Below, one piece after another: positions 1-64,000 of a stretch of 64,000 nt of DNA. Position 1 is the stretch's first letter. The number at the start of each line of letters is the position of its first letter. The notes below the pieces were generated by a model that saw only the letters and a program-made list of their open reading frames with translations, was not told the DNA's origin and did not search any database. The position numbers and the translations under genes were made by a program. The DNA is from Methylophilus sp. Leaf416 (lineage in GTDB: Bacteria; Pseudomonadota; Gammaproteobacteria; Burkholderiales; Methylophilaceae). Location: assembly GCF_001424665.1 (NCBI RefSeq), contig NZ_LMQS01000002.1:434001-498000 (forward strand). The letters run 5' to 3'.

Positions 1-525
1 AACTAGCGGTTAGCGCACATAGAGGCAAATGATTCCAACTTTAATACCTTTCAATTCGATAGATACTAAAATAAAAAGACCCTGACATAGGACTTGAGTT
101 ATCTCATGGTGACAGTAACCTGCCAACCTAACAATCAAACCTGAGCATCAACGCTAATTACTCCCGCCTGAATCAATCTGAACGATCACACCAAGCCAAC
201 ATAACGGCCAACAATTACCACCTGAATTATCGTTGTATCAGAACAATCCTGATTGCTTGGTTGTGCCTCTAAGCGAATGACTATTAGCAGGATTTTAGGC
301 AGCGATCAGTGCACTCCCCCTCTCCGGCGGTGAGTTTACGAATGTGTTTCACAACAGAACATATAGGTGCTTTTTCCCACTGCAATAAATATCACTCCCC
401 ACGAACAGTTAAGTTCATAATGCAAGAGAGCGCGGCTTTAAATCTCATTAAAACCAGGTGATGGAAAATTTCGTAATGTATTGAAACAAAATAAGCCTCA
501 ATCAGGCTTTGATTCAATCTAACCC
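1..525. other. Intergenic region left of mocR-type gene
   Basis: I see no convincing gene in this stretch. It holds one copy of the dispersed CCAAGCCAACATAACG repeat (about 160-265), described separately. The last 100 bases are AT-rich and presumably carry the promoter and leader of the regulator starting at 526, but I could not assign -35/-10 boxes with confidence. Confidence 0.6.
160..265. repeat. Dispersed palindromic repeat, copy B
   Basis: This is a degenerate copy of a roughly 100-bp intergenic element whose best copy is near 50755. Shared blocks are CCAAGCCAACATAACG-CCAAC, then CGT-GTATCA, then CCTGATTGCTTGG. The ends CCAAGC and GCTTGG are inverted, so the transcript or single strand can fold. 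No transposase lies next to it. Its nature (REP-like or a miniature mobile element) is inferred only from recurrence. Confidence 0.6.
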
Positions 526-1953
526 ATGAAATTATATGAAGAATTAGCAAATTCGATCGCTCAATCAATTTATGAGGGCGTGCTTAGTCGCGGGGATAAA
601 TTACCTTCAGTACGTCAAACATGCAAAAGTAGAAATGTCAGTTCCTCAACAGTTTTTCGGGCTTACTATTTACTTGAGGCCAGAGGGCTCATTAGTGCTC
701 ATGAGCGTTCCGGTTATTTTGTGACTGCAGGCAACACGACTGGCAGCCCATCAGCCCCTGATCCATCATTTTCTGTTAACCCTGAGTGTAAACATGTCGA
801 TGTGAGTGAGCTCGTATTTGAAGTCCTCGAATCCATCAGAGCGCGTAATGTGGTGCCTCTCGGTTCAGCATTTCCAAGCCCTTTGTTATTTCCATGTAAT
901 AAGTTGGCTCAAGCGATGGCATCGTCTGTCAAGACCATGGATCGTTGGCACAGTGTCGACAATCTAAGTCCGGGTGATCTTAATCTGCGCAGGCAGATTG
1001 CACTTCGATACATGATTGATGGGCTTCATATTCAAACGGATGAGATCGTTGTCACCAATGGTGCGCTTGAAGCATTGAATTTATGTTTAATGGCCGTTAC
1101 CCGGCCTGGCGACACGGTTCTGATTGAATCGCCCACATTTTACGGAGCCCTCCAGTCCATTGAGAGAATCGGTCTAAAAGCCATCGAAATTCCCAGCCAT
1201 CCAAGAGATGGTATCGATTTAGAAGCAATGGAAAAAGCTTTGCAACTACACAAACCAAAAGCTTGTTGGTTGATGACCAACTTTCAAAACCCTTCGGGAA
1301 GCTTACTATCTGACGAAAAGAAAAAGGCCTTGGTTGAATTGCTGTGCCGGTATCAAGTGCCCTTGATTGAAGATGACGTATACGGCGAGCTGTATTTTGG
1401 AAACAAGCGGCCGGCACCGGCAAAAGCTTTTGATACTGAAGGATTGGGGATGCACTGCTCTTCCTTTTCAAAATGTCTGGCGCCAGGATATCGGATTGGC
1501 TGGGTGGCCACAGGCCAATTCTCTAAAGCCATCGAACGACTTAAATTAACCACAACGCTATCTGCCTCAGTGCCAGCGCAAGTGGCGTTGGCAAAGTATC
1601 TTCAGAAAGGTGGTTATGACAAACACCTTCGTAGTTTAAGGCACTCCTTATTACTCAATCAAATCAATTTTATTAAAGCGATAGAAAGGTATTTTCCCGC
1701 TGGAACCAGGTTAACTCCACCGCAAGGAGGGTATTTTTTATGGGTGAAACTACCAGATGGTGTAAATGCATTAGCAGTACATCGGATAGCACTTACAAAC
1801 GGGATAAGCATTGCGCCAGGCCCAATCTTCTCCGCGCAAAAAAAATTCACTGATTATATTCGCCTGAACTACGGTCATATCTGGGATGCAAGTATCGAAG
1901 TTTCACTTGCTACCTTAGGTAATATTATCCGCGACCTCACTCCATCTCATTAG
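526..1953 (+). CDS. MocR-family transcriptional regulator (GntR HTH fused to class I aminotransferase)
   Basis: This 475-aa protein starts with a GntR-type winged helix (about residues 1-70, with the typical GDKLPSVRQ segment). It continues as a fold-type I aminotransferase domain (about 110-470). The PLP-binding lysine is visible in SSFSKCLAPGYRIGW at Lys316, preceded by the NFQNPSG motif. MocR proteins such as PdxR and GabR bind PLP or an external aldimine and act as regulators rather than transaminases. The target cannot be read here, because the neighbours are c-di-GMP genes rather than a B6 or amino-acid pathway. No divergent partner gene is present. Length is normal for the family. Confidence 0.9.
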   Translation: MKLYEELANSIAQSIYEGVLSRGDKLPSVRQTCKSRNVSSSTVFRAYYLLEARGLISAHERSGYFVTAGNTTGSPSAPDPSFSVNPECKHVDVSELVFEVLESIRARNVVPLGSAFPSPLLFPCNKLAQAMASSVKTMDRWHSVDNLSPGDLNLRRQIALRYMIDGLHIQTDEIVVTNGALEALNLCLMAVTRPGDTVLIESPTFYGALQSIERIGLKAIEIPSHPRDGIDLEAMEKALQLHKPKACWLMTNFQNPSGSLLSDEKKKALVELLCRYQVPLIEDDVYGELYFGNKRPAPAKAFDTEGLGMHCSSFSKCLAPGYRIGWVATGQFSKAIERLKLTTTLSASVPAQVALAKYLQKGGYDKHLRSLRHSLLLNQINFIKAIERYFPAGTRLTPPQGGYFLWVKLPDGVNALAVHRIALTNGISIAPGPIFSAQKKFTDYIRLNYGHIWDASIEVSLATLGNIIRDLTPSH

Positions 1954-2105
1954 CTTGCTCATTCTCTGGTGCGCTTTTTATATAGCCATCTGATTCTGTT
2001 TTTTACGATCAGATAGCTTTAATGTTAATGCCTGTCAGATTAACTAAGGTTTTAATCAAACCCTTTTTAATCAGTTGGTTAATGGAACCACTACAAGGTA
2101 TTGAT

Positions 2106-4193
2106 ATGAATGCTCCCGCTATCATTCGAATTGATAAGTTAAGAAACAAAAGATTTGAAGACTTGGCCAATAACAGCCCAACAATCATTTGGATGTCTGA
2201 TAAGTCGGGATTAACAATATTCATTAACAAGCGATGGATGGAGATCACAGGCCAGCACGTTAATGATGCACTAGGTTACGGTTGGCTTGAAATGGTTCAC
2301 CCGGATGACCGTGAGGTAATGGGCTCCACTTTTTTAAAAGCAAAAGAGGCCGAGCACGTTTTCTTTGGCAAGTATAGGCTTAAGCAAGCTGACGGCGATT
2401 ACCGTTGGGTTTCAGATACAGGTTCACCCAGGATCGATAACGATGGCAATTACCTTGGCTATATCGGTGGAGTTATTGACATACATGATGGAAAAACCGC
2501 TCAAGAAGCACTCTTTTTGAGTAATGAGCGTTTTGAAGCCGCCATCGAAGCGATTGAAGGGGTGATGTGGATTAGTGATGCGCATGGAAATTTTATTGAC
2601 AAGCAATCTGACTGGGAGAACCTGACCGGTCAAACATTTGAAGAATATCGTGGTTTGGGCTGGGCCAAACACATGCATCCCGATGATATCGACCTGTTTC
2701 TTGCAACTGCCTATCAATCAATCAGTATTGGCGAGTCATTGAATGCGGAACACCGGTTGAAAAATAAAGAAGGCGAATATAGAAACTATTCCGTAAGGGC
2801 GAATGCTGTTAAAAATAACGATGGCACTATCAGGGAATGGGTGGGTGTGCATACTGACATCACTGAAATTCGAAGGAATGAAGCTCGAATTTTGCATTTT
2901 GCAACCCATGATTCACTGACAAATTTACCTAATCGCACCCTGTTAGAAGATCACATACGACATCTTATTCTTCAACGTGACTCCGCAGTGCACGCTATTC
3001 TGATCATGGATATGAATCGCTTTAAAGTGATCAACGATACATTAGGGCATTCTGTAGGAGATCAAACGCTGATCGAGGTTGGTAATTTACTGAGCGCTCA
3101 AATTGGAGAAGGCGACTCTATCGCCAGAGTGGGGGGTGATGAGTTTGCCATCGTTTTACAGAACGTTAAAACCCAAGATAATGCAAGCAAAATTGGATCA
3201 AAGATTCTTGATTTTCTTTCCCATCCAATCGTCGTGGGTCAACATGAACTCATTCTGAATGCCAGCATCGGCATTGCAATGTATCCGGAAAATGGTGCAG
3301 ATGCGACCACACTTCTCAGACATGCTGATTTGGCCATGTACAAAGCGAAGATGATGGGAGGTAATGCCCTCCAGTTTTACGATCACGGTACATTCATCAA
3401 AAATGAAGAAAGGTTTTTGTTAGAAAGAGACCTCAGACGCGCTCTTCAAAATAATGAATTCTTTTTAAATTATCAACCAAAAATCAACACCAGAACCATG
3501 GAAGTAGAAGGCGTGGAAGCGCTCATAAGATGGCAACATCCTAAGCTCGGCCTGATTCCACCAAATGATTTTATATCGTTGGCCGAAGAAATCGGCCTCA
3601 TCAGACAAATTGGGGAATGGGTGACTCTTGAGGCAGGCGCGCAATTGAAAAAATGGCGTCTCGAAGGCATTACAAATCTCAAAATAGCAATAAATGTATC
3701 GGTAGTTGAACTCTTGAATCCATTGTTCCTGCAGACGCTCAAAAAGAATATTGCTGAGATGTCCCTGGACCCTCATCAATTTGAACTTGAGATAACCGAA
3801 AGTCGCTTGATGGAAAACATCCAGTTTTATGAAGTGTTATTGAATGACATCAAAAGCCTCGGTTTTACCTTATCTATTGATGATTTTGGAACTGGTTACT
3901 CATGTTTGAGCTATTTAAAGAGATTACCAATTGAGATCCTTAAAATTGACAAGTCTTTCATCCAGGATATAACCATTGATAAGGACGATGCTGCCATCGT
4001 ATCCGCCACAATCAGTATGGCTCAAAAAATGGGCTTAGCTATTATTGCTGAAGGCGTAGAAACTAAAGAGCAAGTTGAATTCCTTCAAGAGAATGGTTGT
4101 ACAGGCATGCAGGGATATTATTTTAGCAAACCACTTTCCGCAGCAAAAATCCCGGAATTTGTTAAACAGTTTCATCATGCATTGGCTCAATGA
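2106..4193 (+). CDS. PAS-PAS-GGDEF-EAL cyclic di-GMP signalling protein
   Basis: This cytoplasmic protein has two PAS/PAC sensor domains (about residues 12-270). A diguanylate cyclase domain with intact GGDEF (residues 343-347) follows, then a phosphodiesterase domain with EAL (471-473), DDFGTGYS and AEGVET. Both catalytic halves look competent, so the net direction of c-di-GMP turnover cannot be predicted. No membrane segment is seen. I chose ATG 2106 because ACAAGG lies 7 nt upstream. The in-frame ATG at 2022 would add 28 residues without a good ribosome site. The gene is followed by a stand-alone EAL protein on the same strand, separated by about 190 bp of AT-rich DNA. Confidence 0.9.
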   Translation: MNAPAIIRIDKLRNKRFEDLANNSPTIIWMSDKSGLTIFINKRWMEITGQHVNDALGYGWLEMVHPDDREVMGSTFLKAKEAEHVFFGKYRLKQADGDYRWVSDTGSPRIDNDGNYLGYIGGVIDIHDGKTAQEALFLSNERFEAAIEAIEGVMWISDAHGNFIDKQSDWENLTGQTFEEYRGLGWAKHMHPDDIDLFLATAYQSISIGESLNAEHRLKNKEGEYRNYSVRANAVKNNDGTIREWVGVHTDITEIRRNEARILHFATHDSLTNLPNRTLLEDHIRHLILQRDSAVHAILIMDMNRFKVINDTLGHSVGDQTLIEVGNLLSAQIGEGDSIARVGGDEFAIVLQNVKTQDNASKIGSKILDFLSHPIVVGQHELILNASIGIAMYPENGADATTLLRHADLAMYKAKMMGGNALQFYDHGTFIKNEERFLLERDLRRALQNNEFFLNYQPKINTRTMEVEGVEALIRWQHPKLGLIPPNDFISLAEEIGLIRQIGEWVTLEAGAQLKKWRLEGITNLKIAINVSVVELLNPLFLQTLKKNIAEMSLDPHQFELEITESRLMENIQFYEVLLNDIKSLGFTLSIDDFGTGYSCLSYLKRLPIEILKIDKSFIQDITIDKDDAAIVSATISMAQKMGLAIIAEGVETKEQVEFLQENGCTGMQGYYFSKPLSAAKIPEFVKQFHHALAQ

Positions 4194-4385
4194 ATTCACT
4201 TAAAAATTCACTAATCCTGAACCAATATTTAAATTGAAATAAATTAATTAATTAAATTATAAAATTTACATAAAACTTTAATTATTAATATTCCTCTCAT
4301 TATCTAGGGGCTGAATGCTTTCTTTTGCACTTCAAGAATATTTAGTTATCTGTTTTGGTAAATCTTACTGGAAGGAACACGTGCA
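4194..4385. other. AT-rich spacer between c-di-GMP genes
   Basis: This short intergenic stretch is very AT-rich around 4225-4290. It probably contains a separate promoter for the EAL gene at 4386, since that gene has its own strong ribosome site (GGAAGG near 4370). I see no clear terminator hairpin. Confidence 0.4.
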
Positions 4386-5219
4386 ATGATGATTAAGAAT
4401 GGCAACGTAACAGATTTAAGTCATAGAAGACAAAATGAGGAACTCATCTTCGATAAGGCAAGTATTTGCAACGCCATCGAAAATAATCAGTTTGCATTAT
4501 ATTACCAACCTCAAATTGACTTACCTACTGGGAGAGTGGTGGGGTTTGAAGGGCTTCTGCGATGGCAGCATCCCAAGCATGGAATAAAACTACCAGAAGC
4601 CTTCATTCCAGCAGCCGAGCAAACAGGCCAAATTGGGCAGCTAACTCATATAGCGATTGATACGGGGTTCAAATTCATTGAAAAGCTGGATCCGGAATTA
4701 TCATTTTCTCTTAATATTTCAGACTGCAGCATTAAAGATAAGCATCTAGTCGATACGCTAGATAGCTCTTGCCATGCGTTTCATATAGATCCACATCGAA
4801 TCGTTTTAGAGTTCACTGAAACTGCCTCTTTAGAAAACCCTGCTCATGCAGAAGATATTCTTACCCAATTAAATACCAATGGTTTTCGATCGGGTATTGA
4901 TGATTCAGTGGCAGGCCATTATTCATTGACGCAACTGGAAAAAATGCATTTTTCAGAGCTGAAAATTGATAAATCACTTGTGGCAACGATGGAATTCTCT
5001 TCAAAATCCCGGAAATCTATTATTTCAACCATCGAACTGGCAGATAGCTTAGGTATTGCCACGATTGCAGAAGGTATTGAGACCAACCTAGAAGCCATAG
5101 GCCTGCGGGAATTAGGATGCCAATTGGGTCAAGGGTATTATTTTGCAAAGCCAATGGATGAAGTTAATACATTGAAGTGGCTTGAAGACTGGAATAAAAG
5201 TCTTAGGCTTCCAACCTAA
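4386..5219 (+). CDS. Stand-alone EAL-domain protein with degenerate loop 6
   Basis: The 277-aa protein is essentially one EAL domain. Several catalytic positions survive: the first motif reads EGL instead of EAL, and the NIS, EFTET, IDD, KIDKS, AEGIET and QGYYF motifs are present. The dimer-organising loop 6 is DDSVAGHYS instead of the usual DDFGTGYS. In characterised EAL proteins loop-6 changes often reduce or abolish phosphodiesterase activity, so this may be a weak enzyme or a c-di-GMP effector. There is no sensor domain or membrane segment. ATG 4386 follows GGAAGGAACACGTGCA, which gives good spacing. It lies downstream of the GGDEF-EAL gene. Confidence 0.88.
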   Translation: MMIKNGNVTDLSHRRQNEELIFDKASICNAIENNQFALYYQPQIDLPTGRVVGFEGLLRWQHPKHGIKLPEAFIPAAEQTGQIGQLTHIAIDTGFKFIEKLDPELSFSLNISDCSIKDKHLVDTLDSSCHAFHIDPHRIVLEFTETASLENPAHAEDILTQLNTNGFRSGIDDSVAGHYSLTQLEKMHFSELKIDKSLVATMEFSSKSRKSIISTIELADSLGIATIAEGIETNLEAIGLRELGCQLGQGYYFAKPMDEVNTLKWLEDWNKSLRLPT

Positions 5220-5239
5220 GTATAAGGACTCACATATTT

Positions 5240-5340
5240 AAGGGGTCTCTCGATGAATAGGACTGCCGTTGTACAGGCGGTCTCTAATTACTTAGCAATG
5301 GCTCAAAGTGTTCAAGTACGAGGGTGCAGGTGGATGAGTT
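5240..5340. repeat. Dispersed palindromic repeat, degenerate copy D
   Basis: The blocks GCCGTTGTACAGGCGGTCTC, then TTGCTAA-like TTACTTAGCAATGGCTCAAA, then GAGGGTGCAGGTGG align with the distal half of the better copy at 50755-50880 (TTGCTTGGCTATGGCTCAAA and GGGGGTGCAGGTGG). The proximal CCAAGCC part is missing or too diverged. It fills the spacer between convergent genes ending at 5219 and 5407. Confidence 0.5.
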
Positions 5341-5406
5341 TAGAGAAAAGTGAATAATCGCGACTCAACGATACATTTACAGAGCAATCTTAATGGTTAT
5401 TGTTGT

Positions 5407-6288
5407 TCATTTTTGAAATGCAAAAGTCAATAAATTGCCTACGCGTGTTGGAATTTTCGTGCGCTCTGAGTAATACATGTATATCCCTAATCTAGGCACC
5501 CAACCATCCGGCATGAGTTGTATCAATTCGCCCTCCCTCAATTCTTTCTTGATCAGGTATTCGCTTAGCTGCCCAATACCGATACCACGTTTAACTGCCT
5601 CAATTTCTGCCTCAATATTATTAAATCTCGCTACAGAGGGCACATGGATGTAATTTACCTCTCCATTTACATTGATTTCCCAAGGTAATTCCTTACCAGT
5701 TTGAGGATGTAAAAAACCGGTGCATCGATGTCCTTGAATGTCATTCAAATCGAGAGGCATTCCATATTTTTCAATATATTTTGGCGATGCACAAATGACG
5801 GAAACAATGTCCCCCAGTTTTCTGGAAATGACATTTTTATCTGGTGACTGCCCAGTTCGAAATCCAACATCGATTCTCAGAGTGACGATGTCTACGAATT
5901 CATCGCTAAGCATCAGGTCAAAGTGAACATCTGTATTTAATGACTGAAACTCATCGATCAAAGGCACCAGGATCCGATTGCCAAAAGCAAGCGGTGCAGC
6001 AAGTCTAATGATCCCATCCATGCCTTGCTTACTTTCTTCGAGACCAACGATTGCGTCTGTTAAAAGCTGCATTCCCTGATTGGCATTTTGAAATAGTTTC
6101 TCACCGTCTTCTGTCAGGCTTAAATGCCTGGTTGAGCGATGGAGTAATTTCAACCCAAGATGCATCTCGAGCTGTTTAACGGCTTTACTGACCGCTTGTG
6201 GAGATACGCCCTGATCAATAGCTGCCTTTCTAAAACTCATCGCATTTGCTACTGCCAGAAACATAGTTAAGGGTCTGATCATCCGCAT
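5407..6288 (-). CDS. LysR-family transcriptional regulator
   Basis: This 293-aa protein has the LysR winged helix at the N-terminus (FRKAAIDQGVSPQAVSKAVK, then LGLKLLHRSTRHLSLTEDG). The C-terminal part is a periplasmic-binding-like effector domain. Length is typical of the CrgA/DsdC-like branch that controls short-chain dehydrogenases. It is transcribed divergently from the SDR gene at 6409 across a 120-bp region, the classic LysR layout in which the regulator activates the divergent gene. Start at 6288 or at the ATG two codons later; both are in frame. The inducer is unknown. Confidence 0.9.
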   Translation of the reverse strand: MRMIRPLTMFLAVANAMSFRKAAIDQGVSPQAVSKAVKQLEMHLGLKLLHRSTRHLSLTEDGEKLFQNANQGMQLLTDAIVGLEESKQGMDGIIRLAAPLAFGNRILVPLIDEFQSLNTDVHFDLMLSDEFVDIVTLRIDVGFRTGQSPDKNVISRKLGDIVSVICASPKYIEKYGMPLDLNDIQGHRCTGFLHPQTGKELPWEINVNGEVNYIHVPSVARFNNIEAEIEAVKRGIGIGQLSEYLIKKELREGELIQLMPDGWVPRLGIYMYYSERTKIPTRVGNLLTFAFQK

Positions 6289-6408
6289 ATAAACAACTTA
6301 TAGTTGATAATAAAACAATTATATTGAATATTTTTTTACTTTTGAATAGTAATTATGATGGCCTCCATGTTCTGCATGTCGCGGTTCATTTAGTTAAAGG
6401 AGATTGTC
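6289..6408. promoter_or_regulatory. Divergent LysR/SDR promoter region
   Basis: The region holds a dyad, TTATAGTTGATAA (about 6299-6311). This fits the T-N11-A type half-site arrangement bound by LysR proteins, next to a very AT-rich block (TTATATTGAATATTTTTTT). The SDR gene has a strong AAAGGAGA ribosome site at about 6397. Binding by the 5407-6288 product is inferred from layout only. Confidence 0.5.
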
Positions 6409-7248
6409 ATGAGCACACATTCAAAAGTATGGTTTATTACTGGCGCATCAAGAGGTTTTGGTGCCTTAATCGCAAAAGATGCACTGGAACGTGGCGATAA
6501 AGTCATTGCAACTGCTCGCAATCCAAAAACAGTCATTGATGCATTGGGTAATCACCCAAACCTCCTCGCTTTAAAACTTGACGTTACAAATGAGGCTGCC
6601 TCCATCCAGGCGGCTAAAGCTGCGATTGCCCAATTCTCACAAATTGACATTCTTGTGAATAACGCCGGCTATGGTTTGCTGGGGGCCGTTGAAGAGTCTG
6701 GAGATCAAGAAGTAAAAGATCTATTCAATACCAATGTATTTGGTTTGCTCAATGTGACTCGCGCTGTATTGCCATACATGCGCAACCAGAGCAGCGGTCA
6801 CATCATTAACATTTCATCGATTGGTGGGTATGCCTCTTATCCTGGATGGGGAGCATATTGCGCTACCAAGTTTGCAGTGGAGGCTTTGACCGAGTCGCTG
6901 ACCTATGAACTTGAGCCATTTGGCATCAAGGCTACAACATTAGAACCAGGCTTCTTCCGTACAGATTTCCTAGATAGTACATCCCTGGTTTCCACCGAGA
7001 AGTCGTTTCCGGAATATGCGGAAACAGTGGGAGCAATGCGTGAGTTTGCTGCATCAGCTAATCATGCACAACCAGGCGATCCTGCTAAGTTATCCAAGGC
7101 GATTTTGAAATTAGTTGACAGCCAAAATCCTCCTTTGAGATTGCCACTGGGTTCAGACACTGTTCACAAGATCATTGAAAAAAATCAATTTGTGCAGAAG
7201 GAACTGGACGCTTGGAAAGAACTGGCTGTTTCTACTGACTATGTTTAA
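6409..7248 (+). CDS. Short-chain dehydrogenase/reductase (classical SDR)
   Basis: The 279-aa Rossmann-fold oxidoreductase shows the NAD(P)-binding TGASRGFG motif near residue 12. It also has NNAGYG, a catalytic serine in HIINISSIGGY, and the YCATK active-site Tyr/Lys. TGxxxGxG followed by arginines later in strand 2 (TARNP) suggests NADPH preference. The substrate is not predictable; the family covers ketones, aldehydes and quinones. It is divergent from a LysR regulator and followed 84 bp later by an antibiotic-biosynthesis-monooxygenase-fold gene, so the three probably form one inducible redox unit. Confidence 0.92.
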   Translation: MSTHSKVWFITGASRGFGALIAKDALERGDKVIATARNPKTVIDALGNHPNLLALKLDVTNEAASIQAAKAAIAQFSQIDILVNNAGYGLLGAVEESGDQEVKDLFNTNVFGLLNVTRAVLPYMRNQSSGHIINISSIGGYASYPGWGAYCATKFAVEALTESLTYELEPFGIKATTLEPGFFRTDFLDSTSLVSTEKSFPEYAETVGAMREFAASANHAQPGDPAKLSKAILKLVDSQNPPLRLPLGSDTVHKIIEKNQFVQKELDAWKELAVSTDYV

Positions 7249-7332
7249 CAGGTATCTCCAGCACCAGGTTGCTGGAGATCAGTTTCAACCGGGAATTCAC
7301 AAACCCTGCTAATCATTATGAAAGGATTAATC

Positions 7333-7647
7333 ATGAAAAAGAAACTAAGTCTGGTTGCATTTATATATGCAAAACCTGAATACCAAGATGAGGTGGCTAC
7401 AAAACTTAAATCTCTGATTGATCTTAGTAGATCAGAAGCAGGATGTATTAATTATGCCCTTCACCGATCGTCGGATGATCCTAACGTATTTGTTATGTAC
7501 GAAAACTGGCATGACCGTAGCGATCTAGATCAACATTTCAAAATGCCATATATGCAGGAAATAATGAAAATCTTGCCTAAAATGTTACGTGCGCCTTTAG
7601 TGATGCATTACCTTGATATGTTATCTAATCCCAGAGCCAGCAGTTGA
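7333..7647 (+). CDS. Putative quinol monooxygenase (ABM-domain, YgiN-like)
   Basis: This small 104-aa protein has the dimeric ferredoxin-like ABM fold signature: an N-terminal strand (LVAFIYAKPEYQDEV), then SEAGCINYALHRSSDDPNVFVMYENWHD and DLDQHFKMPYM. Family members act on quinols or small aromatics without cofactors, or serve as detoxifying partners of reductases. I prefer ATG 7333 because AAAGGA lies 7 nt upstream. An ATG at 7318 is in frame but has no ribosome site. It sits behind the SDR gene and may be cotranscribed with it. Confidence 0.85.
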   Translation: MKKKLSLVAFIYAKPEYQDEVATKLKSLIDLSRSEAGCINYALHRSSDDPNVFVMYENWHDRSDLDQHFKMPYMQEIMKILPKMLRAPLVMHYLDMLSNPRASS

Positions 7648-7669
7648 CAAAGCTGAGCCCAAAAATTTC

Positions 7670-7735
7670 TAACGGGACAACGTCATATCAGTAATGACTT
7701 ATGTTTAGCTATGGCTCAAGACGTTTCTTAAAACA
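7670..7735. repeat. Dispersed palindromic repeat, degenerate copy E
   Basis: The string ACAACGTCATATCAGTAATG followed by TTAGCTATGGCTCAAGACGT matches the central and distal parts of the repeat copy at 50755-50880 (CGTCGTATCAGCCAG and TTGGCTATGGCTCAAAACGT). It lies in the 230-bp spacer before the FlxA-like gene. The rest of that spacer shows nothing else that I recognise. Confidence 0.5.
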
Positions 7736-7881
7736 CATGAAGGCAAATCTTGATTTCACAGGGTAAATTAGCGGCAGTTTATGTCGATAATAAAGTTAGA
7801 GAGGTTCATGTTTTGAAAAAGATAGAACTCTGTTTTCAACCATGGACTTTAATAGGCCTATCATTTGTATCAGGATAAATT

Positions 7882-8229
7882 ATGACAAGTATCATTGCTG
7901 GAACCATGGGCCTAGGCAGGACAACTTCTTCAAACACATCTGGCGGCGCGAGCGCTGCAGCAAAAGTGGCAGCATTAATGAAGAAGATAACTGAATTACA
8001 AAAGCAGGCTTCTGAACTAAAAGGCTCGCCTGAAGAAGTCTCAAAACAATCAAAACTCATCCAAGACCAGATTAAGTTGATTCAAATGCAAATTCAACAA
8101 ATTATGGCTCAAGAAGGCAAGAAAAACCAAGAATCACAAACTAAACCAAAATCTGATGAAGGTAACAATACGGCCACCTCTAATGTTTTTAAATTTGGGC
8201 CAGGCAATATTGTGGATGTTGCAGTTTAG
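7882..8229 (+). CDS. FlxA-like protein
   Basis: The 115-aa protein is low in aromatic residues. A glycine/alanine/serine-rich N-terminus is followed by a coiled-coil core (about residues 30-75: MKKITELQKQASELKGSPEEV, QIKLIQMQIQQIMAQ) and a polar tail. The pattern matches the FlxA family, named for a sigma-28-dependent E. coli gene of unknown role. No flagellar gene lies nearby, so this is an orphan. Ribosome site AGGAT is about 8 nt before the ATG. No signal peptide or TM segment. Confidence 0.7.
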   Translation: MTSIIAGTMGLGRTTSSNTSGGASAAAKVAALMKKITELQKQASELKGSPEEVSKQSKLIQDQIKLIQMQIQQIMAQEGKKNQESQTKPKSDEGNNTATSNVFKFGPGNIVDVAV

Positions 8230-8339
8230 GAAACAGGTCGTAATAGCCTGCCACCAGTTCTGATGGTACTTAAAGCTGATGCTTTCCCCCATTAAAATCT
8301 AAGACCACTGCGACTAGTCGCCACTAAGCAGCTTCCGCC

Positions 8340-8440
8340 TGGATAAATTCTAACGCCTACGCCAAGCCAAATAACGGCCAACGATTGCTACGGAGACATG
8401 GTATTAGCCAGCCCCTGATTACTTGGTTATTGCTGAAGAC
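8340..8440. repeat. Dispersed palindromic repeat, copy C
   Basis: This copy contains CGCCAAGCCAA-ATAACGGCCAACGATTGC, then GTATTAGCCAGCCCCTGATTACTTGG. These parallel the copies at 160-265 and 50755-50880. It occupies most of the 335-bp gap between the FlxA-like gene and the CxxC protein. The remainder of the gap (8441-8564) is AT-rich upstream DNA. Confidence 0.6.
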
Positions 8441-8564
8441 TTGCGTAAATGGGCACCCTCCTCAAGAACTCATAGTCAAAGGTCTTTTCTCTTAAAACTG
8501 AATAATCTAAAATAATATTTTCGCAAGCATAATTATCACGATATTTATATAAAAGGATGTCGTT

Positions 8565-8771
8565 ATGAAGATATGCAAAATAAGAGGATTGAAATCGGCA
8601 GGTAAAATTGACCACCCAGTAATATTGTTATGCGACCATTGCTATGAAGCTGATGCACAACGCGGTGATAATGCCCAGATAGTAAGTTACAACGACTACA
8701 CTTCGGATTATGATGTGAGCTGTGAAATTTGTTATAAAACTCTTGAAGAAGAACGTGAAGAGGTAACTTAA
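8565..8771 (+). CDS. Small CxxC (zinc-ribbon-like) protein
   Basis: The 68-aa protein has two CxxC pairs, CDHC and CEIC, separated by about 30 residues, with an acidic C-terminus. The arrangement suggests a small zinc ribbon, but I do not recognise a named family. A good ribosome site (AAAAGGATGTCGTT then ATG) supports translation. Neighbours (FlxA-like, BLUF) give no functional hint. Confidence 0.6.
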   Translation: MKICKIRGLKSAGKIDHPVILLCDHCYEADAQRGDNAQIVSYNDYTSDYDVSCEICYKTLEEEREEVT

Positions 8772-8919
8772 ACTCAACCTTGATATCAAACAATAGACTC
8801 AAATTGAGATTTAGCTGTTGAAATGCCGACTTAGGCTAAATGAAGTTTATATCTCACTTAGATAAAAGTAACCGGTCCGACAATCAAAATAATCGTATTA
8901 TTTATTAAGGCATGGTGAA

Positions 8920-9306
8920 ATGAAGTTTGTTTTATATACAAGTGCATTGGATCAATCTAAATACGACCCATCAATAGTGAGCGACATCATCAGGCATGCT
9001 CGCAAACAAAACGTTAAACATAGCATCACTGGCGTGCTTTTGTTCGATGGGAGTACATTTACGCAATATATTGAAGGTCAAGCTGATGGCGTAGATAGAT
9101 TGATGGAAAAAATATTGCTAGATGAACGACACAACAGAGTTTTTATAATCACGGTTGGTGCGACTCAAACACGTTTATACGATAAATGGGAATTAGGCTA
9201 TATTGATCTAACCAGCCAGGCCTCTGATCCAAAAAATATCATTTCAAAAAAAGATCTGAACGTAAAAGCTTTTCATAAATTGATTGATAGGTTTGTTGTA
9301 GGGTAA
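8920..9306 (+). CDS. BLUF-domain blue-light photoreceptor
   Basis: The 128-aa protein is a single BLUF domain. It has the N-terminal strand with the photoactive tyrosine (KFVLYTSAL, Tyr6), the SITGVLLFDG segment, and the key glutamine in FTQYIEG. BLUF proteins bind FAD and change hydrogen bonding around Tyr/Gln under blue light. No output domain is fused, so it would act on a separate partner. Stand-alone BLUF proteins in other bacteria bind c-di-GMP enzymes or PapB/YcgE-like regulators, and several c-di-GMP proteins are in this window. Partnership is inference. Confidence 0.88.
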   Translation: MKFVLYTSALDQSKYDPSIVSDIIRHARKQNVKHSITGVLLFDGSTFTQYIEGQADGVDRLMEKILLDERHNRVFIITVGATQTRLYDKWELGYIDLTSQASDPKNIISKKDLNVKAFHKLIDRFVVG

Positions 9307-9717
9307 ATCGAAACCTCACTAAAGACCGAAGGCCTAACCTTAAGTCTTTCATCTTGAACTGCTCGCTTAAATAATCGAATGTGATTATCTACCCAGTTCT
9401 AAGATTTAAAAGTCGTTCCGACATATAAAGTAGTGAATAAAAAAAAGGATGTGCGTAAACATATCCTTGAAACACCTTTCGAAAAATCTCAAGGTGCCAT
9501 CATGAATCACAATCAAGTAGCTACATTAAACTTTCATGCTTTAAAAAATCATCAGGTACAGGCTGATTGAAGCGTCAGATTATAAAATCTTCTGCATAGT
9601 TTCGACTGGGTCAATTTCTCGGTTATTTCAAATCATGTAATAGAAAGCTCATCCTAAGATGAACTTTCGTTATTATTATTCCTCTATTTTTAAAGTCTAA
9701 ATCTCGGGAATTGCGTT
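9307..9717. other. Intergenic region with two leader hairpins
   Basis: No large gene is seen in these 410 bp. Two adjacent stem-loops stand out. The first is at 9445-9468 (AAGGATGTG pairing with CATATCCTT). The second is at 9473-9496 (CACCTT pairing with AAGGTG). The second would hide the ribosome site of a possible 22-codon ORF (9502-9570). The rest is AT-rich and unremarkable. Confidence 0.5.
9502..9570 (+). CDS. Possible 22-aa leader peptide
   Basis: The frame encodes MNHNQVATLNFHALKNHQVQ plus two residues and a TGA stop. AAGGTG lies 5 nt upstream of the ATG but is paired in a hairpin (9473-9496). This could be a short regulatory peptide or a remnant of a longer gene. Evidence is limited to the ribosome site and hairpin. 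Confidence 0.25.
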   Translation: MNHNQVATLNFHALKNHQVQAD

Positions 9718-9864
9718 ATGCCAACGTCCATACGAGTATGTTCTCATTGCCTTACTCTAGTAAGAGAAAATGTTTACAACAGTGATTTCTGGGGTAATTT
9801 CGTATTAATTCTTTCGCCTTTACTTGTTTTATCGATATTAATTCTTTGGATATATAAGAAATGA
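9718..9864 (+). CDS. Small CxxC single-TM protein, coupled to DUF2243 gene
   Basis: This 48-aa protein has an N-terminal CSHC pair and a single hydrophobic helix (about residues 28-46: FVLILSPLLVLSILILWIY). It ends in KK. Its TGA overlaps the ATG of the next gene in an ATGA junction (9861-9864), so the two are probably translationally coupled. This overlap is the main reason to call it real. No family recognised. It may be a small membrane partner of the DUF2243 protein. Confidence 0.5.
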   Translation: MPTSIRVCSHCLTLVRENVYNSDFWGNFVLILSPLLVLSILILWIYKK

Positions 9865-10337
9865 GTAAAGTTAATGGGTCGACTCATGGCCAACGTAAAG
9901 CCCCATTGATTTCTGCCGGCATGCTGCTTGGAATTGGACTGGGAGGATTTATAGATGGAATCGTGTTTCATCAAATCCTTCAGATACATAGCATGCTCTC
10001 GAATAAAATCCCTGTCACAGACTTAGTGTCTGCAAAAATCAACATGACTTGGGATGGCTATTTTCATGCTGCAGTGTGGATAATGACGCTAGTCGGTGTT
10101 CATCTTTTGTTTAAGGCTGGCAAGAGAAATGATGTGCGTTGGTCTGGCAAGGTATTATCTGGATCAATGCTTGCTGGATGGGGCGCTTTCAATATTACGG
10201 AAGGTATTATTGATCATCAAATCCTGAATATTCATCATGTAATGGAATATGTGGGTGACAAATTGCCATATGACCTGGCGTTTCTAGCTTCGGGTATCAG
10301 TCTAATCTTAATCGGGTTAATTTTAATAAAAGATTGA
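9861..10337 (+). CDS. DUF2243 membrane protein
   Basis: The 158-aa protein has four predicted TM helices and the two internally related DUF2243 signatures: DGIVFHQILQIHSM in the first half and EGIIDHQILNIHHV in the second. The repeated D/E-G-I-x-x-H-Q-I-L-x-x-H pattern places acidic and histidine residues in the membrane and looks like a metal or haem site. The function of the family is unknown. It overlaps the upstream small CxxC protein by 4 bp and is followed by another small membrane protein at 10418. Confidence 0.85.
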   Translation: MSKVNGSTHGQRKAPLISAGMLLGIGLGGFIDGIVFHQILQIHSMLSNKIPVTDLVSAKINMTWDGYFHAAVWIMTLVGVHLLFKAGKRNDVRWSGKVLSGSMLAGWGAFNITEGIIDHQILNIHHVMEYVGDKLPYDLAFLASGISLILIGLILIKD

Positions 10338-10417
10338 TCTTGACGGTTTATTAACAGTCTGCCGCGGTCATTTCCTACATTGAATCATCTGTCGTCAGAC
10401 AGTGACCTAGGAGATTT

Positions 10418-10588
10418 ATGCTTTTCCTGAAAATATTTTTATTTATAGCACTTATTGCTTCAATCATCTGGGCTGTCGCTGATCCTGGCTATGATTCCAT
10501 ATCGTCAATCATCATAATTGTTGGCTCTCTATTAGCTATTCGAGTGAATGAACGGGCTCAAAAAGACAAGCACAACTATGAACCTTGA
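10418..10588 (+). CDS. Small two-TM membrane protein
   Basis: This 56-aa frame encodes two hydrophobic helices (LFLKIFLFIALIASIIWAVA and a second, SSIIIIVGSLLAIRV) and a charged tail. The ribosome site TAGGAG lies 7 nt before the ATG. It is too short for standard gene calling but has good composition. It lies 80 bp behind the DUF2243 gene and may belong to the same transcript. No family recognised. Confidence 0.5.
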   Translation: MLFLKIFLFIALIASIIWAVADPGYDSISSIIIIVGSLLAIRVNERAQKDKHNYEP

Positions 10589-11049
10589 TTAATAGAGCTA
10601 TTTTTTACAGGGATGGCTTAATTATTTTAAGCCATTCAGATAATGAATACCCCAAATTACGGAGTTTGCCTTAGCGACAGAAAGTATGACCGGAGTTTGA
10701 TTTGCTTCTTCATTGATTGCAGCAGATCGGACTACTATGCTGAAGTCAGCTGAGCACTTTTCCCAAAATGCATTGCGAAAACAAACAGAATCTTAATCTA
10801 ACTCTGAACTCCGCATACTGCAATTCTTACATTAAATTCAGATTTTATTGGTTATGTTTTTAACGCTACTCCAGTATCCTTTCGGCTCACTGCTCATGAT
10901 TTAACTAATTCGAATGTAAGTGTGAGAGGCTTGTTAGTTAACATGCGATTGCATCATCACCGCACTATTCTATTTAATATTAAATTATTTACACTGATTT
11001 TGGGGCCTGTGGTAAAACATACGGAGACATCCCACAAGGAAGACTTATT
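10589..11049. other. Intergenic region with a perfect hairpin
   Basis: This 460-bp region has no gene that I can support. Near its start is a perfect stem-loop (about 10614-10636, ATGGCTTAA and TTAAGCCAT around a short loop). It has no T-run on the plus strand, so it is at best a weak terminator for the small membrane genes. The right part is AT-rich and should contain the promoter of the hybrid kinase. A weak ribosome site (AAGGAAGA) precedes the ATG at 11050. Confidence 0.4.
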
Positions 11050-13005
11050 ATGATTCTTCAGGAGTTCCCTCTTCCTAAAAAGAACTATGACGCGCTTATC
11101 AATTCAGATAAACGATTCGAGATACTTGTCACTTCCATTAGTGACTATGCTATTTACCTGCTTAATCCAGATGGACAAATCGTCAGCTGGAATACAGGCG
11201 CTGAAAGGTTCAAAGGCTACAAAGCAAATGAGGTCATCGGTAAACACTTTTCAATGTTTATGTCACGGGAAGATCGTGATGCGGGATTAGCTAACAACAT
11301 ATTGGATCAGGCAGCAGCCAATGGGCGGTTCGAAGCAGAAGGCTGGCGCATCCGCAAGGATGGATCAGGTTTCTGGGCAAATATCGTGGTGGATGCCATC
11401 TACAATAATACCCACGAATTAATTGGTTTTGCCAAAATAACCAGAGACATAAGCGAACGCAAGGCGGCACACGAAAGCCTGCTTGAGAGTGAGCGTAGGT
11501 TTAGATATCTAGTCGAAGGCGTTACAGACTATGCCATTTATATGCTCTCGCCCGAAGGTATTGTAACAAACTGGAATTCAGGGGCTCAACGCATAAAAGG
11601 TTATTTAGCAGATGAGGTAATCGGGACTCATTTTTCTAGGTTCATGAGAGAGGAAGACCGCGCAGATGGTATGCCGGAGAGATCTCTTCGAATAGCCAGG
11701 GAGGATGGGCGTTTTGAAAATGAAGGATGGCGTGTTCGCAAGGACGGCTCTTTATTTCTGGCGCATATCATTATTGACGCGATACACAACAACGCCGGTG
11801 AATTGATAGGCTTTGCGAAAATCACACGGGATATAACAGAGAAGAAAATTGCCGAAGAAAATCTGGCCAAAGTTAATGCTGCTTTGTTCCAGGCACAAAA
11901 AATGGATGCTATTGGCAACCTGACGGGTGGCGTAGCCCACGACTTTAACAATTTGCTCTCCATTATTTCTAATGGGCTAGATATACTTGCCCACTCTAAC
12001 CCCAATCCTAAGCAACATAAGCTATTGGAAACCATGAAACGCGCCGTTTCGCGTGGTTCAAAGTTAACTCAACAGTTACTGAGCTTTGCCCGGCAGCAAC
12101 CTTTGAAGCCTGAGCCTCACGATGTCAATCAACTGATCAGTACATTTGAGTTAATGCTAAGACGCGCAGTTGGTTCGAACACTCATATCAACTTAGATGT
12201 AAACGGAACCCCTTTACCGATTCTGGTTGACAGTACAAGCTTTGAAGCAAGCTTGTTAAATTTGGTGGTCAACGCGAAGGACTCGATGCCTGATGGCGGA
12301 CAAATCCGTATCATTTCTAGAAAACGTGTTGTAGCTAAGAATGAGATTGAAGACTTGCCTGAAGGTCTTTATGTAGAAGTGAATGTTACAGATACTGGCA
12401 ATGGCATTCCCAAAGAAAACATTCAACAAGTATTGGAGCCTTTTTTTACTACCAAGGAAGTCGGCAAGGGCTCAGGCTTGGGCCTCAGTCAGGTATTTGG
12501 CTTTGTAAAACAATCAGAGGGAGGTCTTCACATCAAGAGCGAAATGAACATCGGAACCTCTGTCAGTATGCTTTTTCCTGCCGTGGAAGACGAAACTATT
12601 TTGACAGGTGCAGTCGAAGAAAGTGGCGATACAGTGCTGGTGGTTGAAGACGATCCAGACGTATTGTGGGCTACCTCTCAAATTTTCAGTATGCTGGGCT
12701 ATGAGGTCTATGAAGCTTCGAGTGGGGAAGCAGCATTAGAAATCTTGCGTAGTGGTAAAAAAGTTAGCCTAGTATTCACGGACGTATTAATGCCAGGTGG
12801 CATAAATGGTATTCAACTAGGGCGAACTTTGCGAGATTTAAATCCACATATTCAAATTGTCCTCGCATCAGGGTATCCACTTCCAGCACTTAAAAAAGAG
12901 CATGGTGATTTAGATGAGTTTCAATTCCTCAATAAGCCCTATGATCTTGTAGATATTGAGAGAGTTATCAGTAGCACGACCTCTGGAAATCATCCAGCTG
13001 CCTAG
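11050..13005 (+). CDS. PAS-PAS hybrid sensor histidine kinase with receiver domain
   Basis: The 651-aa soluble protein has two very similar PAS domains (about residues 20-140 and 150-270, each with NTGAERFKGY-like or NSGAQRIKGY-like and GFAKITRDI signatures). These are followed by a HisKA-type phosphoacceptor (His297 in VAHDFNNLL), a HATPase with DTGNGIP and GSGLGLSQVFGFV, and a C-terminal receiver with phosphoacceptor Asp578 (FTDVLMPGG). The HDFNN box and the C-terminal REC are typical of FixL-like/RcsC-like hybrid kinases that pass phosphate to a phosphotransfer protein. There is no TM segment and none of the PAS motifs shows an obvious haem histidine. A broken second kinase follows at 13097. 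Confidence 0.92.
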   Translation: MILQEFPLPKKNYDALINSDKRFEILVTSISDYAIYLLNPDGQIVSWNTGAERFKGYKANEVIGKHFSMFMSREDRDAGLANNILDQAAANGRFEAEGWRIRKDGSGFWANIVVDAIYNNTHELIGFAKITRDISERKAAHESLLESERRFRYLVEGVTDYAIYMLSPEGIVTNWNSGAQRIKGYLADEVIGTHFSRFMREEDRADGMPERSLRIAREDGRFENEGWRVRKDGSLFLAHIIIDAIHNNAGELIGFAKITRDITEKKIAEENLAKVNAALFQAQKMDAIGNLTGGVAHDFNNLLSIISNGLDILAHSNPNPKQHKLLETMKRAVSRGSKLTQQLLSFARQQPLKPEPHDVNQLISTFELMLRRAVGSNTHINLDVNGTPLPILVDSTSFEASLLNLVVNAKDSMPDGGQIRIISRKRVVAKNEIEDLPEGLYVEVNVTDTGNGIPKENIQQVLEPFFTTKEVGKGSGLGLSQVFGFVKQSEGGLHIKSEMNIGTSVSMLFPAVEDETILTGAVEESGDTVLVVEDDPDVLWATSQIFSMLGYEVYEASSGEAALEILRSGKKVSLVFTDVLMPGGINGIQLGRTLRDLNPHIQIVLASGYPLPALKKEHGDLDEFQFLNKPYDLVDIERVISSTTSGNHPAA

Positions 13006-13096
13006 GCAGTTTTGAATGCCAGTAATCGGGTAATAGAGTTCATTATTAAATGTATAACTGTCTACCTCAACGGCAATCCCAGCTGCTGGAAAGTAT

Positions 13097-13950
13097 ATGA
13101 AAACTCCAATCCGCCTAAGTGACTTTATCATTCAAAACATGGAAGTGATCTTGGAAGATTGGGAGGAGTTTGCAAGGACCATTAATCCTCCCGCCTTAAC
13201 AATGGATAGCAAATCACTCCGAGATCATGCGGAATTGATGTTAACTGCCATTGCAAAAGACTTAGATAAGCCTCAAACACAAAAAGAGCAATCGGATAAA
13301 TCTAGAGATTTGGCTCCCAGAAATCCAAATATGACTCCTGCAGAAAAACATGCAGAGTCTAGGTTACTGTCAGGCTTTAATATCGGGCAATGATTTTCTG
13401 AATATAGAGCATTGCGTGCAAGTGTTTTACATCTATGGCATGAGAGTTCTAATGAACGTCTAGTTAGTAATCCGGAAGATATAACACGTTTCAACGAGGC
13501 GATTGACCAAGCAATTGCCGAATCACTATCGCGTTATTCTAAATTGCTCAAAACTTCGCAAGACATGTTCTTGGCAATTTTAGGCCATGACCTTCGCAAC
13601 CCATTATCAACTACAAGCATGTCTGCAATTGCGGTAATGCGTTTCGAGAATGTTAGCGATAAGATCGTTTCCACGGCCACAAGAATTTATAACAGCTCGC
13701 AACGGATGAGTAAGCTGATTAATGACCTTATGGACTATACACGTACCCAGCCAGGTAAAAAGCTTCCTGTGGATTTGAAGCCCTCAAATCTGGCTAAAAT
13801 TTGTGCTGATATTGTTGAAGAGCAGCAAATTGCGAATCCGGAACACTCGATTGTGTTGTCAATGGAAGGTACCTTTGACGGTAAGTGGGATGACCAGCGC
13901 ATTGCTCAGGTATTGTCTAACTTGTTAGGAAATGCGATTCAATACGGCGT
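13097..13950 (+). pseudogene. Broken histidine kinase (in-frame TGA and truncated HATPase)
   Basis: The N-terminal part (98 codons) resembles the RsbRD-like N-terminal domain found in some cytosolic kinases (MEVILEDWEEFA, then MTPAEKHAESRLLSGFNIGQ). An in-frame TGA at 13391-13393 interrupts it. The same frame continues immediately with SEYRALRASVLHLWHE, the expected next segment. A HisKA box follows (ILGHDLRNPLS). The HATPase then breaks off at about 13950 after QVLSNLLGNAIQYG, where the conserved continuation is replaced by unrelated codons ending at 14005. So the gene has both a nonsense codon and a lost 3' end. The truncation point probably marks an old recombination junction to the left of island 1. 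Confidence 0.85.
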
Positions 13951-13971
13951 AATAGTCCAGCCTAAGAATGC

Positions 13972-14664
13972 TTATATTGGTGTTAGTTCTTTTTGGTCTA
14001 AATAAGCAATCAAACGATCTGCACGTTCGGTGAGTTTGTCGGCGGGTTCATCTGGGGGGTATATGATTGTCTGGTAACGCTTTTTAAAGGCTGGATATAA
14101 ATCAGGCTGATGCAATCTAGCAATAATCAGCACTCCCAATGCCGATGAGTAACCATCAAATACTGGAATATTAAAACGGGTCGGGTTATTCTCGTCCAGC
14201 ACTTGATACAAAGGCAATAATTCTTCAGGACTAGTGAGGGCGGTCAGCATGGGATACAGGTCATCAAAAATAAAAGCTTTGAGCGTTGCCAGTGCATTTT
14301 CTACCTCCTCTTCATGCTGGCAAGGGATATAAGCATGCCAGTCTTGCTTAATTTGTTGATATCCTACGTGAAACTCTACTGCACGCTGATTAAGCTCTTC
14401 AGCGTCCTCAGGGCTATCAGCCATAAAATGCGTGTAGATTTTTTTAATATGCAGAAAACCCATCATTCCTGAAGGTACAATCCGGTTTTCACCACCAATA
14501 CGGATTACTTGGCAGCCAATATCAGTAAAAGTATCCCCCTTCCAGCGGCAGAGACTGCTTCCACCTAAGACGCCTTTCTCCAGCACAAAACCTTCTGGAC
14601 TCAGCCATTCAGCTAATGATACGTCTATAATTTTATTTAGTTTTTTTAATGGAATTACAGTCAT
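13972..14664 (-). CDS. Conserved-looking protein of unknown function (230 aa)
   Basis: The protein is acidic and soluble, with no signal peptide or TM. It has an alternating alpha/beta look with a C-terminal aromatic segment (LYPAFKKRYQTIIYPPDEP). I do not recognise a family. It may be related to the DUF-type immunity or defence-associated proteins common next to mobile elements, but that is a guess. ATG 14664 is preceded by AAAAGGACATATCCGTAA. Its 3' end overlaps the out-of-frame tail of the broken kinase, and its 5' end is about 90 bp from a terminator and the first tRNA-derived core. It therefore belongs to the DNA left of island 1. Confidence 0.65.
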   Translation of the reverse strand: MTVIPLKKLNKIIDVSLAEWLSPEGFVLEKGVLGGSSLCRWKGDTFTDIGCQVIRIGGENRIVPSGMMGFLHIKKIYTHFMADSPEDAEELNQRAVEFHVGYQQIKQDWHAYIPCQHEEEVENALATLKAFIFDDLYPMLTALTSPEELLPLYQVLDENNPTRFNIPVFDGYSSALGVLIIARLHQPDLYPAFKKRYQTIIYPPDEPADKLTERADRLIAYLDQKELTPI

Positions 14665-14747
14665 TTACGGATATGTCCTTTTCAGAAGACCATTGGGCGA
14701 GTTCACATACACATTTACCTTAGGGCTAAGATTTAATAATAACAGCT

Positions 14748-14785
14748 CAAAACAAAAAAGACCCAAGGCGTTAACCTTGAGTCTC
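14748..14785 (-). terminator. Rho-independent terminator next to att core 1 (arm Z)
   Basis: On the minus strand GACTCAAGG and CCTTGGGTC pair (one G-T) around TTAACG, followed by CTTTTTTG. The same hairpin and flanks recur almost identically at 51477-51510 left of att core 4. It therefore belongs to a shared element end (arm Z), distinct from the arm seen at cores 2, 3 and 5. It would stop transcription leaving a tRNA at this junction. Confidence 0.8.
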
Positions 14786-14793
14786 TCTATAAA

Positions 14794-14841
14794 TGGTGGC
14801 CCCTCTGTGAGTCGAACACAGCACCAACGGATTATGAGTCC
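14794..14841 (-). repeat. att core 1: 3' part of tRNA-Ile2 (left end of island 1)
   Basis: These 48 bp are identical to the 3' part of the intact tRNA gene at 60076-60154 (CCA end, acceptor strand, T arm, variable loop and anticodon arm to GACTCAT). The 5' half of a tRNA is absent, so this is an attachment-site remnant and not a tRNA gene. To its right the sequence continues into arm X instead of the tRNA D arm. It marks the left boundary of island 1. Confidence 0.95.
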
Positions 14842-14957
14842 ACAACGTTGATGCACTATGTCTTCCATTACACAACAATACATACACTTAGATAACGTTG
14901 CGCAACTAAGTAGACTTGTCATCTAACTATAGCGTTGAACTTTAGTTGTACCTCTGT
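14842..14957. repeat. Arm X, copy 1 (element end beside att core 1)
   Basis: This is the first of three near-identical copies of about 117 bp (others at 24564-24680 and 51565-51681). Each begins right after a tRNA-derived core and ends at a CCTCTGT-like string. Each contains two direct copies of an ATTACGCAAC-like decamer about 30 bp apart, which look like integrase arm-binding sites. The last bases abut attC site 1 of the cassette array without spacer. Confidence 0.85.
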
Positions 14958-15010
14958 AACGCTCAAATTAAGGGCGGGCGAAGCCCGTCCGCTTGAATGC
15001 CTTGTTATGC
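14957..15010 (-). repeat. attC 1
   Basis: This is a short attC (about 54 bp) at the tail of the array. Outer cores are TAACGC and GTTATG, with a perfect central hairpin GGGCGGGC-GAA-GCCCGTCC. It differs from the others in its hairpin and in the TTGTTATGC core, and directly joins arm X. It terminates the cassette of the gene at 15012. Confidence 0.88.
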
Positions 15011-15011
15011 A

Positions 15012-15347
15012 TTAGTGAATCACCGCCATAACAAGAGATAGGCCGAAGAACCCCCAACCTAAATACTTAAATGTTGTAGCGAACAACTTGTAGTTCGTTT
15101 CATTATTCCTCTGATCGTAGTGATCTACCACAACAGATAGCATCACCAAGCACGCACAGATAATAGCCCCATACATTATCCATGCTGGGACGTCATGTAG
15201 GTGAACTCCTTTTGAGCGCTTGCCTGGGACATACAGGTCGTTTAGCCACACGCCATAACTGCCATACGCGAAAAGCAATACGGAAAATATGAAGTTTGTG
15301 ACGCGCTCGCCAGCTGGAATGTGATTCGGTGTGTGCGGACTAGTCAT
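15012..15347 (-). CDS. Cassette gene: three-TM membrane protein, unknown function
   Basis: The 111-aa protein has three hydrophobic helices (TNFIFSVLLFAYGSYGVWL, PAWIMYGAIICACLVMLSVVV and LGWGFFGLSLVMAVI), with a DHYDQRNNE loop. I take ATG 15347 as the start. It lies inside the core of attC 2 (GTTATGACTAG), so the reading frame begins exactly at the recombination junction. The longer frame would begin within the attC hairpin and has attC-derived codons. Function unknown. It is the last cassette of the array. Confidence 0.7.
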   Translation of the reverse strand: MTSPHTPNHIPAGERVTNFIFSVLLFAYGSYGVWLNDLYVPGKRSKGVHLHDVPAWIMYGAIICACLVMLSVVVDHYDQRNNETNYKLFATTFKYLGWGFFGLSLVMAVIH

Positions 15348-15450
15348 AACGTTTAAATTAAGGGGCTGGCGACACCAGTAGATCAACCCTAGTTATTAAT
15401 AATTGCTCATCGAGAGTGCTCTAGCCAGTCCCGCTTGAATGAAGGGTTAG
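15347..15450 (-). repeat. attC 2
   Basis: This is a long-form attC (about 104 bp) with cores TAACGTTTAA and GGGTTAG and paired arms GGGGCTGGCGA and AGCCAGTCCCGC around a long AT-rich middle. It ends the cassette of the lipoprotein gene at 15454. Its distal core contains the start codon of the next gene. Confidence 0.9.
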
Positions 15451-15453
15451 AGT

Positions 15454-15870
15454 TTAGCCGCATGGAGAAAAAATCTTATGAAGATATTCTTTTTCATCGG
15501 GTTGGTTTAAAAAATATTCCTGACTAAAGAATTTAATGGTTTCAGAATTTACTGGAATTTTTCCGTTAACAATAATGCGATAGCCGTTTTCAAAATCCCA
15601 TGTACTTTCGATTTTATTTACTTCCAATTTCGTTTCTTTGTGTATTCTCCAACCCCGTTCCAATGGTTTTTCATCTATGCCGAAAAAATTTATAGAGCCT
15701 CTATTAAAGTCAGCAAGAGAAATGAATGCATCAGCATTCAATTTGGCACACTGTGTTTGATTAAATCCATCTATGTCGGTCAATTTAAACTTCTTCGGAA
15801 TGGAGCAACCTAACATACAGGCTATTATATTTATTAATAATAAAGCTTTTAGGAACTGGTAAGTGTTCAT
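15454..15870 (-). CDS. Cassette gene: small lipoprotein
   Basis: The protein begins MNTYQFLKALLLINIIACML and has a lipobox-like cysteine (ACMLGC), so it is probably an outer- or inner-membrane lipoprotein of about 115 mature residues. The rest is rich in charged and aromatic residues and ends SPCG. I prefer ATG 15870 over the in-frame ATG 15891, which lies close to attC 3. No family recognised. Exported proteins are frequent among sedentary cassettes. Confidence 0.7.
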   Translation of the reverse strand: MNTYQFLKALLLINIIACMLGCSIPKKFKLTDIDGFNQTQCAKLNADAFISLADFNRGSINFFGIDEKPLERGWRIHKETKLEVNKIESTWDFENGYRIIVNGKIPVNSETIKFFSQEYFLNQPDEKEYLHKIFSPCG

Positions 15871-15878
15871 ACTCACTC

Positions 15879-15934
15879 TAACGTTGGACATAAGGGGCGC
15901 GCTTTAGCGCGTCCCGCTTAATGGATGTGTTAGG
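15879..15934 (-). repeat. attC 3
   Basis: This is a short-form attC (about 56 bp): TAACGTTGGACATAAGGGGC, hairpin GCGCGCTTTAGCGCGTCCC, then GTTAGGC. It ends the cassette of the membrane protein at 15942. Confidence 0.88.
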
Positions 15935-15941
15935 CAAAACA

Positions 15942-16397
15942 CTAAATTACACCAGCCCAAATAGCAATTAAAGCCAGCATTAAAAAGGGTAGCACATTCC
16001 AACTTCTCTCAATCAACCAAGAACTACGATAAATTTGAGAAATTGGGTTGTTAGACTTGGTGGGTTCTAATCGACGATTCAGGGCATCGCTCCAAGCCAG
16101 AATTGAACAAGAGAAGAACAGAAATATAAAAGCAGTGAAAATGCCCGTATGCGCAAAGAAGCATAATGGGAATGCCGATAGCGAACAGTTTGCAGTACCT
16201 ATTATCTCCTTTGCGTGCACCCACGATACGAGAATGCTTGATAGAGACAGAACACCAAATGGATAAGCGATGCAACTAGTTAGAGTGTAGAGGGCGAATT
16301 TTAATTTGCCTTTCCCGACATCAGTTCTGAACCCCCATAAACAAACACTAATGACAATTAGTAAGGCCAAAACAAATATTCCGACTTTCCAGTTCAT
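15942..16397 (-). CDS. Cassette gene: multi-TM membrane protein
   Basis: The 151-aa protein has about four hydrophobic helices (VGIFVLALLIVISVCLWGF, a second around FGVLSLSSILVSWV, CFFAHTGIFTAFIFLFFSC, and a C-terminal FLMLALIAIWAGVI). ATG 16397 (MNWKVG) is chosen because codons further upstream come from attC 4. No family recognised. Confidence 0.68.
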   Translation of the reverse strand: MNWKVGIFVLALLIVISVCLWGFRTDVGKGKLKFALYTLTSCIAYPFGVLSLSSILVSWVHAKEIIGTANCSLSAFPLCFFAHTGIFTAFIFLFFSCSILAWSDALNRRLEPTKSNNPISQIYRSSWLIERSWNVLPFLMLALIAIWAGVI

Positions 16398-16405
16398 CTT
16401 TTGCC

Positions 16406-16511
16406 TAACGTTTGAAGTAAGGGGCTGGCGACAATGATGGCTCAACCCTCGTTATTAATAAACATTTCATAAAAGCACCTTTTCGCCAGTCCCGCTTGAC
16501 TGATGGGTTAG
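16406..16511 (-). repeat. attC 4
   Basis: This is a long-form attC (about 106 bp). Cores are TAACGTTTGAA and GGGTTAGG; the arms are GGGGCTGGCGAC and CGCCAGTCCCGC. It ends the cassette of the gene at 16514. It is nearly identical to attC 6 and attC 11. Confidence 0.92.
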
Positions 16512-16513
16512 GC

Positions 16514-16840
16514 TTAAACTGTAATGCAGATATGCAATTCATCTTTTGAGCCTTGGTTGGATGTAAGCCACTGTGCAGCCTCTTTTTGAATTGTTTCGCG
16601 ACAAAGTTGAGCCGCGCTAGCTACTGATAAACCCTCTAGGCTAATTGTGCCTTGAGGAGCATTTTGATGACCAATAACACCATTGCTTGATTTGACCCAT
16701 CCCTCCCAACCGAGCACTAAATAGCCTTGAGACTCCAATATATCGATGGCCTCGATGGCTTCAGCTGTCGGAAGCACAATCTCTTGCTCAGAGATTGATT
16801 TGTCTGCTAGGTATTTGGGTAACAAGTCTAGGTCTGACAT
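16514..16840 (-). CDS. Cassette gene: small acidic protein, unknown
   Basis: The 108-aa soluble protein starts MSDLDLLPKYLADKSISEQE. It has a central aromatic segment (GYLVLGWEGWVKSSNG) and a predicted C-terminal helix rich in Ala and Gln. No signal or TM. The size, acidity and single-domain look recall immunity-type cassette proteins, but I have no family match. The AGGCC of attC 5 lies a few bases before the ATG and may serve as ribosome site. Confidence 0.65.
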   Translation of the reverse strand: MSDLDLLPKYLADKSISEQEIVLPTAEAIEAIDILESQGYLVLGWEGWVKSSNGVIGHQNAPQGTISLEGLSVASAAQLCRETIQKEAAQWLTSNQGSKDELHICITV

Positions 16841-16849
16841 TGAAAGGCC

Positions 16850-16933
16850 TAACGTAGAGCTAACCGGCGCTGCGCGGCTTCATCGCGCAGCGTCCAGCGA
16901 CTAAAATGAGCGAGGTTGAGCGCCATGTTAGGG
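16850..16933 (-). repeat. attC 5 (divergent type)
   Basis: This about 84-bp attC is unlike the rest. Cores are TAACGTAGAGCTAACCG and GAGCGCCATGTTAGGG, with a GC-rich hairpin GCTGCGCGGC-TTCAT-CGCGCAGCG. It resembles attC types of other bacterial lineages, suggesting that this cassette was acquired from a different integron pool. It supplies the TAA stop of the gene at 16928. Confidence 0.85.
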
Positions 16934-17503
16934 CTCATAGCGGGCGATTGACTCGAAGCCATGGGCAGTTACGAGAATTGGTATGGACTTGGCAAGATGC
17001 CCAGCCCTCAATGCTGAGCCAATATAACCGGCGAACTTGGCCATGATCAGAAGCATTGCCGCCTCATAAATGGGCTTAAAGTCCGGCTGCGATTTCCATA
17101 TACGTTTTTCGTGGTACCAGGCAAACGCTTCCTGCGCGGCAGCCATGCCAGTAAGTTCAAACTGGGGCCAGGGAGCTGACTGCCACTCGCAAAGCCAGTC
17201 GGTGTCATCGAAGTTTGGGGAGTAACTGGAGTAGGCAAAGAGATCGAAATACCAGCGGTCGTAGTTGATATCGAAGCCGTTCATCTCGAAATAGACAGAC
17301 TTCACGTCAAACTGCTTTTCGTTGGCCTCGATAAATCGGTTTAACTCAGCGAGAACGGAGGAAGGGTGATTCAAGAACGATGCACCGACGACGCAAGCAA
17401 ACTTCTGTGCGTCGTGACTTGAGATGAATTCTTCAAGTTGCGAGATGGCGCGAGCAACATTATTGTTTTTGAAATTCTCGTAAACAGCTTGCCAATGCGA
17501 CAT
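16928..17503 (-). CDS. Cassette gene: conserved-type hypothetical protein (191 aa)
   Basis: This soluble protein is rich in Trp, Phe and Tyr (FEMNGFDINYDRWYFDLFAY, DTDWLCEWQSAPWPQFELTG, EAFAWYHEKRIW). No signal peptide or TM. The surrounding codons are more GC-rich than in neighbouring cassettes and its attC is of another type, both consistent with independent origin. I do not know a function. The AGGG of attC 6 precedes the ATG by about 10 nt. Confidence 0.75.
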   Translation of the reverse strand: MSHWQAVYENFKNNNVARAISQLEEFISSHDAQKFACVVGASFLNHPSSVLAELNRFIEANEKQFDVKSVYFEMNGFDINYDRWYFDLFAYSSYSPNFDDTDWLCEWQSAPWPQFELTGMAAAQEAFAWYHEKRIWKSQPDFKPIYEAAMLLIMAKFAGYIGSALRAGHLAKSIPILVTAHGFESIARYEP

Positions 17504-17514
17504 GCTTTAAGCCC

Positions 17515-17620
17515 TAACGTTTGAAGTAAGGGGCTGGCGACATTGGTGGCTCAACCCTCGTTATTAATAAACATATCATAGAAGCACCTTTTCGCCAGTC
17601 CCGCTTGACTGATGGGTTAG
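17515..17620 (-). repeat. attC 6
   Basis: Long-form attC (about 106 bp), nearly identical to attC 4 and attC 11. Cores are TAACGTTTGAAG and GGGTTAG. It ends the cassette of the gene at 17623. Confidence 0.92.
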
Positions 17621-17622
17621 CC

Positions 17623-17877
17623 TTAGGACTCATTGCTTAAATCAATATCGGTTGGAAACTGCTGCCATAACTTGAAGTTTTCTTCAGAACATTCATGAGC
17701 TTGTGATGAAGATATTTCACGAGCGTTCCAAGCAGTATTTATATGATGATACAGATGCGCCATAGAGACATACAGCTCTCCCGAGCTATAACTTTGGTCG
17801 GTTTTTATTTCATTAATCATACGAGCCAACTCTTCCGAAGCCTCTTGTAAGTGAAATAAAGTATGTTCTCGATTCAT
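17623..17877 (-). CDS. Cassette gene: small helical protein, unknown
   Basis: The 84-aa protein appears all-helical: MNREHTLFHLQEASEELARM then SSGELYVSMAHLYHHINTAW-NAR. The H-x2-HH-x2-N-x-AWNAR segment has the look of a conserved core shared by small cassette proteins of unknown role. No signal peptide or TM. Confidence 0.68.
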   Translation of the reverse strand: MNREHTLFHLQEASEELARMINEIKTDQSYSSGELYVSMAHLYHHINTAWNAREISSSQAHECSEENFKLWQQFPTDIDLSNES

Positions 17878-17884
17878 GATGGGC

Positions 17885-17990
17885 TAACGTTTGAGATAAG
17901 GGGCTGGCGAAAATGGTGGCACAGCCATTGTTATTAAAATTGTATTCATCGAAGAGCGTTCTCGCCAGTCCCGCTTGATGGATGGGTTAG
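17885..17990 (-). repeat. attC 7
   Basis: Long-form attC (about 106 bp) with cores TAACGTTTGAG and GGGTTAGGG. It has an AT-rich middle with ACAGCCATTGTTATTAAAAT and supplies the stop codon of the gene at 17987. Confidence 0.92.
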
Positions 17991-18529
17991 GGTTGATTTT
18001 TAAGTGTAATTTCGCCAAAAGTCATATATACAATTGGACCACCTGTTTTTGCCCGATATGCACCATTTGCCGAATCCAAGCGAGCAGCCAATGCTACAAA
18101 TTCCCATGCTTTTTCTTCGGAGCTAAATATTTTGGGTTTAGTAAACGTAGAGATTTTGTTTTTCACCCCATATGCTTTAACCAAATTAGCCGCCCGCTTG
18201 AGTTTATCGTCAACTGAGGGATTGTCCCAGCCCCAAAGAAAGGAACCATCGTTAGGGTCATAAGTGCCAATTATTTGAACTGGAGCGGATGCTATAACTT
18301 TGTTAGGGAATATGAAGAGAATTAAGCCATTATCTTGATCAACTGACCAAGTTTTTTCTTTTCCAAAATGCCATGTGGCGCTGTGCGCTGAAGTTTGTTG
18401 CTTCAGCCCTTCAATACTTTGACGAATATATAGTTGAACAGCATCAGGGTAAATTTCACTGGAGTTTGTATTTGAAGTTGCAAATAAACCAATTAACCCA
18501 AGTAGTAGTTTTTTCATGTATTTGCTCAT
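17987..18529 (-). CDS. Cassette gene: exported protein, unknown
   Basis: The 180-aa protein has an N-terminal signal peptide (MKKLLLGLIGLFATSNTNSS) and no further TM, so it should be periplasmic. The mature part has NGLILFIFPNKVIASAPVQI and WGWDNPSVDDKLKRA segments, which suggest a compact beta-rich domain that I cannot name. The stop codon is provided by attC 7, and the upstream TTAGGG of attC 8 is positioned as ribosome site. Confidence 0.7.
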   Translation of the reverse strand: MSKYMKKLLLGLIGLFATSNTNSSEIYPDAVQLYIRQSIEGLKQQTSAHSATWHFGKEKTWSVDQDNGLILFIFPNKVIASAPVQIIGTYDPNDGSFLWGWDNPSVDDKLKRAANLVKAYGVKNKISTFTKPKIFSSEEKAWEFVALAARLDSANGAYRAKTGGPIVYMTFGEITLKNQP

Positions 18530-18535
18530 AAACCC

Positions 18536-18640
18536 TAACGTTTGAAGTAAGGGGCTGGCGACACTGATGGCTAAACCCTCGTTATTAATAACATTTCATA
18601 AAAGCTCTTTTTCGCCAGTCCCGCTTGATGGATGGGTTAG
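18536..18640 (-). repeat. attC 8
   Basis: Long-form attC (about 105 bp) with cores TAACGTTTGAAG and GGGTTAG and a middle close to those of attC 4 and 6 (CCCTCGTTATTAATAA). It ends the cassette of the gene at 18646. Confidence 0.92.
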
Positions 18641-18645
18641 AGAAG

Positions 18646-19185
18646 CTAATTTCTAAGCACAAGTAAATCAGCATAATCAGTTTGCAGGCTTTTTAATTTT
18701 TGTGCATAGTTTGACCATGGCTTCAATTGGAATTTATTTATTAATTTAATTAACAAATCGATTTCTTCATCTTCAAAGTCCGTGTCGTATTCTTTCGATT
18801 CAAGCTCTTTTAGGAACTTATTGTAATTAAATACGATGTCATCTAAGCGATGGTATCCAGTTTTGCAACCAAGGGATAAAAAATCAATTAGATTTTCACC
18901 TACTATCACATTTGGATTATCGTCACCAGAGTTTGGTATTGTCATCACAACAGGTGAATTTTCGTTAAACTCATCTAATTTACCCAACAAACTAAAATAG
19001 ACCCCATCAACACCTGTTATAGCAAACGGTAGTTGGTCAGGTAATGCACACCAATCAGAATCCCAAGACTCATAGGGTATATTATCCTCTAATAGAATCA
19101 ATCCGACTGGCTCAAAAGCCTCAAAGGGGTAATCAATGTTTGTAGCTTTAGAGAGTTCATAAAGCTTTTTGAGCGTACTATTCAT
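18646..19185 (-). CDS. Cassette gene: SUKH-like (SMI1/KNR4-type) protein, tentative
   Basis: The 179-aa acidic protein has an N-terminal helix, an ITGVDGVYFSLLG segment, and PVVMTIPNSGDDNPNVIVGE followed by LIDFLSLGCKTGYH. This order (a strand with a G-x-D turn, then MTxP, then a helix FLxLG) recalls SUKH-superfamily proteins, many of which are toxin-immunity proteins. The match is from memory of the pattern and not from a search. Ribosome site AGGGA comes from attC 9. Confidence 0.6.
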   Translation of the reverse strand: MNSTLKKLYELSKATNIDYPFEAFEPVGLILLEDNIPYESWDSDWCALPDQLPFAITGVDGVYFSLLGKLDEFNENSPVVMTIPNSGDDNPNVIVGENLIDFLSLGCKTGYHRLDDIVFNYNKFLKELESKEYDTDFEDEEIDLLIKLINKFQLKPWSNYAQKLKSLQTDYADLLVLRN

Positions 19186-19195
19186 TTTTATTCCC

Positions 19196-19251
19196 TAACG
19201 TGTTGACATAAGGGGCGCGCTTTAGCGGGTCCCGCTTGATGGATGGGTTAG
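19196..19251 (-). repeat. attC 9
   Basis: Short-form attC (about 56 bp), TAACGTGTTGACATAAGGGG with the hairpin GCGCGCTTTAGCGGGTCCC and GGGTTAGG. It is related to attC 3. It supplies the TAA stop of the gene at 19248. Confidence 0.9.
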
Positions 19252-19574
19252 GCATTTTTGAGTTCATTGCATACACCCTCGAAGCGATCAAAATACTGCG
19301 AACATAATTCATTTTCTGACATAGAGAAAGTGTCCAATGTGTATTGGAGCGACAAGTCTCTTGCAAGTGTGCATGCCTCGCTTTGAAAAGGTGGATACAA
19401 CTCGCTTGCAGTTCTCAAGTCGCCTGCATTTCTCATTCCGTAGTCCGCGACCCAAACACAGTAAATTAGCTTTTCATATGACGTGAGGCTTGCGGCGCCG
19501 TTTTGTGCTTCTTTACGGATTATGATATCGCCCGTTTCAATGAGCCATGTTTCATATTCGAAAGTCGATGTCAT
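19248..19574 (-). CDS. Cassette gene: small soluble protein, unknown
   Basis: The 108-aa protein (MTSTFEYETWLIETGDIIIR...) has a helical segment LTSYEKLIYCVWVADYGMRN and an AGDLRTASELYPPF motif. No signal peptide; the hydrophobic stretch is too short for a TM. It looks like a family of small helical proteins seen in cassettes and near toxin loci, but I cannot name it. Its stop codon lies in attC 9. Confidence 0.66.
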   Translation of the reverse strand: MTSTFEYETWLIETGDIIIRKEAQNGAASLTSYEKLIYCVWVADYGMRNAGDLRTASELYPPFQSEACTLARDLSLQYTLDTFSMSENELCSQYFDRFEGVCNELKNA

Positions 19575-19583
19575 TCAAATGCC

Positions 19584-19689
19584 TAACGTTTGAGATAAGG
19601 GGCTGGCGAGGATGGTGGCACAGCCGAGGTTATTAAAATTTTTTTCATAGATGCTTGTTTTCGCCAGTACAGCTTGATGGATGGGTTAG
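19584..19689 (-). repeat. attC 10
   Basis: Long-form attC (about 106 bp) with cores TAACGTTTGAG and GGGTTAG. One arm reads CGCCAGTACAGCTTGA instead of CGCCAGTCCCGCTTGA, a two-base divergence that weakens the paired stem. It supplies the stop of the gene at 19686. Confidence 0.9.
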
Positions 19690-20024
19690 AGCGCATTTTT
19701 GCCCCAATGGATTATTGCAAACACACCAATAACTGCTAAGGGTAATAATGTAGCCAGTAGCCAAAATGGACTAGAGTTTCTAGGTATGTTTGAAACTGGC
19801 TTATTAGAGTTATTTTCAATGTGAAATGACAAAATATATGGGTTGGATTCAGAGCCAATATTAATTGAAGTAACTTGTGTTGGCCATTCAGTAGTTTCAG
19901 TGTGAATTGGAGCTTTCAAAAGCTCGGATAACTGCTGAAGTTGAGTAGTGCTTCCGATTACCATCATCCCTTTTTCTCGCCCTGTATATTCATGGGCGCG
20001 GAATTTCAACTCTGTGGCTTTCAT
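19686..20024 (-). CDS. Cassette gene: C-terminally anchored membrane protein
   Basis: The 112-aa protein has a soluble N-terminal part (MKATELKFRAHEYTG...) and one C-terminal TM helix (FWLLATLLPLAVIGVFAII). I chose ATG 20024 because codons further upstream belong to attC 11. No family recognised. The TAA stop is provided by attC 10. Confidence 0.66.
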   Translation of the reverse strand: MKATELKFRAHEYTGREKGMMVIGSTTQLQQLSELLKAPIHTETTEWPTQVTSINIGSESNPYILSFHIENNSNKPVSNIPRNSSPFWLLATLLPLAVIGVFAIIHWGKNAL

Positions 20025-20035
20025 GATTTGTGCTC

Positions 20036-20141
20036 TAACGTTTGAAGTAAGGGGCTGGGGACAGTGGTGGCACAACCCTCGTTATTAATAAACATTTCAT
20101 GAAAGCACCTTATCGCCAGTCCCGCTTGACTGATGGGTTAG
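20036..20141 (-). repeat. attC 11
   Basis: Long-form attC (about 106 bp), nearly identical to attC 4 and 6 except for GGGGCTGGGGAC in one arm. The gene of its cassette (20097-20465) reads 45 bp into it before meeting a stop. Confidence 0.92.
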
Positions 20142-20465
20142 ACTAAGACTTTGGTTGGTTTCACATGGATGATTATTTACCACAGTGAACGAGGCACCTC
20201 GCTCTCGTAAAATACGCCGCATTCGGCTTGCAATTCTAACGCTCCACACCCCAATGTATTTTTCACCGCTAATGTTTCGAGCAGCGTAACCACCAAAAAA
20301 GACTTCAAATTCAGCCTCGGGTATGTATGTCTCAACAAAAGAACGAAGACCCCTCTGCAGCGTGGGTTGCGAGGCACCTTCCTTAAACATGCGTTCTTTG
20401 AACAGAAATAGCTGACCAACTCTACTTGAGCTAGGTTCTGACTTTGTTTTAGATAAAGGCCACAT
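20097..20465 (-). CDS. Cassette gene: basic protein reading into its attC
   Basis: The 122-aa basic protein contains EAEFEVFFGGYAARNISGEK and SVRIASRMRRILRERGASFT segments. The last 14 or so residues (LTHQSSGTGDKVLS) are encoded by attC 11, so the native stop codon has been lost or was never present. No signal or TM. No family known. The start ATG 20465 lies just before attC 12. Confidence 0.6.
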   Translation of the reverse strand: MWPLSKTKSEPSSSRVGQLFLFKERMFKEGASQPTLQRGLRSFVETYIPEAEFEVFFGGYAARNISGEKYIGVWSVRIASRMRRILRERGASFTVVNNHPCETNQSLSLTHQSSGTGDKVLS

Positions 20466-20471
20466 GTCGTC

Positions 20472-20526
20472 TAACGTTTGAATTAAGAGGCGCGCTTTGG
20501 CGCGTCCCGCTTGAATGATGGGTTAG
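20472..20526 (-). repeat. attC 12
   Basis: Short-form attC (about 55 bp): TAACGTTTGAATTAAGAGGC, hairpin GCGCGCTTTGGCGCGTCCC, GGGTTAGG. The gene at 20483 is translated through most of it. Confidence 0.9.
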
Positions 20527-20707
20527 GTTTTGCTAATTCAGAGTTGAGTGTCAGCTTAGCCGTACACTGATATAAACCAAATAAAAAACCTGCTAGTACA
20601 AAAATGGTTATTGCAATCGGGATACTTTGATGTACTTTCCGACCGGGATTCTGTTCCTCTTCTGTAAGGCGTACTATTTGACCCCATTTATTGATATGCC
20701 ATTTCAT
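20483..20707 (-). CDS. Cassette gene: single-TM protein with attC-encoded tail
   Basis: The 74-aa protein has one TM helix (IPIAITIFVLAGFLFGLYQC) after a charged N-terminus. Its C-terminus PNPSFKRDAPKRAS is the translation of attC 12, a tail type typical of cassette proteins that read into the attC. The true product may therefore be shorter in function. Unknown role. Confidence 0.6.
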   Translation of the reverse strand: MKWHINKWGQIVRLTEEEQNPGRKVHQSIPIAITIFVLAGFLFGLYQCTAKLTLNSELAKPNPSFKRDAPKRAS

Positions 20708-20721
20708 TATGGATTAAGACC

Positions 20722-20775
20722 TAACGTTTGAGTTAAGGGGCGCCGTTAGGCGTCCCGCTTGAATGATAGGTTAGC
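20722..20775 (-). repeat. attC 13
   Basis: Short-form attC (about 54 bp): TAACGTTTGAGTTAAGGGGC, hairpin CGCCGTTAGGCGTCCC, GGTTAGCC. It is close to attC 18 and 19. It supplies the stop of the gene at 20771. Confidence 0.9.
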
Positions 20776-21289
20776 CAACAAATGATAGTACGCCGTCATT
20801 GCGAGAAGCAGATTTGACAAAAAAATCTACAAGCCCACGATAATTATCTAAAATGTAATCAAGACCCTCTTGACCATCTCTAACCCATATTTGTGGATAT
20901 ATCTCAAACTTGTCCATTTCCTCGGGATTAAAGCGAGCACTAAAATCTTCAACGCTTAAAGCTTGAAGAGAGCTTGAAATAGATTTGACTACACTTGGAT
21001 TTAGGAACCTAGCTGGACCATAGCCTAAATCCTCGCCAATTTCTTCACCACCGAAAATTACTTGTAATAATGGGTTTTTAGCAGACTCAGTTTGCTCTGG
21101 AAATTTAAATTCAGGTTCCCCAGTAAGCATGAAATTAATAGCATGCCAAGATTTATCGAGGTCAATAGAGTGTGGTTCCTCATTGTTGCTTTCATGCTGA
21201 AAGTAAACCTCATTCACTGGGTCGGATTCAATTTTTACAGCATCGATCATATTTTCTGGGACTGCAACATAACAACAAACCATGCCCAT
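20771..21289 (-). CDS. Cassette gene: DUF1877 (YfbM-like) protein
   Basis: The 172-aa acidic protein matches the DUF1877/YfbM pattern: MGMVCCYVAVPENMID at the start, DLDKSWHAINFMLTG, then GGEEIGEDLGYGPARFL and a C-terminal LDYILDNYRGLVDFF segment. The family is common and soluble, and its function is unknown. Unlike most of the array it has a strong ribosome site of its own (AAGGAG, 6 nt before the ATG). The stop lies in attC 13. Confidence 0.85.
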   Translation of the reverse strand: MGMVCCYVAVPENMIDAVKIESDPVNEVYFQHESNNEEPHSIDLDKSWHAINFMLTGEPEFKFPEQTESAKNPLLQVIFGGEEIGEDLGYGPARFLNPSVVKSISSSLQALSVEDFSARFNPEEMDKFEIYPQIWVRDGQEGLDYILDNYRGLVDFFVKSASRNDGVLSFVG

Positions 21290-21311
21290 ATTTTTCTCCT
21301 TATTTATTGGC

Positions 21312-21367
21312 TAACGTTTGAATTAAGGGGCTGGCTTTTAGCCAGTCCCACTTGAATGAAGGGTCAG
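21312..21367 (-). repeat. attC 14
   Basis: Short-form attC (about 56 bp): TAACGTTTGAATTAAGGGGC, hairpin TGGCTTTTAGCCAGTCCC, GGGTCAGCC. The outer core has GTCAG in place of GTTAG. It supplies the stop of the acetyltransferase gene. Confidence 0.88.
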
Positions 21368-21825
21368 CCATAGCTTGCCACCATGGTTTGATAATGCATA
21401 CCATTGAATGCTTCGGGTGGGTCAATGATCTTGAACCCAAGACGTTCATAAACAGGAACCGCAAACAACGATGAGCGTACTGTAAGCGAATTGCCTAGCA
21501 ACCCATTGCGTGAAGCGGAGTGCCATAGTTGTTTTCCAACGCCTCCCATTTGATGATTGGGATGAACAAAGAAGTATTTCACATGACTTCTGTCGCGAAT
21601 GGTTAGAACCCCGACAAGCATTTGACCTACTTTAGCCACTAGCCAAACCATTTGCTCGGCCTGAAGTTGGTTAGCAATTTGGTGTGATGCTACGCTCTCC
21701 TTGAACCATTCAGGGCATGGCTGTTCAGGCGTGAAGCAACAAATGAGCGATGTTGAATAAATCAACTCGGCAATAGCGGAGGCATCGGTTGCTAACGCGG
21801 GGCTTATTTCGATAGGGTTTGTCAT
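21364..21825 (-). CDS. Cassette gene: GNAT family N-acetyltransferase
   Basis: The 153-aa protein has the GNAT fold. It has strand beta-4 (MLVGVLTIRDRSHVKYFFVH), the acetyl-CoA loop with HPNHQMGGVGKQLW (the Q/R-x-x-G-x-G/A motif as QMGGVG), and the late VPVYERLGFKI motif. The substrate is unknown; the family includes aminoglycoside, protein and small-molecule acetyltransferases. ATG 21825 (MTNPIEIS) is chosen since codons upstream belong to attC 15. Confidence 0.85.
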   Translation of the reverse strand: MTNPIEISPALATDASAIAELIYSTSLICCFTPEQPCPEWFKESVASHQIANQLQAEQMVWLVAKVGQMLVGVLTIRDRSHVKYFFVHPNHQMGGVGKQLWHSASRNGLLGNSLTVRSSLFAVPVYERLGFKIIDPPEAFNGMHYQTMVASYG

Positions 21826-21828
21826 GGC

Positions 21829-21893
21829 TAACGTTTGAGATGAGAGGCTTGACCCGGCTTGCCGGGGCAAGTCCTCTCGATTGAAGGGTTGGG
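21829..21893 (-). repeat. attC 15
   Basis: An attC of about 65 bp with a different hairpin: TAACGTTTGAGATGAGAGGC, TTGACCCGGC-TTGCC-GGGGCAAG, then GGGTTGGGC. The outer core is GTTGGGC. It ends the TPR-like cassette. Confidence 0.86.
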
Positions 21894-21895
21894 CG

Positions 21896-22357
21896 TCACT
21901 TCCAGAACTGCCATGACTTCTTCGGCCCTTCGATACCTTTGGCCTTGCTTTGTAGAAAGCGCAGGTATTTTGGGTCTTGGTCTTTGAAAATCTCAGTTCC
22001 CGCGCCCATGTACGCCCGCATAAGCTCGTCGGCCGCACGATCAAGGACGCCTAGTTCGAGCTGGCACTGACCTAGCCGAAGGTGCAGGAAGGGATTGCCA
22101 GTTGAATTTGGGCAGCGCATTGCGGTGGTTAGGTTGTCTTTGCCTGCCGCGTAGTCTCGACCGAGGAAATTGGCATCGCCAATAGCCGCGAGCAGCCAAG
22201 TAGCAGCTTCCCATTCGGTCTTTGGTTCGGGCAAGAGATCCCAGGCCTGCCAATACACGGGAATCGCTTCCGAATACTTTCGCTCGTTGGCCAAAGCGTC
22301 ACCTTCGGCGGATAGACGCTGAATATCGGAGTGAGTGGCTTCTGACAGTTCAGACAT
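21896..22357 (-). CDS. Cassette gene: TPR-like protein
   Basis: The 153-aa soluble protein is made of helical pairs with TPR character: ALANERKYSEAIPVYWQAWD, then GRDYAAGKDNLTTAMRC, and LRLGQCQLELGVLDRAADEL. It ends in WQFWK. TPR proteins mediate protein contacts, and no enzymatic motif is visible. It is more GC-rich than its neighbours. Its attC hairpin also differs, so this cassette may have a separate origin. Confidence 0.75.
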   Translation of the reverse strand: MSELSEATHSDIQRLSAEGDALANERKYSEAIPVYWQAWDLLPEPKTEWEAATWLLAAIGDANFLGRDYAAGKDNLTTAMRCPNSTGNPFLHLRLGQCQLELGVLDRAADELMRAYMGAGTEIFKDQDPKYLRFLQSKAKGIEGPKKSWQFWK

Positions 22358-22379
22358 TTCGCTTCGGCCCTAGTGGCGC

Positions 22380-22486
22380 CCAACGTTTGAGATAAGGGGC
22401 TGGCGACAATGGTGGCTCAACCTTCGTTTCTAAAAATTCTATCAGCGAAGTGCGCTTTCGCCAGTCCCGCTTGATGGATGGGTTAG
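22380..22486 (-). repeat. attC 16
   Basis: Long-form attC (about 107 bp) with cores CAACGTTTGAG and GGGTTAGGC and a middle CAACCTTCGTTTCTAAAAAT. It supplies the stop of the gene at 22483. Confidence 0.9.
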
Positions 22487-22956
22487 GCATAGTTATAACT
22501 GGGTTTCTCAAGATATTCGCCCCACGGATCGCTGCCATTGAAGCCGCCCACATAGAGCACTTTATTGTCTCGAACAATCCACTCCATGCCATGCTCGGGC
22601 TCCCAATCGCAGTTGAGCTCAAAGTGAGCAACAGGTTGCCCGGGAATCTCTTCATTGGGAATTATTAAGGTACTAGGTATGACAAGCGGCAACACATCTC
22701 GCGGTGAGTTGAATTGCTTTGGGTCTTCGCCCACCATTTCAAGGAAGTCGTTGCAATAACGAATGGACGCTAGGCATAAATCGTCTATGATTTCAGAATC
22801 AAGAGCGTTGAAGTATTCAACACACTTTTCAACATAATTAATGCCTGACGCATCTTCGACTGCGAAAGGTACGTACCGATCAAAGAGCGTGAGAAATGCC
22901 TCACCCTGAAGAGGCCAAAAGCCCTCGGTCGAAACGTTCTTGAGAAGTGGTTTCAT
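22483..22956 (-). CDS. Cassette gene: DUF6985/DUF2004-like protein, tentative
   Basis: The 157-aa acidic protein contains ELNCDWEPEHGMEWIVRDNK and VLYVGGFNGSDPWGEY. This C-terminal WEPEHG...YVG pattern is typical of a family of small proteins that I associate with DUF2004/DUF6985. Members are often cassette-borne and resemble immunity proteins. No signal or TM. The family name is from memory. The stop is provided by attC 16. Confidence 0.65.
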   Translation of the reverse strand: MKPLLKNVSTEGFWPLQGEAFLTLFDRYVPFAVEDASGINYVEKCVEYFNALDSEIIDDLCLASIRYCNDFLEMVGEDPKQFNSPRDVLPLVIPSTLIIPNEEIPGQPVAHFELNCDWEPEHGMEWIVRDNKVLYVGGFNGSDPWGEYLEKPSYNYA

Positions 22957-22964
22957 GTTATGCC

Positions 22965-23023
22965 TAACGTTCGAATTAAGGGGGCTGGCTTTCGCCAGCG
23001 TCCCGCTTGATGGATGGGGTAGG
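22965..23023 (-). repeat. attC 17
   Basis: Short-form attC (about 59 bp): TAACGTTCGAATTAAGGGGG, hairpin CTGGCTTTCGCCAGCG, then GGGGTAGGC. The outer core GTAGGC carries a variant base compared with GTTAGGC. Confidence 0.86.
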
Positions 23024-23031
23024 CCTTAACA

Positions 23032-23358
23032 TTACATGGCCTTTAACAAGGAGGTGATTAGTTGAACAAAACCCCTACCATTTAAGTGAGACTCACCATT
23101 AAACAAACTATAAACAAACATAGTGACGAAAAATATTGCCAACCCCCAAATAGCTACCTTAGCAATATTACGTTGAGTAGGGCTTAAGTTTTGAGCGCTT
23201 AGTGGTTTTGTGAAATCAATCAAAAGAGCCCCACCAAGAAATGCCAAGAAGCAAGCAAAAGCAAATATACCCAAACTAAATGGGGCGGCGATTAGAACTA
23301 TTGTTGCAAACGACAGGCATATTGCGTTTATTAAACCTTTAAATATTTTCCAAATCAT
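23032..23358 (-). CDS. Cassette gene: three-TM membrane protein
   Basis: The 108-aa protein has three hydrophobic helices: AICLSFATIVLIAAPFSLGI running into FAFACFLAFLGGALLI, and AIWGLAIFFVTMFVYSLF. Short charged loops separate them. No family recognised; membrane proteins of this kind make up about a third of the array. Confidence 0.68.
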   Translation of the reverse strand: MIWKIFKGLINAICLSFATIVLIAAPFSLGIFAFACFLAFLGGALLIDFTKPLSAQNLSPTQRNIAKVAIWGLAIFFVTMFVYSLFNGESHLNGRGFVQLITSLLKAM

Positions 23359-23372
23359 TTGGTTGTGTTGCC

Positions 23373-23425
23373 TAACGTTTGAATTAAGGGGCGCTGTTAG
23401 GCGTCCCGCTTGAATGATGGGTCAG
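23373..23425 (-). repeat. attC 18
   Basis: Short-form attC (about 53 bp): TAACGTTTGAATTAAGGGGC, hairpin CGCTGTTAGGCGTCCC, GGGTCAG. It ends the cassette of the gene at 23436. Confidence 0.9.
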
Positions 23426-23435
23426 TGTTGTGAGT

Positions 23436-23717
23436 TTATTGAGCATGATTTAAGACCCACAAGTAAGGTGCGAGAAAAATTGCAAGCAGACTGAATGATT
23501 GCAGAGTTTTAGTTAGCACTGTGTTGGCATGTTGCTGATTGAGCCATATAAACAACACAAAGAGAAGAATTGGCATTCCGATTATCAACGTCCAGCGGAG
23601 CTCCGCGACACTTGAGATTTCAACCTTTAAGAAAGACAAAAGTGACTCAGCGAAAATTCCGGCGCTCATACTTAGTGCGGTCAGAACAATAGTGAAGTTT
23701 CGAACGAATGTGCTCAT
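23436..23717 (-). CDS. Cassette gene: small membrane protein
   Basis: The 93-aa protein starts MSTFVRNFTIVLTALSMSAG and has three hydrophobic segments (TIVLTALSMSAGIFAESLL, LRWTLIIGMPILLFVLFIWL, FSLLAIFLAPYLWVL). ATG 23717 is preferred to an in-frame ATG six codons earlier, which lies against attC 19. No family recognised. Confidence 0.66.
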   Translation of the reverse strand: MSTFVRNFTIVLTALSMSAGIFAESLLSFLKVEISSVAELRWTLIIGMPILLFVLFIWLNQQHANTVLTKTLQSFSLLAIFLAPYLWVLNHAQ

Positions 23718-23731
23718 AAAATATGTGACGC

Positions 23732-23786
23732 TCAACGTTTGAATTAAGGGGCGCCGTTAGGCGTCCCGCTTGAATGATAGGTTATG
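23732..23786 (-). repeat. attC 19
   Basis: Short-form attC (about 55 bp): CAACGTTTGAATTAAGGGGC, hairpin CGCCGTTAGGCGTCCC, GGTTATG. It is the attC of the first cassette (gene at 23790), the one nearest the expected attI position. Confidence 0.9.
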
Positions 23787-23789
23787 TTC

Positions 23790-24125
23790 CTAATCAGACC
23801 TTGAATTCATACTCCTGATTTCATTCTCAACTCTTAAACGTATAGAATCCCGAAACGCTTTTTGGGAATAGTTTTTTCTCCATCCAAAGCCTACCATGCG
23901 CTTAAGCCAAAGAAACCTACTAAATCTTTTAAGTTCTTTATCAAACAAACCTAGCGGATATAGCTTTAAGAAGTGGTTTATATCTTTTCTGCACCTTCCA
24001 CAGAGACCTTTATTCTTTATAAAAGTAGATGGCAATATAAGTGCTTCGCATAACTCACATTGTTGCCTATCACTAAGCTGCATCGAATCCTTATTGTTAG
24101 CGTTGTTCATGTTCGCATGGCACAT
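23790..24125 (-). CDS. Cassette gene (first in array): small CxxC protein
   Basis: The 111-aa protein has CELC followed 20 residues later by CGRC, a zinc-finger-like pair, and then a basic C-terminal half (FDKELKRFSRFLWLKRMVGF...). It may bind nucleic acid. It is the promoter-proximal cassette. Upstream (to the right) the sequence reads ACTGTTATGTGCC, which contains a GTTRRRY-type core but no full attC. The start could be the ATG at 24125 or at a second ATG (MNNANN) five codons in. Confidence 0.62.
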   Translation of the reverse strand: MCHANMNNANNKDSMQLSDRQQCELCEALILPSTFIKNKGLCGRCRKDINHFLKLYPLGLFDKELKRFSRFLWLKRMVGFGWRKNYSQKAFRDSIRLRVENEIRSMNSRSD

Positions 24126-24317
24126 AACAGTTATTAACCGGACGCATCTGTCCGCATAATAATATTCTTAAAAGGGCAACTCTCATGCGTCGTTCCAATT
24201 ACTTCTTATGTTTAGAAGGAAACCTGTCCGTATAGTAATTAAGAGCAATTGCGGACGCAACCACTTTTAATTTAGGTAAGCTTCATCATTTTCACCCCCT
24301 GTTTAGGAGCTACATTT
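24126..24317. other. Head of cassette array; possible attI remnant
   Basis: The minus strand reads ACTGTTATGTGCC directly before the first cassette gene, giving a GTTATGT core where an attI-cassette junction is expected. No intI reading frame follows in either strand, and I cannot identify a Pc promoter. The rest of this stretch is unremarkable. It contains a near-repeat (GGACGCATCTGTCCG and CTGTCCGTATAG...GCGGACGCAACC) of unclear meaning. Confidence 0.4.
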
Positions 24318-24464
24318 ATGGGGTCAAAATCCACCTACCCCGCCGTGTCTAATGGATCAGGTAAACAAACAAGGCTAGGTGTCTACAAAACTGTGGATAG
24401 TCCAATAAATATAGGCTGGACAAGAGTGATTACAGATCCTCGGTTGAGCCTTTTGCATAGATGA
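24318..24464 (+). CDS. Possible 48-aa small protein
   Basis: The frame begins MGSKSTYPAVSNGSGKQTRL and ends LSLLHR. AGGAG lies 7 nt upstream of the ATG, which is the main support. The 3' part runs into the conserved arm Y of the island end. No family recognised; it could equally be a chance frame or a gene remnant. Confidence 0.3.
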   Translation: MGSKSTYPAVSNGSGKQTRLGVYKTVDSPINIGWTRVITDPRLSLLHR

Positions 24465-24516
24465 CAAAAAACAAAGGGCTACGAATTAACGTAACCCTTT
24501 GATTTACAGATATTTT
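24437..24516 (-). terminator. Arm Y with terminator, copy 1 (left of att core 2)
   Basis: On the minus strand CAAAGGGTTACG pairs with CGTAGCCCTTTG (one mismatch) around TTAATT, followed by TTTTTTG. The block TCGGTTGA...TTT...GACA...CAAAGGGCTACG recurs left of core 3 (33028-33105) and left of the intact tRNA (60000-60075). It is therefore a shared element end and would terminate tRNA transcription at each junction. Confidence 0.85.
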
Positions 24517-24564
24517 TGGTGGCCCCTCTGTGAGTCGAACACAGCACCAACGGATTATGAGTCC
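24517..24564 (-). repeat. att core 2: tRNA-Ile2 3' part (boundary islands 1/2)
   Basis: These 48 bp are identical to the 3' part of the tRNA gene at 60076-60154, from the CCA end to the anticodon. It has arm Y on its left and arm X on its right, so it is a hybrid junction between two tandem elements. The 5' half of the tRNA is absent, so it cannot be a functional tRNA. Confidence 0.95.
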
Positions 24565-24680
24565 ACAACATTGATGCACTATGCCTTCCATTACGCAACA
24601 ATACATGCACTTAGATTGCATTACGCAACTAAGTAGACTTGTCATCTAACTATAGCGTTGAACTTTTGTTGTACCTCTGT
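24565..24680. repeat. Arm X, copy 2
   Basis: This copy is near-identical to 14842-14957. The decamer ATTACGCAAC occurs twice, exactly 30 bp apart (24590-24599 and 24620-24629), a pattern expected of integrase arm-type sites. It ends CCTCTGT and is followed by unrelated sequence. Confidence 0.85.
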
Positions 24681-24706
24681 CCCGGGGTGATCAATTGGTG
24701 GTAACG

Positions 24707-24734
24707 GGTGGTTCTTTCCGGAACCACCTTTTTT
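24707..24734 (+). terminator. Strong rho-independent terminator
   Basis: GGTGGTTC pairs perfectly with GAACCACC around a TTTCCG loop, followed by TTTTTT on the plus strand. No plus-strand gene precedes it within the island, so it may insulate the island from reading through the att junction. Confidence 0.85.
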
Positions 24735-24976
24735 AATGCTAAATTCAATCTTTCAATAGCTTATTGAGTAATTTTGCACAAAATAAGTCTTCTTGTTCAT
24801 TTCTCTGCTTACACCAATACCGTACACTTAGTGTTTAAGTCATTCCTTTATATTTACTGTTTTAAAGTTGGAATTATAATGCTCCACCAGCAAAGTTCTA
24901 ATGCAAATAATTCATTGATCGTTGTTATGAGTTCATATTAAGTGAGATATTGGACTGCATCTCAAACTTGAGTGAA
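24735..24976. other. Leader of PAS-GGDEF gene
   Basis: This AT-rich stretch should hold the promoter of the diguanylate cyclase gene. I see several TTATAA-like boxes but cannot choose between them. Nothing else recognised. Confidence 0.35.
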
Positions 24977-26626
24977 ATGAGTGTGAAATTTATGAATCAA
25001 AATATTGAAGGAAATTCAGACAGTTTTTGGATGACCAAATCTATTCTTGATAAGAGCAAAACCCCTTTCTATCGTCATAATCCAGTTGGCCGAATTGATT
25101 ACGTTAACCAAGCCGCTTGTAAAAGCATAGGTTACAACGAAGAAGAATTATTGGGATTATATCCTTGGGATATAGATCCAGATTTCAAACCTGAACATTG
25201 GCCAGATGTTTGGGAAAAGTTAAAGAAAAATGAAATTGTTCATATCAATACTCGTCATCGACGCAAAGATGGTTCCTTTATTAACGTTGAAGTTACAGGG
25301 CACTACATCAATTCTGGAAGTTCAGAATTTAGTTTCACTTTTGTCCAGGATGTTACAGAGCGTAAAGTTAATGAAGAATTAATAAGACAAAAAGAAAGCT
25401 ATCTCAGAGCGCTCATTAATAATTTTCCTTTCTTAGTCTGGCTTAAAGATAAAAATAGTCGGTTTCTTACTGTTAATCAAGCTTATGCAGATTCGTATGG
25501 CTATCAAGATCCAGATCAAATTACAGGGAAAACAGATTTTGATCTGAGTCCTTTGGATCTCGCAAAGCATTATCGTAAAGATGATTTAGCCGTCATGGAG
25601 AGTGGTAAAAAACAAATTATTGAGGAGCACCATCAAGGGGCTGAGGGACGGCATTGGATCGAAACATACAAAGCCCCAGTTATTGGCATTGATGGAGATA
25701 TTTTAGGAACGGTTGGGTTTTCAAAGGACATCACTGAAAGGAAAGTTAAAGAAGCCGAACTTACGATTACAGCAGCAATCTTCAATTCTCATGTGGGTAT
25801 GGTAGTAACTGATAAAGAAAACGTAATTCTGAAAGTGAATGAAGCATTCACTCACATTACTGGTTACACACCAGATCTGGCGATTGGTGAACCAATGAGT
25901 TTATTGAGTTCAAATATTCATCAAGCTTCCTTTTATCAAGAAATGTGGAAAAATATCCAAGCCCAAGGTGGCTGGCAAGGTGAAATATGGAATCGTAGAA
26001 GTAATGGTGAAATTTATCCTCAATGGTTAACAGTAACGGCTATCAAGGATGCCAGTGGTGAAGTTTCAAATTACGTGGGAACGATGATGGATATCACTGA
26101 CCGAAAAGTAATTGAGGATCGCATGAAGCATTTGGCACACTATGACTTCTTAACAGGTTTACCTAACCGTGCTCTTTTAATGGATCGGCTGCAGACTGGC
26201 ATAGCACACGCAAAACGAACTAAATCAATGTTCAGTCTTATGTATATGGATTTAGACAAATTCAAAGAGGTCAATGATACTTTAGGACACGACCGAGGAG
26301 ATCTATTACTTCGGGAGGTTGCGCAACGTTTGCTTAAATGCGTTAAAAGAGAAATAGATACTATCGCTAGGATTGGAGGAGATGAATTTATAATCCTTCT
26401 GCCGAAAATTCAGCAGGTTGAAGACATTGAAGCTATTGCCACTTCTATTCTTAGTTCAATGCGAGATCCATTTAATCTAGAGGGCAACGAAATTAATATC
26501 TCAGCGAGTATTGGTATCGCCATATATCCTAATCATGGCGAAGATGCTAAAAGGTTGATCAAATCAGGTGATACTGCTTTATACGCTGCTAAGAACAATG
26601 GAAAAAATTGCTACAAGTTTTTGTGA
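24977..26626 (+). CDS. Triple-PAS diguanylate cyclase (GGDEF)
   Basis: This soluble protein has three consecutive PAS/PAC domains (roughly residues 15-135, 140-265 and 270-385), each closing with a D-I/V-T-x-R-K signature. A GGDEF domain follows with intact RIGGDEF and NDTLGHDRGD. There is no EAL domain, so it should only make c-di-GMP. I found no haem or FAD signature that would name the ligand. The neighbouring NO-detoxification genes on the opposite strand make redox or NO sensing a reasonable guess. The start is uncertain: ATG 24977 is used, a TTG at 24950 and an ATG at 24992 are also in frame, and none has a strong ribosome site. Confidence 0.9.
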   Translation: MSVKFMNQNIEGNSDSFWMTKSILDKSKTPFYRHNPVGRIDYVNQAACKSIGYNEEELLGLYPWDIDPDFKPEHWPDVWEKLKKNEIVHINTRHRRKDGSFINVEVTGHYINSGSSEFSFTFVQDVTERKVNEELIRQKESYLRALINNFPFLVWLKDKNSRFLTVNQAYADSYGYQDPDQITGKTDFDLSPLDLAKHYRKDDLAVMESGKKQIIEEHHQGAEGRHWIETYKAPVIGIDGDILGTVGFSKDITERKVKEAELTITAAIFNSHVGMVVTDKENVILKVNEAFTHITGYTPDLAIGEPMSLLSSNIHQASFYQEMWKNIQAQGGWQGEIWNRRSNGEIYPQWLTVTAIKDASGEVSNYVGTMMDITDRKVIEDRMKHLAHYDFLTGLPNRALLMDRLQTGIAHAKRTKSMFSLMYMDLDKFKEVNDTLGHDRGDLLLREVAQRLLKCVKREIDTIARIGGDEFIILLPKIQQVEDIEAIATSILSSMRDPFNLEGNEINISASIGIAIYPNHGEDAKRLIKSGDTALYAAKNNGKNCYKFL

Positions 26627-26652
26627 CCTACATAGGTATTGGGAATATCATA

Positions 26653-26669
26653 TTTGCGTAGACCGCAAA
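26653..26669. promoter_or_regulatory. Short inverted repeat between c-di-GMP genes
   Basis: TTTGCG and CGCAAA are perfectly inverted around TAGAC in the 65-bp gap between the GGDEF and CSS-EAL genes. No T-run follows, so it is more likely an operator or RNA hairpin than a terminator. Function unknown. Confidence 0.4.
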
Positions 26670-26691
26670 TAATATTTTCAGGCACTATAAA

Positions 26692-28284
26692 GTGATCCCA
26701 ACAAATCTAGACCGATGGTTACAACAGAAATATAAATACACTACTTACTTTGTAGCGATTTGTATATTACTCATATCTACTTATCTGTCTCTGCTCCTTT
26801 CTGACCATATGGCGATTTCGAAAGAAATAAATCGCCTCAAATTGATTTCTACTGAAATGCACGCCAGACTTGTTGAAACTCGTATTCAGTTTGCTGAAGT
26901 AGTGACTACCTTTTCCAAAGATATTCCCTCAGAAGTATGTTCTAAACAACAAATAGAAAAAATGCAAGAACATGATGTTGCAGCAATTTTCTTACAAGCT
27001 GTTGGATACATGAAGAATAACGTCATCCAATGTTCATCGTACTCACCAACGATGGATGGACTTAATCTTGGTTCGCCTATTAATACAGAAGAGGACGGGA
27101 CTAGAGTCTGGATTAACGTTGATATTCCTCATTGGAAGAAAAGCAATTTTGTTTTTTATGAACGATTAGGTTGGACTGTATTAATAGATCCACAACATGC
27201 CATCGTAGCACTTGGAGATCCAAAGGTTACAGTAGGTATATTCGGAATACGCTCTCACACTATTTTTACTGCACGAGGGAAAGTTTATTCCGAATGGCTA
27301 AATCGATATAAAAAAGAAGAGTCTCAAACTTTCATCGACTCGGTTAATAATAAACTGGTTTATCTAACTCCTGCTGAATTGGATCGTTCCGCAATTATTG
27401 CTGCGTTACCATTGGAAGAAATTCAGAAAGCGAATAAAGAATTCGCTAAATTATTCCTCCCAATTGGGATTTCAATTGGATTGGTGCTTAGTTTTGCGTT
27501 CATCCTGTTAGCAAAAAAACGTGTTTCTCCGAAAAATATCATCTTGAAAGCATTAATCAATGATGAGTTTTATATGGAATACCAACCAATTCTTGATTTG
27601 GATACGAATGCGTGTGTAGGGGCAGAAGCTTTAATCCGCTGGAAATCTTATGAAGGCAAAGTAATAATGCCTGATTTTTTCATTCCAGTGGCAGAAGCTA
27701 CCGGTCTTATGTGTCAAATTACAGCGCACGTGTTTAAGCTTGTGGCCATGGACATGCAGACTGTATTCCAACAGTATCCTGATATTCAAATAGGCATAAA
27801 CATTACTGCTCAAGACTTATTATCAGGTAACCTTTTAGAATTAATCGAAGAGTTCAAAACAGTTGGAGGAGCTAAAAGTAGCCAACTTGTCTTAGAAGCA
27901 ACCGAACGAGGTCTTGTAAATGATGCTAAGTCGTTACAAGTCATGAAGGAAATACGTCGTCAAGGAGTCAAAATAGCCATAGACGATTTTGGAACAGGTT
28001 ATTCTAACTTATCTTATCTCACAAAATTCGAACTGGATTACATTAAGATTGACAAATCATTTGTAGATTCAGTTGGAACCGAAGCGGTAACCAGACATGT
28101 CGCTTTTCATATTATTGAAATGGCAAAATCATTAAATCTTGGTATGGTTGCTGAAGGCGTTGAAACTGAAATACAGGCGAAACTTCTCTCTGAAAAAGGG
28201 GTGAAATACGTACAAGGTTGGCTATTTTCTAAAGCACTATCAGCAAGTAATTTTGAGACTTACCTGGAAAAAAATGCTAATTGA
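26692..28284 (+). CDS. Membrane CSS-motif EAL phosphodiesterase (PdeC/YjcC-like)
   Basis: The 530-aa protein has an N-terminal TM helix (FVAICILLISTYLSLLL), a periplasmic domain with the CSS motif in VIQCSSYSP, a second TM (LFLPIGISIGLVLSFAFILL), and a cytoplasmic EAL domain. EALIRW, EATE, DDFGTGYS and AEGVET are intact, so it should be active. In E. coli PdeC-type proteins the CSS cysteines form a disulphide that holds the enzyme off, and reduction by the periplasmic thiol system activates it. The second cysteine here is probably VCSKQ. The GTG at 26692 is the annotated start; its ribosome site is weak. The 3' end overlaps the convergent NO-reductase gene by 8 bp. Confidence 0.88.
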   Translation: MIPTNLDRWLQQKYKYTTYFVAICILLISTYLSLLLSDHMAISKEINRLKLISTEMHARLVETRIQFAEVVTTFSKDIPSEVCSKQQIEKMQEHDVAAIFLQAVGYMKNNVIQCSSYSPTMDGLNLGSPINTEEDGTRVWINVDIPHWKKSNFVFYERLGWTVLIDPQHAIVALGDPKVTVGIFGIRSHTIFTARGKVYSEWLNRYKKEESQTFIDSVNNKLVYLTPAELDRSAIIAALPLEEIQKANKEFAKLFLPIGISIGLVLSFAFILLAKKRVSPKNIILKALINDEFYMEYQPILDLDTNACVGAEALIRWKSYEGKVIMPDFFIPVAEATGLMCQITAHVFKLVAMDMQTVFQQYPDIQIGINITAQDLLSGNLLELIEEFKTVGGAKSSQLVLEATERGLVNDAKSLQVMKEIRRQGVKIAIDDFGTGYSNLSYLTKFELDYIKIDKSFVDSVGTEAVTRHVAFHIIEMAKSLNLGMVAEGVETEIQAKLLSEKGVKYVQGWLFSKALSASNFETYLEKNAN

Positions 28285-30559
28285 TCTCACCTACGTTTTG
28301 CTTGGAGCTATCTTCTTCAGTTTTTGGATTCAACCACAACTCTAAAATAAACCAACAAAGAGATAAGGCTCCAATGCTAAAAATGATGTCTCCAGGCACT
28401 CTCATCCATACTAAAGTATCAATGATAGGTTTTTGCATGAAATCAGCAGAGCGAGCATACCAATATCCATGATCAATCGCTGCCAAAAGTTGCAAAGTCC
28501 CAATAGGTAAAAGCGTCAAAATAGCCATTAATGCGAGCCCTATATTGAGTGACCAGAAACTGACTTTTAACATTTTTTCGTTCCATATTAAGTCTGGCTT
28601 TATTCCTCGAATGCAATACAACACCAAACCTATCCCTAGCATTCCATAAACACCGAATAAAGCAGCGTGGCCATGCAGTGGAGTTAAATTTAGACCCTGC
28701 ATGTAGTACAAAGATAAAGGAGGATTCACGAGAAATCCCAATAGTCCTGCGCCCACGATATTCCAGAAAGAAACTGCAAGGAAAAACATAATCGGCCAAC
28801 GGTAACGCTGCATCCAAGCTGTAGCGTGACCAAGTTGATAATAGTGATAAGCTTCAAATCCAATATAAGCTAAAGGGACAACTTCTAAAGCGGAAAAACT
28901 GGCACCTAGTGCAAGAACAGCCATGGGTGTTCCACTAAAATATAGATGATGTAATGTTCCTAGCACGCCACCAGCCATGAAAATGATGGTGGCAAATAAC
29001 ACTGCTACTGTCGCTGTTTTAGTAGGCAACAAACCCAGCCGGGTGAATATTATGGCTAATACAGCAGTAGCAAAAACTTCAAAAAAACCTTCAACCCAAA
29101 GATGGACCAGCCACCAACGCCAATACTCAATCGTAGATATATGACTATGTTCGTTTGAAATCAGGGCTGCGCCGTAAAATAATCCAATCGCTATTGTAGA
29201 GAGCATTAATAATGCAACTATCGAACGTGATTCACTTTTAACTCGTAAAACAGGCCATAGAGATCTAGCGATTAAAACTAGCCAAAGAATCAACCCAACA
29301 AATAAGTACCATTGCCAAAACCGGCCCATATCGGAATATTCCCAGCCTTGATGACCAAACCAGAAGTTATACTTCAAACCCATCTTTTGCATAACAGCAA
29401 ACCATTGCCCTGTGAAAGAGCCAATGACAATTGCAATTAATGATATCCATAGGAAATTGACTCCCATACGCTGGTATTTTGGCTCATAACCAGAAATTGC
29501 TGGCGCAATATATAATCCGGTAGCTAACCAAGCTGTTGCAATCCATAACACGGCCAATTGCGTATGCCATGTACGAGTCAAAGCATAGGGTAGAATTTCG
29601 GATAAATTGAACCCGTATTGTTGCTGACCTTCTATTTGATAATGTGCCGTGATACTACCGAGTAGTATTTGTATCAGGAATAAGCTAAGTAATAACCAAA
29701 AGTATTTTGCAGTCGCTCTCATCGAAGGAGTCACAACGATAGATCTCAAAGGATCATTTATAGGTAAAACTAATTGTTCTCTGGAATGATGTTGTGAAAT
29801 TGCGTGGTGCCACCCTAATAAAGCAATACCTGCTATTAAAAAAATTACGCTGAAAGCAGACCAGACAAAGGTGCTTGCTGGAGGTTTATTTCCAACTAAT
29901 GGCTCGGAAGGCCAATTATTAGTATAACTAATTTGACTGCCAGGTCTGTTTGTTACCGTCGCCCAAGATGTCCACCAGAAAAAGGCTGTGAGAGCATGGC
30001 GATTTGCTGCATTAGGCACAGTGTTATTTCGCATTGCGTATGATTCTCGTAATGAAGCTGTACTACTCTCGTCTCCAAATAATTTTTGGAAGTGAGCTTG
30101 AACCTTCAAGATTGCCCTGGCTCGATCCTTATCGAATGTAATAATTTTGGTTTTTTCATTGAATGTATTTAGACGTATTCGGCTTTGCAGTCTGCCTTGA
30201 AGTTTTGCCTGATTTTCTTCAGACAATTGTGCATAATTTAAATTGTCACCACTGCTTTTTGCCCAGATGTTCAGCAATGCAATTGCTTCCCGATGAAGCC
30301 AGTCTGCACTCCAATCTGGGGCCACATAACTACCGTGCCCCCAAATTGATCCTAACTGCATACCTCCAAAAGACTGCCAGACCTGACGACCTTTTTGAAT
30401 ATCTTCCAAGGTGTAAATTATCGATCCACTTTCACTCAACACTTTCTCGGGCATTGGGGGCGCTTCACGATAGATTTCGGAACCTGTCCAGAGCAAAGCA
30501 CTAAAAGAAAGAACTAATAGTGTTCCGAGATAAATCCACAACCTTTTCGTAACGTCCAT
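28277..30559 (-). CDS. norZ: Quinol-dependent nitric oxide reductase (qNor)
   Basis: The 760-aa inner-membrane protein has the single-polypeptide qNor architecture. It comprises an N-terminal TM, a periplasmic cytochrome-c-like domain without haem c (GRQVWQSFGGMQLGSIWGHG), then about 12 TM helices of the haem-copper oxidase fold. Haem and FeB ligands are visible in WLVHLWVEGFFEV, GTLHHLYFSG and LHGHAALFGVYGM. It reduces two NO to N2O with quinol and does not need cytochrome c. It lies in line with hmp and nsrR (same strand), forming an NO-detoxification set and not a denitrification pathway, as no nir or nos gene is present. Confidence 0.95.
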   Translation of the reverse strand: MDVTKRLWIYLGTLLVLSFSALLWTGSEIYREAPPMPEKVLSESGSIIYTLEDIQKGRQVWQSFGGMQLGSIWGHGSYVAPDWSADWLHREAIALLNIWAKSSGDNLNYAQLSEENQAKLQGRLQSRIRLNTFNEKTKIITFDKDRARAILKVQAHFQKLFGDESSTASLRESYAMRNNTVPNAANRHALTAFFWWTSWATVTNRPGSQISYTNNWPSEPLVGNKPPASTFVWSAFSVIFLIAGIALLGWHHAISQHHSREQLVLPINDPLRSIVVTPSMRATAKYFWLLLSLFLIQILLGSITAHYQIEGQQQYGFNLSEILPYALTRTWHTQLAVLWIATAWLATGLYIAPAISGYEPKYQRMGVNFLWISLIAIVIGSFTGQWFAVMQKMGLKYNFWFGHQGWEYSDMGRFWQWYLFVGLILWLVLIARSLWPVLRVKSESRSIVALLMLSTIAIGLFYGAALISNEHSHISTIEYWRWWLVHLWVEGFFEVFATAVLAIIFTRLGLLPTKTATVAVLFATIIFMAGGVLGTLHHLYFSGTPMAVLALGASFSALEVVPLAYIGFEAYHYYQLGHATAWMQRYRWPIMFFLAVSFWNIVGAGLLGFLVNPPLSLYYMQGLNLTPLHGHAALFGVYGMLGIGLVLYCIRGIKPDLIWNEKMLKVSFWSLNIGLALMAILTLLPIGTLQLLAAIDHGYWYARSADFMQKPIIDTLVWMRVPGDIIFSIGALSLCWFILELWLNPKTEEDSSKQNVGEIN

Positions 30560-30654
30560 AAAATCCCCTGGGATAATGAATTTCGATTTGAATTCTAAAA
30601 TCAGGCTGATTTTAATGAACTCGTGATGACAAAATTTTCAATCTATAGCAAGTC

Positions 30655-31908
30655 TTAAACTGGGCATTTTTTTATTGCCGACGGAGGTGATAAATCTTGC
30701 CGGGGACCGAAAAATTCGAAATGCACTTGTGCCGCAGGTATACCCCAACTCAATAGTTCATGATAAATACCTACCATGAAGGGCTGTGGGCCGCAGAAAT
30801 AATAATCTGCGTCACGAGTCGGGACGAAAGATTCAATTAGGATAGCGTCGATAAAACCTTCATCTACATTCCCTTGTGAAAGCAGATCAGTATTTATGGG
30901 CTTACTATAGCGGTAATGATTTTTGAAATTGGAATGCTCTTCAGCCAAGCTATCTATGGTTTTTTTGAAAGCTTGAGTGTTTTCATTCACATTCCCGTGA
31001 ATTAATATTATTTCTCTGTTGGGCATTGTCTCTATAGCGCTCAGCAACATACTGAGTATCGGCGTGATTCCTACCCCAGCTGCCAACAAAACTAATGGCC
31101 GTTCGTGTTTTTCAGTAACATCAAGGAAAAACTCTCCGCACGGCGGGGCTATCTGAAGTGTCGCACCTACGTCTATATCGTTATGCAAAAAGTTTGATAC
31201 GTAACCTTCGGGAGTATCCGCCTTCAGACCAACTTCTCTTTTAACACTTATCCGAAACCATGGTTGACCTGGTTTATCCGATAAGCTGTAATTCCGCATA
31301 GTTGTTTGGCCATTAGCAGTTTTTACTCTTACAGTAATGTATTGACCAGGTTTGAATTTCGGGAGGTCACTGCCATCTTCTGGCACGAGATAAAAAGAAG
31401 TAATTAAATCACTTTCTTTTTCTTTTTTAGTCACTAAAAATGACTTGAAACTTTCCCATCCCCCCGGCATATTTTTATGTTCGGTGTAGATTTGTTTTTC
31501 TCGACCGATCATTATTTCCGCTAAAAACCCGTAAGCTTCACCCCAGGCCTTAATAACTTCATCACTTGCACCTTCTCCAAGTACTTCACGGATTGAAGCA
31601 AGTAAATTTTCACCAACAATTGGATAATGTTCTGGCTTAATTTGTAATGAAACGTGCTTTTGCGCAATTAACTCAACTGCGCCGCCTAAAACTTCAAGAT
31701 TGTCGATATTTGCCGCATAAGCACATATTGCACCTGCCAAAGCTTTTTGTTGCAGGCCAGCTTCTTGATTCGCCGGATTGAAGAATGGCGCAACTTCAGG
31801 GTTATTGGAAAACATTCGTTTATAAAAATGCTTTGTTAAGGTTTCCGCGTGCTCTTGCAAGATAGGCGCTGTAGATTTTACAGTTGCTATTGTTTGATCA
31901 CTCAACAT
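30655..31908 (-). CDS. hmp: Flavohaemoglobin nitric oxide dioxygenase
   Basis: The 417-aa cytosolic enzyme has an N-terminal globin domain (Tyr in KHFYKRMF, proximal His in QKHVSLQIKPEHY), an FAD domain with RNYSLSD, and an NAD(P)H domain with LLAAGVGITPILSML and the C-terminal HFEFFGP. It oxidises NO to nitrate aerobically, complementing the anaerobic reductase encoded next to it. I use ATG 31908 since GGAG lies just upstream; an in-frame ATG four codons earlier overlaps that ribosome site. It probably belongs to the nsrR regulon. Confidence 0.95.
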   Translation of the reverse strand: MLSDQTIATVKSTAPILQEHAETLTKHFYKRMFSNNPEVAPFFNPANQEAGLQQKALAGAICAYAANIDNLEVLGGAVELIAQKHVSLQIKPEHYPIVGENLLASIREVLGEGASDEVIKAWGEAYGFLAEIMIGREKQIYTEHKNMPGGWESFKSFLVTKKEKESDLITSFYLVPEDGSDLPKFKPGQYITVRVKTANGQTTMRNYSLSDKPGQPWFRISVKREVGLKADTPEGYVSNFLHNDIDVGATLQIAPPCGEFFLDVTEKHERPLVLLAAGVGITPILSMLLSAIETMPNREIILIHGNVNENTQAFKKTIDSLAEEHSNFKNHYRYSKPINTDLLSQGNVDEGFIDAILIESFVPTRDADYYFCGPQPFMVGIYHELLSWGIPAAQVHFEFFGPRQDLSPPSAIKKCPV

Positions 31909-31971
31909 GATTTTCTCCATCTAATATGTAATTCAAGGCCACTTGTGACAGTGCTGTGTCCAATACCGTAA

Positions 31972-32442
31972 CTAGTGAACTGCTGAATTATTCAAAAATA
32001 TTTCTATAAATCCTCTATGCATATTGCCGATCTCATTAGCCGCCAAACCATCTGTGACATCAGCTAATGTGTATTGATCCAATACAATGAAGAATCCTGC
32101 ATAAGCACTTTCCAATATTTGCTTTAGGGCACATACATTTTTGAGTCGGCATTGCAGCTTATTGCAATCTATAACCTCAACATGGCCTTCTAGAACTCTA
32201 AGTACCTTACCTAATACAATTTCGGACGGTTCAATTGCCAACCTAATTCCGCCAGACCTTCCTCGAATCGACTCAATCCATCCATACTTAACTAGTTTGG
32301 CAGCCACTTTAGCAAGGTGATTTCGGGGGATATTAAATTGGTCCGAAACTTCAGCTAAAGTAACTGCTGGAATTGTTGATCTCTCTTTCGAGAGATACAT
32401 TAAAAGGCGTAAGCCAATATCTGAGTACTGAGTTAATTGCAT
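31972..32442 (-). CDS. nsrR: Rrf2-family NO-sensing repressor NsrR
   Basis: The 156-aa protein starts MQLTQYSDIGLRLLMYL, the typical NsrR N-terminus, with a winged helix recognition segment (IPRNHLAKVAAKLVKYGWI and RGRSGGIRLA). The three iron-sulphur cysteines have the NsrR spacing C-x4-C-x5-C (DCNKLQCRLKNVC). NO destroys the cluster and releases repression. The gene is upstream of hmp and norZ on the same strand. A palindromic site overlies its own promoter, so it probably autoregulates. Confidence 0.93.
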   Translation of the reverse strand: MQLTQYSDIGLRLLMYLSKERSTIPAVTLAEVSDQFNIPRNHLAKVAAKLVKYGWIESIRGRSGGIRLAIEPSEIVLGKVLRVLEGHVEVIDCNKLQCRLKNVCALKQILESAYAGFFIVLDQYTLADVTDGLAANEIGNMHRGFIEIFLNNSAVH

Positions 32443-32460
32443 GGGATTAGTTTAATTAAT

Positions 32461-32477
32461 ATGCATTTTAAATGCAA
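32461..32477. promoter_or_regulatory. Candidate NsrR operator
   Basis: ATGCATTTTAAATGCAA lies 19-35 bp upstream of the nsrR start codon. It is a near-palindrome of the ATGCATTTAAAATGCAT type, the recognised NsrR-binding half-site arrangement. I did not find an equally good copy in front of hmp or norZ. Confidence 0.7.
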
Positions 32478-32574
32478 ATTAAAAATTAAACCTAACAATT
32501 CAAGATTAAGGCAATGCTATTACTGTAATTGGCGCTTCAACAAGGAGAATTTAAATCAGGGATTTGTCTAAAGG

Positions 32575-32904
32575 CTACGCCCAGACAATATGAAAAAGGT
32601 CACTTACGTTGAGATTAGGATGTGAGAACTTGACTATTATCCAATGGCTTTCAAAAGATTTTGCAAGTCCATTCAATTGTTGCCGATACAGAGATTTTGA
32701 AACCTCTAAGGCTTTCAAAATCTTAGTTAAGTAAAGAATATCTTTAGAAGCCAAAACGGATTTCTCCCCAACTTTTGTAGTTATTAGGAGTTCATAAGCA
32801 GGGTCACGAGCAGAACATATAAAAGCGCCAGCATACATTAGAAGCCACCCACGGCAAAGAGTGAGCCTTCCTGAAGTAATAAAAGCATGCCTATTAACAT
32901 ACAT
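32575..32904 (-). CDS. Hypothetical protein (109 aa)
   Basis: The protein begins MYVNRHAFITSGRLTLCRGW and contains LLMYAGAFICSARDPAYELL; it has no clear TM or signal. An AGGGAT sequence sits about 5 nt before ATG 32904. I do not recognise it. It lies near the right end of island 2 and could be a remnant. The region 32905-33027 to its right shows nothing recognisable. Confidence 0.4.
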   Translation of the reverse strand: MYVNRHAFITSGRLTLCRGWLLMYAGAFICSARDPAYELLITTKVGEKSVLASKDILYLTKILKALEVSKSLYRQQLNGLAKSFESHWIIVKFSHPNLNVSDLFHIVWA

Positions 32905-33027
32905 AATATCCCTAAGCTGGAGATATTGTTTTTTTCGACACACGGAATGATTTTATGTCGTCCATGAGGTAAGTTCTGCCATGAATTACTAGCCTGGACA
33001 TACTCGAACAAGAGTGACTGAAGCACT

Positions 33028-33105
33028 CGGTTGAACTTTTTGTTAAGCTGACATAAAAACAAAAGGCTACGAATTAACGTAACCCTTTGATTTATAGTGA
33101 TTTTA
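33028..33105 (-). terminator. Arm Y with terminator, copy 2 (left of att core 3)
   Basis: The same TCGGTTGAACTTTT...GACATAAAAACAAA-GGCTACG...CGTAACCCTTTG block is present as at 24437 and 60000. One base of the stem is changed (AAAAGGC instead of AAAGGGC), slightly weakening the hairpin. It closes island 2. Confidence 0.85.
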
Positions 33106-33151
33106 TGGTGGCCCCTCTGTGAGTCGAACACAGCACCAACGGATTATGAGT
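33106..33151 (-). repeat. att core 3: tRNA-Ile2 3' part (boundary islands 2/3)
   Basis: These 46 bp are identical to the tRNA 3' part. The match stops at GATTATGAGT, two bases earlier than in the other cores. The following sequence (ACAGCTTTCTTTTCTG) is not arm X, so island 3 belongs to a different element type from islands 1, 2 and 4. Confidence 0.93.
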
Positions 33152-33456
33152 ACAGCTTTCTTTTCTGAGTGTGATCCAGTAAGTAGAAGATTTATAATTC
33201 ATTTTTCACTTCCCAAACTCTTACCTAGCCAATACCGATCTTAATACCGAACTTTAAAATTGATCATGGGCTAAATTTCCGCTCAAATTTTGATGTACCT
33301 CAATGAGTTATGAGTTTGAAATTGCCGAACCTGTACCGAACCACAGAGTTTCATCCGTTAAATAAACAGATTTATCAATGTTTACTATCAAAAGCAATTT
33401 TCTGGGATATTGTATAAAACCCAGAAAAAAGTTAAACTCCCGTCAAGGAGTTCCAC
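33152..33456. other. Left end of island 3 and leader of methyltransferase
   Basis: No gene is seen in this 300-bp stretch. It forms the non-X end next to core 3 and an AT-rich upstream region for the methyltransferase. I see no inverted repeat resembling a controller-protein box of a restriction system. Confidence 0.4.
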
Positions 33457-36255
33457 ATGTCAGAGCCAGCCCCTCAAACCCAAGCACACTTATCTGCATT
33501 CCCCTCAACCGAGAGTGACTCTTTTGCAGCCACTTACGACGAATTACCTCTTCATACACTTGCACCTGATGAAGTAATCAATCACTTAAAAAAAATTGAT
33601 TGGGGATTTACTGACGATGCCACTCGCTTTTTAGGGCATGATCTACACCCTTACCCCGCAAAATTTATTCCACAAATCCCTGGCACTTTTATTTCCTTAT
33701 TAAGTTCGCGGGGGGAGCTAGTTTATGACCCATTTGGTGGTAGTGGCACAACAGCCTTAGAGGCAATCAGACTAGGGCGCCGTGCAATTAGCACTGATGC
33801 CAACCCGATGGCTGCCCTAATTGGCAAAGTTAAAACGGCGCGAGTCAATTCAGAATCAATAGCAGAACTGCACTTGCTTCATGGTGCATTAAGAGCTCTA
33901 CTTGATTCCTTACCAAAAGATGAACAACACCTTATTTCGCTATATAAAGAATTTGCACCTGAAATTAAAAATCGTGAGAAATGGTTTGCAGACAGCGCCT
34001 ATGGAGAATTAGCCCACATAAGATATCGTATCTCTGTTTTGAGTAATCCGATAGCTAGAGATGTGGCTCTTTTATCTTTATCAAGAACGGTTCTTTCTTC
34101 ATCATTCCAAGACTCAGAGACTAGATATAAAAGTGTACCTCGCGCAGTTCCAGTTGGGGAAACAACGAAACGATTTATTAGAGAATATGAGTCTGTTTTG
34201 AAATCAGTAGCACGTAACGCAGCTGCAACTCGCTACGGAGTATCTCACTTTTTAACTCAAGATGTCCGCAAATTGAATAGCAAAGACATCCCCGACAGTT
34301 CTGTGGATTTTATAGTTACATCACCGCCCTATGGTAACGCCACAGACTATCATCTGTATCATAGATTTAGGTTGTTATGGCTAGGCTTTGACCCGATCGA
34401 ATTAGGGAGAATTGAGATTGGCTCCCATTTAAAACATCAGCGCGAAGCAAGTGGATTTGATAGCTACTTTTCAGACATGCTTAAAGCATTGCAAAGTATG
34501 AGCAGAGTTTTAAAGCAAGGAAGGTATGCGGTCTTGGTAATTGGAGACTCGTTGTACGAAGGAAAAAAATATAATACTGCTGAACTGCTTGCCGAAAAAG
34601 CAAGCTCATTGGGGTTTGATATTGCCTATGTAATTGAACGTCAAGTCCATAAAACTAAACGTTCATTCACCGCAGGTAGAAGAGCAACTAATGAATATCT
34701 TTTAATTCTCAGAAAGGAATTGAGCGCGCTATCTACGTCTCTTAAACCACCACCATACAAACTTTGGCCATATGAAAAGAAGCTTCAGCAACGCGAGTCT
34801 GAGAAATTTCTATTGCCCTCTAATGACAAAAATAAAACAAACTTGTTTAAGGACATACAACACTTAATTTCTGCCAGATCAATGGTTTTCACACACCAAC
34901 TTCAATATGGGCCAGATTATACAGAACCGACATGGCAAGCGATCTTAGAAAATGGGATGGCTTCAAACCAAAGTGCTAGAAAAGACCCTAAGTATGTCAC
35001 TCATGGCCTTCATCCTTACAAAGGAAAATTCTACCCGCAGCTTGCAAAAGGCCTAATCAATCAGCTGAATTTAGAGCACGGTGCAAAAATATTAGATCCT
35101 TTTTGTGGAAGCGGCACCACTTTACTTGAAGGTCATTTAAACGGATTTGAGGCGTTTGGTTGTGACTTGAACCCTTTAGCCGCACAAATTGCACGAGTGA
35201 AAAGCTTAATTATTGAAGTAGATCCAGATGTTTTAACAGAGGTGGTTTCGACTATCCTAGAAACTATTCAAAGGGCTCCAGCAAACTTATCGGATCAATT
35301 AGATCAATTTAATTCAAACAACTTAGATGAGATTAATCGTTGGTTTGCTATTCCTGTAGCAAAAAAAATTAACTGGATACTTAAAATAATCAGATCTGGT
35401 AGTGGCGGAATTGTAAGAGAATTTCTGGAGGTCGTATTAAGCAGCATAGTACGTGAGGTTTCACAACAAGATCCATCTGATCTAAGAATCCGTTATAGAA
35501 AAGATATGTTGGTTGATGCAAAAGTGTTTGAGCTTTTCAATCAACAGTTATCTCTTCAGTTTTCTCGTATCGAAAAATTCTGGAAAGTACGGGGCTATGC
35601 CCCCAATCCTTTTTATCCCGTTCATGTCATAAATGGAGACAACCGGGAATTATCCACTTACGAAAGTTTAGGCCTAAATAATGAGTCCATAGACCTTATT
35701 CTCACCAGTCCGCCTTACGCTATGGCATTACCTTACATAGATACAGATAGACTTTCATTATTAACTATCTTTGGACTTGGTAGTGCTGGCCGTAAGCCAG
35801 TGGAAGAGAAGCTTATAGGAAGTAGAGAATTATCCAACTCAACTAAGCGCAAGTTAGAGGAGAGCTTTTTACACGACAATCAACTACCCAATGACTGTCT
35901 CAATTTCATAAGAAATCTCCATCATCAAATAGTCAATTCCGATGATGCTGGTTTTCGCAAACAAAACATGCCTGCACTAATTCATCGTTTTATAACAGAT
36001 ATGCAATCAGTTTTAGACCATGCATTTAGGCTATGCAAAATCGGAGCAGAAGTCATGATTGTTATTGGCGACAGCAAAATGACAGTAAATGGGCAAACAG
36101 TGCGTATACCTTCTACAGACTTTGTAGAATTGGTGGCAATTTCAAGCGGATTCACACCTATTGAACGAATTGACATTTCTGTTACAACAGAAAATTTAAA
36201 ACATATTAAACATGCAATTACAGAAAATGTTGTTTTAAGACTTAGAAAAAATTAA
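33457..36255 (+). CDS. Fused double DNA methyltransferase (probable N4-cytosine, SPPY type)
   Basis: The 932-aa protein contains two methyltransferase modules in tandem. Module 1 (about residues 40-425) has LHPYPAKFIPQIPG, SAM motif DPFGGSGTT and catalytic TSPPYG. Module 2 (about 500-930) repeats the order with LHPYKGKFYPQLAKG, DPFCGSGTT and TSPPYA. Each places the SAM motif first and the SPPY motif about 190 residues later. SPPY is typical of N4-cytosine enzymes. Two modules in one chain suit modification of both strands of an asymmetric site. AAGGAG precedes the ATG. Its stop codon overlaps the convergent nuclease gene (TTAA), which points to a restriction-modification pair. Confidence 0.9.
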   Translation: MSEPAPQTQAHLSAFPSTESDSFAATYDELPLHTLAPDEVINHLKKIDWGFTDDATRFLGHDLHPYPAKFIPQIPGTFISLLSSRGELVYDPFGGSGTTALEAIRLGRRAISTDANPMAALIGKVKTARVNSESIAELHLLHGALRALLDSLPKDEQHLISLYKEFAPEIKNREKWFADSAYGELAHIRYRISVLSNPIARDVALLSLSRTVLSSSFQDSETRYKSVPRAVPVGETTKRFIREYESVLKSVARNAAATRYGVSHFLTQDVRKLNSKDIPDSSVDFIVTSPPYGNATDYHLYHRFRLLWLGFDPIELGRIEIGSHLKHQREASGFDSYFSDMLKALQSMSRVLKQGRYAVLVIGDSLYEGKKYNTAELLAEKASSLGFDIAYVIERQVHKTKRSFTAGRRATNEYLLILRKELSALSTSLKPPPYKLWPYEKKLQQRESEKFLLPSNDKNKTNLFKDIQHLISARSMVFTHQLQYGPDYTEPTWQAILENGMASNQSARKDPKYVTHGLHPYKGKFYPQLAKGLINQLNLEHGAKILDPFCGSGTTLLEGHLNGFEAFGCDLNPLAAQIARVKSLIIEVDPDVLTEVVSTILETIQRAPANLSDQLDQFNSNNLDEINRWFAIPVAKKINWILKIIRSGSGGIVREFLEVVLSSIVREVSQQDPSDLRIRYRKDMLVDAKVFELFNQQLSLQFSRIEKFWKVRGYAPNPFYPVHVINGDNRELSTYESLGLNNESIDLILTSPPYAMALPYIDTDRLSLLTIFGLGSAGRKPVEEKLIGSRELSNSTKRKLEESFLHDNQLPNDCLNFIRNLHHQIVNSDDAGFRKQNMPALIHRFITDMQSVLDHAFRLCKIGAEVMIVIGDSKMTVNGQTVRIPSTDFVELVAISSGFTPIERIDISVTTENLKHIKHAITENVVLRLRKN

Positions 36256-37472
36256 AACCATCCAAACTTTCTTGGAACAGCTTTACCACCACTGGGCATT
36301 TTTTGATCGCAAACTGACTCCCATTGCACATAGTCAGGACTATCAGGCGTGAAAATTTGCATATCATAGTCCAGCTCAGGCAATTCAGAAGGAGTCATCA
36401 CCAATACAGAATATTCAGGCACGTGCTCAACTAGAGGTGAAGCTGTTACTCGAATTTCACTATTTCTTGTATACAGCACGGTGTTCAGTGGATAGGCAGA
36501 ATGATGATAAAGAACCTTATTTTTCTTTCCATAAACAGTAATACTGCACAAGGGATCTGGTTCCCTCTGAGGATATGCTTCGTTGGCACCCTTTTTAGGA
36601 ATTGTTTGGCCCGTAAATGGCATTCCAAAAAATGCAGGATTCTGGCTTATTGCTCTTGTACTTAAGAAAATCTCTCCATTTGCATGAGGATTTATTTGAA
36701 TAACAAAACCCGCAACAGGTATTAAGGGTTTTGATATATCAACCACCTCTGCTTGAGCTTTAATTACCTCAGCCTTCTTCTCCAACTCCTTTTTCTTCAA
36801 AGGTTTACCAAATAAAACCTTTGCAGGCAGGCTACTCATGGGTTTCACTGGTAACTTATCAACCAGACCCTTAGTCTTTGGAACAACAGCAAAAGAGTGA
36901 AAAATTCTTTTAGTCTCATCTAAAAGTACTCCACTAGCTTCCAATTCAGAGAGCAACTCTGTTGTAAGCAATTGAGTCACCGGGCACTTATCAGGCAGCA
37001 AATCAAAAAATAGCGACAAGGTGCTATCAAACACCTCTTTTTCATTCGGAAACTCAAACTCAAGTTCGATAGCAGCTTCAAAATTAAGCTCCATTCCTCC
37101 CATTGTCATATTGTTTGAGCCTACAAACACAATTCCCTTAGTTTTCCCACTAAACCAATAAACTTTAGGGTGAAAGCTATGGTTTCTCTGTTGTGTAATA
37201 TAAACAGCATTAAATTTTTCCAATGCGAACTTTAATGCTTGCACACTTGTTCCCAAGTGATCTATACCGAATATTGCACTTATTTCTTTACCATCAGCTC
37301 TCCAATCATCAATTAACTCCACCAGCCTGTAAAGTGGTCCAGTTTTCGCAAATGCAACTGAAAAACCAAAAGCTTGCAAGTCCCTATCTTTTAAATAATT
37401 TTTTAAATCGTCCAGCAGGCGTCTTCTACCAATAGGTTGATCAAGTGGAGAGATAACAGTAAATTTTGGCAT
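36252..37472 (-). CDS. PLD-family nuclease, probable restriction endonuclease (BfiI/NgoFVII-like)
   Basis: The N-terminal part (about residues 20-180) is phospholipase-D-like with one HxK motif (HSFHPKVYWF) followed by the GSNNMTMGG segment that supplies Ser and Asn. Single-HxK proteins of this kind dimerise to form the active site, as in BfiI. The C-terminal half (about 250-406) is probably the DNA-binding domain, after a lysine/glutamate-rich linker (KPLKKKELEKKAEVIKA). PLD nucleases of this type cut without a metal ion. The gene is convergent with the double methyltransferase and overlaps it by 4 bp. The recognition sequence cannot be read from here. Confidence 0.82.
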   Translation of the reverse strand: MPKFTVISPLDQPIGRRRLLDDLKNYLKDRDLQAFGFSVAFAKTGPLYRLVELIDDWRADGKEISAIFGIDHLGTSVQALKFALEKFNAVYITQQRNHSFHPKVYWFSGKTKGIVFVGSNNMTMGGMELNFEAAIELEFEFPNEKEVFDSTLSLFFDLLPDKCPVTQLLTTELLSELEASGVLLDETKRIFHSFAVVPKTKGLVDKLPVKPMSSLPAKVLFGKPLKKKELEKKAEVIKAQAEVVDISKPLIPVAGFVIQINPHANGEIFLSTRAISQNPAFFGMPFTGQTIPKKGANEAYPQREPDPLCSITVYGKKNKVLYHHSAYPLNTVLYTRNSEIRVTASPLVEHVPEYSVLVMTPSELPELDYDMQIFTPDSPDYVQWESVCDQKMPSGGKAVPRKFGWF

Positions 37473-37657
37473 TTAACCAATTCTCTTCAAAGTTATTAAT
37501 ATATAAAGCATAATTCATTGAAGAGTTATTTGCCCCATAAATTTTAATAATGATTATGGTGTTTCTATAAATATCTAAATGGATTCAATTAAATAAAGTA
37601 GTGGAATTTATCTAATGATAAAAAATTAATTTCAAAACAATAAGGGAGAGAGTTTCA
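37473..37657. other. Intergenic region between nuclease and EcsC gene
   Basis: This AT-rich 185-bp divergent region should carry the promoters of both the nuclease (minus) and the EcsC gene (plus). The EcsC gene has a clear AAGGGAGAG ribosome site. No operator recognised. Confidence 0.4.
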
Positions 37658-38287
37658 ATGTCAGAGTCATTAACAGAAGGAAAAATTATGCAGGCCCTTG
37701 ATTGGGCTTATGCCAAAGCTGTAGATGGTGTACCGGGGCTCGATTCGGCTGAAGAGCTTGCCCTTGACTATATGAAAGAGGAAGGCTCACTTACGGAGCA
37801 AGTTAACTCTCTTATCAGATGGCAGAATACAAAAGCTGGTACTTCAGGTTTTTTAACTGGGCTGGGCGGTTTAATAACGATGCCGATCACAATTCCGGCA
37901 AATATCACAAGTGTAATGTATGTTCAAATCCGTATGATTGCAGCTATAGCTCGTATGGGAGGCCATGAACTCAAAAATGATAAAGTCAAATCGCTTGTGT
38001 TTGCGTGTTTAACAGGTAACGCGGCCAAGGATATCCTTAAAGATGTAGGAATTGTCGTAGGTCGAAAAATTACTGAAAATGCAATAAAACGAATCAGTGG
38101 TGAGACAGTAAAAGCGATCAATCAAAAAGTAGGCTTTCGATTACTTACAAAATTTGGTGAGAAAGGCGCTATCAACTTAGGCAAAGCTGTCCCACTTATT
38201 GGTGGGATTATTGGCGCAACTTTCGACTCCGTAGCAACTAATACAATAGGAAATATTGCACGCGATACTTTCATTACTAAGGAATAG
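37658..38287 (+). CDS. EcsC-family protein
   Basis: The 209-aa protein matches the EcsC pattern: NSLIRWQNTKAGTSGFLTGLG, GGLITMPITIPANITSVMYVQIRM and a C-terminal GKAVPLIGGIIGATFDSVAT. Two hydrophobic helices suggest membrane association. The family is widespread and of unclear function; it recurs within defence islands, which fits its place between a restriction pair and a GmrSD-like nuclease. It has its own ribosome site and is separated by 112 bp from the next gene. Confidence 0.82.
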   Translation: MSESLTEGKIMQALDWAYAKAVDGVPGLDSAEELALDYMKEEGSLTEQVNSLIRWQNTKAGTSGFLTGLGGLITMPITIPANITSVMYVQIRMIAAIARMGGHELKNDKVKSLVFACLTGNAAKDILKDVGIVVGRKITENAIKRISGETVKAINQKVGFRLLTKFGEKGAINLGKAVPLIGGIIGATFDSVATNTIGNIARDTFITKE

Positions 38288-38399
38288 TTGAAATAACCTG
38301 CTCTAGCCATAAAACAAAATGGCTTAAATGCTTCAAAGAAAAATCTAAGTCATAATTTTAATTTAATAAATATTCTACTAATTTTCAAAGGGGTTATTA

Positions 38400-40160
38400 A
38401 TGAGCAAGACTTTAGTGGCACATGAGCAGTCATTATCAAAAATCTTTAGTGATGATTATGTTTTTCAAATTCCTGGCTATCAAAGACCTTACTCGTGGAC
38501 AACTGAACAAGCTCGTGAATTATTTGAAGATCTAATTGGATTTATGTCGGCATTAGGAGGTCCAGTTGAAAGCATGCCTCCGTATTTTCTCGGAAGCATC
38601 GTGTTGATCAAAGATGAAGCAAATCCTAAAGCCGATGTAGTTGATGGTCAGCAGCGCCTGACAACCTTAACAATACTGCTTTCTGCCATTCGTGCATTTG
38701 TAACTGAAGGACATGCCAAGGAGATAACACCACTTCTTTATGAGCAAGGCAGCGCTATTCGAGGAACTAAAGACCGATTCAGGCTTACTCTTCGGGAAAG
38801 AGATAAAGACTTCTTTCACCAATATATTCAACGCGAGACCGGGTTTTCTGATCTTATCTCTTTGAATGACACACTATCAAATAGCCAAGCGAATATAAAA
38901 GCTAATGCGATTTTATTTGCAGAACGCATTGAAAAACTCTCTGAAACGGAAAGACTATCTCTTGCTCAATTTATTGTTACACGCTGTTACCTAGTTGTGG
39001 TCGCAACTCCTGATATCGATTCCGCTTACCGCATATTTTCAGTTCTGAATAGCCGCGGCCTTGATTTGTCAGCTACAGACATATTGAAAGCTCAGATAAT
39101 TGGCAATATTCCTGATACATTAAAAGAAGCATATACACAAAAATGGGAGGATGCTGAAGAAGATCTCACACGTGATCATTTTGGAGATTTGTTTAGTCAC
39201 ATCCGCATGGTTTATAGGAAATCTAAGCCCAAAGGGACTTTGATAAAAGAATTCAGTGAACATGTAACAGAAATCAAGCAGCCTGCAATATTTATCGACT
39301 CAGTGCTCTTACCTATGGCGAGAGCTTACGAGGAAATTCTTGATGCCAATTATGAAAGTAATGCACATGCTGAACAAGTAAATGAACACTTGAAATGGTT
39401 AAAACGCCTTGAATTTAGTGACTGGGTACCTCCTGCTTTAGCATTTATGGCCAGATTCAGACAAAAACCGGATGCAATGTTAGCTTTCTTCCGTGACCTT
39501 GAGCGACTCGCATATGCCATGCTCGTCACAAAGTTTGGGATTAATGAGCGAATCGACCGATTTTCCCGTCTCACACAACATATAGAGAATGCTAACGATT
39601 TGTACGATGCCCACTCACCTTTGCAGCTGTCAGCTACAGAGAAATTCAACCTTTATTCAAAACTTGATGGCCCAATTTATGAAGCTTTATCTGCTCGTGC
39701 ACGTTCAGCGCTCCTTCTAAGACTCGACTCATTGCTTTCCGGTGGGGGAGCAATTTATGAATATGACACGGTTACGGTTGAACATGTCCTTCCGCAAACA
39801 CCGTTAGTAACCAGTAAATGGATTGAATGGTTTCCTGAGGCGAAAGACCGCATTTTATGGACTCACCGCATAGGTAATTTGGCATTACTTACCCGTAAGA
39901 AGAATAGTGCTGCTTCGAACTATGAGTTTGATATAAAGAAACGAGCATACTTCACGAGAAATGGTATTTCACCGTTTGTTTTGACCACTCAAGTGTTAGA
40001 TAAAGGTGAATGGTCTATTAACACAGTAGAGGCCCGTCAAAGAGAATTATTATCAGTATTCGAGAACTATTGGCGCTTAGCTGACCGAAAGAGTCCATTA
40101 CAAGAGCTTGAAGAGCTTTTGGGTTTAGATGAAAATCCAGGGCATTCACTAAACCATTAA
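38400..40160 (+). CDS. DUF262-DUF1524 protein, GmrSD-like type IV nuclease
   Basis: The 586-aa protein has an N-terminal DUF262 (ParB/Srx-like) domain with FQIPGYQRPYSW and the DGQQRLTTL nucleotide-binding motif. The C-terminal DUF1524 HNH nuclease domain has TVEHVLPQ, RIGNLALL and KKNSAASNYEF. This single-chain arrangement is that of GmrSD-type enzymes, which use NTP to restrict modified phage DNA. Here both halves are fused, as in the single-protein Eco94GmrSD kind. The conserved residues of both domains are present, so it should be active. A small gene follows after 12 bp on the same strand. Confidence 0.88.
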   Translation: MSKTLVAHEQSLSKIFSDDYVFQIPGYQRPYSWTTEQARELFEDLIGFMSALGGPVESMPPYFLGSIVLIKDEANPKADVVDGQQRLTTLTILLSAIRAFVTEGHAKEITPLLYEQGSAIRGTKDRFRLTLRERDKDFFHQYIQRETGFSDLISLNDTLSNSQANIKANAILFAERIEKLSETERLSLAQFIVTRCYLVVVATPDIDSAYRIFSVLNSRGLDLSATDILKAQIIGNIPDTLKEAYTQKWEDAEEDLTRDHFGDLFSHIRMVYRKSKPKGTLIKEFSEHVTEIKQPAIFIDSVLLPMARAYEEILDANYESNAHAEQVNEHLKWLKRLEFSDWVPPALAFMARFRQKPDAMLAFFRDLERLAYAMLVTKFGINERIDRFSRLTQHIENANDLYDAHSPLQLSATEKFNLYSKLDGPIYEALSARARSALLLRLDSLLSGGGAIYEYDTVTVEHVLPQTPLVTSKWIEWFPEAKDRILWTHRIGNLALLTRKKNSAASNYEFDIKKRAYFTRNGISPFVLTTQVLDKGEWSINTVEARQRELLSVFENYWRLADRKSPLQELEELLGLDENPGHSLNH

Positions 40161-40172
40161 TTTAGATAATTT

Positions 40173-40529
40173 ATGAGTAGAGATATACGAGAACTACGAA
40201 ACCCCCGGATTTCATATCAAATTATTATCACCTTTGATCTGGAGGGAGCAGAATCTGAGAAATATGAAAAGCTTAGAAAAACCCTAGCTTTGGAATTAGA
40301 ATTGGACACCAATATCTATTTAAGTGAATCAGACGATCATAAAATAACGTCGCTTCCGTTCAACACCTTAGCTACTCTTTGGCGTAAAGACTCAACCGAA
40401 CAGGAAACCCGAGATTACATCGAAAAAACGATCAAAAAAGCCTTTTTATCCCACCGTTTGAAAGGGCGCTACGTTATTGTAGTCGCTCAAAATTGGGCAG
40501 TTGCAGCAGGTAACGTCGATTATAAATAA
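40173..40529 (+). CDS. Small protein paired with GmrSD-like nuclease (possible ferredoxin-like fold)
   Basis: The 118-aa protein starts 12 bp after the nuclease gene, so the two are probably cotranscribed. Its predicted order is strand (SYQIIITFDLEG), helix (SEKYEKLRKTLALELEL), strand (TNIYLSES), strand (ITSLPFNTLATLW), helix (ETRDYIEKTIKKAFLS), strand (RYVIVVAQNWAVA). That is the beta-alpha-beta-beta-alpha-beta order of ferredoxin-like folds, as in Cas2 and VapD. I have no sequence-family match; a regulator or subunit role is inferred from position. Confidence 0.6.
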   Translation: MSRDIRELRNPRISYQIIITFDLEGAESEKYEKLRKTLALELELDTNIYLSESDDHKITSLPFNTLATLWRKDSTEQETRDYIEKTIKKAFLSHRLKGRYVIVVAQNWAVAAGNVDYK

Positions 40530-40539
40530 CTTTTAGTCA

Positions 40540-40618
40540 ACCCGTCGCACCCGACGACCTGCCCCAACCCATATACTGCAAGGAATGGCGACAAGTCGTC
40601 GAGTCGTCAGGTGGGCTT
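40540..40618. repeat. GTCG-rich palindromic repeat R1
   Basis: This about 78-bp element has CCCGTCGCACCCGACGACCT at one end and GGCGACAAGTCGTCGAGTCG plus TCAGGTGGG at the other. It is GC-rich, in contrast to its surroundings. Related copies lie at 44850-44931 (same orientation) and 50905-50985 (inverted). It lies between the 3' ends of convergent genes (small protein and integrase). Confidence 0.75.
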
Positions 40619-40631
40619 CAAAAATTTCCTT

Positions 40632-41819
40632 TTAAGCCGCTTTTGGTTGCGCTGCCTGAATCTGCCTTGAAGCACTATTAGCTGCCGTCTGTAATGCAGT
40701 CATCGATAGATGAGCATAGCGCTGAGTAACAGACGGATCACTGTGCCCCAAAATCTGTTGGATCACGTATAGCGATTGCCCAGCATTGGCTAAGAAACTG
40801 GCATATGAATGGCGTAAATCGTGCAGGCGGTGAGAGTTCAACCCTGCTTTTAACCTTAACTCATGCCAAATTTTAGCGATATTAACGTATGGGAGTTTAG
40901 TGCGTTTATTAATAAAAAGATGTTCATATGCTCCTTTCGTATTGAGTGACGCAATTACTTCAATTGCTGAGTCATTGAGTGGAATTACTTTTGAACGCTT
41001 ACTTTTATTTTGTTGTGCAGGTACCCGCCACAGTTTCTTTTCAACATCTATATGCTCCCATCTGGCAGTCAATGCCTCATTAAGGCGCGCGCCCGTGGAC
41101 AATAAAAATAATGCAATCTGGCAAACCACTCTTCTCCTGTCGGTACTTAACACTTCCAATAAGCGTTGCAACTCATCTTCGTTCAAATAACGCTCAATTT
41201 GATTATCTTCATTGAACATTTTTATACGGCTGGCAACGTTCTTTTCAATGATTGACCATTCAACTGCCAGAGAAAGCATGCGGCGTATCACCTTAGCTAA
41301 ATGATTCGCTGATGCCGGAGTAAGCTTATTCACTTGAATTTGGTCAGCATGCAATTTTTGTATTTCCAATCTAGTCACATCATTGAGGCGTCGATGCCCA
41401 AACACAGGTTCGATATGTAAACGATAAATTTGCTCTGATCTTTTCCAGCTTCTGATACGAGGTTTTATGTAAGGCAAAAAATGCTCTTTAAAGAAATCAT
41501 CAAAAGTGATGACCTTCAAGCGAGCATGCTCCTCTGCGCGCTTATCTATACCAGCGCTCAACTCATACTTGAGCTTCTGTACAGCGGCCTTAGCATCCTC
41601 GAGGGTGATATCTTTAGTGCTACCGATAGGATAATGAGTAGTCTTTCCCGTTACCTTGCTTTTGGTCCGGTAATAAAACAAACCTTGCCCAGGAGTTGCT
41701 TTCCGTACCTCGATGTAAATGCCTGAGCGTGATACATCCACAAATTCTATGCGCGAACGTCCTTCAGGACATTGCAGGCCTGTCTGGATAAATTGAATTG
41801 ATAAATCTACGACTGCCAT
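40632..41819 (-). CDS. Tyrosine recombinase (phage/island integrase)
   Basis: The 395-aa protein has the P4-like integrase layout: an N-terminal arm-binding domain, a core-binding SAM-like domain (VITFDDFFKEHFLPYIKPRI), and a catalytic domain. Catalytic residues are Arg in STGARLNEAL, His-x-x-Arg in HRLHDLRHSYAS, His in LGHSDPSV, and the nucleophile Tyr in TQRYAHLS. GGAGGT lies 7 nt before ATG 41819, so I prefer it to ATG 41834. It is the only integrase in the window and sits in the middle of island 3, not beside a tRNA core. It may act on the tRNA-Ile2 sites or on a different site; this cannot be decided from sequence. Confidence 0.92.
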   Translation of the reverse strand: MAVVDLSIQFIQTGLQCPEGRSRIEFVDVSRSGIYIEVRKATPGQGLFYYRTKSKVTGKTTHYPIGSTKDITLEDAKAAVQKLKYELSAGIDKRAEEHARLKVITFDDFFKEHFLPYIKPRIRSWKRSEQIYRLHIEPVFGHRRLNDVTRLEIQKLHADQIQVNKLTPASANHLAKVIRRMLSLAVEWSIIEKNVASRIKMFNEDNQIERYLNEDELQRLLEVLSTDRRRVVCQIALFLLSTGARLNEALTARWEHIDVEKKLWRVPAQQNKSKRSKVIPLNDSAIEVIASLNTKGAYEHLFINKRTKLPYVNIAKIWHELRLKAGLNSHRLHDLRHSYASFLANAGQSLYVIQQILGHSDPSVTQRYAHLSMTALQTAANSASRQIQAAQPKAA

Positions 41820-41885
41820 TTCGTGAACCTCCATAAAAAGAAACGGAGCGCTAGGCCCCGATAAAGATCAAATAAATGCTTTTAG

Positions 41886-42182
41886 TTAAATGCGTCTGTA
41901 GGTACTTTTATTGTCCGTTCGCCTCTCAACATACTCGTAAGGTATTAATGATCTGGCAGCCATATCTTTGATACAACGACCTGCTAAATTGTGGTCCTGT
42001 GTAAAAAGCTCGTAATTCGAGAACCGCTGCTCGCACATTTTTACAGCGATACATATCGTGCCTAAAGCAATAGAATCACTATGATGCTTTATATGATCTT
42101 GTACCTTTTGATAGAACTTCTTGCAAACCATATCGCCAGTTAACAACATGGTTCTCTGCACTTCATTTTCGGTGATTGCCAC
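41886..42182 (-). CDS. Hypothetical mobile-element protein (98 aa)
   Basis: The small soluble protein has a charged N-terminus (MAITENEVQRTMLLTGDMVC) and a helical centre (HSDSIALGTICIAVKMCEQRF). GTG start at 42182 with AGGA 6 nt upstream. It lies between the integrase and the AAA+ ATPase gene, all on the minus strand, and likely belongs to the replication/excision module. No family recognised. Confidence 0.6.
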   Translation of the reverse strand: MAITENEVQRTMLLTGDMVCKKFYQKVQDHIKHHSDSIALGTICIAVKMCEQRFSNYELFTQDHNLAGRCIKDMAARSLIPYEYVERRTDNKSTYRRI

Positions 42183-42229
42183 AGTTATTCCTTAAAAAAG
42201 TACCGGGGCAATTACCCCGGCATGTCAAT

Positions 42230-42532
42230 CTAGTTTTTTACTTGATAGCGTTTAGTATCCTTGCTGTATTTAGTCACGTCTCGGATAGGTATCGAACCTT
42301 GTTTGATCATGTACCTAAAGGAGGACCGTGCTTTGCCTTGCAACCCTCTGGAGCCTAAAAACCCCCATGACTCGTCACCCAACAACTGACTTAAATCGAA
42401 CCAGTCCAGGCGGCGAACGTTTTCTAAATTTTCTTGGACACGCTCTCTGACTAACTGGTCTACCAAAAATTTTTGCCACTTAGCATCCTGATTAATGAAT
42501 GCTGCATCACTTGGTTCTATTATTATTTTCAC
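42230..42532 (-). CDS. Hypothetical mobile-element protein (100 aa)
   Basis: The protein begins MKIIIEPSDAAFINQDAKWQ and has the segment RRLDWFDLSQLLGDESWGFL followed by a basic region (KARSSFRYMIKQGSIPIRDV). The latter could be a winged-helix recognition segment, so a small DNA-binding or excisionase role is possible but unproven. GTG start with AAAGGA upstream. It is in line with its neighbours. Confidence 0.6.
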   Translation of the reverse strand: MKIIIEPSDAAFINQDAKWQKFLVDQLVRERVQENLENVRRLDWFDLSQLLGDESWGFLGSRGLQGKARSSFRYMIKQGSIPIRDVTKYSKDTKRYQVKN

Positions 42533-42627
42533 ATTTATATCCTTTTCAATCGAAATTAATATGCGGAGACCAAAGCCTCCGCTGTGTGTTCTAGTTTCAA
42601 ATATCTCAACCTATTAAAGGCATAGGT

Positions 42628-44106
42628 CTAGTAAAGGTCACCATCTATGTCGTCATTAGTAATGATGATCTGGCGCCGCTTGCCTCGTTTAAATTGAATG
42701 CCTATGCCCTGAGCTTCTAAAGATGCAACCAGAGGCATCAAGCGCTTCGACATGGCAATTGCATTGTCTGGCCACTCACGCGACCGACCAATACGGGTTA
42801 CAGCAAACGCGCTCAAATCTTCATAAAGTTTTGTAGGCGTCCCAATCCACGGCCTTTCTTGTAGTTTGGCAAAAGCTAATATTTCGCTGCCAAGCAAATT
42901 GTCCTGCAGTGCATCTAGCTGACCATTTACAATCTGATCAGAGTAGTACTTTTGGTATGTACCTTCCGGCACACCTTGAACAACTTCCATTGCTGCCAAC
43001 CACTTCGAGAACTCAGCCATGCGTTCTGCTTCTTTAACCTTAATATCTGGCAGCACAGCAAATACCTTTGCAATCAAATCCAGTAACCCAAAATAAATAT
43101 CGGGATAGTCTTGATGCAACTGCCCCTGTAATTCAGCATCGGTTTGTCGCATTGCTTTGCTGATAGGTAACAGCTCAATCGTCAAACAACGCTGTGCCAG
43201 ATCACTTTGGTTGATGAAGGGGTGCAACCCGTTAAGTATCACCGCTCCATGCAACCGAATTGCCATCACTTCAGCATCGGTATACAACTGCCTTACAGTA
43301 ATCGATCCCCCTGTAGCAGCTATGCATAAAGCATCTGCCATCACAGGTGAAAGAAACCGCAAGTTGTCATAAGCCAATACGTGACTGGACTGACAAGCAA
43401 TTGCTAATTCCTTTTGATTGCTTGGGAAAGTCCGTACCCCAATACTTCCGGGATCTGCAAACTTCAACAACAGCTTAGACATCACTGTTTTCCCTGTTCC
43501 CTGCGACCCGCTCAACACTAATATAGGGAACTTACTATTCTCAACTTTCGGTTGTGCCATTGAGAAAGTCAGCCAGGCCAAGATCAAGATTTTGGACTCC
43601 GGTGTCATATTTAGGTATTTATCGAATTTCGATAAATCGCCTGAAGACACATCTTCAGGAACAGAAATACCACCCATATGTGGGTTCCTAACAAATACTG
43701 ATTGGGAACCGGAATTCAACATCTCAACACGACCGGGTGTCACTGCAATACGCCTATGTCTCTCATCACCAAGATCAATTTCTATGCCATTTGGTATTTG
43801 AGCAACTCGATACCATACTGAAGCTGTAAAACCATGTGCATGAGCAGCTGACTTCAAATCTTCATTAATGTCATCAAGCTCTTTGCTCTTTAATCGATGC
43901 CCTGATTCGGCATATTTCCTGCGGATATTACTATTTGAAAACACCCCTCCTATCCGATCCCCAGTTGGATTAGAAGTGTCAGGCCTTACCGCAAACTCCA
44001 CGCCGTCTTGGCTTCGAAACGTTATAAGGTTTAACTTCTTGTTTGTAGTTGAGTTTTCTAGCCGTTCTAAATCTTGGCTATAGATACTGCTGATTAGGTT
44101 TTGCAT
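42628..44106 (-). CDS. AAA+/SF3-type ATPase of replication module
   Basis: The 492-aa protein has a Walker A motif at about residues 200-207 (GSQGTGKT) inside a LVLSGSQGTGKTVMSKLLL context. A Walker-B-like HVLAYDNLR and a sensor-1 stretch (AVILNGLHPF) follow. This matches the C-terminal helicase half of phage and satellite primase-helicase proteins; the N-terminal part (1-150) has no visible primase motif. AAGGAG directly precedes ATG 44106. In such elements the protein drives autonomous replication after excision. Confidence 0.78.
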   Translation of the reverse strand: MQNLISSIYSQDLERLENSTTNKKLNLITFRSQDGVEFAVRPDTSNPTGDRIGGVFSNSNIRRKYAESGHRLKSKELDDINEDLKSAAHAHGFTASVWYRVAQIPNGIEIDLGDERHRRIAVTPGRVEMLNSGSQSVFVRNPHMGGISVPEDVSSGDLSKFDKYLNMTPESKILILAWLTFSMAQPKVENSKFPILVLSGSQGTGKTVMSKLLLKFADPGSIGVRTFPSNQKELAIACQSSHVLAYDNLRFLSPVMADALCIAATGGSITVRQLYTDAEVMAIRLHGAVILNGLHPFINQSDLAQRCLTIELLPISKAMRQTDAELQGQLHQDYPDIYFGLLDLIAKVFAVLPDIKVKEAERMAEFSKWLAAMEVVQGVPEGTYQKYYSDQIVNGQLDALQDNLLGSEILAFAKLQERPWIGTPTKLYEDLSAFAVTRIGRSREWPDNAIAMSKRLMPLVASLEAQGIGIQFKRGKRRQIIITNDDIDGDLY

Positions 44107-44209
44107 CCTTCTCCTTATTAGAAGTTTTAAATGGATGCTCACTATAAGATGAAGGGTATCCTCCCCCACAAGAGTACCCCAATAAGATTTATGGGGTAGT
44201 GTGCCTAAG

Positions 44210-44821
44210 TTATAGTTTTATTTTAGCTTCATATTTGATTTTATTGGTGTCACTCAATCTATCCCAAGCATGCTTAAAAACAGTGGATCCAGTAAATAAA
44301 CCTTTACCATTCAATATAGCTAAAACTTTTTTCTTCACTCCACCCTCTCTGGTATACGGAGGAAGATTTAATGGGTCGTAACCTAGTTTAGCAATTTCAT
44401 TTAAAATTGCTTTTTCTTGCCTTTTAAGGTGATCGCAAGTTTTCAGATTTTGTAGGACAGCCACACTTGTCAAAAAGTCGTCAGCAAGTCTTATCCTATT
44501 AGTTGCAGCCCATGCAGGTAATTTATTTGCTCTAACTTTATTCTGGTGCAAATTTAGCTTGCCACTGTCAATGGCATCAAGCAGAAGTTCATGATAGGCC
44601 AAACCCTTTTTGGCCAAGTCTTCATCATCATTATCATAAAAAATCTGTAAATAATCCTCTAATTCATACGTCTCTTCATGATTACCAAACTCATCATAAG
44701 TAACAAAAGGATAATCAGCTAAAGACTTACCCAAAAGAACAATCACAGCTTCCTCAATTGTTAAAAGCGGACTCAAAATCACACGATTGGCTCCCGCCTC
44801 CTCATTATAAATAATTGGCAT
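44210..44821 (-). CDS. Hypothetical protein (203 aa) upstream of AAA+ ATPase
   Basis: The acidic soluble protein (MPIIYNEEAGANRVILSPLL...) has an acidic segment (YELEDYLQIFYDNDDEDLAK) and a lysine-rich C-terminus. The RLSDTNKIKYEAKIKL tail is amphipathic. No family recognised. AGGAAAA lies before ATG 44821. Its position before the ATPase suggests a role in the same replication or control module. Confidence 0.6.
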   Translation of the reverse strand: MPIIYNEEAGANRVILSPLLTIEEAVIVLLGKSLADYPFVTYDEFGNHEETYELEDYLQIFYDNDDEDLAKKGLAYHELLLDAIDSGKLNLHQNKVRANKLPAWAATNRIRLADDFLTSVAVLQNLKTCDHLKRQEKAILNEIAKLGYDPLNLPPYTREGGVKKKVLAILNGKGLFTGSTVFKHAWDRLSDTNKIKYEAKIKL

Positions 44822-44849
44822 TTTTTTCCTAAACTTTTTGTTTGTGAAT

Positions 44850-44931
44850 TAACCCGACGCACCCGACGACACGTCGCCAGCCCAAGTAGTATATGGCAGC
44901 TAATTCGGCGTCGGTTACGTCAGGTCGTCAG
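44850..44931. repeat. GTCG-rich palindromic repeat R2
   Basis: This about 80-bp element reads ACCCGACGCACCCGACGAC, ACGTCGCC, then TATGGC, then CGGCGTCGGTTACGTCAGG and TCGTCAG. It matches R3 (50905-50985) in inverted orientation over its full length and R1 (40540-40618) more loosely. It separates the replication block from the small exported protein and antirestriction genes. Confidence 0.78.
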
Positions 44932-44998
44932 TTTTAGGGCAACTAACTTGAAAATTCCCAATTCACCATATTTCATCTTGAGAATTTCCTCGATAGCA

Positions 44999-45286
44999 TC
45001 ATTTCTTAATTACACCATATAGCTTGTGATACTGAATATTGCCAAATTTATCAGTCTGGTAAATCCGATCACCCTTCATTTGATACTGCTGCTTATGGTG
45101 TTGCTTATTTCCAAAAGAATCAGCCTCAATAACCCGTCCGTTACTCTGAACAACATAAGAAGGTTTGTGATATTGAATATTACCTGTTGATTCTGTCTGG
45201 TAAATTTTTGACTCTTCCGCAAAGGCAGGGCAAGCAAATATAAACATTCCAATGCTAGCCGCTATATGTAAATATTTTGTATTCAT
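44999..45286 (-). CDS. Small periplasmic protein with FGN-x-QYHK repeats
   Basis: The 95-aa protein has a signal peptide (YLHIAASIGMFIFACPAFA). The mature part is three imperfect repeats built on G/FGN-x-Q-Y/H-HK: STGNIQYHKPSYVVQ, SFGNKQHHKQQYQMK and KFGNIQYHKLYGVIK. It is basic and histidine-rich, so it may bind nucleic acid, metal or a surface. No known function. GGAGGG precedes ATG 45286. It is 16 bp downstream of the antirestriction gene. Confidence 0.7.
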   Translation of the reverse strand: MNTKYLHIAASIGMFIFACPAFAEESKIYQTESTGNIQYHKPSYVVQSNGRVIEADSFGNKQHHKQQYQMKGDRIYQTDKFGNIQYHKLYGVIKK

Positions 45287-45301
45287 AATCAACCCTCCGG
45301 A

Positions 45302-45712
45302 TTAATCTATCGCTCTAGAAATTGCCATCGCTTCACCATGCTCCAGTGCAAATTCACGTAGCGCGTGATAATGAGCTGAGCAGAGTTTACTTAGTTCGGG
45401 GTTATCAGAAAAACTCAAATGACTATAGGCATACAAGCTAACTACCAATCCAAATGCATCAGCTGACACCTGCCCCTCATGACCATTTTCGCTAATGAAG
45501 CTAAATGGTTCTGCTGAGTCTGGTGCTATGTAAAAACCGCCATTGCTCAGTGTGTAGAAATGCCAATATGCACCATGATAATCTTTGCACAGGTGGCGAG
45601 CGAAATAATAAACAACAGGCTCAATTTTGAATGGGAAGTATTGCTTGAATAGTTTTGGTGTAATTAATAGTCGCTGGTGTTCCGGTACTAAGGTTGCGGT
45701 AATTGATGCCAT
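45302..45712 (-). CDS. Antirestriction protein, ArdB/KlcA family
   Basis: The 136-aa protein carries the family hallmark YYFARHLCKDYHGAYWHFYT, followed by LSNGGFYIAPD and a helical C-terminus. ArdB/KlcA proteins block type I restriction enzymes during entry of plasmids and conjugative elements. It is preceded by an unusual 90-bp nested hairpin and a T-rich stretch (45722-45833) with only a weak ribosome site, which suggests regulated or single-strand-dependent expression. Finding it within an element that also encodes restriction genes is notable. Confidence 0.92.
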   Translation of the reverse strand: MASITATLVPEHQRLLITPKLFKQYFPFKIEPVVYYFARHLCKDYHGAYWHFYTLSNGGFYIAPDSAEPFSFISENGHEGQVSADAFGLVVSLYAYSHLSFSDNPELSKLCSAHYHALREFALEHGEAMAISRAID

Positions 45713-45721
45713 GGGGTACTT

Positions 45722-45833
45722 TCAAAAAAAAATAAAAATAAGCCCCACCTCGCTAAACCAATAGACGTGACAATGCCTCAGCAATAAAGCTGATTTGTTA
45801 TCGTTGTCATATCCGGTGGTTTAGTGAGGTGGG
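45722..45833 (-). promoter_or_regulatory. Long nested hairpin with U-tract before ardB
   Basis: A 17-bp outer stem (45744-45760 with 45817-45833, one G-T pair), a middle 8-bp stem (45768-45775 with 45802-45809) and an inner stem TCAGC/GCTGA (45778-45793) nest in one structure. On the minus strand it is followed by TTATTTTTATTTTTTTTT, and 10 nt later by the ardB start. It could be an attenuator-terminator or a single-stranded-DNA promoter of the kind used by conjugative plasmids. Confidence 0.75.
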
Positions 45834-45861
45834 AGTGGTAAAGAAAAGGAACAGAAGGGGT

Positions 45862-46014
45862 TTACTGCAATATGTTGATGTATGGCTGCTCGTAGTCAAA
45901 ACCTGACATTAATTTAGCCTGGTCAGCAACTGCCAGTGGAATAGCCTCATCCGGGATATCCCATGACAAAACTGTTTCTAGTGCTTCAAGGTAGTTTGGG
46001 TGGTTGATACACAT
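45862..46014 (-). CDS. Small acidic protein (50 aa)
   Basis: The frame encodes MCINHPNYLEALETVLSWDI and ends YEQPYINILQ. AAGGAG lies 8 nt before the ATG. The acidic, helical composition is typical of small plasmid leading-region proteins. It overlaps the 5' neighbour by 29 bp, and the ribosome site is the main support. Confidence 0.6.
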   Translation of the reverse strand: MCINHPNYLEALETVLSWDIPDEAIPLAVADQAKLMSGFDYEQPYINILQ

Positions 46015-46186
46015 TTAATTTTCTCCTTAATTTGAAATAGCCAACAAACAAAACAACGAAGAACAGGGTTATAAATACAAATGGATAAACAAGCGCGATG
46101 AGAGTTAACCCAATCACACCAATCATTCGGGTAGATTTGAAAACGAGACAAAACAGCCCAATTACGAGCAGCGTTAAAAGAGCCAT
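45986..46186 (-). CDS. Small two-TM membrane protein
   Basis: The 66-aa protein has two hydrophobic helices (ALLTLLVIGLFCLVFKS, and VIGLTLIALVYPFVFITLFF running into VVLFVGYFK) and a basic tail. ATG 46186 has GGAG about 8 nt upstream; the longer frame to 46264 has no better site. No family recognised. The gap 46187-46373 on its right shows nothing clear. Confidence 0.5.
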   Translation of the reverse strand: MALLTLLVIGLFCLVFKSTRMIGVIGLTLIALVYPFVFITLFFVVLFVGYFKLRRKLNVYQPPKLP

Positions 46187-46373
46187 CAGAAAACTCCAAA
46201 ATTCACTGAGATTCAGTGGTGTAAGGTGGAACGGTGAGAATTTATTTCGGCATAATTTCGACATATACCTGAGGTTGAAACAGCGAAGAGTTTGAGACTT
46301 GACTGGCTTAGCGCTATAGGAGGGACAGGCTATGGAGTTGCGTACTTATTCTCCGTAGTAGCGCTGATGGTGA

Positions 46374-46850
46374 CTATTGCGTGGATTTAGGGGAGTTAGA
46401 CTTCTTGGCGGACTCTGGTTTTAATATGACAGTCTTGCGACCATCGGGGATGTGATCGACTTTGATATCGGCACCGGATTTGATGAGTGCGTCTATTGAT
46501 TCAATGACAGGCTTGGGATCACAACTGACATACACACGCGGATTGTCGATATCTCTTTCAACGAGTCCAAGTGAGTAAATAGCAGCCCACAGAAAGCCAA
46601 TGGTGTTTGAGCTTTTACCCTCAGTGATGCCTTGAAGTGTGAACGATGTTAATGGGGTTTTCGCACTATCTAGCTTATCCAGGATAGTTTGCAATTTGAC
46701 CCACTCTGGACTGAAGTAGCCTCCACCCTCGTTCTCGGCCACTCGGATGATGATGGCACCCTGCTCGTCGATTCCAATGTGAAACTTGATTTTGTATTTG
46801 GCAGATAGATTGAGGCATTCTGCCACCTTGACTACGCGAATTGCTTTCAT
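46374..46850 (-). CDS. Hypothetical soluble protein (158 aa)
   Basis: The protein begins MKAIRVVKVAECLNLSAKYK. It has a hydrophilic alpha/beta character, with GFLWAAIYSLGLVERD in the middle and a basic C-terminal tail (KKSNSPKSTQ). ATG 46850 is chosen since AAGGA lies 8 nt upstream; a longer frame overlaps the next gene. No family recognised. It belongs to the minus-strand accessory block of island 3. Confidence 0.6.
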   Translation of the reverse strand: MKAIRVVKVAECLNLSAKYKIKFHIGIDEQGAIIIRVAENEGGGYFSPEWVKLQTILDKLDSAKTPLTSFTLQGITEGKSSNTIGFLWAAIYSLGLVERDIDNPRVYVSCDPKPVIESIDALIKSGADIKVDHIPDGRKTVILKPESAKKSNSPKSTQ

Positions 46851-46933
46851 AATTAATCCTTGTTTGATTATTAACTGAATAAAGAATAAGTGCATTGCAC
46901 CCTTCATATAAGATGGAATGTTTATCGCAGACA

Positions 46934-47404
46934 CTAAGCTTGATTGATAGCCAGATGCTCTTCTACTCTGGCCTTGGTCCATAACGTCTTTGGCACATAG
47001 AAGACAGGTCCCCCTGCGTTATTCCAGATGTTGCAAAAGGTCACATAGCATTCATCGAGTTTATGGCAGACATCCCAGACCATTGGCTGGTCAGTGACAT
47101 TCGGCCAATCTCCATGTTTTTCAGCCCATGCCGGATTGAAACCTTTGATGCTAGTTAAGTCAGCCTCGGATTCACAAATATATGCATCGCCACCTAGGTA
47201 TTTATTAAAAGAGAACTCTGCCGCAAGTTGGCCAGATAGCCAGATGAGATTGTTAGAGTTGATATCAGTAGAACTGTGAATATTAGGCGGGATGTCATCG
47301 CATGCACTCATCAGTGTGTAAGCGATATCCTGGACAATTGAAAAAGCTAGTTTATCGGCTTGGTAAAGTTGAAATGCTTGTTTGAAAGTACATATTTCTA
47401 TCAT
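46934..47404 (-). CDS. Hypothetical soluble protein (156 aa)
   Basis: The protein (MIEICTFKQAFQLYQADKLA...) is acidic and Trp-rich (DWPNVTDQPMVWDVC, FCNIWNNAGGPVFYVPKTLW). No signal or TM. AAGGAG precedes the ATG with good spacing. No family recognised. Its start lies just left of a terminator hairpin that closes the lipoprotein genes. Confidence 0.62.
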   Translation of the reverse strand: MIEICTFKQAFQLYQADKLAFSIVQDIAYTLMSACDDIPPNIHSSTDINSNNLIWLSGQLAAEFSFNKYLGGDAYICESEADLTSIKGFNPAWAEKHGDWPNVTDQPMVWDVCHKLDECYVTFCNIWNNAGGPVFYVPKTLWTKARVEEHLAINQA

Positions 47405-47423
47405 AAGACTCCTTTGTATAGGC

Positions 47424-47450
47424 GAAAAAAAACCGCCTTGTCAGGGCGGC
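47424..47450 (-). terminator. Rho-independent terminator
   Basis: On the minus strand CCGCC pairs with GGCGG around CTGACAA, followed by TTTTTTTT. It lies just downstream of the lipoprotein gene at 47475, so it ends that transcript and separates it from 46934-47404. Confidence 0.88.
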
Positions 47451-47474
47451 TATCGATACTTCTGCTTTTTATGT

Positions 47475-47858
47475 CTACTTCACCATTAGGTTAATTATCT
47501 TTATATCAATATTGGGGCAACTCAAACCACCGTACTTGCTGCGATCTGCATCTTTCATAAGCAAGTGAACCATACATTTGGATGAGCCTCCTGCTAAGAC
47601 TGGCGAACAACTGAGCATATATTGCTCCAACGTTGCGTTTGTTTCTTTCTGCACAGTCAGTAGCGTTCCATTAATGAGCGAAATGTTCTTATCTGAAGTA
47701 TTGCGAAAAGTTGCTCCTAAGATTGCACAGCCGCGTTTTGTAACCTCGATTGTGTTTCCACTACTCAATGCGAAAGTTCTTGTTGTGACATCGAAATTTC
47801 CCATAGATGCGCATCCTGAGATAGTGGCAATCAATGCCATCAAAATACTTAATTTCAT
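47475..47858 (-). CDS. Small lipoprotein
   Basis: The 127-aa protein has a lipoprotein signal (MKLSILMALIATISGCAS). The mature part has four further cysteines (KRGC, LSC, SKC, LSC), suggesting disulphides in the periplasm. No family recognised. AAGGGA precedes the ATG. It is 22 bp downstream of another lipoprotein gene and shares its transcript, ending at the terminator at 47424. Confidence 0.75.
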   Translation of the reverse strand: MKLSILMALIATISGCASMGNFDVTTRTFALSSGNTIEVTKRGCAILGATFRNTSDKNISLINGTLLTVQKETNATLEQYMLSCSPVLAGGSSKCMVHLLMKDADRSKYGGLSCPNIDIKIINLMVK

Positions 47859-47880
47859 TACTTCCCTTTCTTGATTTAGG

Positions 47881-48219
47881 TTACTTTGGTATTCCAGTGA
47901 TTTGTTCCATCGTGTTGTCTATTTCCTCAAAACTATTTAAGTCTTCTTTTGAACAAGGTGCATGCTTCATTGATTCCACGATCCAAACACCATTTTCCTT
48001 TTTAAGAAAAGCAACATCCCACCCTGTGTAGCCACCAAAGCTATTTTTGGCATTCCAACTAATGCATGCGTATTGATTGCCATCGCTGGCGACATAATCT
48101 TTGAAGATTGCGGAGGTGGGATCTTTGAGGTGATTTTGAACAACTTCTTCTACAGCTGACTTTTGACTGCATCCAGATAGAAATAGAGCAGTTAGCATTG
48201 AGAACCAAGCGGATTTCAT
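47881..48219 (-). CDS. Small lipoprotein
   Basis: The 112-aa protein has a signal and lipobox (MLTALFLSGCSQ). The body is QNHLKDPTSAIFKDYVASDG, then NSFGGYTGWDVAFLKKENGV. The LKDPxSAxF-KD pattern is frequent in small phage and plasmid lipoproteins. It is divergent from the XRE repressor gene, and its promoter region overlaps two perfect operators, so it is probably controlled by that repressor. Confidence 0.78.
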   Translation of the reverse strand: MKSAWFSMLTALFLSGCSQKSAVEEVVQNHLKDPTSAIFKDYVASDGNQYACISWNAKNSFGGYTGWDVAFLKKENGVWIVESMKHAPCSKEDLNSFEEIDNTMEQITGIPK

Positions 48220-48246
48220 TTGGTGTTTCCTTTCTTGTTATACGAA

Positions 48247-48300
48247 ATACTAAGCATTCCTTAGTATCGAGTTTATCAAAAAACTAAGAATCTCTGAGTA
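48247..48300. promoter_or_regulatory. Twin operators for the XRE repressor
   Basis: A perfect palindrome TACTAAGCATTCCTTAGTA (48248-48266) and a near-copy AACTAAGAATCTCTGAGTA (48282-48300) share the form TACTAAG-N5-CTTAGTA. Their centres are 34 bp apart. They sit in the 104-bp gap between a lipoprotein gene (minus) and the XRE gene (plus), the standard place for repressor control of divergent promoters. Confidence 0.85.
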
Positions 48301-48323
48301 CTAAAACGTACCGATGATTCTTG

Positions 48324-48632
48324 ATGAGCGATGTAGTTGCAAAAAGATTGAAGGAAGCGAGATTGGCAAAAGGCCTTTCTCAAAAAAAGCTCGGTATTGC
48401 AGCGGGGATTGATGAATTTACGGCTAGCCCAAGAATGAATCAGTATGAACGTGGTGTGCATGTTCCCGATTACTCTACTTTGGAAAGGCTAGCTCAAGTT
48501 CTTGAAGTTCCTGCTCCATATTTCTACGCAGCAGATGATGAACTGGCTGATTGGATAAAGTATTTCTCCAAACTTACTAATAATGACAAAGAAAAATTAA
48601 AACTTTTAATTGATAACATTAATCATTATTAA
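48324..48632 (+). CDS. XRE-family (Cro/CI-type) repressor
   Basis: The 102-aa protein has a helix-turn-helix (LKEARLAKGLSQKKLGIAAG, then TASPRMNQYERGVHVPDYST and LERLAQVLEVPAPYF). A short C-terminal helix follows that could mediate dimerisation. There is no peptidase domain. It faces the twin operators upstream and most likely autoregulates. ATG 48324 is used; a TTG just before it is in frame. A terminator follows at 48705. Confidence 0.88.
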   Translation: MSDVVAKRLKEARLAKGLSQKKLGIAAGIDEFTASPRMNQYERGVHVPDYSTLERLAQVLEVPAPYFYAADDELADWIKYFSKLTNNDKEKLKLLIDNINHY

Positions 48633-48704
48633 TAATTATTTACATCTAAAAATAACGAGATATAATTCAATTGCATCTCCCTCCAGGAATGCGATGTAAA
48701 CCCT

Positions 48705-48740
48705 TTAAGAGGCCATCTCACGAGATGGTCTTTTTTTTTT
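48705..48740 (+). terminator. Rho-independent terminator after XRE gene
   Basis: CCATCTC and GAGATGG pair around AC, within GAGGCCATCTCACGAGATGG, followed by a run of ten T on the plus strand. It ends the repressor transcript before umuD. Confidence 0.9.
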
Positions 48741-48807
48741 ATCAATAGTTTTGATCCTTCCGATACAGTTTCTTAGTGTTGAATAAAATCGACTTCTGGT
48801 GATACCA

Positions 48808-48830
48808 TTGAACACTGTTACATAGTTCAA
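48808..48830. promoter_or_regulatory. Inverted repeat upstream of umuD
   Basis: TTGAAC and GTTCAA are perfectly inverted with an 11-bp spacer, ending 10 bp before the umuD start. This is not the CTGT-N8-ACAG LexA box of most proteobacteria, although an ACTGTTACAT string lies inside. It may be a LexA-like operator or the target of the island repressor. Confidence 0.5.
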
Positions 48831-48839
48831 TAAGAGATT

Positions 48840-49433
48840 ATGACCAAAGGCGGCAAAAGACCCAATTCTGGCCCTAAGCGTTCAATGAGCCCATTCGGTG
48901 AGAAAACTTCTGTTATCAGAGTACCAACCAGCATTAAGGCTGATGTGTTGGTGTATCTGGATGCCTTCAAAAAAGATAGGGCAGATCAGAAATTACCGCC
49001 TCTCGCTGTATTGAAAGCAGCTCCTAACCCTGCTCTATTACCTAGGCCGCTCTACAGTGGCAAAGTATCAGCAGGTCAATCAAGATTCCCTTCACCAGCT
49101 CAGGATTATGAGCAGGAATTTTTAGATTTAAACAAAGAATACTCTCCCAACATAGCATCTACTTATTACTTCAATGTAAAAGGTAACTCCATGGAAGGAG
49201 CGTTTATTCCCGATGGCGCCAGAGTAGCAGTTGATACCTCTGTTAAGCCCAAGTCTTCTAACATTGTTGTGGCAGCTGTAGACGGTGAATGGATGGTAAA
49301 ACGTTTCTATAAACGCGGTAATGTCGTGAAGCTCCTTTCAGAGCATCCAGACCACGCACCTATCGAATTTTCAGAAGGTCAAGAGCTTATGATTTTTGGA
49401 GTTGTGACTGGTGTCTTCACTCATCCAAAATGA
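48840..49433 (+). CDS. umuD: UmuD-like S24 peptidase (error-prone polymerase V subunit)
   Basis: The 197-aa protein has a basic, helical N-terminal extension (to about residue 75). The S24 peptidase domain follows, with the catalytic serine in [12 protein letters not shown] and lysine in WMVKRFY. The cleavage site is probably Ala-Gly in [15 protein letters not shown]. The N-terminus is longer than in E. coli UmuD (139 aa) and could bind DNA, as in UmuD variants that also act as regulators. It overlaps umuC by 23 bp. Together they would form an SOS-induced translesion polymerase carried by the island. Confidence 0.88.
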
Positions 49434-50706
49434 AGATGTTTACGCGCTCTGTGATGCGAACTCTTTTTACGCTTCATGTGAGAAAGTATTCAGGCCAGAC
49501 TTGAAGGACAAGCCGGTAGTCGTGCTATCAAACAATGATGGCTGTGTGATTGCTCAAAGTAAAGAAGCTAAAGCATTGATTGAGCTTTGGATGTGTAGAC
49601 CATGGTTCGAGATAAAGGACGATGCCAAGCGTTTAGGTATTACAGCCTTCTCTTCTAACTATGAGTTCTACGCCAATATGAGCAATCGTTTCATGACCAC
49701 TTTAAGGCAGTTTGCACCAAGACAGGAGGTGTACTCGATTGATGAGTCATTCCTGGACTTTACTGGAGTGAAACGCGACTGGATAGCGCAAGGTCATGAA
49801 ATCAGAGAAACTGTATTGCAATGGACTAAATTACCAATCTGCGTAGGCTTCGGCACAACTAAAACATTGGCTAAGCTTGCTAATCACTGTGCAAAGAAGA
49901 TGCCTGATATGCAGGGAGTTTGCGATTTAGTCACCATGCCAAGTAAGCAGCTAGATGACATTATGCTGTCTCTGCCAGTTTCCAAGGTTTGGGGTGTCGG
50001 TCATAGGCTAGAGGCAAGGCTTAATGAATTAGGTGTTGATAATGTTTTAAGGCTAAAGCGAGCAGACCCTAAGAGAGTTCGGGACAAGTTTGGTGTGATA
50101 CTAGAGCGTACTGTAAGAGAGCTTAATGGCGAACGCTGGTTATCGCTTGAAGAGATGCTACCTGAAGCTAAACAGGTAATGAGTTCCCGCTCATTTGGTT
50201 ATAGATTGTCTACTCTGGATGAATTGAGAGAGCCTATCAGTTTTCATGCATCAAATGCGGCAGCCAGAATGCGGAATAAGGGTTTGTATGCAAATGCCGT
50301 ATATGTATTTGTGCAGAACAGCCCACATGATGAGGCTGAATATTACGGGCCGAGTTTAGTGATTCCATTACCCGCACCTACAGATAACGCCATGCTGATA
50401 ACGAATGCTGCTTTGTGGGGACTTAAGATGATATATAAAAAAGATGTTTACTACCTTAAAGGCGGTGTGATGCTAATGGATTTGGTACATGCAGGAAGTC
50501 AGCAAACCGATCTTTTTGGTTATTCAAAACAAGATGATAAAACCAGCAATCTTATGACTGCGATGGATCGCATTAACAATAAGTACAGCCGTGGCACTAT
50601 CAAATTAGCTTCAGAGGGAGTTAATAAGTCTTGGGCTATGAGAAGAGAATTGAAGAGTCCAGATTACACTGGTACTTGGAGTGAAATACCTACTGCTTAC
50701 TGCTGA
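49411..50706 (+). CDS. umuC: UmuC-like Y-family DNA polymerase
   Basis: The 431-aa protein shows Y-family motifs: [20 protein letters not shown] at the start, catalytic [13 protein letters not shown], the [11 protein letters not shown] HhH region and a little-finger domain with SRSFG. Conserved acidic residues are intact (Asp in CDAN, Asp-Glu in SIDES). The GTG start at 49411 lies within umuD, indicating translational coupling. Pol V allows replication past DNA damage and raises mutation. It is the rightmost clear gene of this strand in island 3. Confidence 0.93.
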
Positions 50707-50754
50707 GAAAATTACTCAAGGTAATAGCCTCCACCTGGTTAAATCCAGACTCCC

Positions 50755-50880
50755 ACGCCAAGCCAACATAACGACCAACTATCGCCACCGGGATTACCGT
50801 CGTATCAGCCAGCTCCTGATTGCTTGGCTATGGCTCAAAACGTGCGGCTATGGGCAGGGTTTGGGGGTGCAGGTGGGTGG
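50755..50880. repeat. Dispersed palindromic repeat, copy A (best copy)
   Basis: The element reads CGCCAAGCCAACATAACGAC, then CCACCGGGATTACCGTCGTA, TCAGCCAGCTCCTGATTGCT, TGGCTATGGCTCAAAACGTG and GGGGGTGCAGGTGG. CCAAGC and GCTTGG form an inverted pair. Other copies lie at 160, 5240, 7670 and 8340. It directly follows the umuC stop and precedes repeat R3. Confidence 0.7.
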
Positions 50881-50904
50881 TTTGGGCGTACGCTGAAATT
50901 CATT

Positions 50905-50985
50905 CGACGACCTGACGAAACCGACGCCAGTCAGAAAGCCATACAGTGCATCGAAAGGCGACGAGTCGTCGAGTGCGTCGGGTGA
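50905..50985. repeat. GTCG-rich palindromic repeat R3 (inverted)
   Basis: The reverse complement matches R2 at 44850 closely: ACCCGACGCACTCGACGACT, CGTCGCC, TATGGC, GGCGTCGGTTTCGTCAGG and TCGTCG. R2 and R3 therefore bracket the 6-kb ardB-to-umuC block in opposite orientation. Confidence 0.78.
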
Positions 50986-51019
50986 ATCAGTACAACAAGA
51001 ATATTTTGGTGCTCAATTC

Positions 51020-51430
51020 TTAGCACTTAATAAAGTCACCCGAGTAAATTAAGCCCATACCTGCTGGTAGATCAAGAACAGATGACCACAAGACTCCAGC
51101 TAGAATCCACTTAAACTTTTGACTCGTATCCAATTGCCCACTATAAAAGATATGAAACAACATACTCCATTCAACAGCTCGAATTGGCAGTAAAATTAAG
51201 AAATAAGAGAAAACGAAATATTCGTCTTTGAGAGATACATTCAAGAACTCTAATCCCATCACTACTAGACTAAAAAACAGACCAAATATGAACCCTAGAA
51301 GCAATTTAGCAAAACCAACTTTAATTACTGACTGAGATGAGTTAAGTCTTTTATTGATGAAGCTAGCTGCAATCACATAACCAACTAACTTTATAAATGT
51401 GAATACCAGAACTGAATAAGTGATATCCAT
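51020..51430 (-). CDS. Multi-TM membrane protein, unknown
   Basis: The 136-aa protein has four predicted helices (YSVLVFTFIKLVGYVIAAS, FAKLLLGFIFGLFFSLVVMG, YFVFSYFLILLPIRAVEWS, and a C-terminal FKWILAGVLWSSVLDL). AAGGGTGG precedes ATG 51430. No family recognised. It is the last gene of island 3 before arm Z and core 4. Confidence 0.68.
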   Translation of the reverse strand: MDITYSVLVFTFIKLVGYVIAASFINKRLNSSQSVIKVGFAKLLLGFIFGLFFSLVVMGLEFLNVSLKDEYFVFSYFLILLPIRAVEWSMLFHIFYSGQLDTSQKFKWILAGVLWSSVLDLPAGMGLIYSGDFIKC

Positions 51431-51469
51431 AATCCACCCTTATTTTTAACTCACACCAGTTTACCTCAC

Positions 51470-51517
51470 CCCAAAACAAAAAAGACCCAAGGCGTTAACC
51501 TTGAGTCTCCCTATAAA
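51470..51517 (-). terminator. Arm Z with terminator (left of att core 4)
   Basis: The hairpin GACTCAAGG/CCTTGGGTC and the following T-run are nearly identical to those left of core 1 (14748-14785), including CCCAAGGCGTTAACCTTGAG. Core 1 and core 4 thus share a left arm that differs from arm Y at cores 2, 3 and 5. Confidence 0.85.
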
Positions 51518-51565
51518 TGGTGGCCCCTCTGTGAGTCGAACACAGCACCAACGGATTATGAGTCC
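51518..51565 (-). repeat. att core 4: tRNA-Ile2 3' part (boundary islands 3/4)
   Basis: These 48 bp are identical to the 3' part of the intact tRNA gene. Arm Z lies to its left and arm X to its right. It separates the defence/mobility island from the copper island. Confidence 0.95.
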
Positions 51566-51681
51566 ACATTGTTGAGGCACTATGCTTACCATTACGCAAC
51601 AATACATATACTTAAATTACGTTATGCAACTAAATAGATGCGTCATCTAACTATAGCGTCGAACTTTTGTTGTACTTCTGT
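51566..51681. repeat. Arm X, copy 3
   Basis: This is a third copy of the 117-bp arm, more diverged than the other two (for example CATTGTTGAGGCACTATG), but retaining both ATTACGCAAC-like decamers and the GTTGTACTTCTGT end. It opens the copper island. Confidence 0.85.
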
Positions 51682-51697
51682 ATAGTCTTAACTCAAC

Positions 51698-51724
51698 CAT
51701 CTCAACGTTTAAAGTAAGGGACCT
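51698..51724. repeat. Partial attC-like sequence
   Basis: TCAACGTTTAAAGTAAGGGA matches one side of the attC sites of island 1 (TAACGTTTGAAGTAAGGGGC). The opposite side and hairpin are missing. It lies 17 bp beyond arm X, close to where attC 1 lies relative to arm X copy 1. It looks like a relic of a cassette array. Confidence 0.5.
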
Positions 51725-51878
51725 AGATTAATTTAAAATCAGTAATTTAGCGTAATTTTTTTAATATTCAAAAAACTGATTAGTGTACTGATTTTGTACT
51801 AATCAAAGCGTTACATTAGATAGGCCACCACAGATGAATAAACGTCACCTCATAGGATTCATTAATTGAAAAAATTAG

Positions 51879-51909
51879 TTGACCTTCCTATTGTAGGAAG
51901 CTTTAGACT
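51879..51909 (+). promoter_or_regulatory. CueR-type copper promoter of copA
   Basis: The -35 TTGACC and -10 TAGACT are separated by 19 bp, with the dyad ACCTTCC-TATTGTA-GGAAGCT in the spacer. Overlong spacers with this dyad are diagnostic of MerR-family copper activators, which untwist the promoter when Cu(I) is bound. The cueR gene is nearby. Confidence 0.9.
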
Positions 51910-51939
51910 GGAAATATACTTAATACAAGTTTCCGGATT

Positions 51940-54435
51940 ATGAGCATGTCCAAAAAGACTTTAAGTGATGCCATCCAAAATATCTCACTTCCTATCGAAG
52001 GGATGACATGCGCCAGCTGTGTAGGGCGTGTTGAAGCCGCCTTAACAAAGGTACCTGGCGTTGAAAGTGTCTCAGTCAACCTGACAAGTGAGCGAGCGAC
52101 TATTCACGTTACCGAAGAGGTAAATCGCACAGCCTTGATCGAAGCTGTTCATAAAGTTGGTTATGAAGTTCCAACATCCAAAATAGAACTCAATGTTATT
52201 GGCATGACCTGTGCGTCATGTGTTGGCCGTGTTGAGAAAGCCCTCAAATCTGTACCAGGGGTCGTTGAAGCTACAGTTAACTTGGCCACTGAACGTGCCT
52301 CCGTTGATGGCTCTGCCAGTTCAGAAGATTTGATTTCCGCGATCGAGCGTATTGGTTACGAAGCTAAGGTCATTGATTCCCCGGTACAGGATGTAGCAGA
52401 GAGTCAAAAAGAGATTGAATTACTCAAGTTGAAGCGGGACCTCATTCTGGCAGCAGCACTATCGTTACCAGTGTTTGTAATGGAAATGGGTGCGCATTTG
52501 ATATCAGGTGTTCATGAATTAATCATGGATACCATTGGCATGAACACCAGTTGGTACGTGCAGTTTATGTTGACGGCTCTGGTATTGGCTTTTCCTGGTA
52601 GACGCTTTTACCAGAAAGGCTTTCCTGCACTGTTTAGGCTTGCTCCAGACATGAACTCGCTCGTAGCAGTAGGTACAGCTGCGGCTTTCGGATATTCAAT
52701 AGTCGCGACCTTTGCTTCAGGACTGTTACCGGAAGGAACGGTCAATGTCTATTATGAAGCGGCTGCAGTCATTGTGGTTTTGATCTTACTTGGCCGATTT
52801 CTGGAGGCGCGTGCCAAGGGGCACACTTCCGAAGCAATCAAGCGCCTGGCAAAAATGCAGGTCAAAGAAGCGCATGTCATGCGCAATCATCGCTTTTTGG
52901 ATGTGCATATCAATGAAGTGGTGCTGAATGATGTGCTCGAAGTGCGACCGGGTGAGAGAGTGCCGGTAGACGGTGAAGTTACCAATGGTAAAAGTTTCGT
53001 TGATGAATCCATGATCACTGGTGAACCCATGCCTGTCGAGAAGAGCCTGGGTAGTTCCGTAGTCGGGGGCACCATCAATCAGAAAGGTGTTTTGGAGATG
53101 CGTGCGACAGCCGTTGGTAACCAAACCATGCTGGCTCAGATCATACGTATGGTGGAACAGGCACAAGGATCTAAGCTACCAATACAGGCGCTCGTCGACA
53201 AAGTGACCATGTGGTTTGTCCCAGCTGTCATGGGTGCTGCATTGATCACATTTACAAGCTGGATGATTTTTGGGCCTTCGCCTGCGTTGACTTTCGCACT
53301 TGTGAATGCAGTCTCCGTGTTGATCATTGCGTGTCCATGTGCCATGGGATTGGCCACGCCAACGTCAATCATGGTAGGAACCGGGCGAGGCGCCGAGCTA
53401 GGCGTTTTGTTCAGAAAAGGCGAAGCATTACAGTTACTCAAGGATGCCAAAGTTGTCGCAGTTGACAAAACCGGTACGCTCACAGAAGGACGGCCAGTGC
53501 TGACCGACCTTGAAGTTACAGAGGGCTTCGAGCGTAAAAGTCTTCTTGCAAAAATCGGGGCGGTTGAATCTAAATCCGAGCATCCAATCGCCCGCGCTAT
53601 TGTAGCCGCTGCCACTGAAAATGGACAATCGCTACCGTCTTTAACAGACTTTGAATCTGTAACTGGTATGGGCGTAAGAGCAGGTGTTGAAGGTGTTCTT
53701 GTGGAAGTGGGGGCTGATCGCTTCATGCGACAACTGGGGTTAGATTTGAACGTCTTTGCGCAAACTGCTGAGCGGTTGAGTAAAGAAGGTAAGTCACCCT
53801 TATATGCCGCTATTGATGGTCAGTTGGCTGGTATTATTGCAGTGGCTGACCCTATAAAAACTTCAACACCAGGTGCAATTGCTACACTGCATCAGTTAGG
53901 TCTGAAAGTGGCTATGATTACTGGAGATAATGCCAAGACCGCACATGCAGTCGCCCGCCAGCTAGGCATTGATGAAGTCATTGCTGAGGTCATGCCTGAG
54001 GGTAAAGTGGAGGCTGTACGTCGCTTGAAATCTACTTACGGGCAGATTGCTTTTGTGGGGGATGGCATTAATGATGCCCCCGCGCTGGCAGAAGCAGATG
54101 TGGGCCTGGCAATCGGGACCGGTACAGATATCGCTGTAGAATCAGCAGATGTTGTCTTGATGTCTGGCAATCTGCAAGGAGTGCCGAATGCGATTGCTTT
54201 ATCCAAAGCAACGATAGGAAATATTCATCAAAACCTGTTCTGGGCATTTGCTTATAACACGGCGTTGATTCCGGTAGCGGCTGGTGCACTTTATCCTGCC
54301 TGGGGCTTACTACTTTCACCAGTATTTGCTGCCGGCGCAATGGCTTTATCGAGCGTGTTCGTTTTAGGGAATGCTTTGCGCTTACGGACATTCAAACCAC
54401 CTCTAGTGGAATTCAACAATCCACAAAACCTTTGA
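51940..54435 (+). CDS. copA: Copper-exporting P1B-type ATPase
   Basis: The 831-aa inner-membrane pump has two N-terminal heavy-metal-binding domains (each [12 protein letters not shown], around residues 20 and 90) and about eight TM helices. The metal-translocating motif is [15 protein letters not shown], the phosphorylation site is DKTGTLTEG, and the hinge motif is [19 protein letters not shown] plus the HMA pair indicate Cu(I) export from cytosol to periplasm. The start is either of two ATGs two codons apart; the ribosome site is weak. Expression is driven by a CueR-type promoter 30 bp upstream. Confidence 0.96.
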
Positions 54436-54445
54436 ATAATAATGC

Positions 54446-54476
54446 TTGACCTTACCATTATTGGAACCTTTAAGCT
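54446..54476 (+). promoter_or_regulatory. Second CueR-type promoter (copZ)
   Basis: TTGACC and TAAGCT are separated by exactly 19 bp with the dyad ACCTTACCATTATTGGAACCT-like spacer. It begins 10 bp after the copA stop codon and drives copZ, so pump and chaperone have parallel copper control. Confidence 0.88.
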
Positions 54477-54511
54477 TAAATTACTACCAATTATTCTTTA
54501 AGGAGTTGATG

Positions 54512-54706
54512 ATGGAATTTCATATTGAAAATATGACCTGCGGTGGATGTGCAAGGGGTGTGACAAGTGCCATTAAAGCCATAGACCCAGAAGCAAGCAT
54601 TACTACGGATCCTCCAACCAGAACGGTCAACGTTGAAAGCAGTATTGCAAAAGACGAGATCGTTTCAGCGCTTATAGATGCTGGTTTTCCACCTGAAACT
54701 AAGTAA
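54512..54706 (+). CDS. copZ: Copper chaperone CopZ-like
   Basis: The 64-aa protein is a single heavy-metal-associated domain. The metal site is MTCGGCARGV near the N-terminus and the C-terminal part has DAGFPPE. It would carry Cu(I) to CopA. AAGGAG lies 6 nt before ATG 54512; the longer frame upstream lies in the promoter. It sits between copA and cueR. Confidence 0.9.
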   Translation: MEFHIENMTCGGCARGVTSAIKAIDPEASITTDPPTRTVNVESSIAKDEIVSALIDAGFPPETK

Positions 54707-54766
54707 TTTCTATCTGCCTGCTGAGCAATATCAGCAGGCTTCTTACCTATCACTTGGGCATGAACG

Positions 54767-55171
54767 ATGAGTTTATTTAATATTGGGCAAGCTGCAAAGG
54801 CGTCGGGTATATCGACCAAAATGATCCGGCATTACGAAAGCGTCGGGTTGTTGCCTGCTGCTTCAAGAACTTTTGCGGGATATCGTCAATATTCTGAAAA
54901 AGACATCCACACGCTGAGCTTTATCAGACACTCCCGCGATTTAGGCTTTTCTATCAAGCAAATTGAGGAGTTATTAAGCTTATGGCAAGACCCGCATCGG
55001 CCAAGCAGCAAAGTGAAAGAGTTAGCAACTGCCCATGTTGAGGCCTTAAACCAGAAGATTCAAAGCCTGATGTCGATTAAGTCGGAGCTCCAAAAGCTTG
55101 TGCATTGCTGTCATGGGGATGATCGCCCAGAGTGCCCCATTCTGGAGCAACTTGCGCTTAATCAAACATAG
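54767..55171 (+). CDS. cueR: Copper-responsive MerR-family activator CueR
   Basis: The 134-aa protein has the MerR winged helix (NIGQAAKASGISTKMIRHYE, then YRQYSEKDIHTLSFIRHSRD), a long dimerisation helix, and the C-terminal copper loop CCHGDDRPECPI, whose two outer cysteines bind a single Cu(I). It should act on the two 19-bp-spacer promoters upstream of copA and copZ. It follows copZ by 60 bp and may be cotranscribed with it. Confidence 0.94.
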   Translation: MSLFNIGQAAKASGISTKMIRHYESVGLLPAASRTFAGYRQYSEKDIHTLSFIRHSRDLGFSIKQIEELLSLWQDPHRPSSKVKELATAHVEALNQKIQSLMSIKSELQKLVHCCHGDDRPECPILEQLALNQT

Positions 55172-55242
55172 GATATTTCATAACAGGAAAATTTCAGTTT
55201 GGCACTGAATCATTTTTAATTTAGGGTTATCATAATCTCATC

Positions 55243-55623
55243 GTGAGAAAACTCATCCAGATCTTCGCTATTTGGCTCATAACAATCATTCTACCGGTGC
55301 AGGGATTTGCAGCGATTAGCATGATGAATTGTGAAAAGCCACAAAACCAGCACAACCATGAAAGTGTCAGTGGTCATAGCCATGAACACCACGAGGGTGC
55401 TGTGGATAGTCATGCTCACAAACATCAAGATGATACTAAGCACGCTTGTAACCATTGTTCCAAATGTTCAGTCTGCTGTTCAGGCTTCGCCTTTGCAGCC
55501 TCGGGTGGTGATCTAAAGCATCATTTGATTGTTGCAGGTACGGCAATAGGTTTTATCGTCCCAGATTTCACTAGCCACATATCCTCCGGCCCTGAGCGAC
55601 CTCCGCGTTTTATCCTCATTTAG
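55243..55623 (+). CDS. His/Cys-rich exported protein of copper island
   Basis: The 126-aa protein has an N-terminal signal peptide (IQIFAIWLITIILPVQGFAA), a His-rich stretch (HNHESVSGHSHEHHEG, then HAHKHQDDTKHACNHCSKCS) and a cysteine cluster (CNHCSKCSVCCSG). A second hydrophobic segment follows. It is probably a periplasmic or membrane-bound metal binder that sequesters copper. GTG start with weak ribosome site; no in-frame ATG fits better. I do not know a named family; CopL-like proteins are comparable in composition. Confidence 0.72.
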   Translation: MRKLIQIFAIWLITIILPVQGFAAISMMNCEKPQNQHNHESVSGHSHEHHEGAVDSHAHKHQDDTKHACNHCSKCSVCCSGFAFAASGGDLKHHLIVAGTAIGFIVPDFTSHISSGPERPPRFILI

Positions 55624-55744
55624 TTTGTTATTGGCTGAAGTCCTATCAGGTCTTTAGCCACCACACTTATGCTTTTGCATGCTCGCGGCAGGCGAAAGAA
55701 TGCGTTTCCAATGGATGTTTGGGAATTCTAAATGAGAGGTTAAT

Positions 55745-56977
55745 ATGAAATTTCCTACCCGAAAGAGAGCTTGGATAGCTCCTCTTCATCAATACTTACT
55801 ATGTCTTTCAATGGCATTGGGGATTGGCGTATCATTTGCGGAAGAAATTCCCGCGCCATACCAGTCCACGTTTGAAGATTACAAGGCGACCAATAGTGAC
55901 AATCAAAAAAATTGGAAATCACTAGATTCTTCGATTGCAGACCAAGGACATCAAATGTCGGGGATGCAGCACGCCTCGGACCAACCAATGAATCATGAAG
56001 CGATGGGACATAGTATGTCTCATGGCGATACGCATGCTTCCCACGGCTCAAAATCTCAGATGCCACCCATGGACCATAACAGCATGCCGGGGATGGACCA
56101 TAGCAAAATGCATGAGATGAATAGTCAGGCTGAGGACATGGACCACAGCATGGCAAGCATGGATCACAAATCATCTTCATCTGAAATGTCGGCACACACG
56201 CACGACCATGGAATGCATGCTGAAATGGGTCATCACTCCATGCAAAATATGAATCATTCGGGAAGTGAGAGTGAAGAGGCTTTATCAATGGCCCATGCGC
56301 ATGGAAATTCGGAGAGTGAGCTTGCGGAAGAGGATTTCTCAAGCCATATCCATGAGTCTTCAGAAGCTCTTAAATCAGAAGTGCCCTCAGAACACACCGG
56401 TTTCCAGATTGTTCCAAATTTGCATCCGGCAATCGTGCACTTTCCAATTGCGTTGACGATGGTGGCATTTATTTTAGGCCTAGCTGCTCGCTTGCGCCGC
56501 CAATCTGCATCATCCACTTCATTGGATGCCGCAGCATATCACGTATTGATCCTAGCTGCTGTGAGTGCTGTAGCTGCCGTTGGTTTTGGTTGGCTGGCAT
56601 TCAACTCAACCATGAATCACGATGATGCCGGCCATGCTGCCATGTTATTGCATCGTGCCTGGGCAATCCCTACTGCTGTTGGATTGGTGCTCGTTGCAGT
56701 CTGGCACTCGTTGAAGTCGCGTCAGGACATGCCGATGTCCATTCCTGTATTAGTTTGCCTGGCTGGTTTATCCATGGCTGTAACGACAACGGCATGGCTG
56801 GGCGGTGAAGTGGTTTATCGCCATGGCATTGGTGTTCTATCTTTACCTGCATCTGGTGGTCATCACCACGTTGGACATCACCATGGTGAAGCAAGTGAAT
56901 CAGCAATACCAGCTCAAGACAACCATTCAGGTCATCAACATGAATCATCATCTGAAGGAGATTCACATGCGCACTAA
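55745..56977 (+). CDS. Met/His-rich copper-binding protein fused to DUF2231 membrane domain
   Basis: The 410-aa protein has a signal peptide, then a periplasmic region (about residues 60-210) packed with M-x-H, MDHS and HGM-like repeats resembling the N-terminal copper-binding region of CopB. A DUF2231-type domain with four TM helices follows (starting NLHPAIVHFPIALTMVAFIL) and a His-rich tail (GGHHHVGHHHG). DUF2231 proteins occur with cytochromes and redox partners; fusion to a copper-buffer region is unusual. It overlaps the downstream lipoprotein gene by 11 bp, so the two are translated together. Confidence 0.78.
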   Translation: MKFPTRKRAWIAPLHQYLLCLSMALGIGVSFAEEIPAPYQSTFEDYKATNSDNQKNWKSLDSSIADQGHQMSGMQHASDQPMNHEAMGHSMSHGDTHASHGSKSQMPPMDHNSMPGMDHSKMHEMNSQAEDMDHSMASMDHKSSSSEMSAHTHDHGMHAEMGHHSMQNMNHSGSESEEALSMAHAHGNSESELAEEDFSSHIHESSEALKSEVPSEHTGFQIVPNLHPAIVHFPIALTMVAFILGLAARLRRQSASSTSLDAAAYHVLILAAVSAVAAVGFGWLAFNSTMNHDDAGHAAMLLHRAWAIPTAVGLVLVAVWHSLKSRQDMPMSIPVLVCLAGLSMAVTTTAWLGGEVVYRHGIGVLSLPASGGHHHVGHHHGEASESAIPAQDNHSGHQHESSSEGDSHAH

Positions 56978-58346
56978 TATTGGAACCTTCAGGGCACGCA
57001 GCGTCATTCTTGTTGCCGTAAGCTTGTTATTAGGTGGATGCGCGACCTTCTCAAAAGATGGCGGCATGGATGAGGTACAAAAGCAAACTCAACCGCACCT
57101 GAAGCAAGAGTATGAATGGGCTAAGACTGAAGAGTCTAAAAAGTCCCTGCAGGACAAGACTCAGGCATTGCTCGCACAACCTTTGGATGTAGAGGGTGCA
57201 GTACAGGTGGCGCTTTTTAACAACAAAGGACTACAGGCCTCATTCTACGAACTGGGCATCTCAGAAGCAGACTTGGTACAGGCTGGCCGATTGCCTAATC
57301 CACGTTTCTCTATGCTTTATGCGCGTGATGCTGGTGAGTATAAGATTGAGCAGGCATTCACGTTCAACGTCTTCTCCTTGATCACTATGCCTAAAGCTGT
57401 TGAGATTGAAAAAAGACGTTTTGCCCAGACACAAGCATCTACCGCTATTGAAGTCCTGAAGCTCGCCTATCAGACACGTATCGCTTATTTTAATGCGGTA
57501 GCCGCTACTGAACTGGCCAGATATAGCGCGCAAGTAAAAGAGTCTGCAGAAGCTAGTGCTGAGTTGGCTAAACGACTGCATGAAACCGGCAACTGGAATC
57601 GACTGGAGCAGTCACGCGAGCAAAGCTTCTATGCAGATGCCGCACTGGAATATGCGAATGCGAAAAATGCTGAAGTGAGGGCATATGAGGCTTTAGCCAG
57701 GCAATTAGGCGTAAAAGCTTCACAACTCAAAATCCAATCTCGGCTACCTGATCTGCCAAAGTCTCTTTCGGAGTTACAGGCCTTTGAACAAAATGCCTAT
57801 GAACAACGATTGGATCTGCTGGTTAAGCGCTCTGAAATGGATGCCTTGGCTAAACAGCTAGGACTGACCAAAACAACGCGATTCATCAATGTGATCGAGT
57901 TAGGCCCTGCACGTGTATTGGAAGGCAGAAGAAGCGAGCCCTATAAAAAAGGTATCGATATCGCTTTTGAAATCCCGTTGTTTGACTGGGGCCAAGCCAA
58001 GGTGCCACGGGCAGAGTCCATTTATATGCAGTCTGTACAGGAAACTGCTCAGTTGGTGACCAATGCGCAATCTGAGATACGTGAGCGGTACAACACCTAC
58101 CGCACCAGGCATGATGTCACTCGTCACATTCGCGATGAGATTGTGCCATTACGTAAACGCATATTGTACGAAGATCAGCTACGTTATAACGGCATGCTCA
58201 CAAGCCCATTTGAATTATTTGGCGATGCCAGAGCACAAGTACAAAGCGTAAAAGGCTATATCGAATCATTACGCGACTTCTGGTTAGCTGATGCTGAATT
58301 ACAAGCTGCTTTAGTCGCTAGTCCTCGTTTGATGGAAGGTCAATAA
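56967..58346 (+). CDS. TolC-family outer-membrane factor lipoprotein
   Basis: The 459-aa protein has a lipoprotein signal (VILVAVSLLLGGCATFSKDG) and the two-repeat helical TolC/OMF architecture (for example LDVEGAVQVALFNNKGLQAS and PYKKGIDIAFEIPLFDWGQA). No RND or ABC pump is encoded nearby, so it may serve a trimeric pump elsewhere or act with the multicopper oxidase, as in other copper operons where such a gene precedes copA-type oxidases. AAGGAG is 6 nt before ATG 56967, which overlaps the end of the previous gene. Confidence 0.88.
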   Translation: MRTNIGTFRARSVILVAVSLLLGGCATFSKDGGMDEVQKQTQPHLKQEYEWAKTEESKKSLQDKTQALLAQPLDVEGAVQVALFNNKGLQASFYELGISEADLVQAGRLPNPRFSMLYARDAGEYKIEQAFTFNVFSLITMPKAVEIEKRRFAQTQASTAIEVLKLAYQTRIAYFNAVAATELARYSAQVKESAEASAELAKRLHETGNWNRLEQSREQSFYADAALEYANAKNAEVRAYEALARQLGVKASQLKIQSRLPDLPKSLSELQAFEQNAYEQRLDLLVKRSEMDALAKQLGLTKTTRFINVIELGPARVLEGRRSEPYKKGIDIAFEIPLFDWGQAKVPRAESIYMQSVQETAQLVTNAQSEIRERYNTYRTRHDVTRHIRDEIVPLRKRILYEDQLRYNGMLTSPFELFGDARAQVQSVKGYIESLRDFWLADAELQAALVASPRLMEGQ

Positions 58347-58347
58347 A

Positions 58348-59742
58348 ATGACAACTATGGATAGAAGAAACTTTTTTAAATATGCTGGATTAGGCATGGC
58401 TGGCGTTGCAGTCAGTGCTGTCAGCAAGGTGGCATTGGCAGCCATCCCGGAAATCATTACCTCCGAAGTAGCCAATACTCAGGAACCTTTGCACCCGAAC
58501 ACTGGACGGCCTTATCAGCCTGTAGTCACATTGAATGGCTGGAGTTTGCCTTGGAAGATGAACAATGGTGTCAAAGAGTTTCACCTCGTTGCGGAGCCTG
58601 TCGTCAGAGAGATTGCACCGGGTATGAAAGCAAATCTCTGGGGCTACAATGGTCAAAGTCCTGGTCCTACGATTGAAGTTGTTGAAGGTGATCGTGTACG
58701 TATTTTTGTGACCAATCGCCTGCCCGAGAAAACCAGTGTGCACTGGCATGGTCAACGTTTGCCCAACGGTATGGATGGCGTCAGTGGTTTGACGCAGCCA
58801 GCCATTGAGCCTGGTAAAACCTTTGTTTATGAGTTTGAAGCCAGACGCCCCGGAACTTTCATGTATCACCCACATGCCGATGAAATGATGCAAATGGCCA
58901 TGGGGATGATGGGCAGTTGGATCACGCATCCCAAGAACCCTAAATTCATGCCGGTGGATCGTGATTTTGTATTTTTGCTTAACGCCTATGACATCGAGCC
59001 TGGCAGCTTCACCCCTAAAGTTAACACCATGCTGGATTTCAATTTATGGACATGGAATAGCCGAGCCTTCCCAGGTATCGACCCCATTGTGGTTCGTAAG
59101 GATGACCGTGTGCGCATACGGATTGGAAACCTCACAATGACAAATCATCCAATTCACATTCACGGCCATGAGTTTGAAGTCACAGGCACTGATGGTGGAT
59201 GGGTGCCCAAAACTGCACGCTGGCCTGAAGTGACGACCGACATTGCCGTAGGGCAAATGCGTGCTATTGAGTTTATTGCTAATGAACCCGGGGATTGGGC
59301 TTTCCATTGTCATAAAAGCCATCACACCATGAATGCCATGGGGCACAGTTTCCCCACCATGATAGGTGTGAAACAGGGGGATTTGATGAAGAAAATCACT
59401 AACCTCGTACCTGACTACATGCCTATGGGTGAAACGGGCATGTCTGAGATGACAGATATGTCAGAGATGATGGATATGCCATTACCCAAAAATACATTGC
59501 CAATGATGATGGGCAACGGACAGTTTGGATCACTTGAGATGGGCGGAATGTTTACTACCGTGAAAGTCCGAGATGGACTCGCTAAAAATGACTATAAAAA
59601 TCCAGGTGATTATAAAAATCCCAGCGGCACTGTAGCGCATGCAGTTGAAGTGGATTTAACCAAAGTGGAGCGTCAAAAGCCACATGCTGAAGGTGAGTTG
59701 GAAGTGAATGTCAGAAAACCAATTAACCATTCTGGTCATTAG
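58348..59742 (+). CDS. Tat-exported multicopper oxidase (CopA/CueO-type)
   Basis: The 464-aa protein has a twin-arginine signal (DRRNFFKYAGLGMAGVAVSA) and three cupredoxin domains. All four copper ligand motifs are present: HWHG at 132-135, HPH at 174-176, HPIHIH at 267-272 and the T1 site HCHKSHHTMNAM at 320-331. A Met-rich stretch after residue 350 (MPMGETGMSEMTDMSEMMDM) should bind Cu(I). It oxidises Cu(I) to Cu(II) in the periplasm. It follows the TolC-type gene by 1 bp and closes the copper operon. Confidence 0.94.
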   Translation: MTTMDRRNFFKYAGLGMAGVAVSAVSKVALAAIPEIITSEVANTQEPLHPNTGRPYQPVVTLNGWSLPWKMNNGVKEFHLVAEPVVREIAPGMKANLWGYNGQSPGPTIEVVEGDRVRIFVTNRLPEKTSVHWHGQRLPNGMDGVSGLTQPAIEPGKTFVYEFEARRPGTFMYHPHADEMMQMAMGMMGSWITHPKNPKFMPVDRDFVFLLNAYDIEPGSFTPKVNTMLDFNLWTWNSRAFPGIDPIVVRKDDRVRIRIGNLTMTNHPIHIHGHEFEVTGTDGGWVPKTARWPEVTTDIAVGQMRAIEFIANEPGDWAFHCHKSHHTMNAMGHSFPTMIGVKQGDLMKKITNLVPDYMPMGETGMSEMTDMSEMMDMPLPKNTLPMMMGNGQFGSLEMGGMFTTVKVRDGLAKNDYKNPGDYKNPSGTVAHAVEVDLTKVERQKPHAEGELEVNVRKPINHSGH

Positions 59743-59782
59743 TATCGTTGTGGCTTAGACTTTGGATATTGCTCTTAACTAA

Positions 59783-59815
59783 GACAAACGGCTTGCACAT
59801 TTGCAGGCCGTTTTG
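59783..59815 (+). terminator. Rho-independent terminator of copper operon
   Basis: AACGGC-TTGCA and TGCA-GGCCGTT form a hairpin around CATT, followed by TTGTTATTT. It lies 45 bp after the multicopper oxidase stop. The stretch 59816-59999 to its right has no gene I can support. Confidence 0.8.
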
Positions 59816-59999
59816 TTATTTACTCCAATGGCCTAGGCCATTTCCTCTTCTGAAATTAGTTTTTTCGATGCCTATATCTTACAGCCGTTAGGATATTTAT
59901 CGTTAAGATATCAAAATCTTTATATAACCTCTTATGTGCATCTTCTCACAAAACATTTAATCCTATCTTCTGCTTAATCCATTGGCTAAACCATTCTCC

Positions 60000-60075
60000 G
60001 GTTGAACTTTTCGCAGAGTTGACATAAAAACAAAGGGCTACGAATTAACGTAACCCTTTGATTTACAGCAATTTT
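60000..60075 (-). terminator. Arm Y with terminator, copy 3 (3' of intact tRNA)
   Basis: The same TTGAACTTTT...GACATAAAAACAAAGGGCTACG...CGTAACCCTTTG block is present as at 24437 and 33028. Here it follows the intact tRNA-Ile2, so it ends the tRNA transcript on the minus strand and at the same time is the right end of the copper island. Confidence 0.88.
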
Positions 60076-60154
<79 letters not shown>

Positions 60155-60174
60155 GGAAAGCGAGTGATTATAAA

Positions 60175-62121
60175 CTAATCTTGTCCGTTTTCTAAGAAGC
60201 TGCGCAGGCGCTCGGAGCGTGTTGGATGACGCAATTTACGCAGCGCTTTTGCTTCGATCTGACGGATACGTTCACGGGTCACGTCAAACTGTTTGCCCAC
60301 TTCTTCTAGCGTGTGGTCGGTGTTCATTTCGATACCAAAACGCATGCGTAACACTTTGGCTTCGCGCGGAGTCAGTGACTCCAGCACTTCACTTGTTGCA
60401 TCACGCAGGCTGGCGTACACTGCAGCATCCATTGGTGCCAGTGTGGTGTTGTCTTCGATAAAGTCGCCCAAATGGGAGTCTTCGTCGTCGCCAATCGGTG
60501 TTTCCATCGAGATTGGTTCTTTGCTGATCTTCAGGATTTTGCGGATTTTTTCTTCCGGCATTTCCATTTTCTCAGCCAAGGTCGCCGGATCAGGTTCCAG
60601 GCCAGTCTCTTGCAGAATCTGACGGCTGATGCGGTTCATCTTGTTGATGGTTTCGATCATATGTACCGGGATACGAATCGTACGCGCCTGGTCAGCGATA
60701 GAACGGGTAATCGCCTGACGGATCCACCATGTCGCATAGGTCGAGAATTTGTAACCGCGACGATATTCAAACTTATCTACCGCCTTCATCAACCCGATGT
60801 TGCCCTCTTGAATCAAATCGAGGAACTGCAAACCACGGTTGGTGTATTTTTTGGCAATCGAAATCACCAGGCGCAAGTTAGCCTCGATCATTTCACGCTT
60901 GGCGCGACGGGCACGTGCTTCGCCAGTGGTCATCTGTTTGTTAATGTCGCGCAACTCTTTGATCGGCAAACCAACACGAATTTGCAGGTTTTGCAAACGC
61001 TCTTGCTGATCCAGAATTGAATGGGTAAAGCGGGTGAGGCGCTCTGCGTAAGCAGGATTACCAGCCAACTCGCCATCCAGCCAGTTCATGTTGATTTCGT
61101 TACCAACGAAACTCTTGATGAATTGCTGACGCGGCATGCCCGCTCTGTCTACACAGAACTCCATGATCTTGCGTTCGTGAGAGCGCACTTCTTCAACCAT
61201 GTTACGCACCTGGTCACACAAGGCTTCAACTTGCTTAGCTGAGAAACGGAACGTGGTCAGCTCATCAAGCACTTGCTGATGCAGGGTTTTATATTCGTCG
61301 TTTTGTGTCCCTTTAGCCTGACGGATTTCATTCATCTTGGCATTGTGAGAACGAATTACGGCGAAGCGGTTGAGCACCTCTTCTTTGAGTTTTGCCAGCA
61401 ATTCGGCAGACATGGAAGAAGCCTTGGCTTCATCATCTTCCTCTTCTTCGTCTTCCTCTTCTTCGCCTTCTTCTTCCTCTGCTTCAACAGCAGCCAGCGC
61501 GTCATCCAGACCCAAATCGCTATCAATCAAACCATCGACCAGGTCGTCAACGCTCATTTCGTCTTTTTCAACTTTATCTACCATCTCGAGCAACTGGGCG
61601 ATGGTGGTTGGACAGGCGGCGATCGCATGCACCATATGCTTGAGGCCATCTTCGATACGCTTGGCAATTTCAATCTCGCCCTCACGTGTCAGCAGGTCAA
61701 CCGTACCCATTTCGCGCATATACATACGCACCGGGTCGGTAGTACGGCCAAATTCTGAATCAACCGTTGCCAAAGCTTGTTCAGCTTCTTCAGCAGCATC
61801 TTCATCAGTCACGGCTGGCGGTGCGTCTGACATCAGCAACACTTCGGCATCAGGCGCTTCTTCATACACCTGGATACCCATGTCGTTGATCATGCCGATA
61901 ATGCTCTCGATCTGCTCGGAGTCTTGCACATCATCCGGCAAGTGGTCATTAATTTCGGCGTAAGTGAGGTAACCGCGCTCTTTACCCAGAACAATCAGGG
62001 TTTTCAGGCGGGTACGGCGCGCTTCTGCATCCATGGCCTGCGTGGCCGGGTCTTTAGGGGATTCGGCTTCTTTGATTCCGAGCTCTTTATCTAAACTTTT
62101 ATCTGCTTTTGGTCTGGCCAT
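60175..62121 (-). CDS. rpoD: RNA polymerase primary sigma factor RpoD (sigma-70)
   Basis: The 648-aa protein has region 1.1, a very acidic insert ([18 protein letters not shown]), region 1.2, and region 2 with [20 protein letters not shown]. Region 3 and region 4 follow ([20 protein letters not shown]). Length is normal for a proteobacterial RpoD. I prefer ATG 62121 (MARPKAD) with GAGG upstream; a GTG at 62133 is also in frame. It lies 20 bp from the tRNA 5' end and downstream of dnaG, the usual macromolecular-synthesis order (dnaG-rpoD). Confidence 0.97.
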
Positions 62122-62279
62122 GGCCGATTCCACCTCTAAAATGATTGTTGTCGAGCGCCGACCACACCTTCTGACACGTCGCTCGCTATAACATTACGGG
62201 AAACCCTACATTTTACCTGATTTTTGCATTTTCTTTAAGCATACCCATGACTGTTTTTGTGGGTATTAGGAAAAACAGG
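62122..62279. other. dnaG-rpoD intergenic region
   Basis: This 158-bp gap contains ACCCATGACTG-TTTTTGTGGGT, a hairpin on the plus-strand reading (about 62243-62265), and an AT-rich part that may carry an internal rpoD promoter. Nothing else is seen. Confidence 0.4.
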
Positions 62280-64000
62280 TTAGCGCTTACTGGTTAACTG
62301 CCGTAAGGACTCTCGTTCAGCGTCTGAGAGTGTAGAAAACGGTTTTTCTGTGAGTTTACCAAGCAGCGATTTGTCTCTCGCAGCTAGCGCCATATCGGAT
62401 AATTGGGTACACGCCCCCTCAAATTCAAGTGTGAAGTCCAGGCTTTCATCCAGTAAAGACAATTCTCTATGTAACTGATTGCGCAAGACTTCTGAAATAC
62501 CCTGACTCACTATTTGCAACAATACGACCGGGCGTGACTGAGGGTGCGCGATCGATGCTTTGACGACTTCACGCAACATATGCTCCTCATCACTCTCGCC
62601 CAACACCTGATCGAGCAAATCGTGCCGTGCCCATTGTGGTCGCATGAGCAATATCAACGCCAGTCGTAAATGCAATGACAATGGCGTTCTTGAACGCTGT
62701 CGCGGTGCTTTTTCCTGTTTCTTTGTCGGATTCGGCAACTTGAGCATGCGCTGCATTTCAGCTTGACCTAAGCCGGTCATTTCGGCGACTTTTTTACGTA
62801 ACAACATGGAAAACCGTGGTGCCTGGATCTGTTTGAGAATAGGCTCGGCCTCATTCAGGAATTGCACTTTATCCTCCTGCGACGCCATTGGATTATGCTC
62901 ACTCAAATGCTGGATAATATATTGCGAAAGCGGCATCGCTTTATCCATTTCTGCCTCAAATGCCTCTTTGCCAAATTCACGTACAAAACTATCGGGGTCA
63001 TGTTCGGCAGGCAGAAACAGGAAGCGCAATTTCAGGCCATCTTTAATCGCAGACAAGGCATTCATCACCGCGCGCCAGGCCGCTGTGCGCCCGGCTTTAT
63101 CGCCATCAAAACTGAAAACTATTTCGTCGGTCTGCCGCATTAATTTGGCGATATGAAACGGTGTAGTCGCTGTGCCCAGCGCTGCCACTGCATATTCAAT
63201 ACCGTATTGCGCCAGCGCCACCACATCCATGTAGCCCTCTACAACCAGCACACGACCTGCATCACGAATGGCGCGCCTCGCCATAAACAAGCCATATAGC
63301 TCATGGCCTTTTTGGAACAAAGGCGTTTCAGGGGAGTTGTAATATTTGGGCGTATCTTCCGGATTAATCACACGCCCGCCAAAACCGATGACTTCACCTT
63401 TCTGATTATGAATCGGAAACATAATTCGGTCGCGGAAACGATCATAACGACGCCCCTGCTCGTTCTGCACGACCAACCCGGCAATTTCGAGTGCTTCTGC
63501 CTCATAATTTGGGAATATCGTTTGCAGATTTTGCCAACCGGCAGGTGCGTAACCCACCTGGAATTTGGCTGCCACCTGCCCGCTCAAGCCACGTCCTTTT
63601 AAATACTCAATTGCGCGTGGTGATTTTTTAAGCTCAGCTTTATAAAAGACGGCAGCTTGTTGCAAAGTCTCTTGCAAGCTCAGCATCACTGCTTTGCTTG
63701 GGGGCTCTGGTTGGCTAGGATCGCGTTGCTCTTGCGGCACAATCATGCCGACTTGCCTGGCCAAATCATGAATCGCTTCAATGAAACTCAGCCCGTTGTA
63801 TTCCATCAGAAAGCTTAGTGCAGACCCATGGGCACCGCAGCCAAAGCAGTGATAAAACTGCTTGGTTGGGCTTACAGTAAAACTAGGGGATTTTTCGTTA
63901 TGAAACGGGCAACATGCCGAGTAATTCGCCCCGGCTTTTTTCAATGGAACCGCCTTATCGATGACCTCGACAACGTCTACGCGATTGAGCAGTTCTTGAA
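62280..64000 (-). CDS. dnaG: DNA primase DnaG (5' end outside window)
   Basis: At least 573 residues are encoded, with the reading frame continuing to the window edge (QELLNRVDVVEVIDKAVPLK precedes KKAGANYSACCPFHNEKSPS). So the true start lies beyond 64000. Visible are the CHC2 zinc motif (CCPFHNEKSPSF and HCFGCG), the TOPRIM domain (VLVVEGYMDVVAL, FSFDGDKAGRTAA) and the C-terminal DnaB-binding region. It makes RNA primers for replication. It is followed by rpoD on the same strand. Confidence 0.97.
   Translation of the reverse strand, partial: QELLNRVDVVEVIDKAVPLKKAGANYSACCPFHNEKSPSFTVSPTKQFYHCFGCGAHGSALSFLMEYNGLSFIEAIHDLARQVGMIVPQEQRDPSQPEPPSKAVMLSLQETLQQAAVFYKAELKKSPRAIEYLKGRGLSGQVAAKFQVGYAPAGWQNLQTIFPNYEAEALEIAGLVVQNEQGRRYDRFRDRIMFPIHNQKGEVIGFGGRVINPEDTPKYYNSPETPLFQKGHELYGLFMARRAIRDAGRVLVVEGYMDVVALAQYGIEYAVAALGTATTPFHIAKLMRQTDEIVFSFDGDKAGRTAAWRAVMNALSAIKDGLKLRFLFLPAEHDPDSFVREFGKEAFEAEMDKAMPLSQYIIQHLSEHNPMASQEDKVQFLNEAEPILKQIQAPRFSMLLRKKVAEMTGLGQAEMQRMLKLPNPTKKQEKAPRQRSRTPLSLHLRLALILLMRPQWARHDLLDQVLGESDEEHMLREVVKASIAHPQSRPVVLLQIVSQGISEVLRNQLHRELSLLDESLDFTLEFEGACTQLSDMALAARDKSLLGKLTEKPFSTLSDAERESLRQLTSKR

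What the first reader, a model, noticed from the sequence alone, without database searches (positions are those of the whole stretch)
45722..45833. Large nested hairpin in front of the antirestriction gene: possible single-stranded-DNA promoter or attenuator
Three nested stems spanning 90 bp, the outer one 17 bp long, are followed on the ardB strand by a long T-rich tract and then the start codon. Conjugative plasmids express antirestriction genes early from folded single-stranded promoters (Frpo/ssi type). A similar device would let this element protect itself directly after entry as single strand. Alternatively it is a terminator that must be relieved for expression.
Basis: partly seen in the sequence, partly recalled or inferred. 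Interest (0 to 1): 0.65.

Follow-up and report, generated by a model that had tools for sequence, protein, structure and literature searches.

The report
Transcription brake before an antirestriction gene
In front of an antirestriction gene lies a folded element whose conserved core looks like a place where RNA polymerase pauses or stops; much the same core sits behind the replication gene of IncFII-type plasmids, so it is probably a shared expression brake and not a promoter that works on single-stranded DNA.

Summary
The hairpin is real: 17-bp outer arms (45744-45760 / 45817-45833), two inner stems, a T-rich tract, then ardB (45302-45712, minus). The ardB-strand RNA folds far better than shuffles (z -7.8, 0 of 200). 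It is also conserved. A 56-nt core model finds it before ardB in 22 of 40 related loci (20 of them trained the model). In 187 Methylophilaceae genomes the only 12 matches above 35 bits all precede ardB (11 are the training sites). The core also follows repA in IncFII-type plasmids (R100, two Lelliottia) and an unclassified gene in Vibrio plasmids. Conservation peaks where a hairpin-stabilised RNA-polymerase pause is defined (G-11, G-10, Y-1, G+1; hairpin 11 nt back). A C-rich, G-poor, Rho-site-like stretch precedes it, and the hairpin lies 59-100 nt after an upstream stop codon. In the window the outer stem plus U-tract also makes an intrinsic terminator, 31 nt before ardB. Best reading: an intercistronic pause/termination element (attenuator) that ardB transcription must pass. 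The single-stranded-promoter reading is not supported: no promoter boxes seen, two relaxase families absent from this genome, the same core behind repA. Pausing, Rho dependence and regulation are inferred, not shown. No Rfam match.

The parts
45862..46014 (-). Small upstream ORF of 50 aa; similar small ORFs (by eye) precede the element in 17 of 24 ardB leaders, another gene in the other 7
45794..45873 (-). C-rich, G-poor (rut-like) stretch upstream of the core hairpin: 26 C, 7 G in 80 nt
   Evidence: top 0.22% of 80-nt windows, both strands of the 64-kb window
45817..45833 (-). 5' arm of outer stem (CCCACCTCACTAAACCA)
45758..45813 (-). Conserved 56-nt core (model R1, 36.0 bits; the window is a training sequence)
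45778..45793 (-). Core hairpin TCAGC-TTTATT-GCTGA
45766..45777 (-). Pause-consensus stretch GGCATTGTCAC|G: G-11 45777, G-10 45776, Y-1 45767, G+1 45766 (predicted pause, not measured)
   Evidence: consensus from passages of PMC12288461
45744..45760 (-). 3' arm of outer stem (TGGTTTAGCGAGGTGGG)
45724..45741 (-). T-rich tract (TTATTTTTATTTTTTTTT) after the outer stem: intrinsic-terminator-like
45302..45712 (-). ardB-type antirestriction gene, 136 aa
   Evidence: PF03230

Best explanation
It is an RNA-level transcription control element lying between two genes of one transcription unit. After ribosomes finish the small upstream gene, about 70 nt of C-rich, G-poor RNA emerges (a likely loading site for Rho). 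RNA polymerase then meets a hairpin-stabilised pause whose predicted RNA 3' end is at window 45767. Polymerase is either released there or just downstream (by Rho or, in the window, at the U-tract behind the outer stem) or escapes and transcribes ardB. If it escapes, the G-rich 3' arm can pair with the C-rich 5' arm, which would hide the Rho site and form the large stem. Only 31 nt lie between stem and ardB start, too few for a promoter, so ardB expression should depend on read-through. Shown here: the structure, its conservation, its position after a stop codon and before ardB, the match to the pause consensus, the C>G bias, and the core shared with the region after repA in IncFII-type plasmids. 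Inferred: one transcription unit, pausing, termination, Rho dependence, rut masking and any regulation. I give about 0.6 to an RNA-level pause/termination element and about 0.4 to Rho in particular.
For: Conservation before ardB: 22 of 40 loci at 25 bits or more, L041 counted although its ardB is split by an insertion; 20 of the 22 trained the model. In 187 Methylophilaceae genomes, 12 of 14 matches exceed 35 bits and all 12 precede ardB; 11 of these are the training sites, so the new fact is that no other strong site exists there. Most conserved of the 20 columns 3' of the hairpin: 47, 48, 50, 37, 38 = -1, +1, +3, -11, -10. In 29 sites: G-11 28, G-10 28, Y-1 29, G+1 29; the definition (G-10, Y-1, G+1, duplex 11-12 nt back) is from passages of PMC12288461. 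C exceeds G in the 80 nt upstream in 24 of 24 leaders, top 3% of windows in 20. Hairpin 59-100 nt after an upstream stop codon in 24 of 24. Core just after repA in R100, 23.5 bits, E 3.4e-7 in 1.2 kb, roughly calibrated, where a 1988 title reports for plasmid R1 a rho-dependent terminator (title in a reference list). Core helix covariation score reached by 3 of 500 shuffles.
Against: No expression data. Intrinsic terminators before ardB are not clearly enriched: 15 of 39 versus 61 of 246 control ORF upstreams, and most leaders lack a U-tract. The outer stem is strong only in some lineages: mean z 1.1 against shuffles, 5 of 24 negative; mean swap rank 0.28 on the sense strand and 0.24 on the other, 0.5 being chance. 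Neither wobble counts (G-T 43, A-C 58; shuffles 55 and 76) nor swaps favour the RNA strand over its complement, so strand is argued from position and consensus. The sites are not independent: several loci share an assembly, three share a contig. Matches near 25 bits also turn up without ardB (viral loci L162, L190), so the weakest of the 22 (L022, 25.9 bits, a training row) rests on position. The conserved stretch is more specific than a pause needs, which leaves room for a bound protein.
Confidence: 0.58

Rival explanations
1. Plain intrinsic terminator of the upstream genes, with ardB served by weak read-through or a cryptic promoter; no regulation.
For: In the window a 17-bp GC-rich stem plus T-rich tract; similar stem plus CTTATTTT in L011 and L218.
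Against: 31 nt between stem and ATG leave no room for a promoter; the U-tract is missing in most of the 24 leaders while the core is kept.
Confidence: 0.2
2. Site for a sequence-specific protein (an ops-like loading site for a NusG/RfaH-type factor, or ArdB or another element protein acting on its own leader).
For: Conservation beyond the pause positions (columns 40, 41, 49, 51, 52); same core in another context.
Against: Only one NusG-domain gene found in this genome; I did not search for other partner proteins.
Confidence: 0.15
3. Single-strand DNA promoter (Frpo/ssi type) active on entering single-stranded DNA.
For: Folded region directly before an antirestriction gene; Frpo logic reported for plasmid leading regions (PMC11541004, passages).
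Against: No promoter boxes seen; PF03432 and PF08751 absent from the genome; core also behind repA.
Confidence: 0.04
4. Single-strand priming site (G4-type, DnaG).
For: Lies near repA in IncFII-type plasmids, which carry such a site (recalled).
Against: No match of the model in the 1-kb stretch with the G4 complementary-strand origin; the CGGAGATAC stretch that resembles G4 lies about 580 nt further on in R100 and L220, apart from the core.
Confidence: 0.03

Closest known systems
CIS region of IncFII plasmids (between repA and oriR; R1/R100; name recalled)
   Same: Same core: hairpin, GG(A/C)..., CACGTCTG, shortly after a stop codon; C-rich, G-poor neighbourhood (R100: 31 C, 11 G in the 80 nt after the core; 26 C, 16 G before it). 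A rho-dependent terminator required for RepA cis-action is reported for R1 (1988 title only, seen in a reference list).
   Different: CIS follows a replication initiator and precedes an origin; here the element precedes a gene to be expressed and has long complementary arms.
Hairpin-stabilised (his-class) RNA-polymerase pause
   Same: Hairpin about 11 nt before the predicted RNA end; G-10, Y-1, G+1.
   Different: Pausing not measured; no leader peptide of the his kind was sought.
Rho-dependent leader attenuators
   Same: C-rich, G-poor RNA followed by a pause-like site, between translated regions.
   Different: No ligand, sensor or leader-peptide logic identified; Rho effect untested.
Frpo/ssi single-strand promoters
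   Same: Large fold before an anti-defence gene.
   Different: No -35/-10 seen in the fold; not tied to a leading region here.

Membership tests
Frpo/ssi single-strand promoter | -35 and -10 boxes within the folded strand | tested here: not met
   Consensus scan of 43500-48000, both strands: none in 45720-45840; a simple scan
Frpo/ssi single-strand promoter | Lies in the leading region of a conjugative element | tested here: inconclusive
   Relaxase families PF03432 and PF08751 absent from the genome; other relaxases, oriT and T4SS not searched
Frpo/ssi single-strand promoter | Transcription from single-stranded template | not testable with these tools
   -
G4-type ssi (DnaG priming site) | Similarity to the G4 complementary-strand origin | tested here: not met
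   R1, filters off, no match at E 5 in phage G4 3500-4500
Hairpin-stabilised pause | G-10, Y-1, G+1 | tested here: met
   28, 29 and 29 of 29 sites; L016, L029, L042-L044 and L047, weaker look-alikes, were not counted
Hairpin-stabilised pause | RNA hairpin 11-12 nt before the RNA 3' end | tested here: met
   10-12 nt in 29 of 29; the script only tried hairpin ends within that range
Hairpin-stabilised pause | Measured pause | not testable with these tools
   -
Rho-dependent terminator | C-rich, G-poor rut stretch upstream of a pause | tested here: met
   24 of 24 C>G; 20 of 24 in the top 3% of windows
Rho-dependent terminator | Termination depends on Rho | not testable with these tools
   -
Intrinsic terminator | GC-rich stem directly followed by a U-tract | tested here: met
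   Met in the window, L011 and L218; most of the other leaders lack the U-tract
Any Rfam 15 family | Match to a covariance model | tested here: not met
   Window 40-52 kb and 11 relatives: four microRNA/sRNA matches, all below gathering scores and none at the element
IncFII CIS element | Core after repA, before oriR | tested here: not met
   Here it precedes ardB; the gene before it is a 50-aa ORF, not repA; only the core is shared

The most novel reading that the evidence does not exclude
A transferable RNA-polymerase pause module of mobile elements, unknown to Rfam, placed just after a stop codon. Behind repA it would hold the polymerase so that a freshly made initiator acts in cis; in antirestriction operons the same module, with added C-rich and G-rich arms, would act as a gate that keeps ardB low in the settled state and lets it through when Rho or pausing factors are limiting, for instance right after entry.
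Probability: 0.2. Interest if true: 0.75.

Novelty: new variant of a known kind. Interest (0 to 1): 0.5.

Why it matters
How antirestriction genes are kept low in the settled state and switched on when needed is, as far as I recall, known mainly for plasmid promoters. A conserved pause/termination core shared by ardB leaders (mainly of betaproteobacteria, plus a Parvibaculum MAG) and by IncFII-type replication regions would give one testable sequence for both, and a concrete test of how the IncFII cis-acting region works.

Tried and rejected
Intrinsic terminators as the common feature: 15 of 39 ardB leaders versus 61 of 246 control ORF upstreams, not convincing. Strand of action from wobble pairs and from swapped arms: no preference. 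G4-type priming site: taken as the main hypothesis after the plasmid matches (note), dropped. Miniature transposon or other repeat: single copy in the genome. attC site: the window's own attC-like array (14.9-23.8 kb) has other sequences, and the core model lists no match there. Known RNA family: none in Rfam. NusG/RfaH-type partner in this genome: only one NusG-domain gene. R1 on all 120 gave L162 (25.4 bits, inside an 842-aa open frame), L190 (25.5 bits, context not examined) and L212 (18.2 bits); none of the 120 holds ardB. A second pattern gave none. ArdB protein in viral contigs: one relative, L218, with the core before ardB. Order-wide search (300 genomes): apart from the window, 32 weak matches (20-27 bits); none of the 29 kept as loci has ardB within the stretch held. 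Of the 16 I looked at, several are ordinary intrinsic terminators followed by CGTCTG and others lie within open frames. Plasmid blastn with the L038 core: 14 records at chance-level E. Rows dropped: of 28 hand-cut cores, L016, L029, L039, L042, L043, L044 and L047 were left out of the model alignment A2.

Full report
What is there. On the minus strand, in order: a 50-aa ORF (46014-45862), 28 nt, a large fold (45833-45744), a T-rich tract (45741-45724), and ardB (45712-45302; PF03230, E 7e-29). The fold is real and far from chance. The outer arms pair over 17 bp on the plus strand; on the ardB strand one pair is a C-A mismatch. The simple promoter scan found no sigma-70-like site in the fold on either strand, and 31 nt separate the stem from the ATG.

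Relatives. One scan of GTDB genomes with the window's ArdB protein gave 40 loci, among them Methylophilus, Methylotenera, Nitrosomonas, Nitrotoga, Rhodocyclaceae and Methylococcaceae. Reading their upstream regions showed a shared core: TCCG-loop-CGGA, GGATTTTGCACGTCTG, with a pyrimidine-rich stretch before it and often a purine-rich one after. Model R1 was built from 21 cores with the 4-bp hairpin. At 25 bits or more it matches in front of ardB in 22 of 40 loci, and in L021 before another small ORF that precedes ardB. Twenty of the 22 were training sequences; L039 and L041 were not, nor was L021. The loci are not all independent: L020, L024 and L025 share a contig, and L017/L041, L018/L031 and L037/L039 share assemblies. 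In L041 the core precedes the 5' piece of an ardB split by an insertion. Weaker: L013, L016, L035 and L043 score 12-18 bits before ardB; the rest have no match there at E 5. Three loci begin less than 150 nt before ardB (L029, L048, L050). One ardB relative from viral contigs, L218, also carries the core (44.6 bits, not in training).

Beyond ardB-selected loci. In the window's own genome the core occurs once; the next match is 16.9 bits. In 187 Methylophilaceae genomes there are 14 matches at E 1e-4 or better. The 12 above 35 bits all precede ardB, one of them the IS-split copy; the two at about 26 bits do not. Eleven of the 12 are the window and training loci met again, the twelfth is L041 (same scores; shared 60-mers), so this search adds no new site; it shows that no other strong site exists in those genomes. 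In 300 genomes of the order only the window's own match is strong. The core was not found at 11 other antirestriction loci: one IncP klcA, two E. coli K-12 regions and eight more, so it marks a subgroup.

A second home. blastn with a Methylotenera leader gave 417 plasmid records at E about 1-4 (413 Salmonella, 2 Vibrio, 2 Rhizobium); the 20 rows I saw, Vibrio and Salmonella, all fall on the core. The E-value is no evidence by itself, but the Vibrio tasmaniensis site then scores 40.5 bits with R1. It lies 13 nt after the stop codon of a 279-aa gene without Pfam or NCBIfam match. With the Vibrio core, 536 plasmid records match at E 10 or better, mostly Salmonella (422) and Vibrio (95). In two Lelliottia plasmids it follows repA, 18 nt after the stop in L220 and 255 nt in L221; both genes match RepA models of NCBIfam. 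In R100 the match starts at 9677 where repA ends at 9670, and scores 23.5 bits. This is the region known as CIS (name recalled). [quoted passage not shown] it is not held, so I cannot say that the mapped terminator is this hairpin.

What the core looks like. Of the 20 columns 3' of the hairpin in A2, the five most conserved are 47, 48, 50, 37 and 38. If the RNA end is put at column 47, these are -1, +1, +3, -11 and -10. The elemental pause signal is G-10, Y-1, G+1, and a duplex 11-12 nt upstream of the RNA end prolongs it (PMC12288461, passages; PMC6336406 seen in passages). Over 24 ardB leaders and 5 plasmid sites: G-11 28, G-10 28, Y-1 29, G+1 29, C+3 29 of 29, hairpin 10-12 nt back in all (the script tried only hairpin ends in that range). 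The 24 are the window, the 22 loci and L218. The hairpin itself has modest covariation (score reached by 3 of 500 shuffles; one pair changed on both sides, in three sequences).

The surroundings. The 80 nt before the hairpin have more C than G in 24 of 24 leaders, in the top 3% of all windows of the locus (both strands) in 20 and in the top 1% in 13. In R100 the 80 nt after the core are in the top 0.3% of its stretch, the 80 nt before it in the top 3.7%. In all 24 leaders the hairpin lies 59-100 nt after the stop codon of an upstream ORF: a small protein of about 50 aa in 17, a gene ending near WNNAGG..YYVP in 7. The grouping is by eye, and in L028, L030, L033 and L041, where the script listed a nearer ORF in another frame, I took the ORF of these groups. 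Naked C-rich RNA after a stop codon followed by a pause is what a Rho-type intercistronic terminator needs.

The outer stem. It is strong in the window, L011 and L012, and shows by eye in others with different sequences (CCCTTTCTCC/GGAGAAAGGG in L014, CATATCC/GGATATG in L032). Overall support is moderate: mean z 1.1 over 24 against dinucleotide shuffles, 5 of 24 negative; mean rank 0.28 against arms of other lineages where 0.5 is chance, 0.24 on the other strand. Whole-leader fold z averages -2.3 on the sense strand and -1.6 on the other. Neither wobble counts nor swaps favour one strand. In the window, L011 and L218 the stem is followed by a U-tract; most others have none, so intrinsic termination looks like a local addition and the core is the conserved part.

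Mechanism. I take it as a transcription pause/termination element between genes, probably Rho-assisted, that gates read-through into ardB. The pairing of the G-rich arm with the C-rich arm suggests that a polymerase that escapes hides the Rho site behind it; this last step is inference only.

The fold, its place and the T-tract are right. The single-strand promoter is not supported: Frpo elements carry -35/-10 in the fold (PMC11541004, passages), none is seen here; two relaxase families are absent from the genome; the same core sits behind repA. The terminator alternative is supported.

Novelty. No Rfam match. Literature searches on ardB/klcA with RNA motifs, attenuation or stem-loops (20 of 1,009 listed; 15 of 27; 12 of 13) showed no paper whose title or abstract opening describes this element; I did not read those papers. 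I file it as a new variant of a known kind.

Noticed in passing
window 14957-23783: Array of 15-17 attC-like repeats with mostly one-ORF cassettes on the minus strand, flanked by 84-bp direct repeats (14794-14877, 24517-24600, 96% identical) that look tRNA-like by eye but are not called by ARAGORN. No integron integrase was looked for.
   Followed up: partly
window 40539-40558 and 44851-44870: 20-bp direct repeat, 95% identical, bracketing a tyrosine integrase and an ATPase-like gene: possible 4.3-kb integrative element ending just beside the ardB region.
   Followed up: no
L041 423-3363: ardB split by an insertion whose two ORFs look like a transposase and its ATP-binding helper (by eye); the core is kept in front of the 5' piece.
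   Followed up: partly
L065, L072, L074, L078, L090, L237: Ordinary intrinsic terminators in unrelated genomes whose T-tract is followed by CGTCTG or CGCCTG, the same letters as in the core: perhaps a general downstream termination or pause signal.
   Followed up: no
L026, L027, L023, L049: A separate hairpin (ending GTGCTGC) with a T-rich tract lies directly before ardB, in L023 and L049 without the core.
   Followed up: no
window 45862-46014: Small ORF (about 50 aa) upstream of the element with look-alikes in 16 other leaders, function unknown.
   Followed up: partly
L190 6778-6831: 25.5-bit match of the core model in a viral contig without ardB; context not examined.
   Followed up: no
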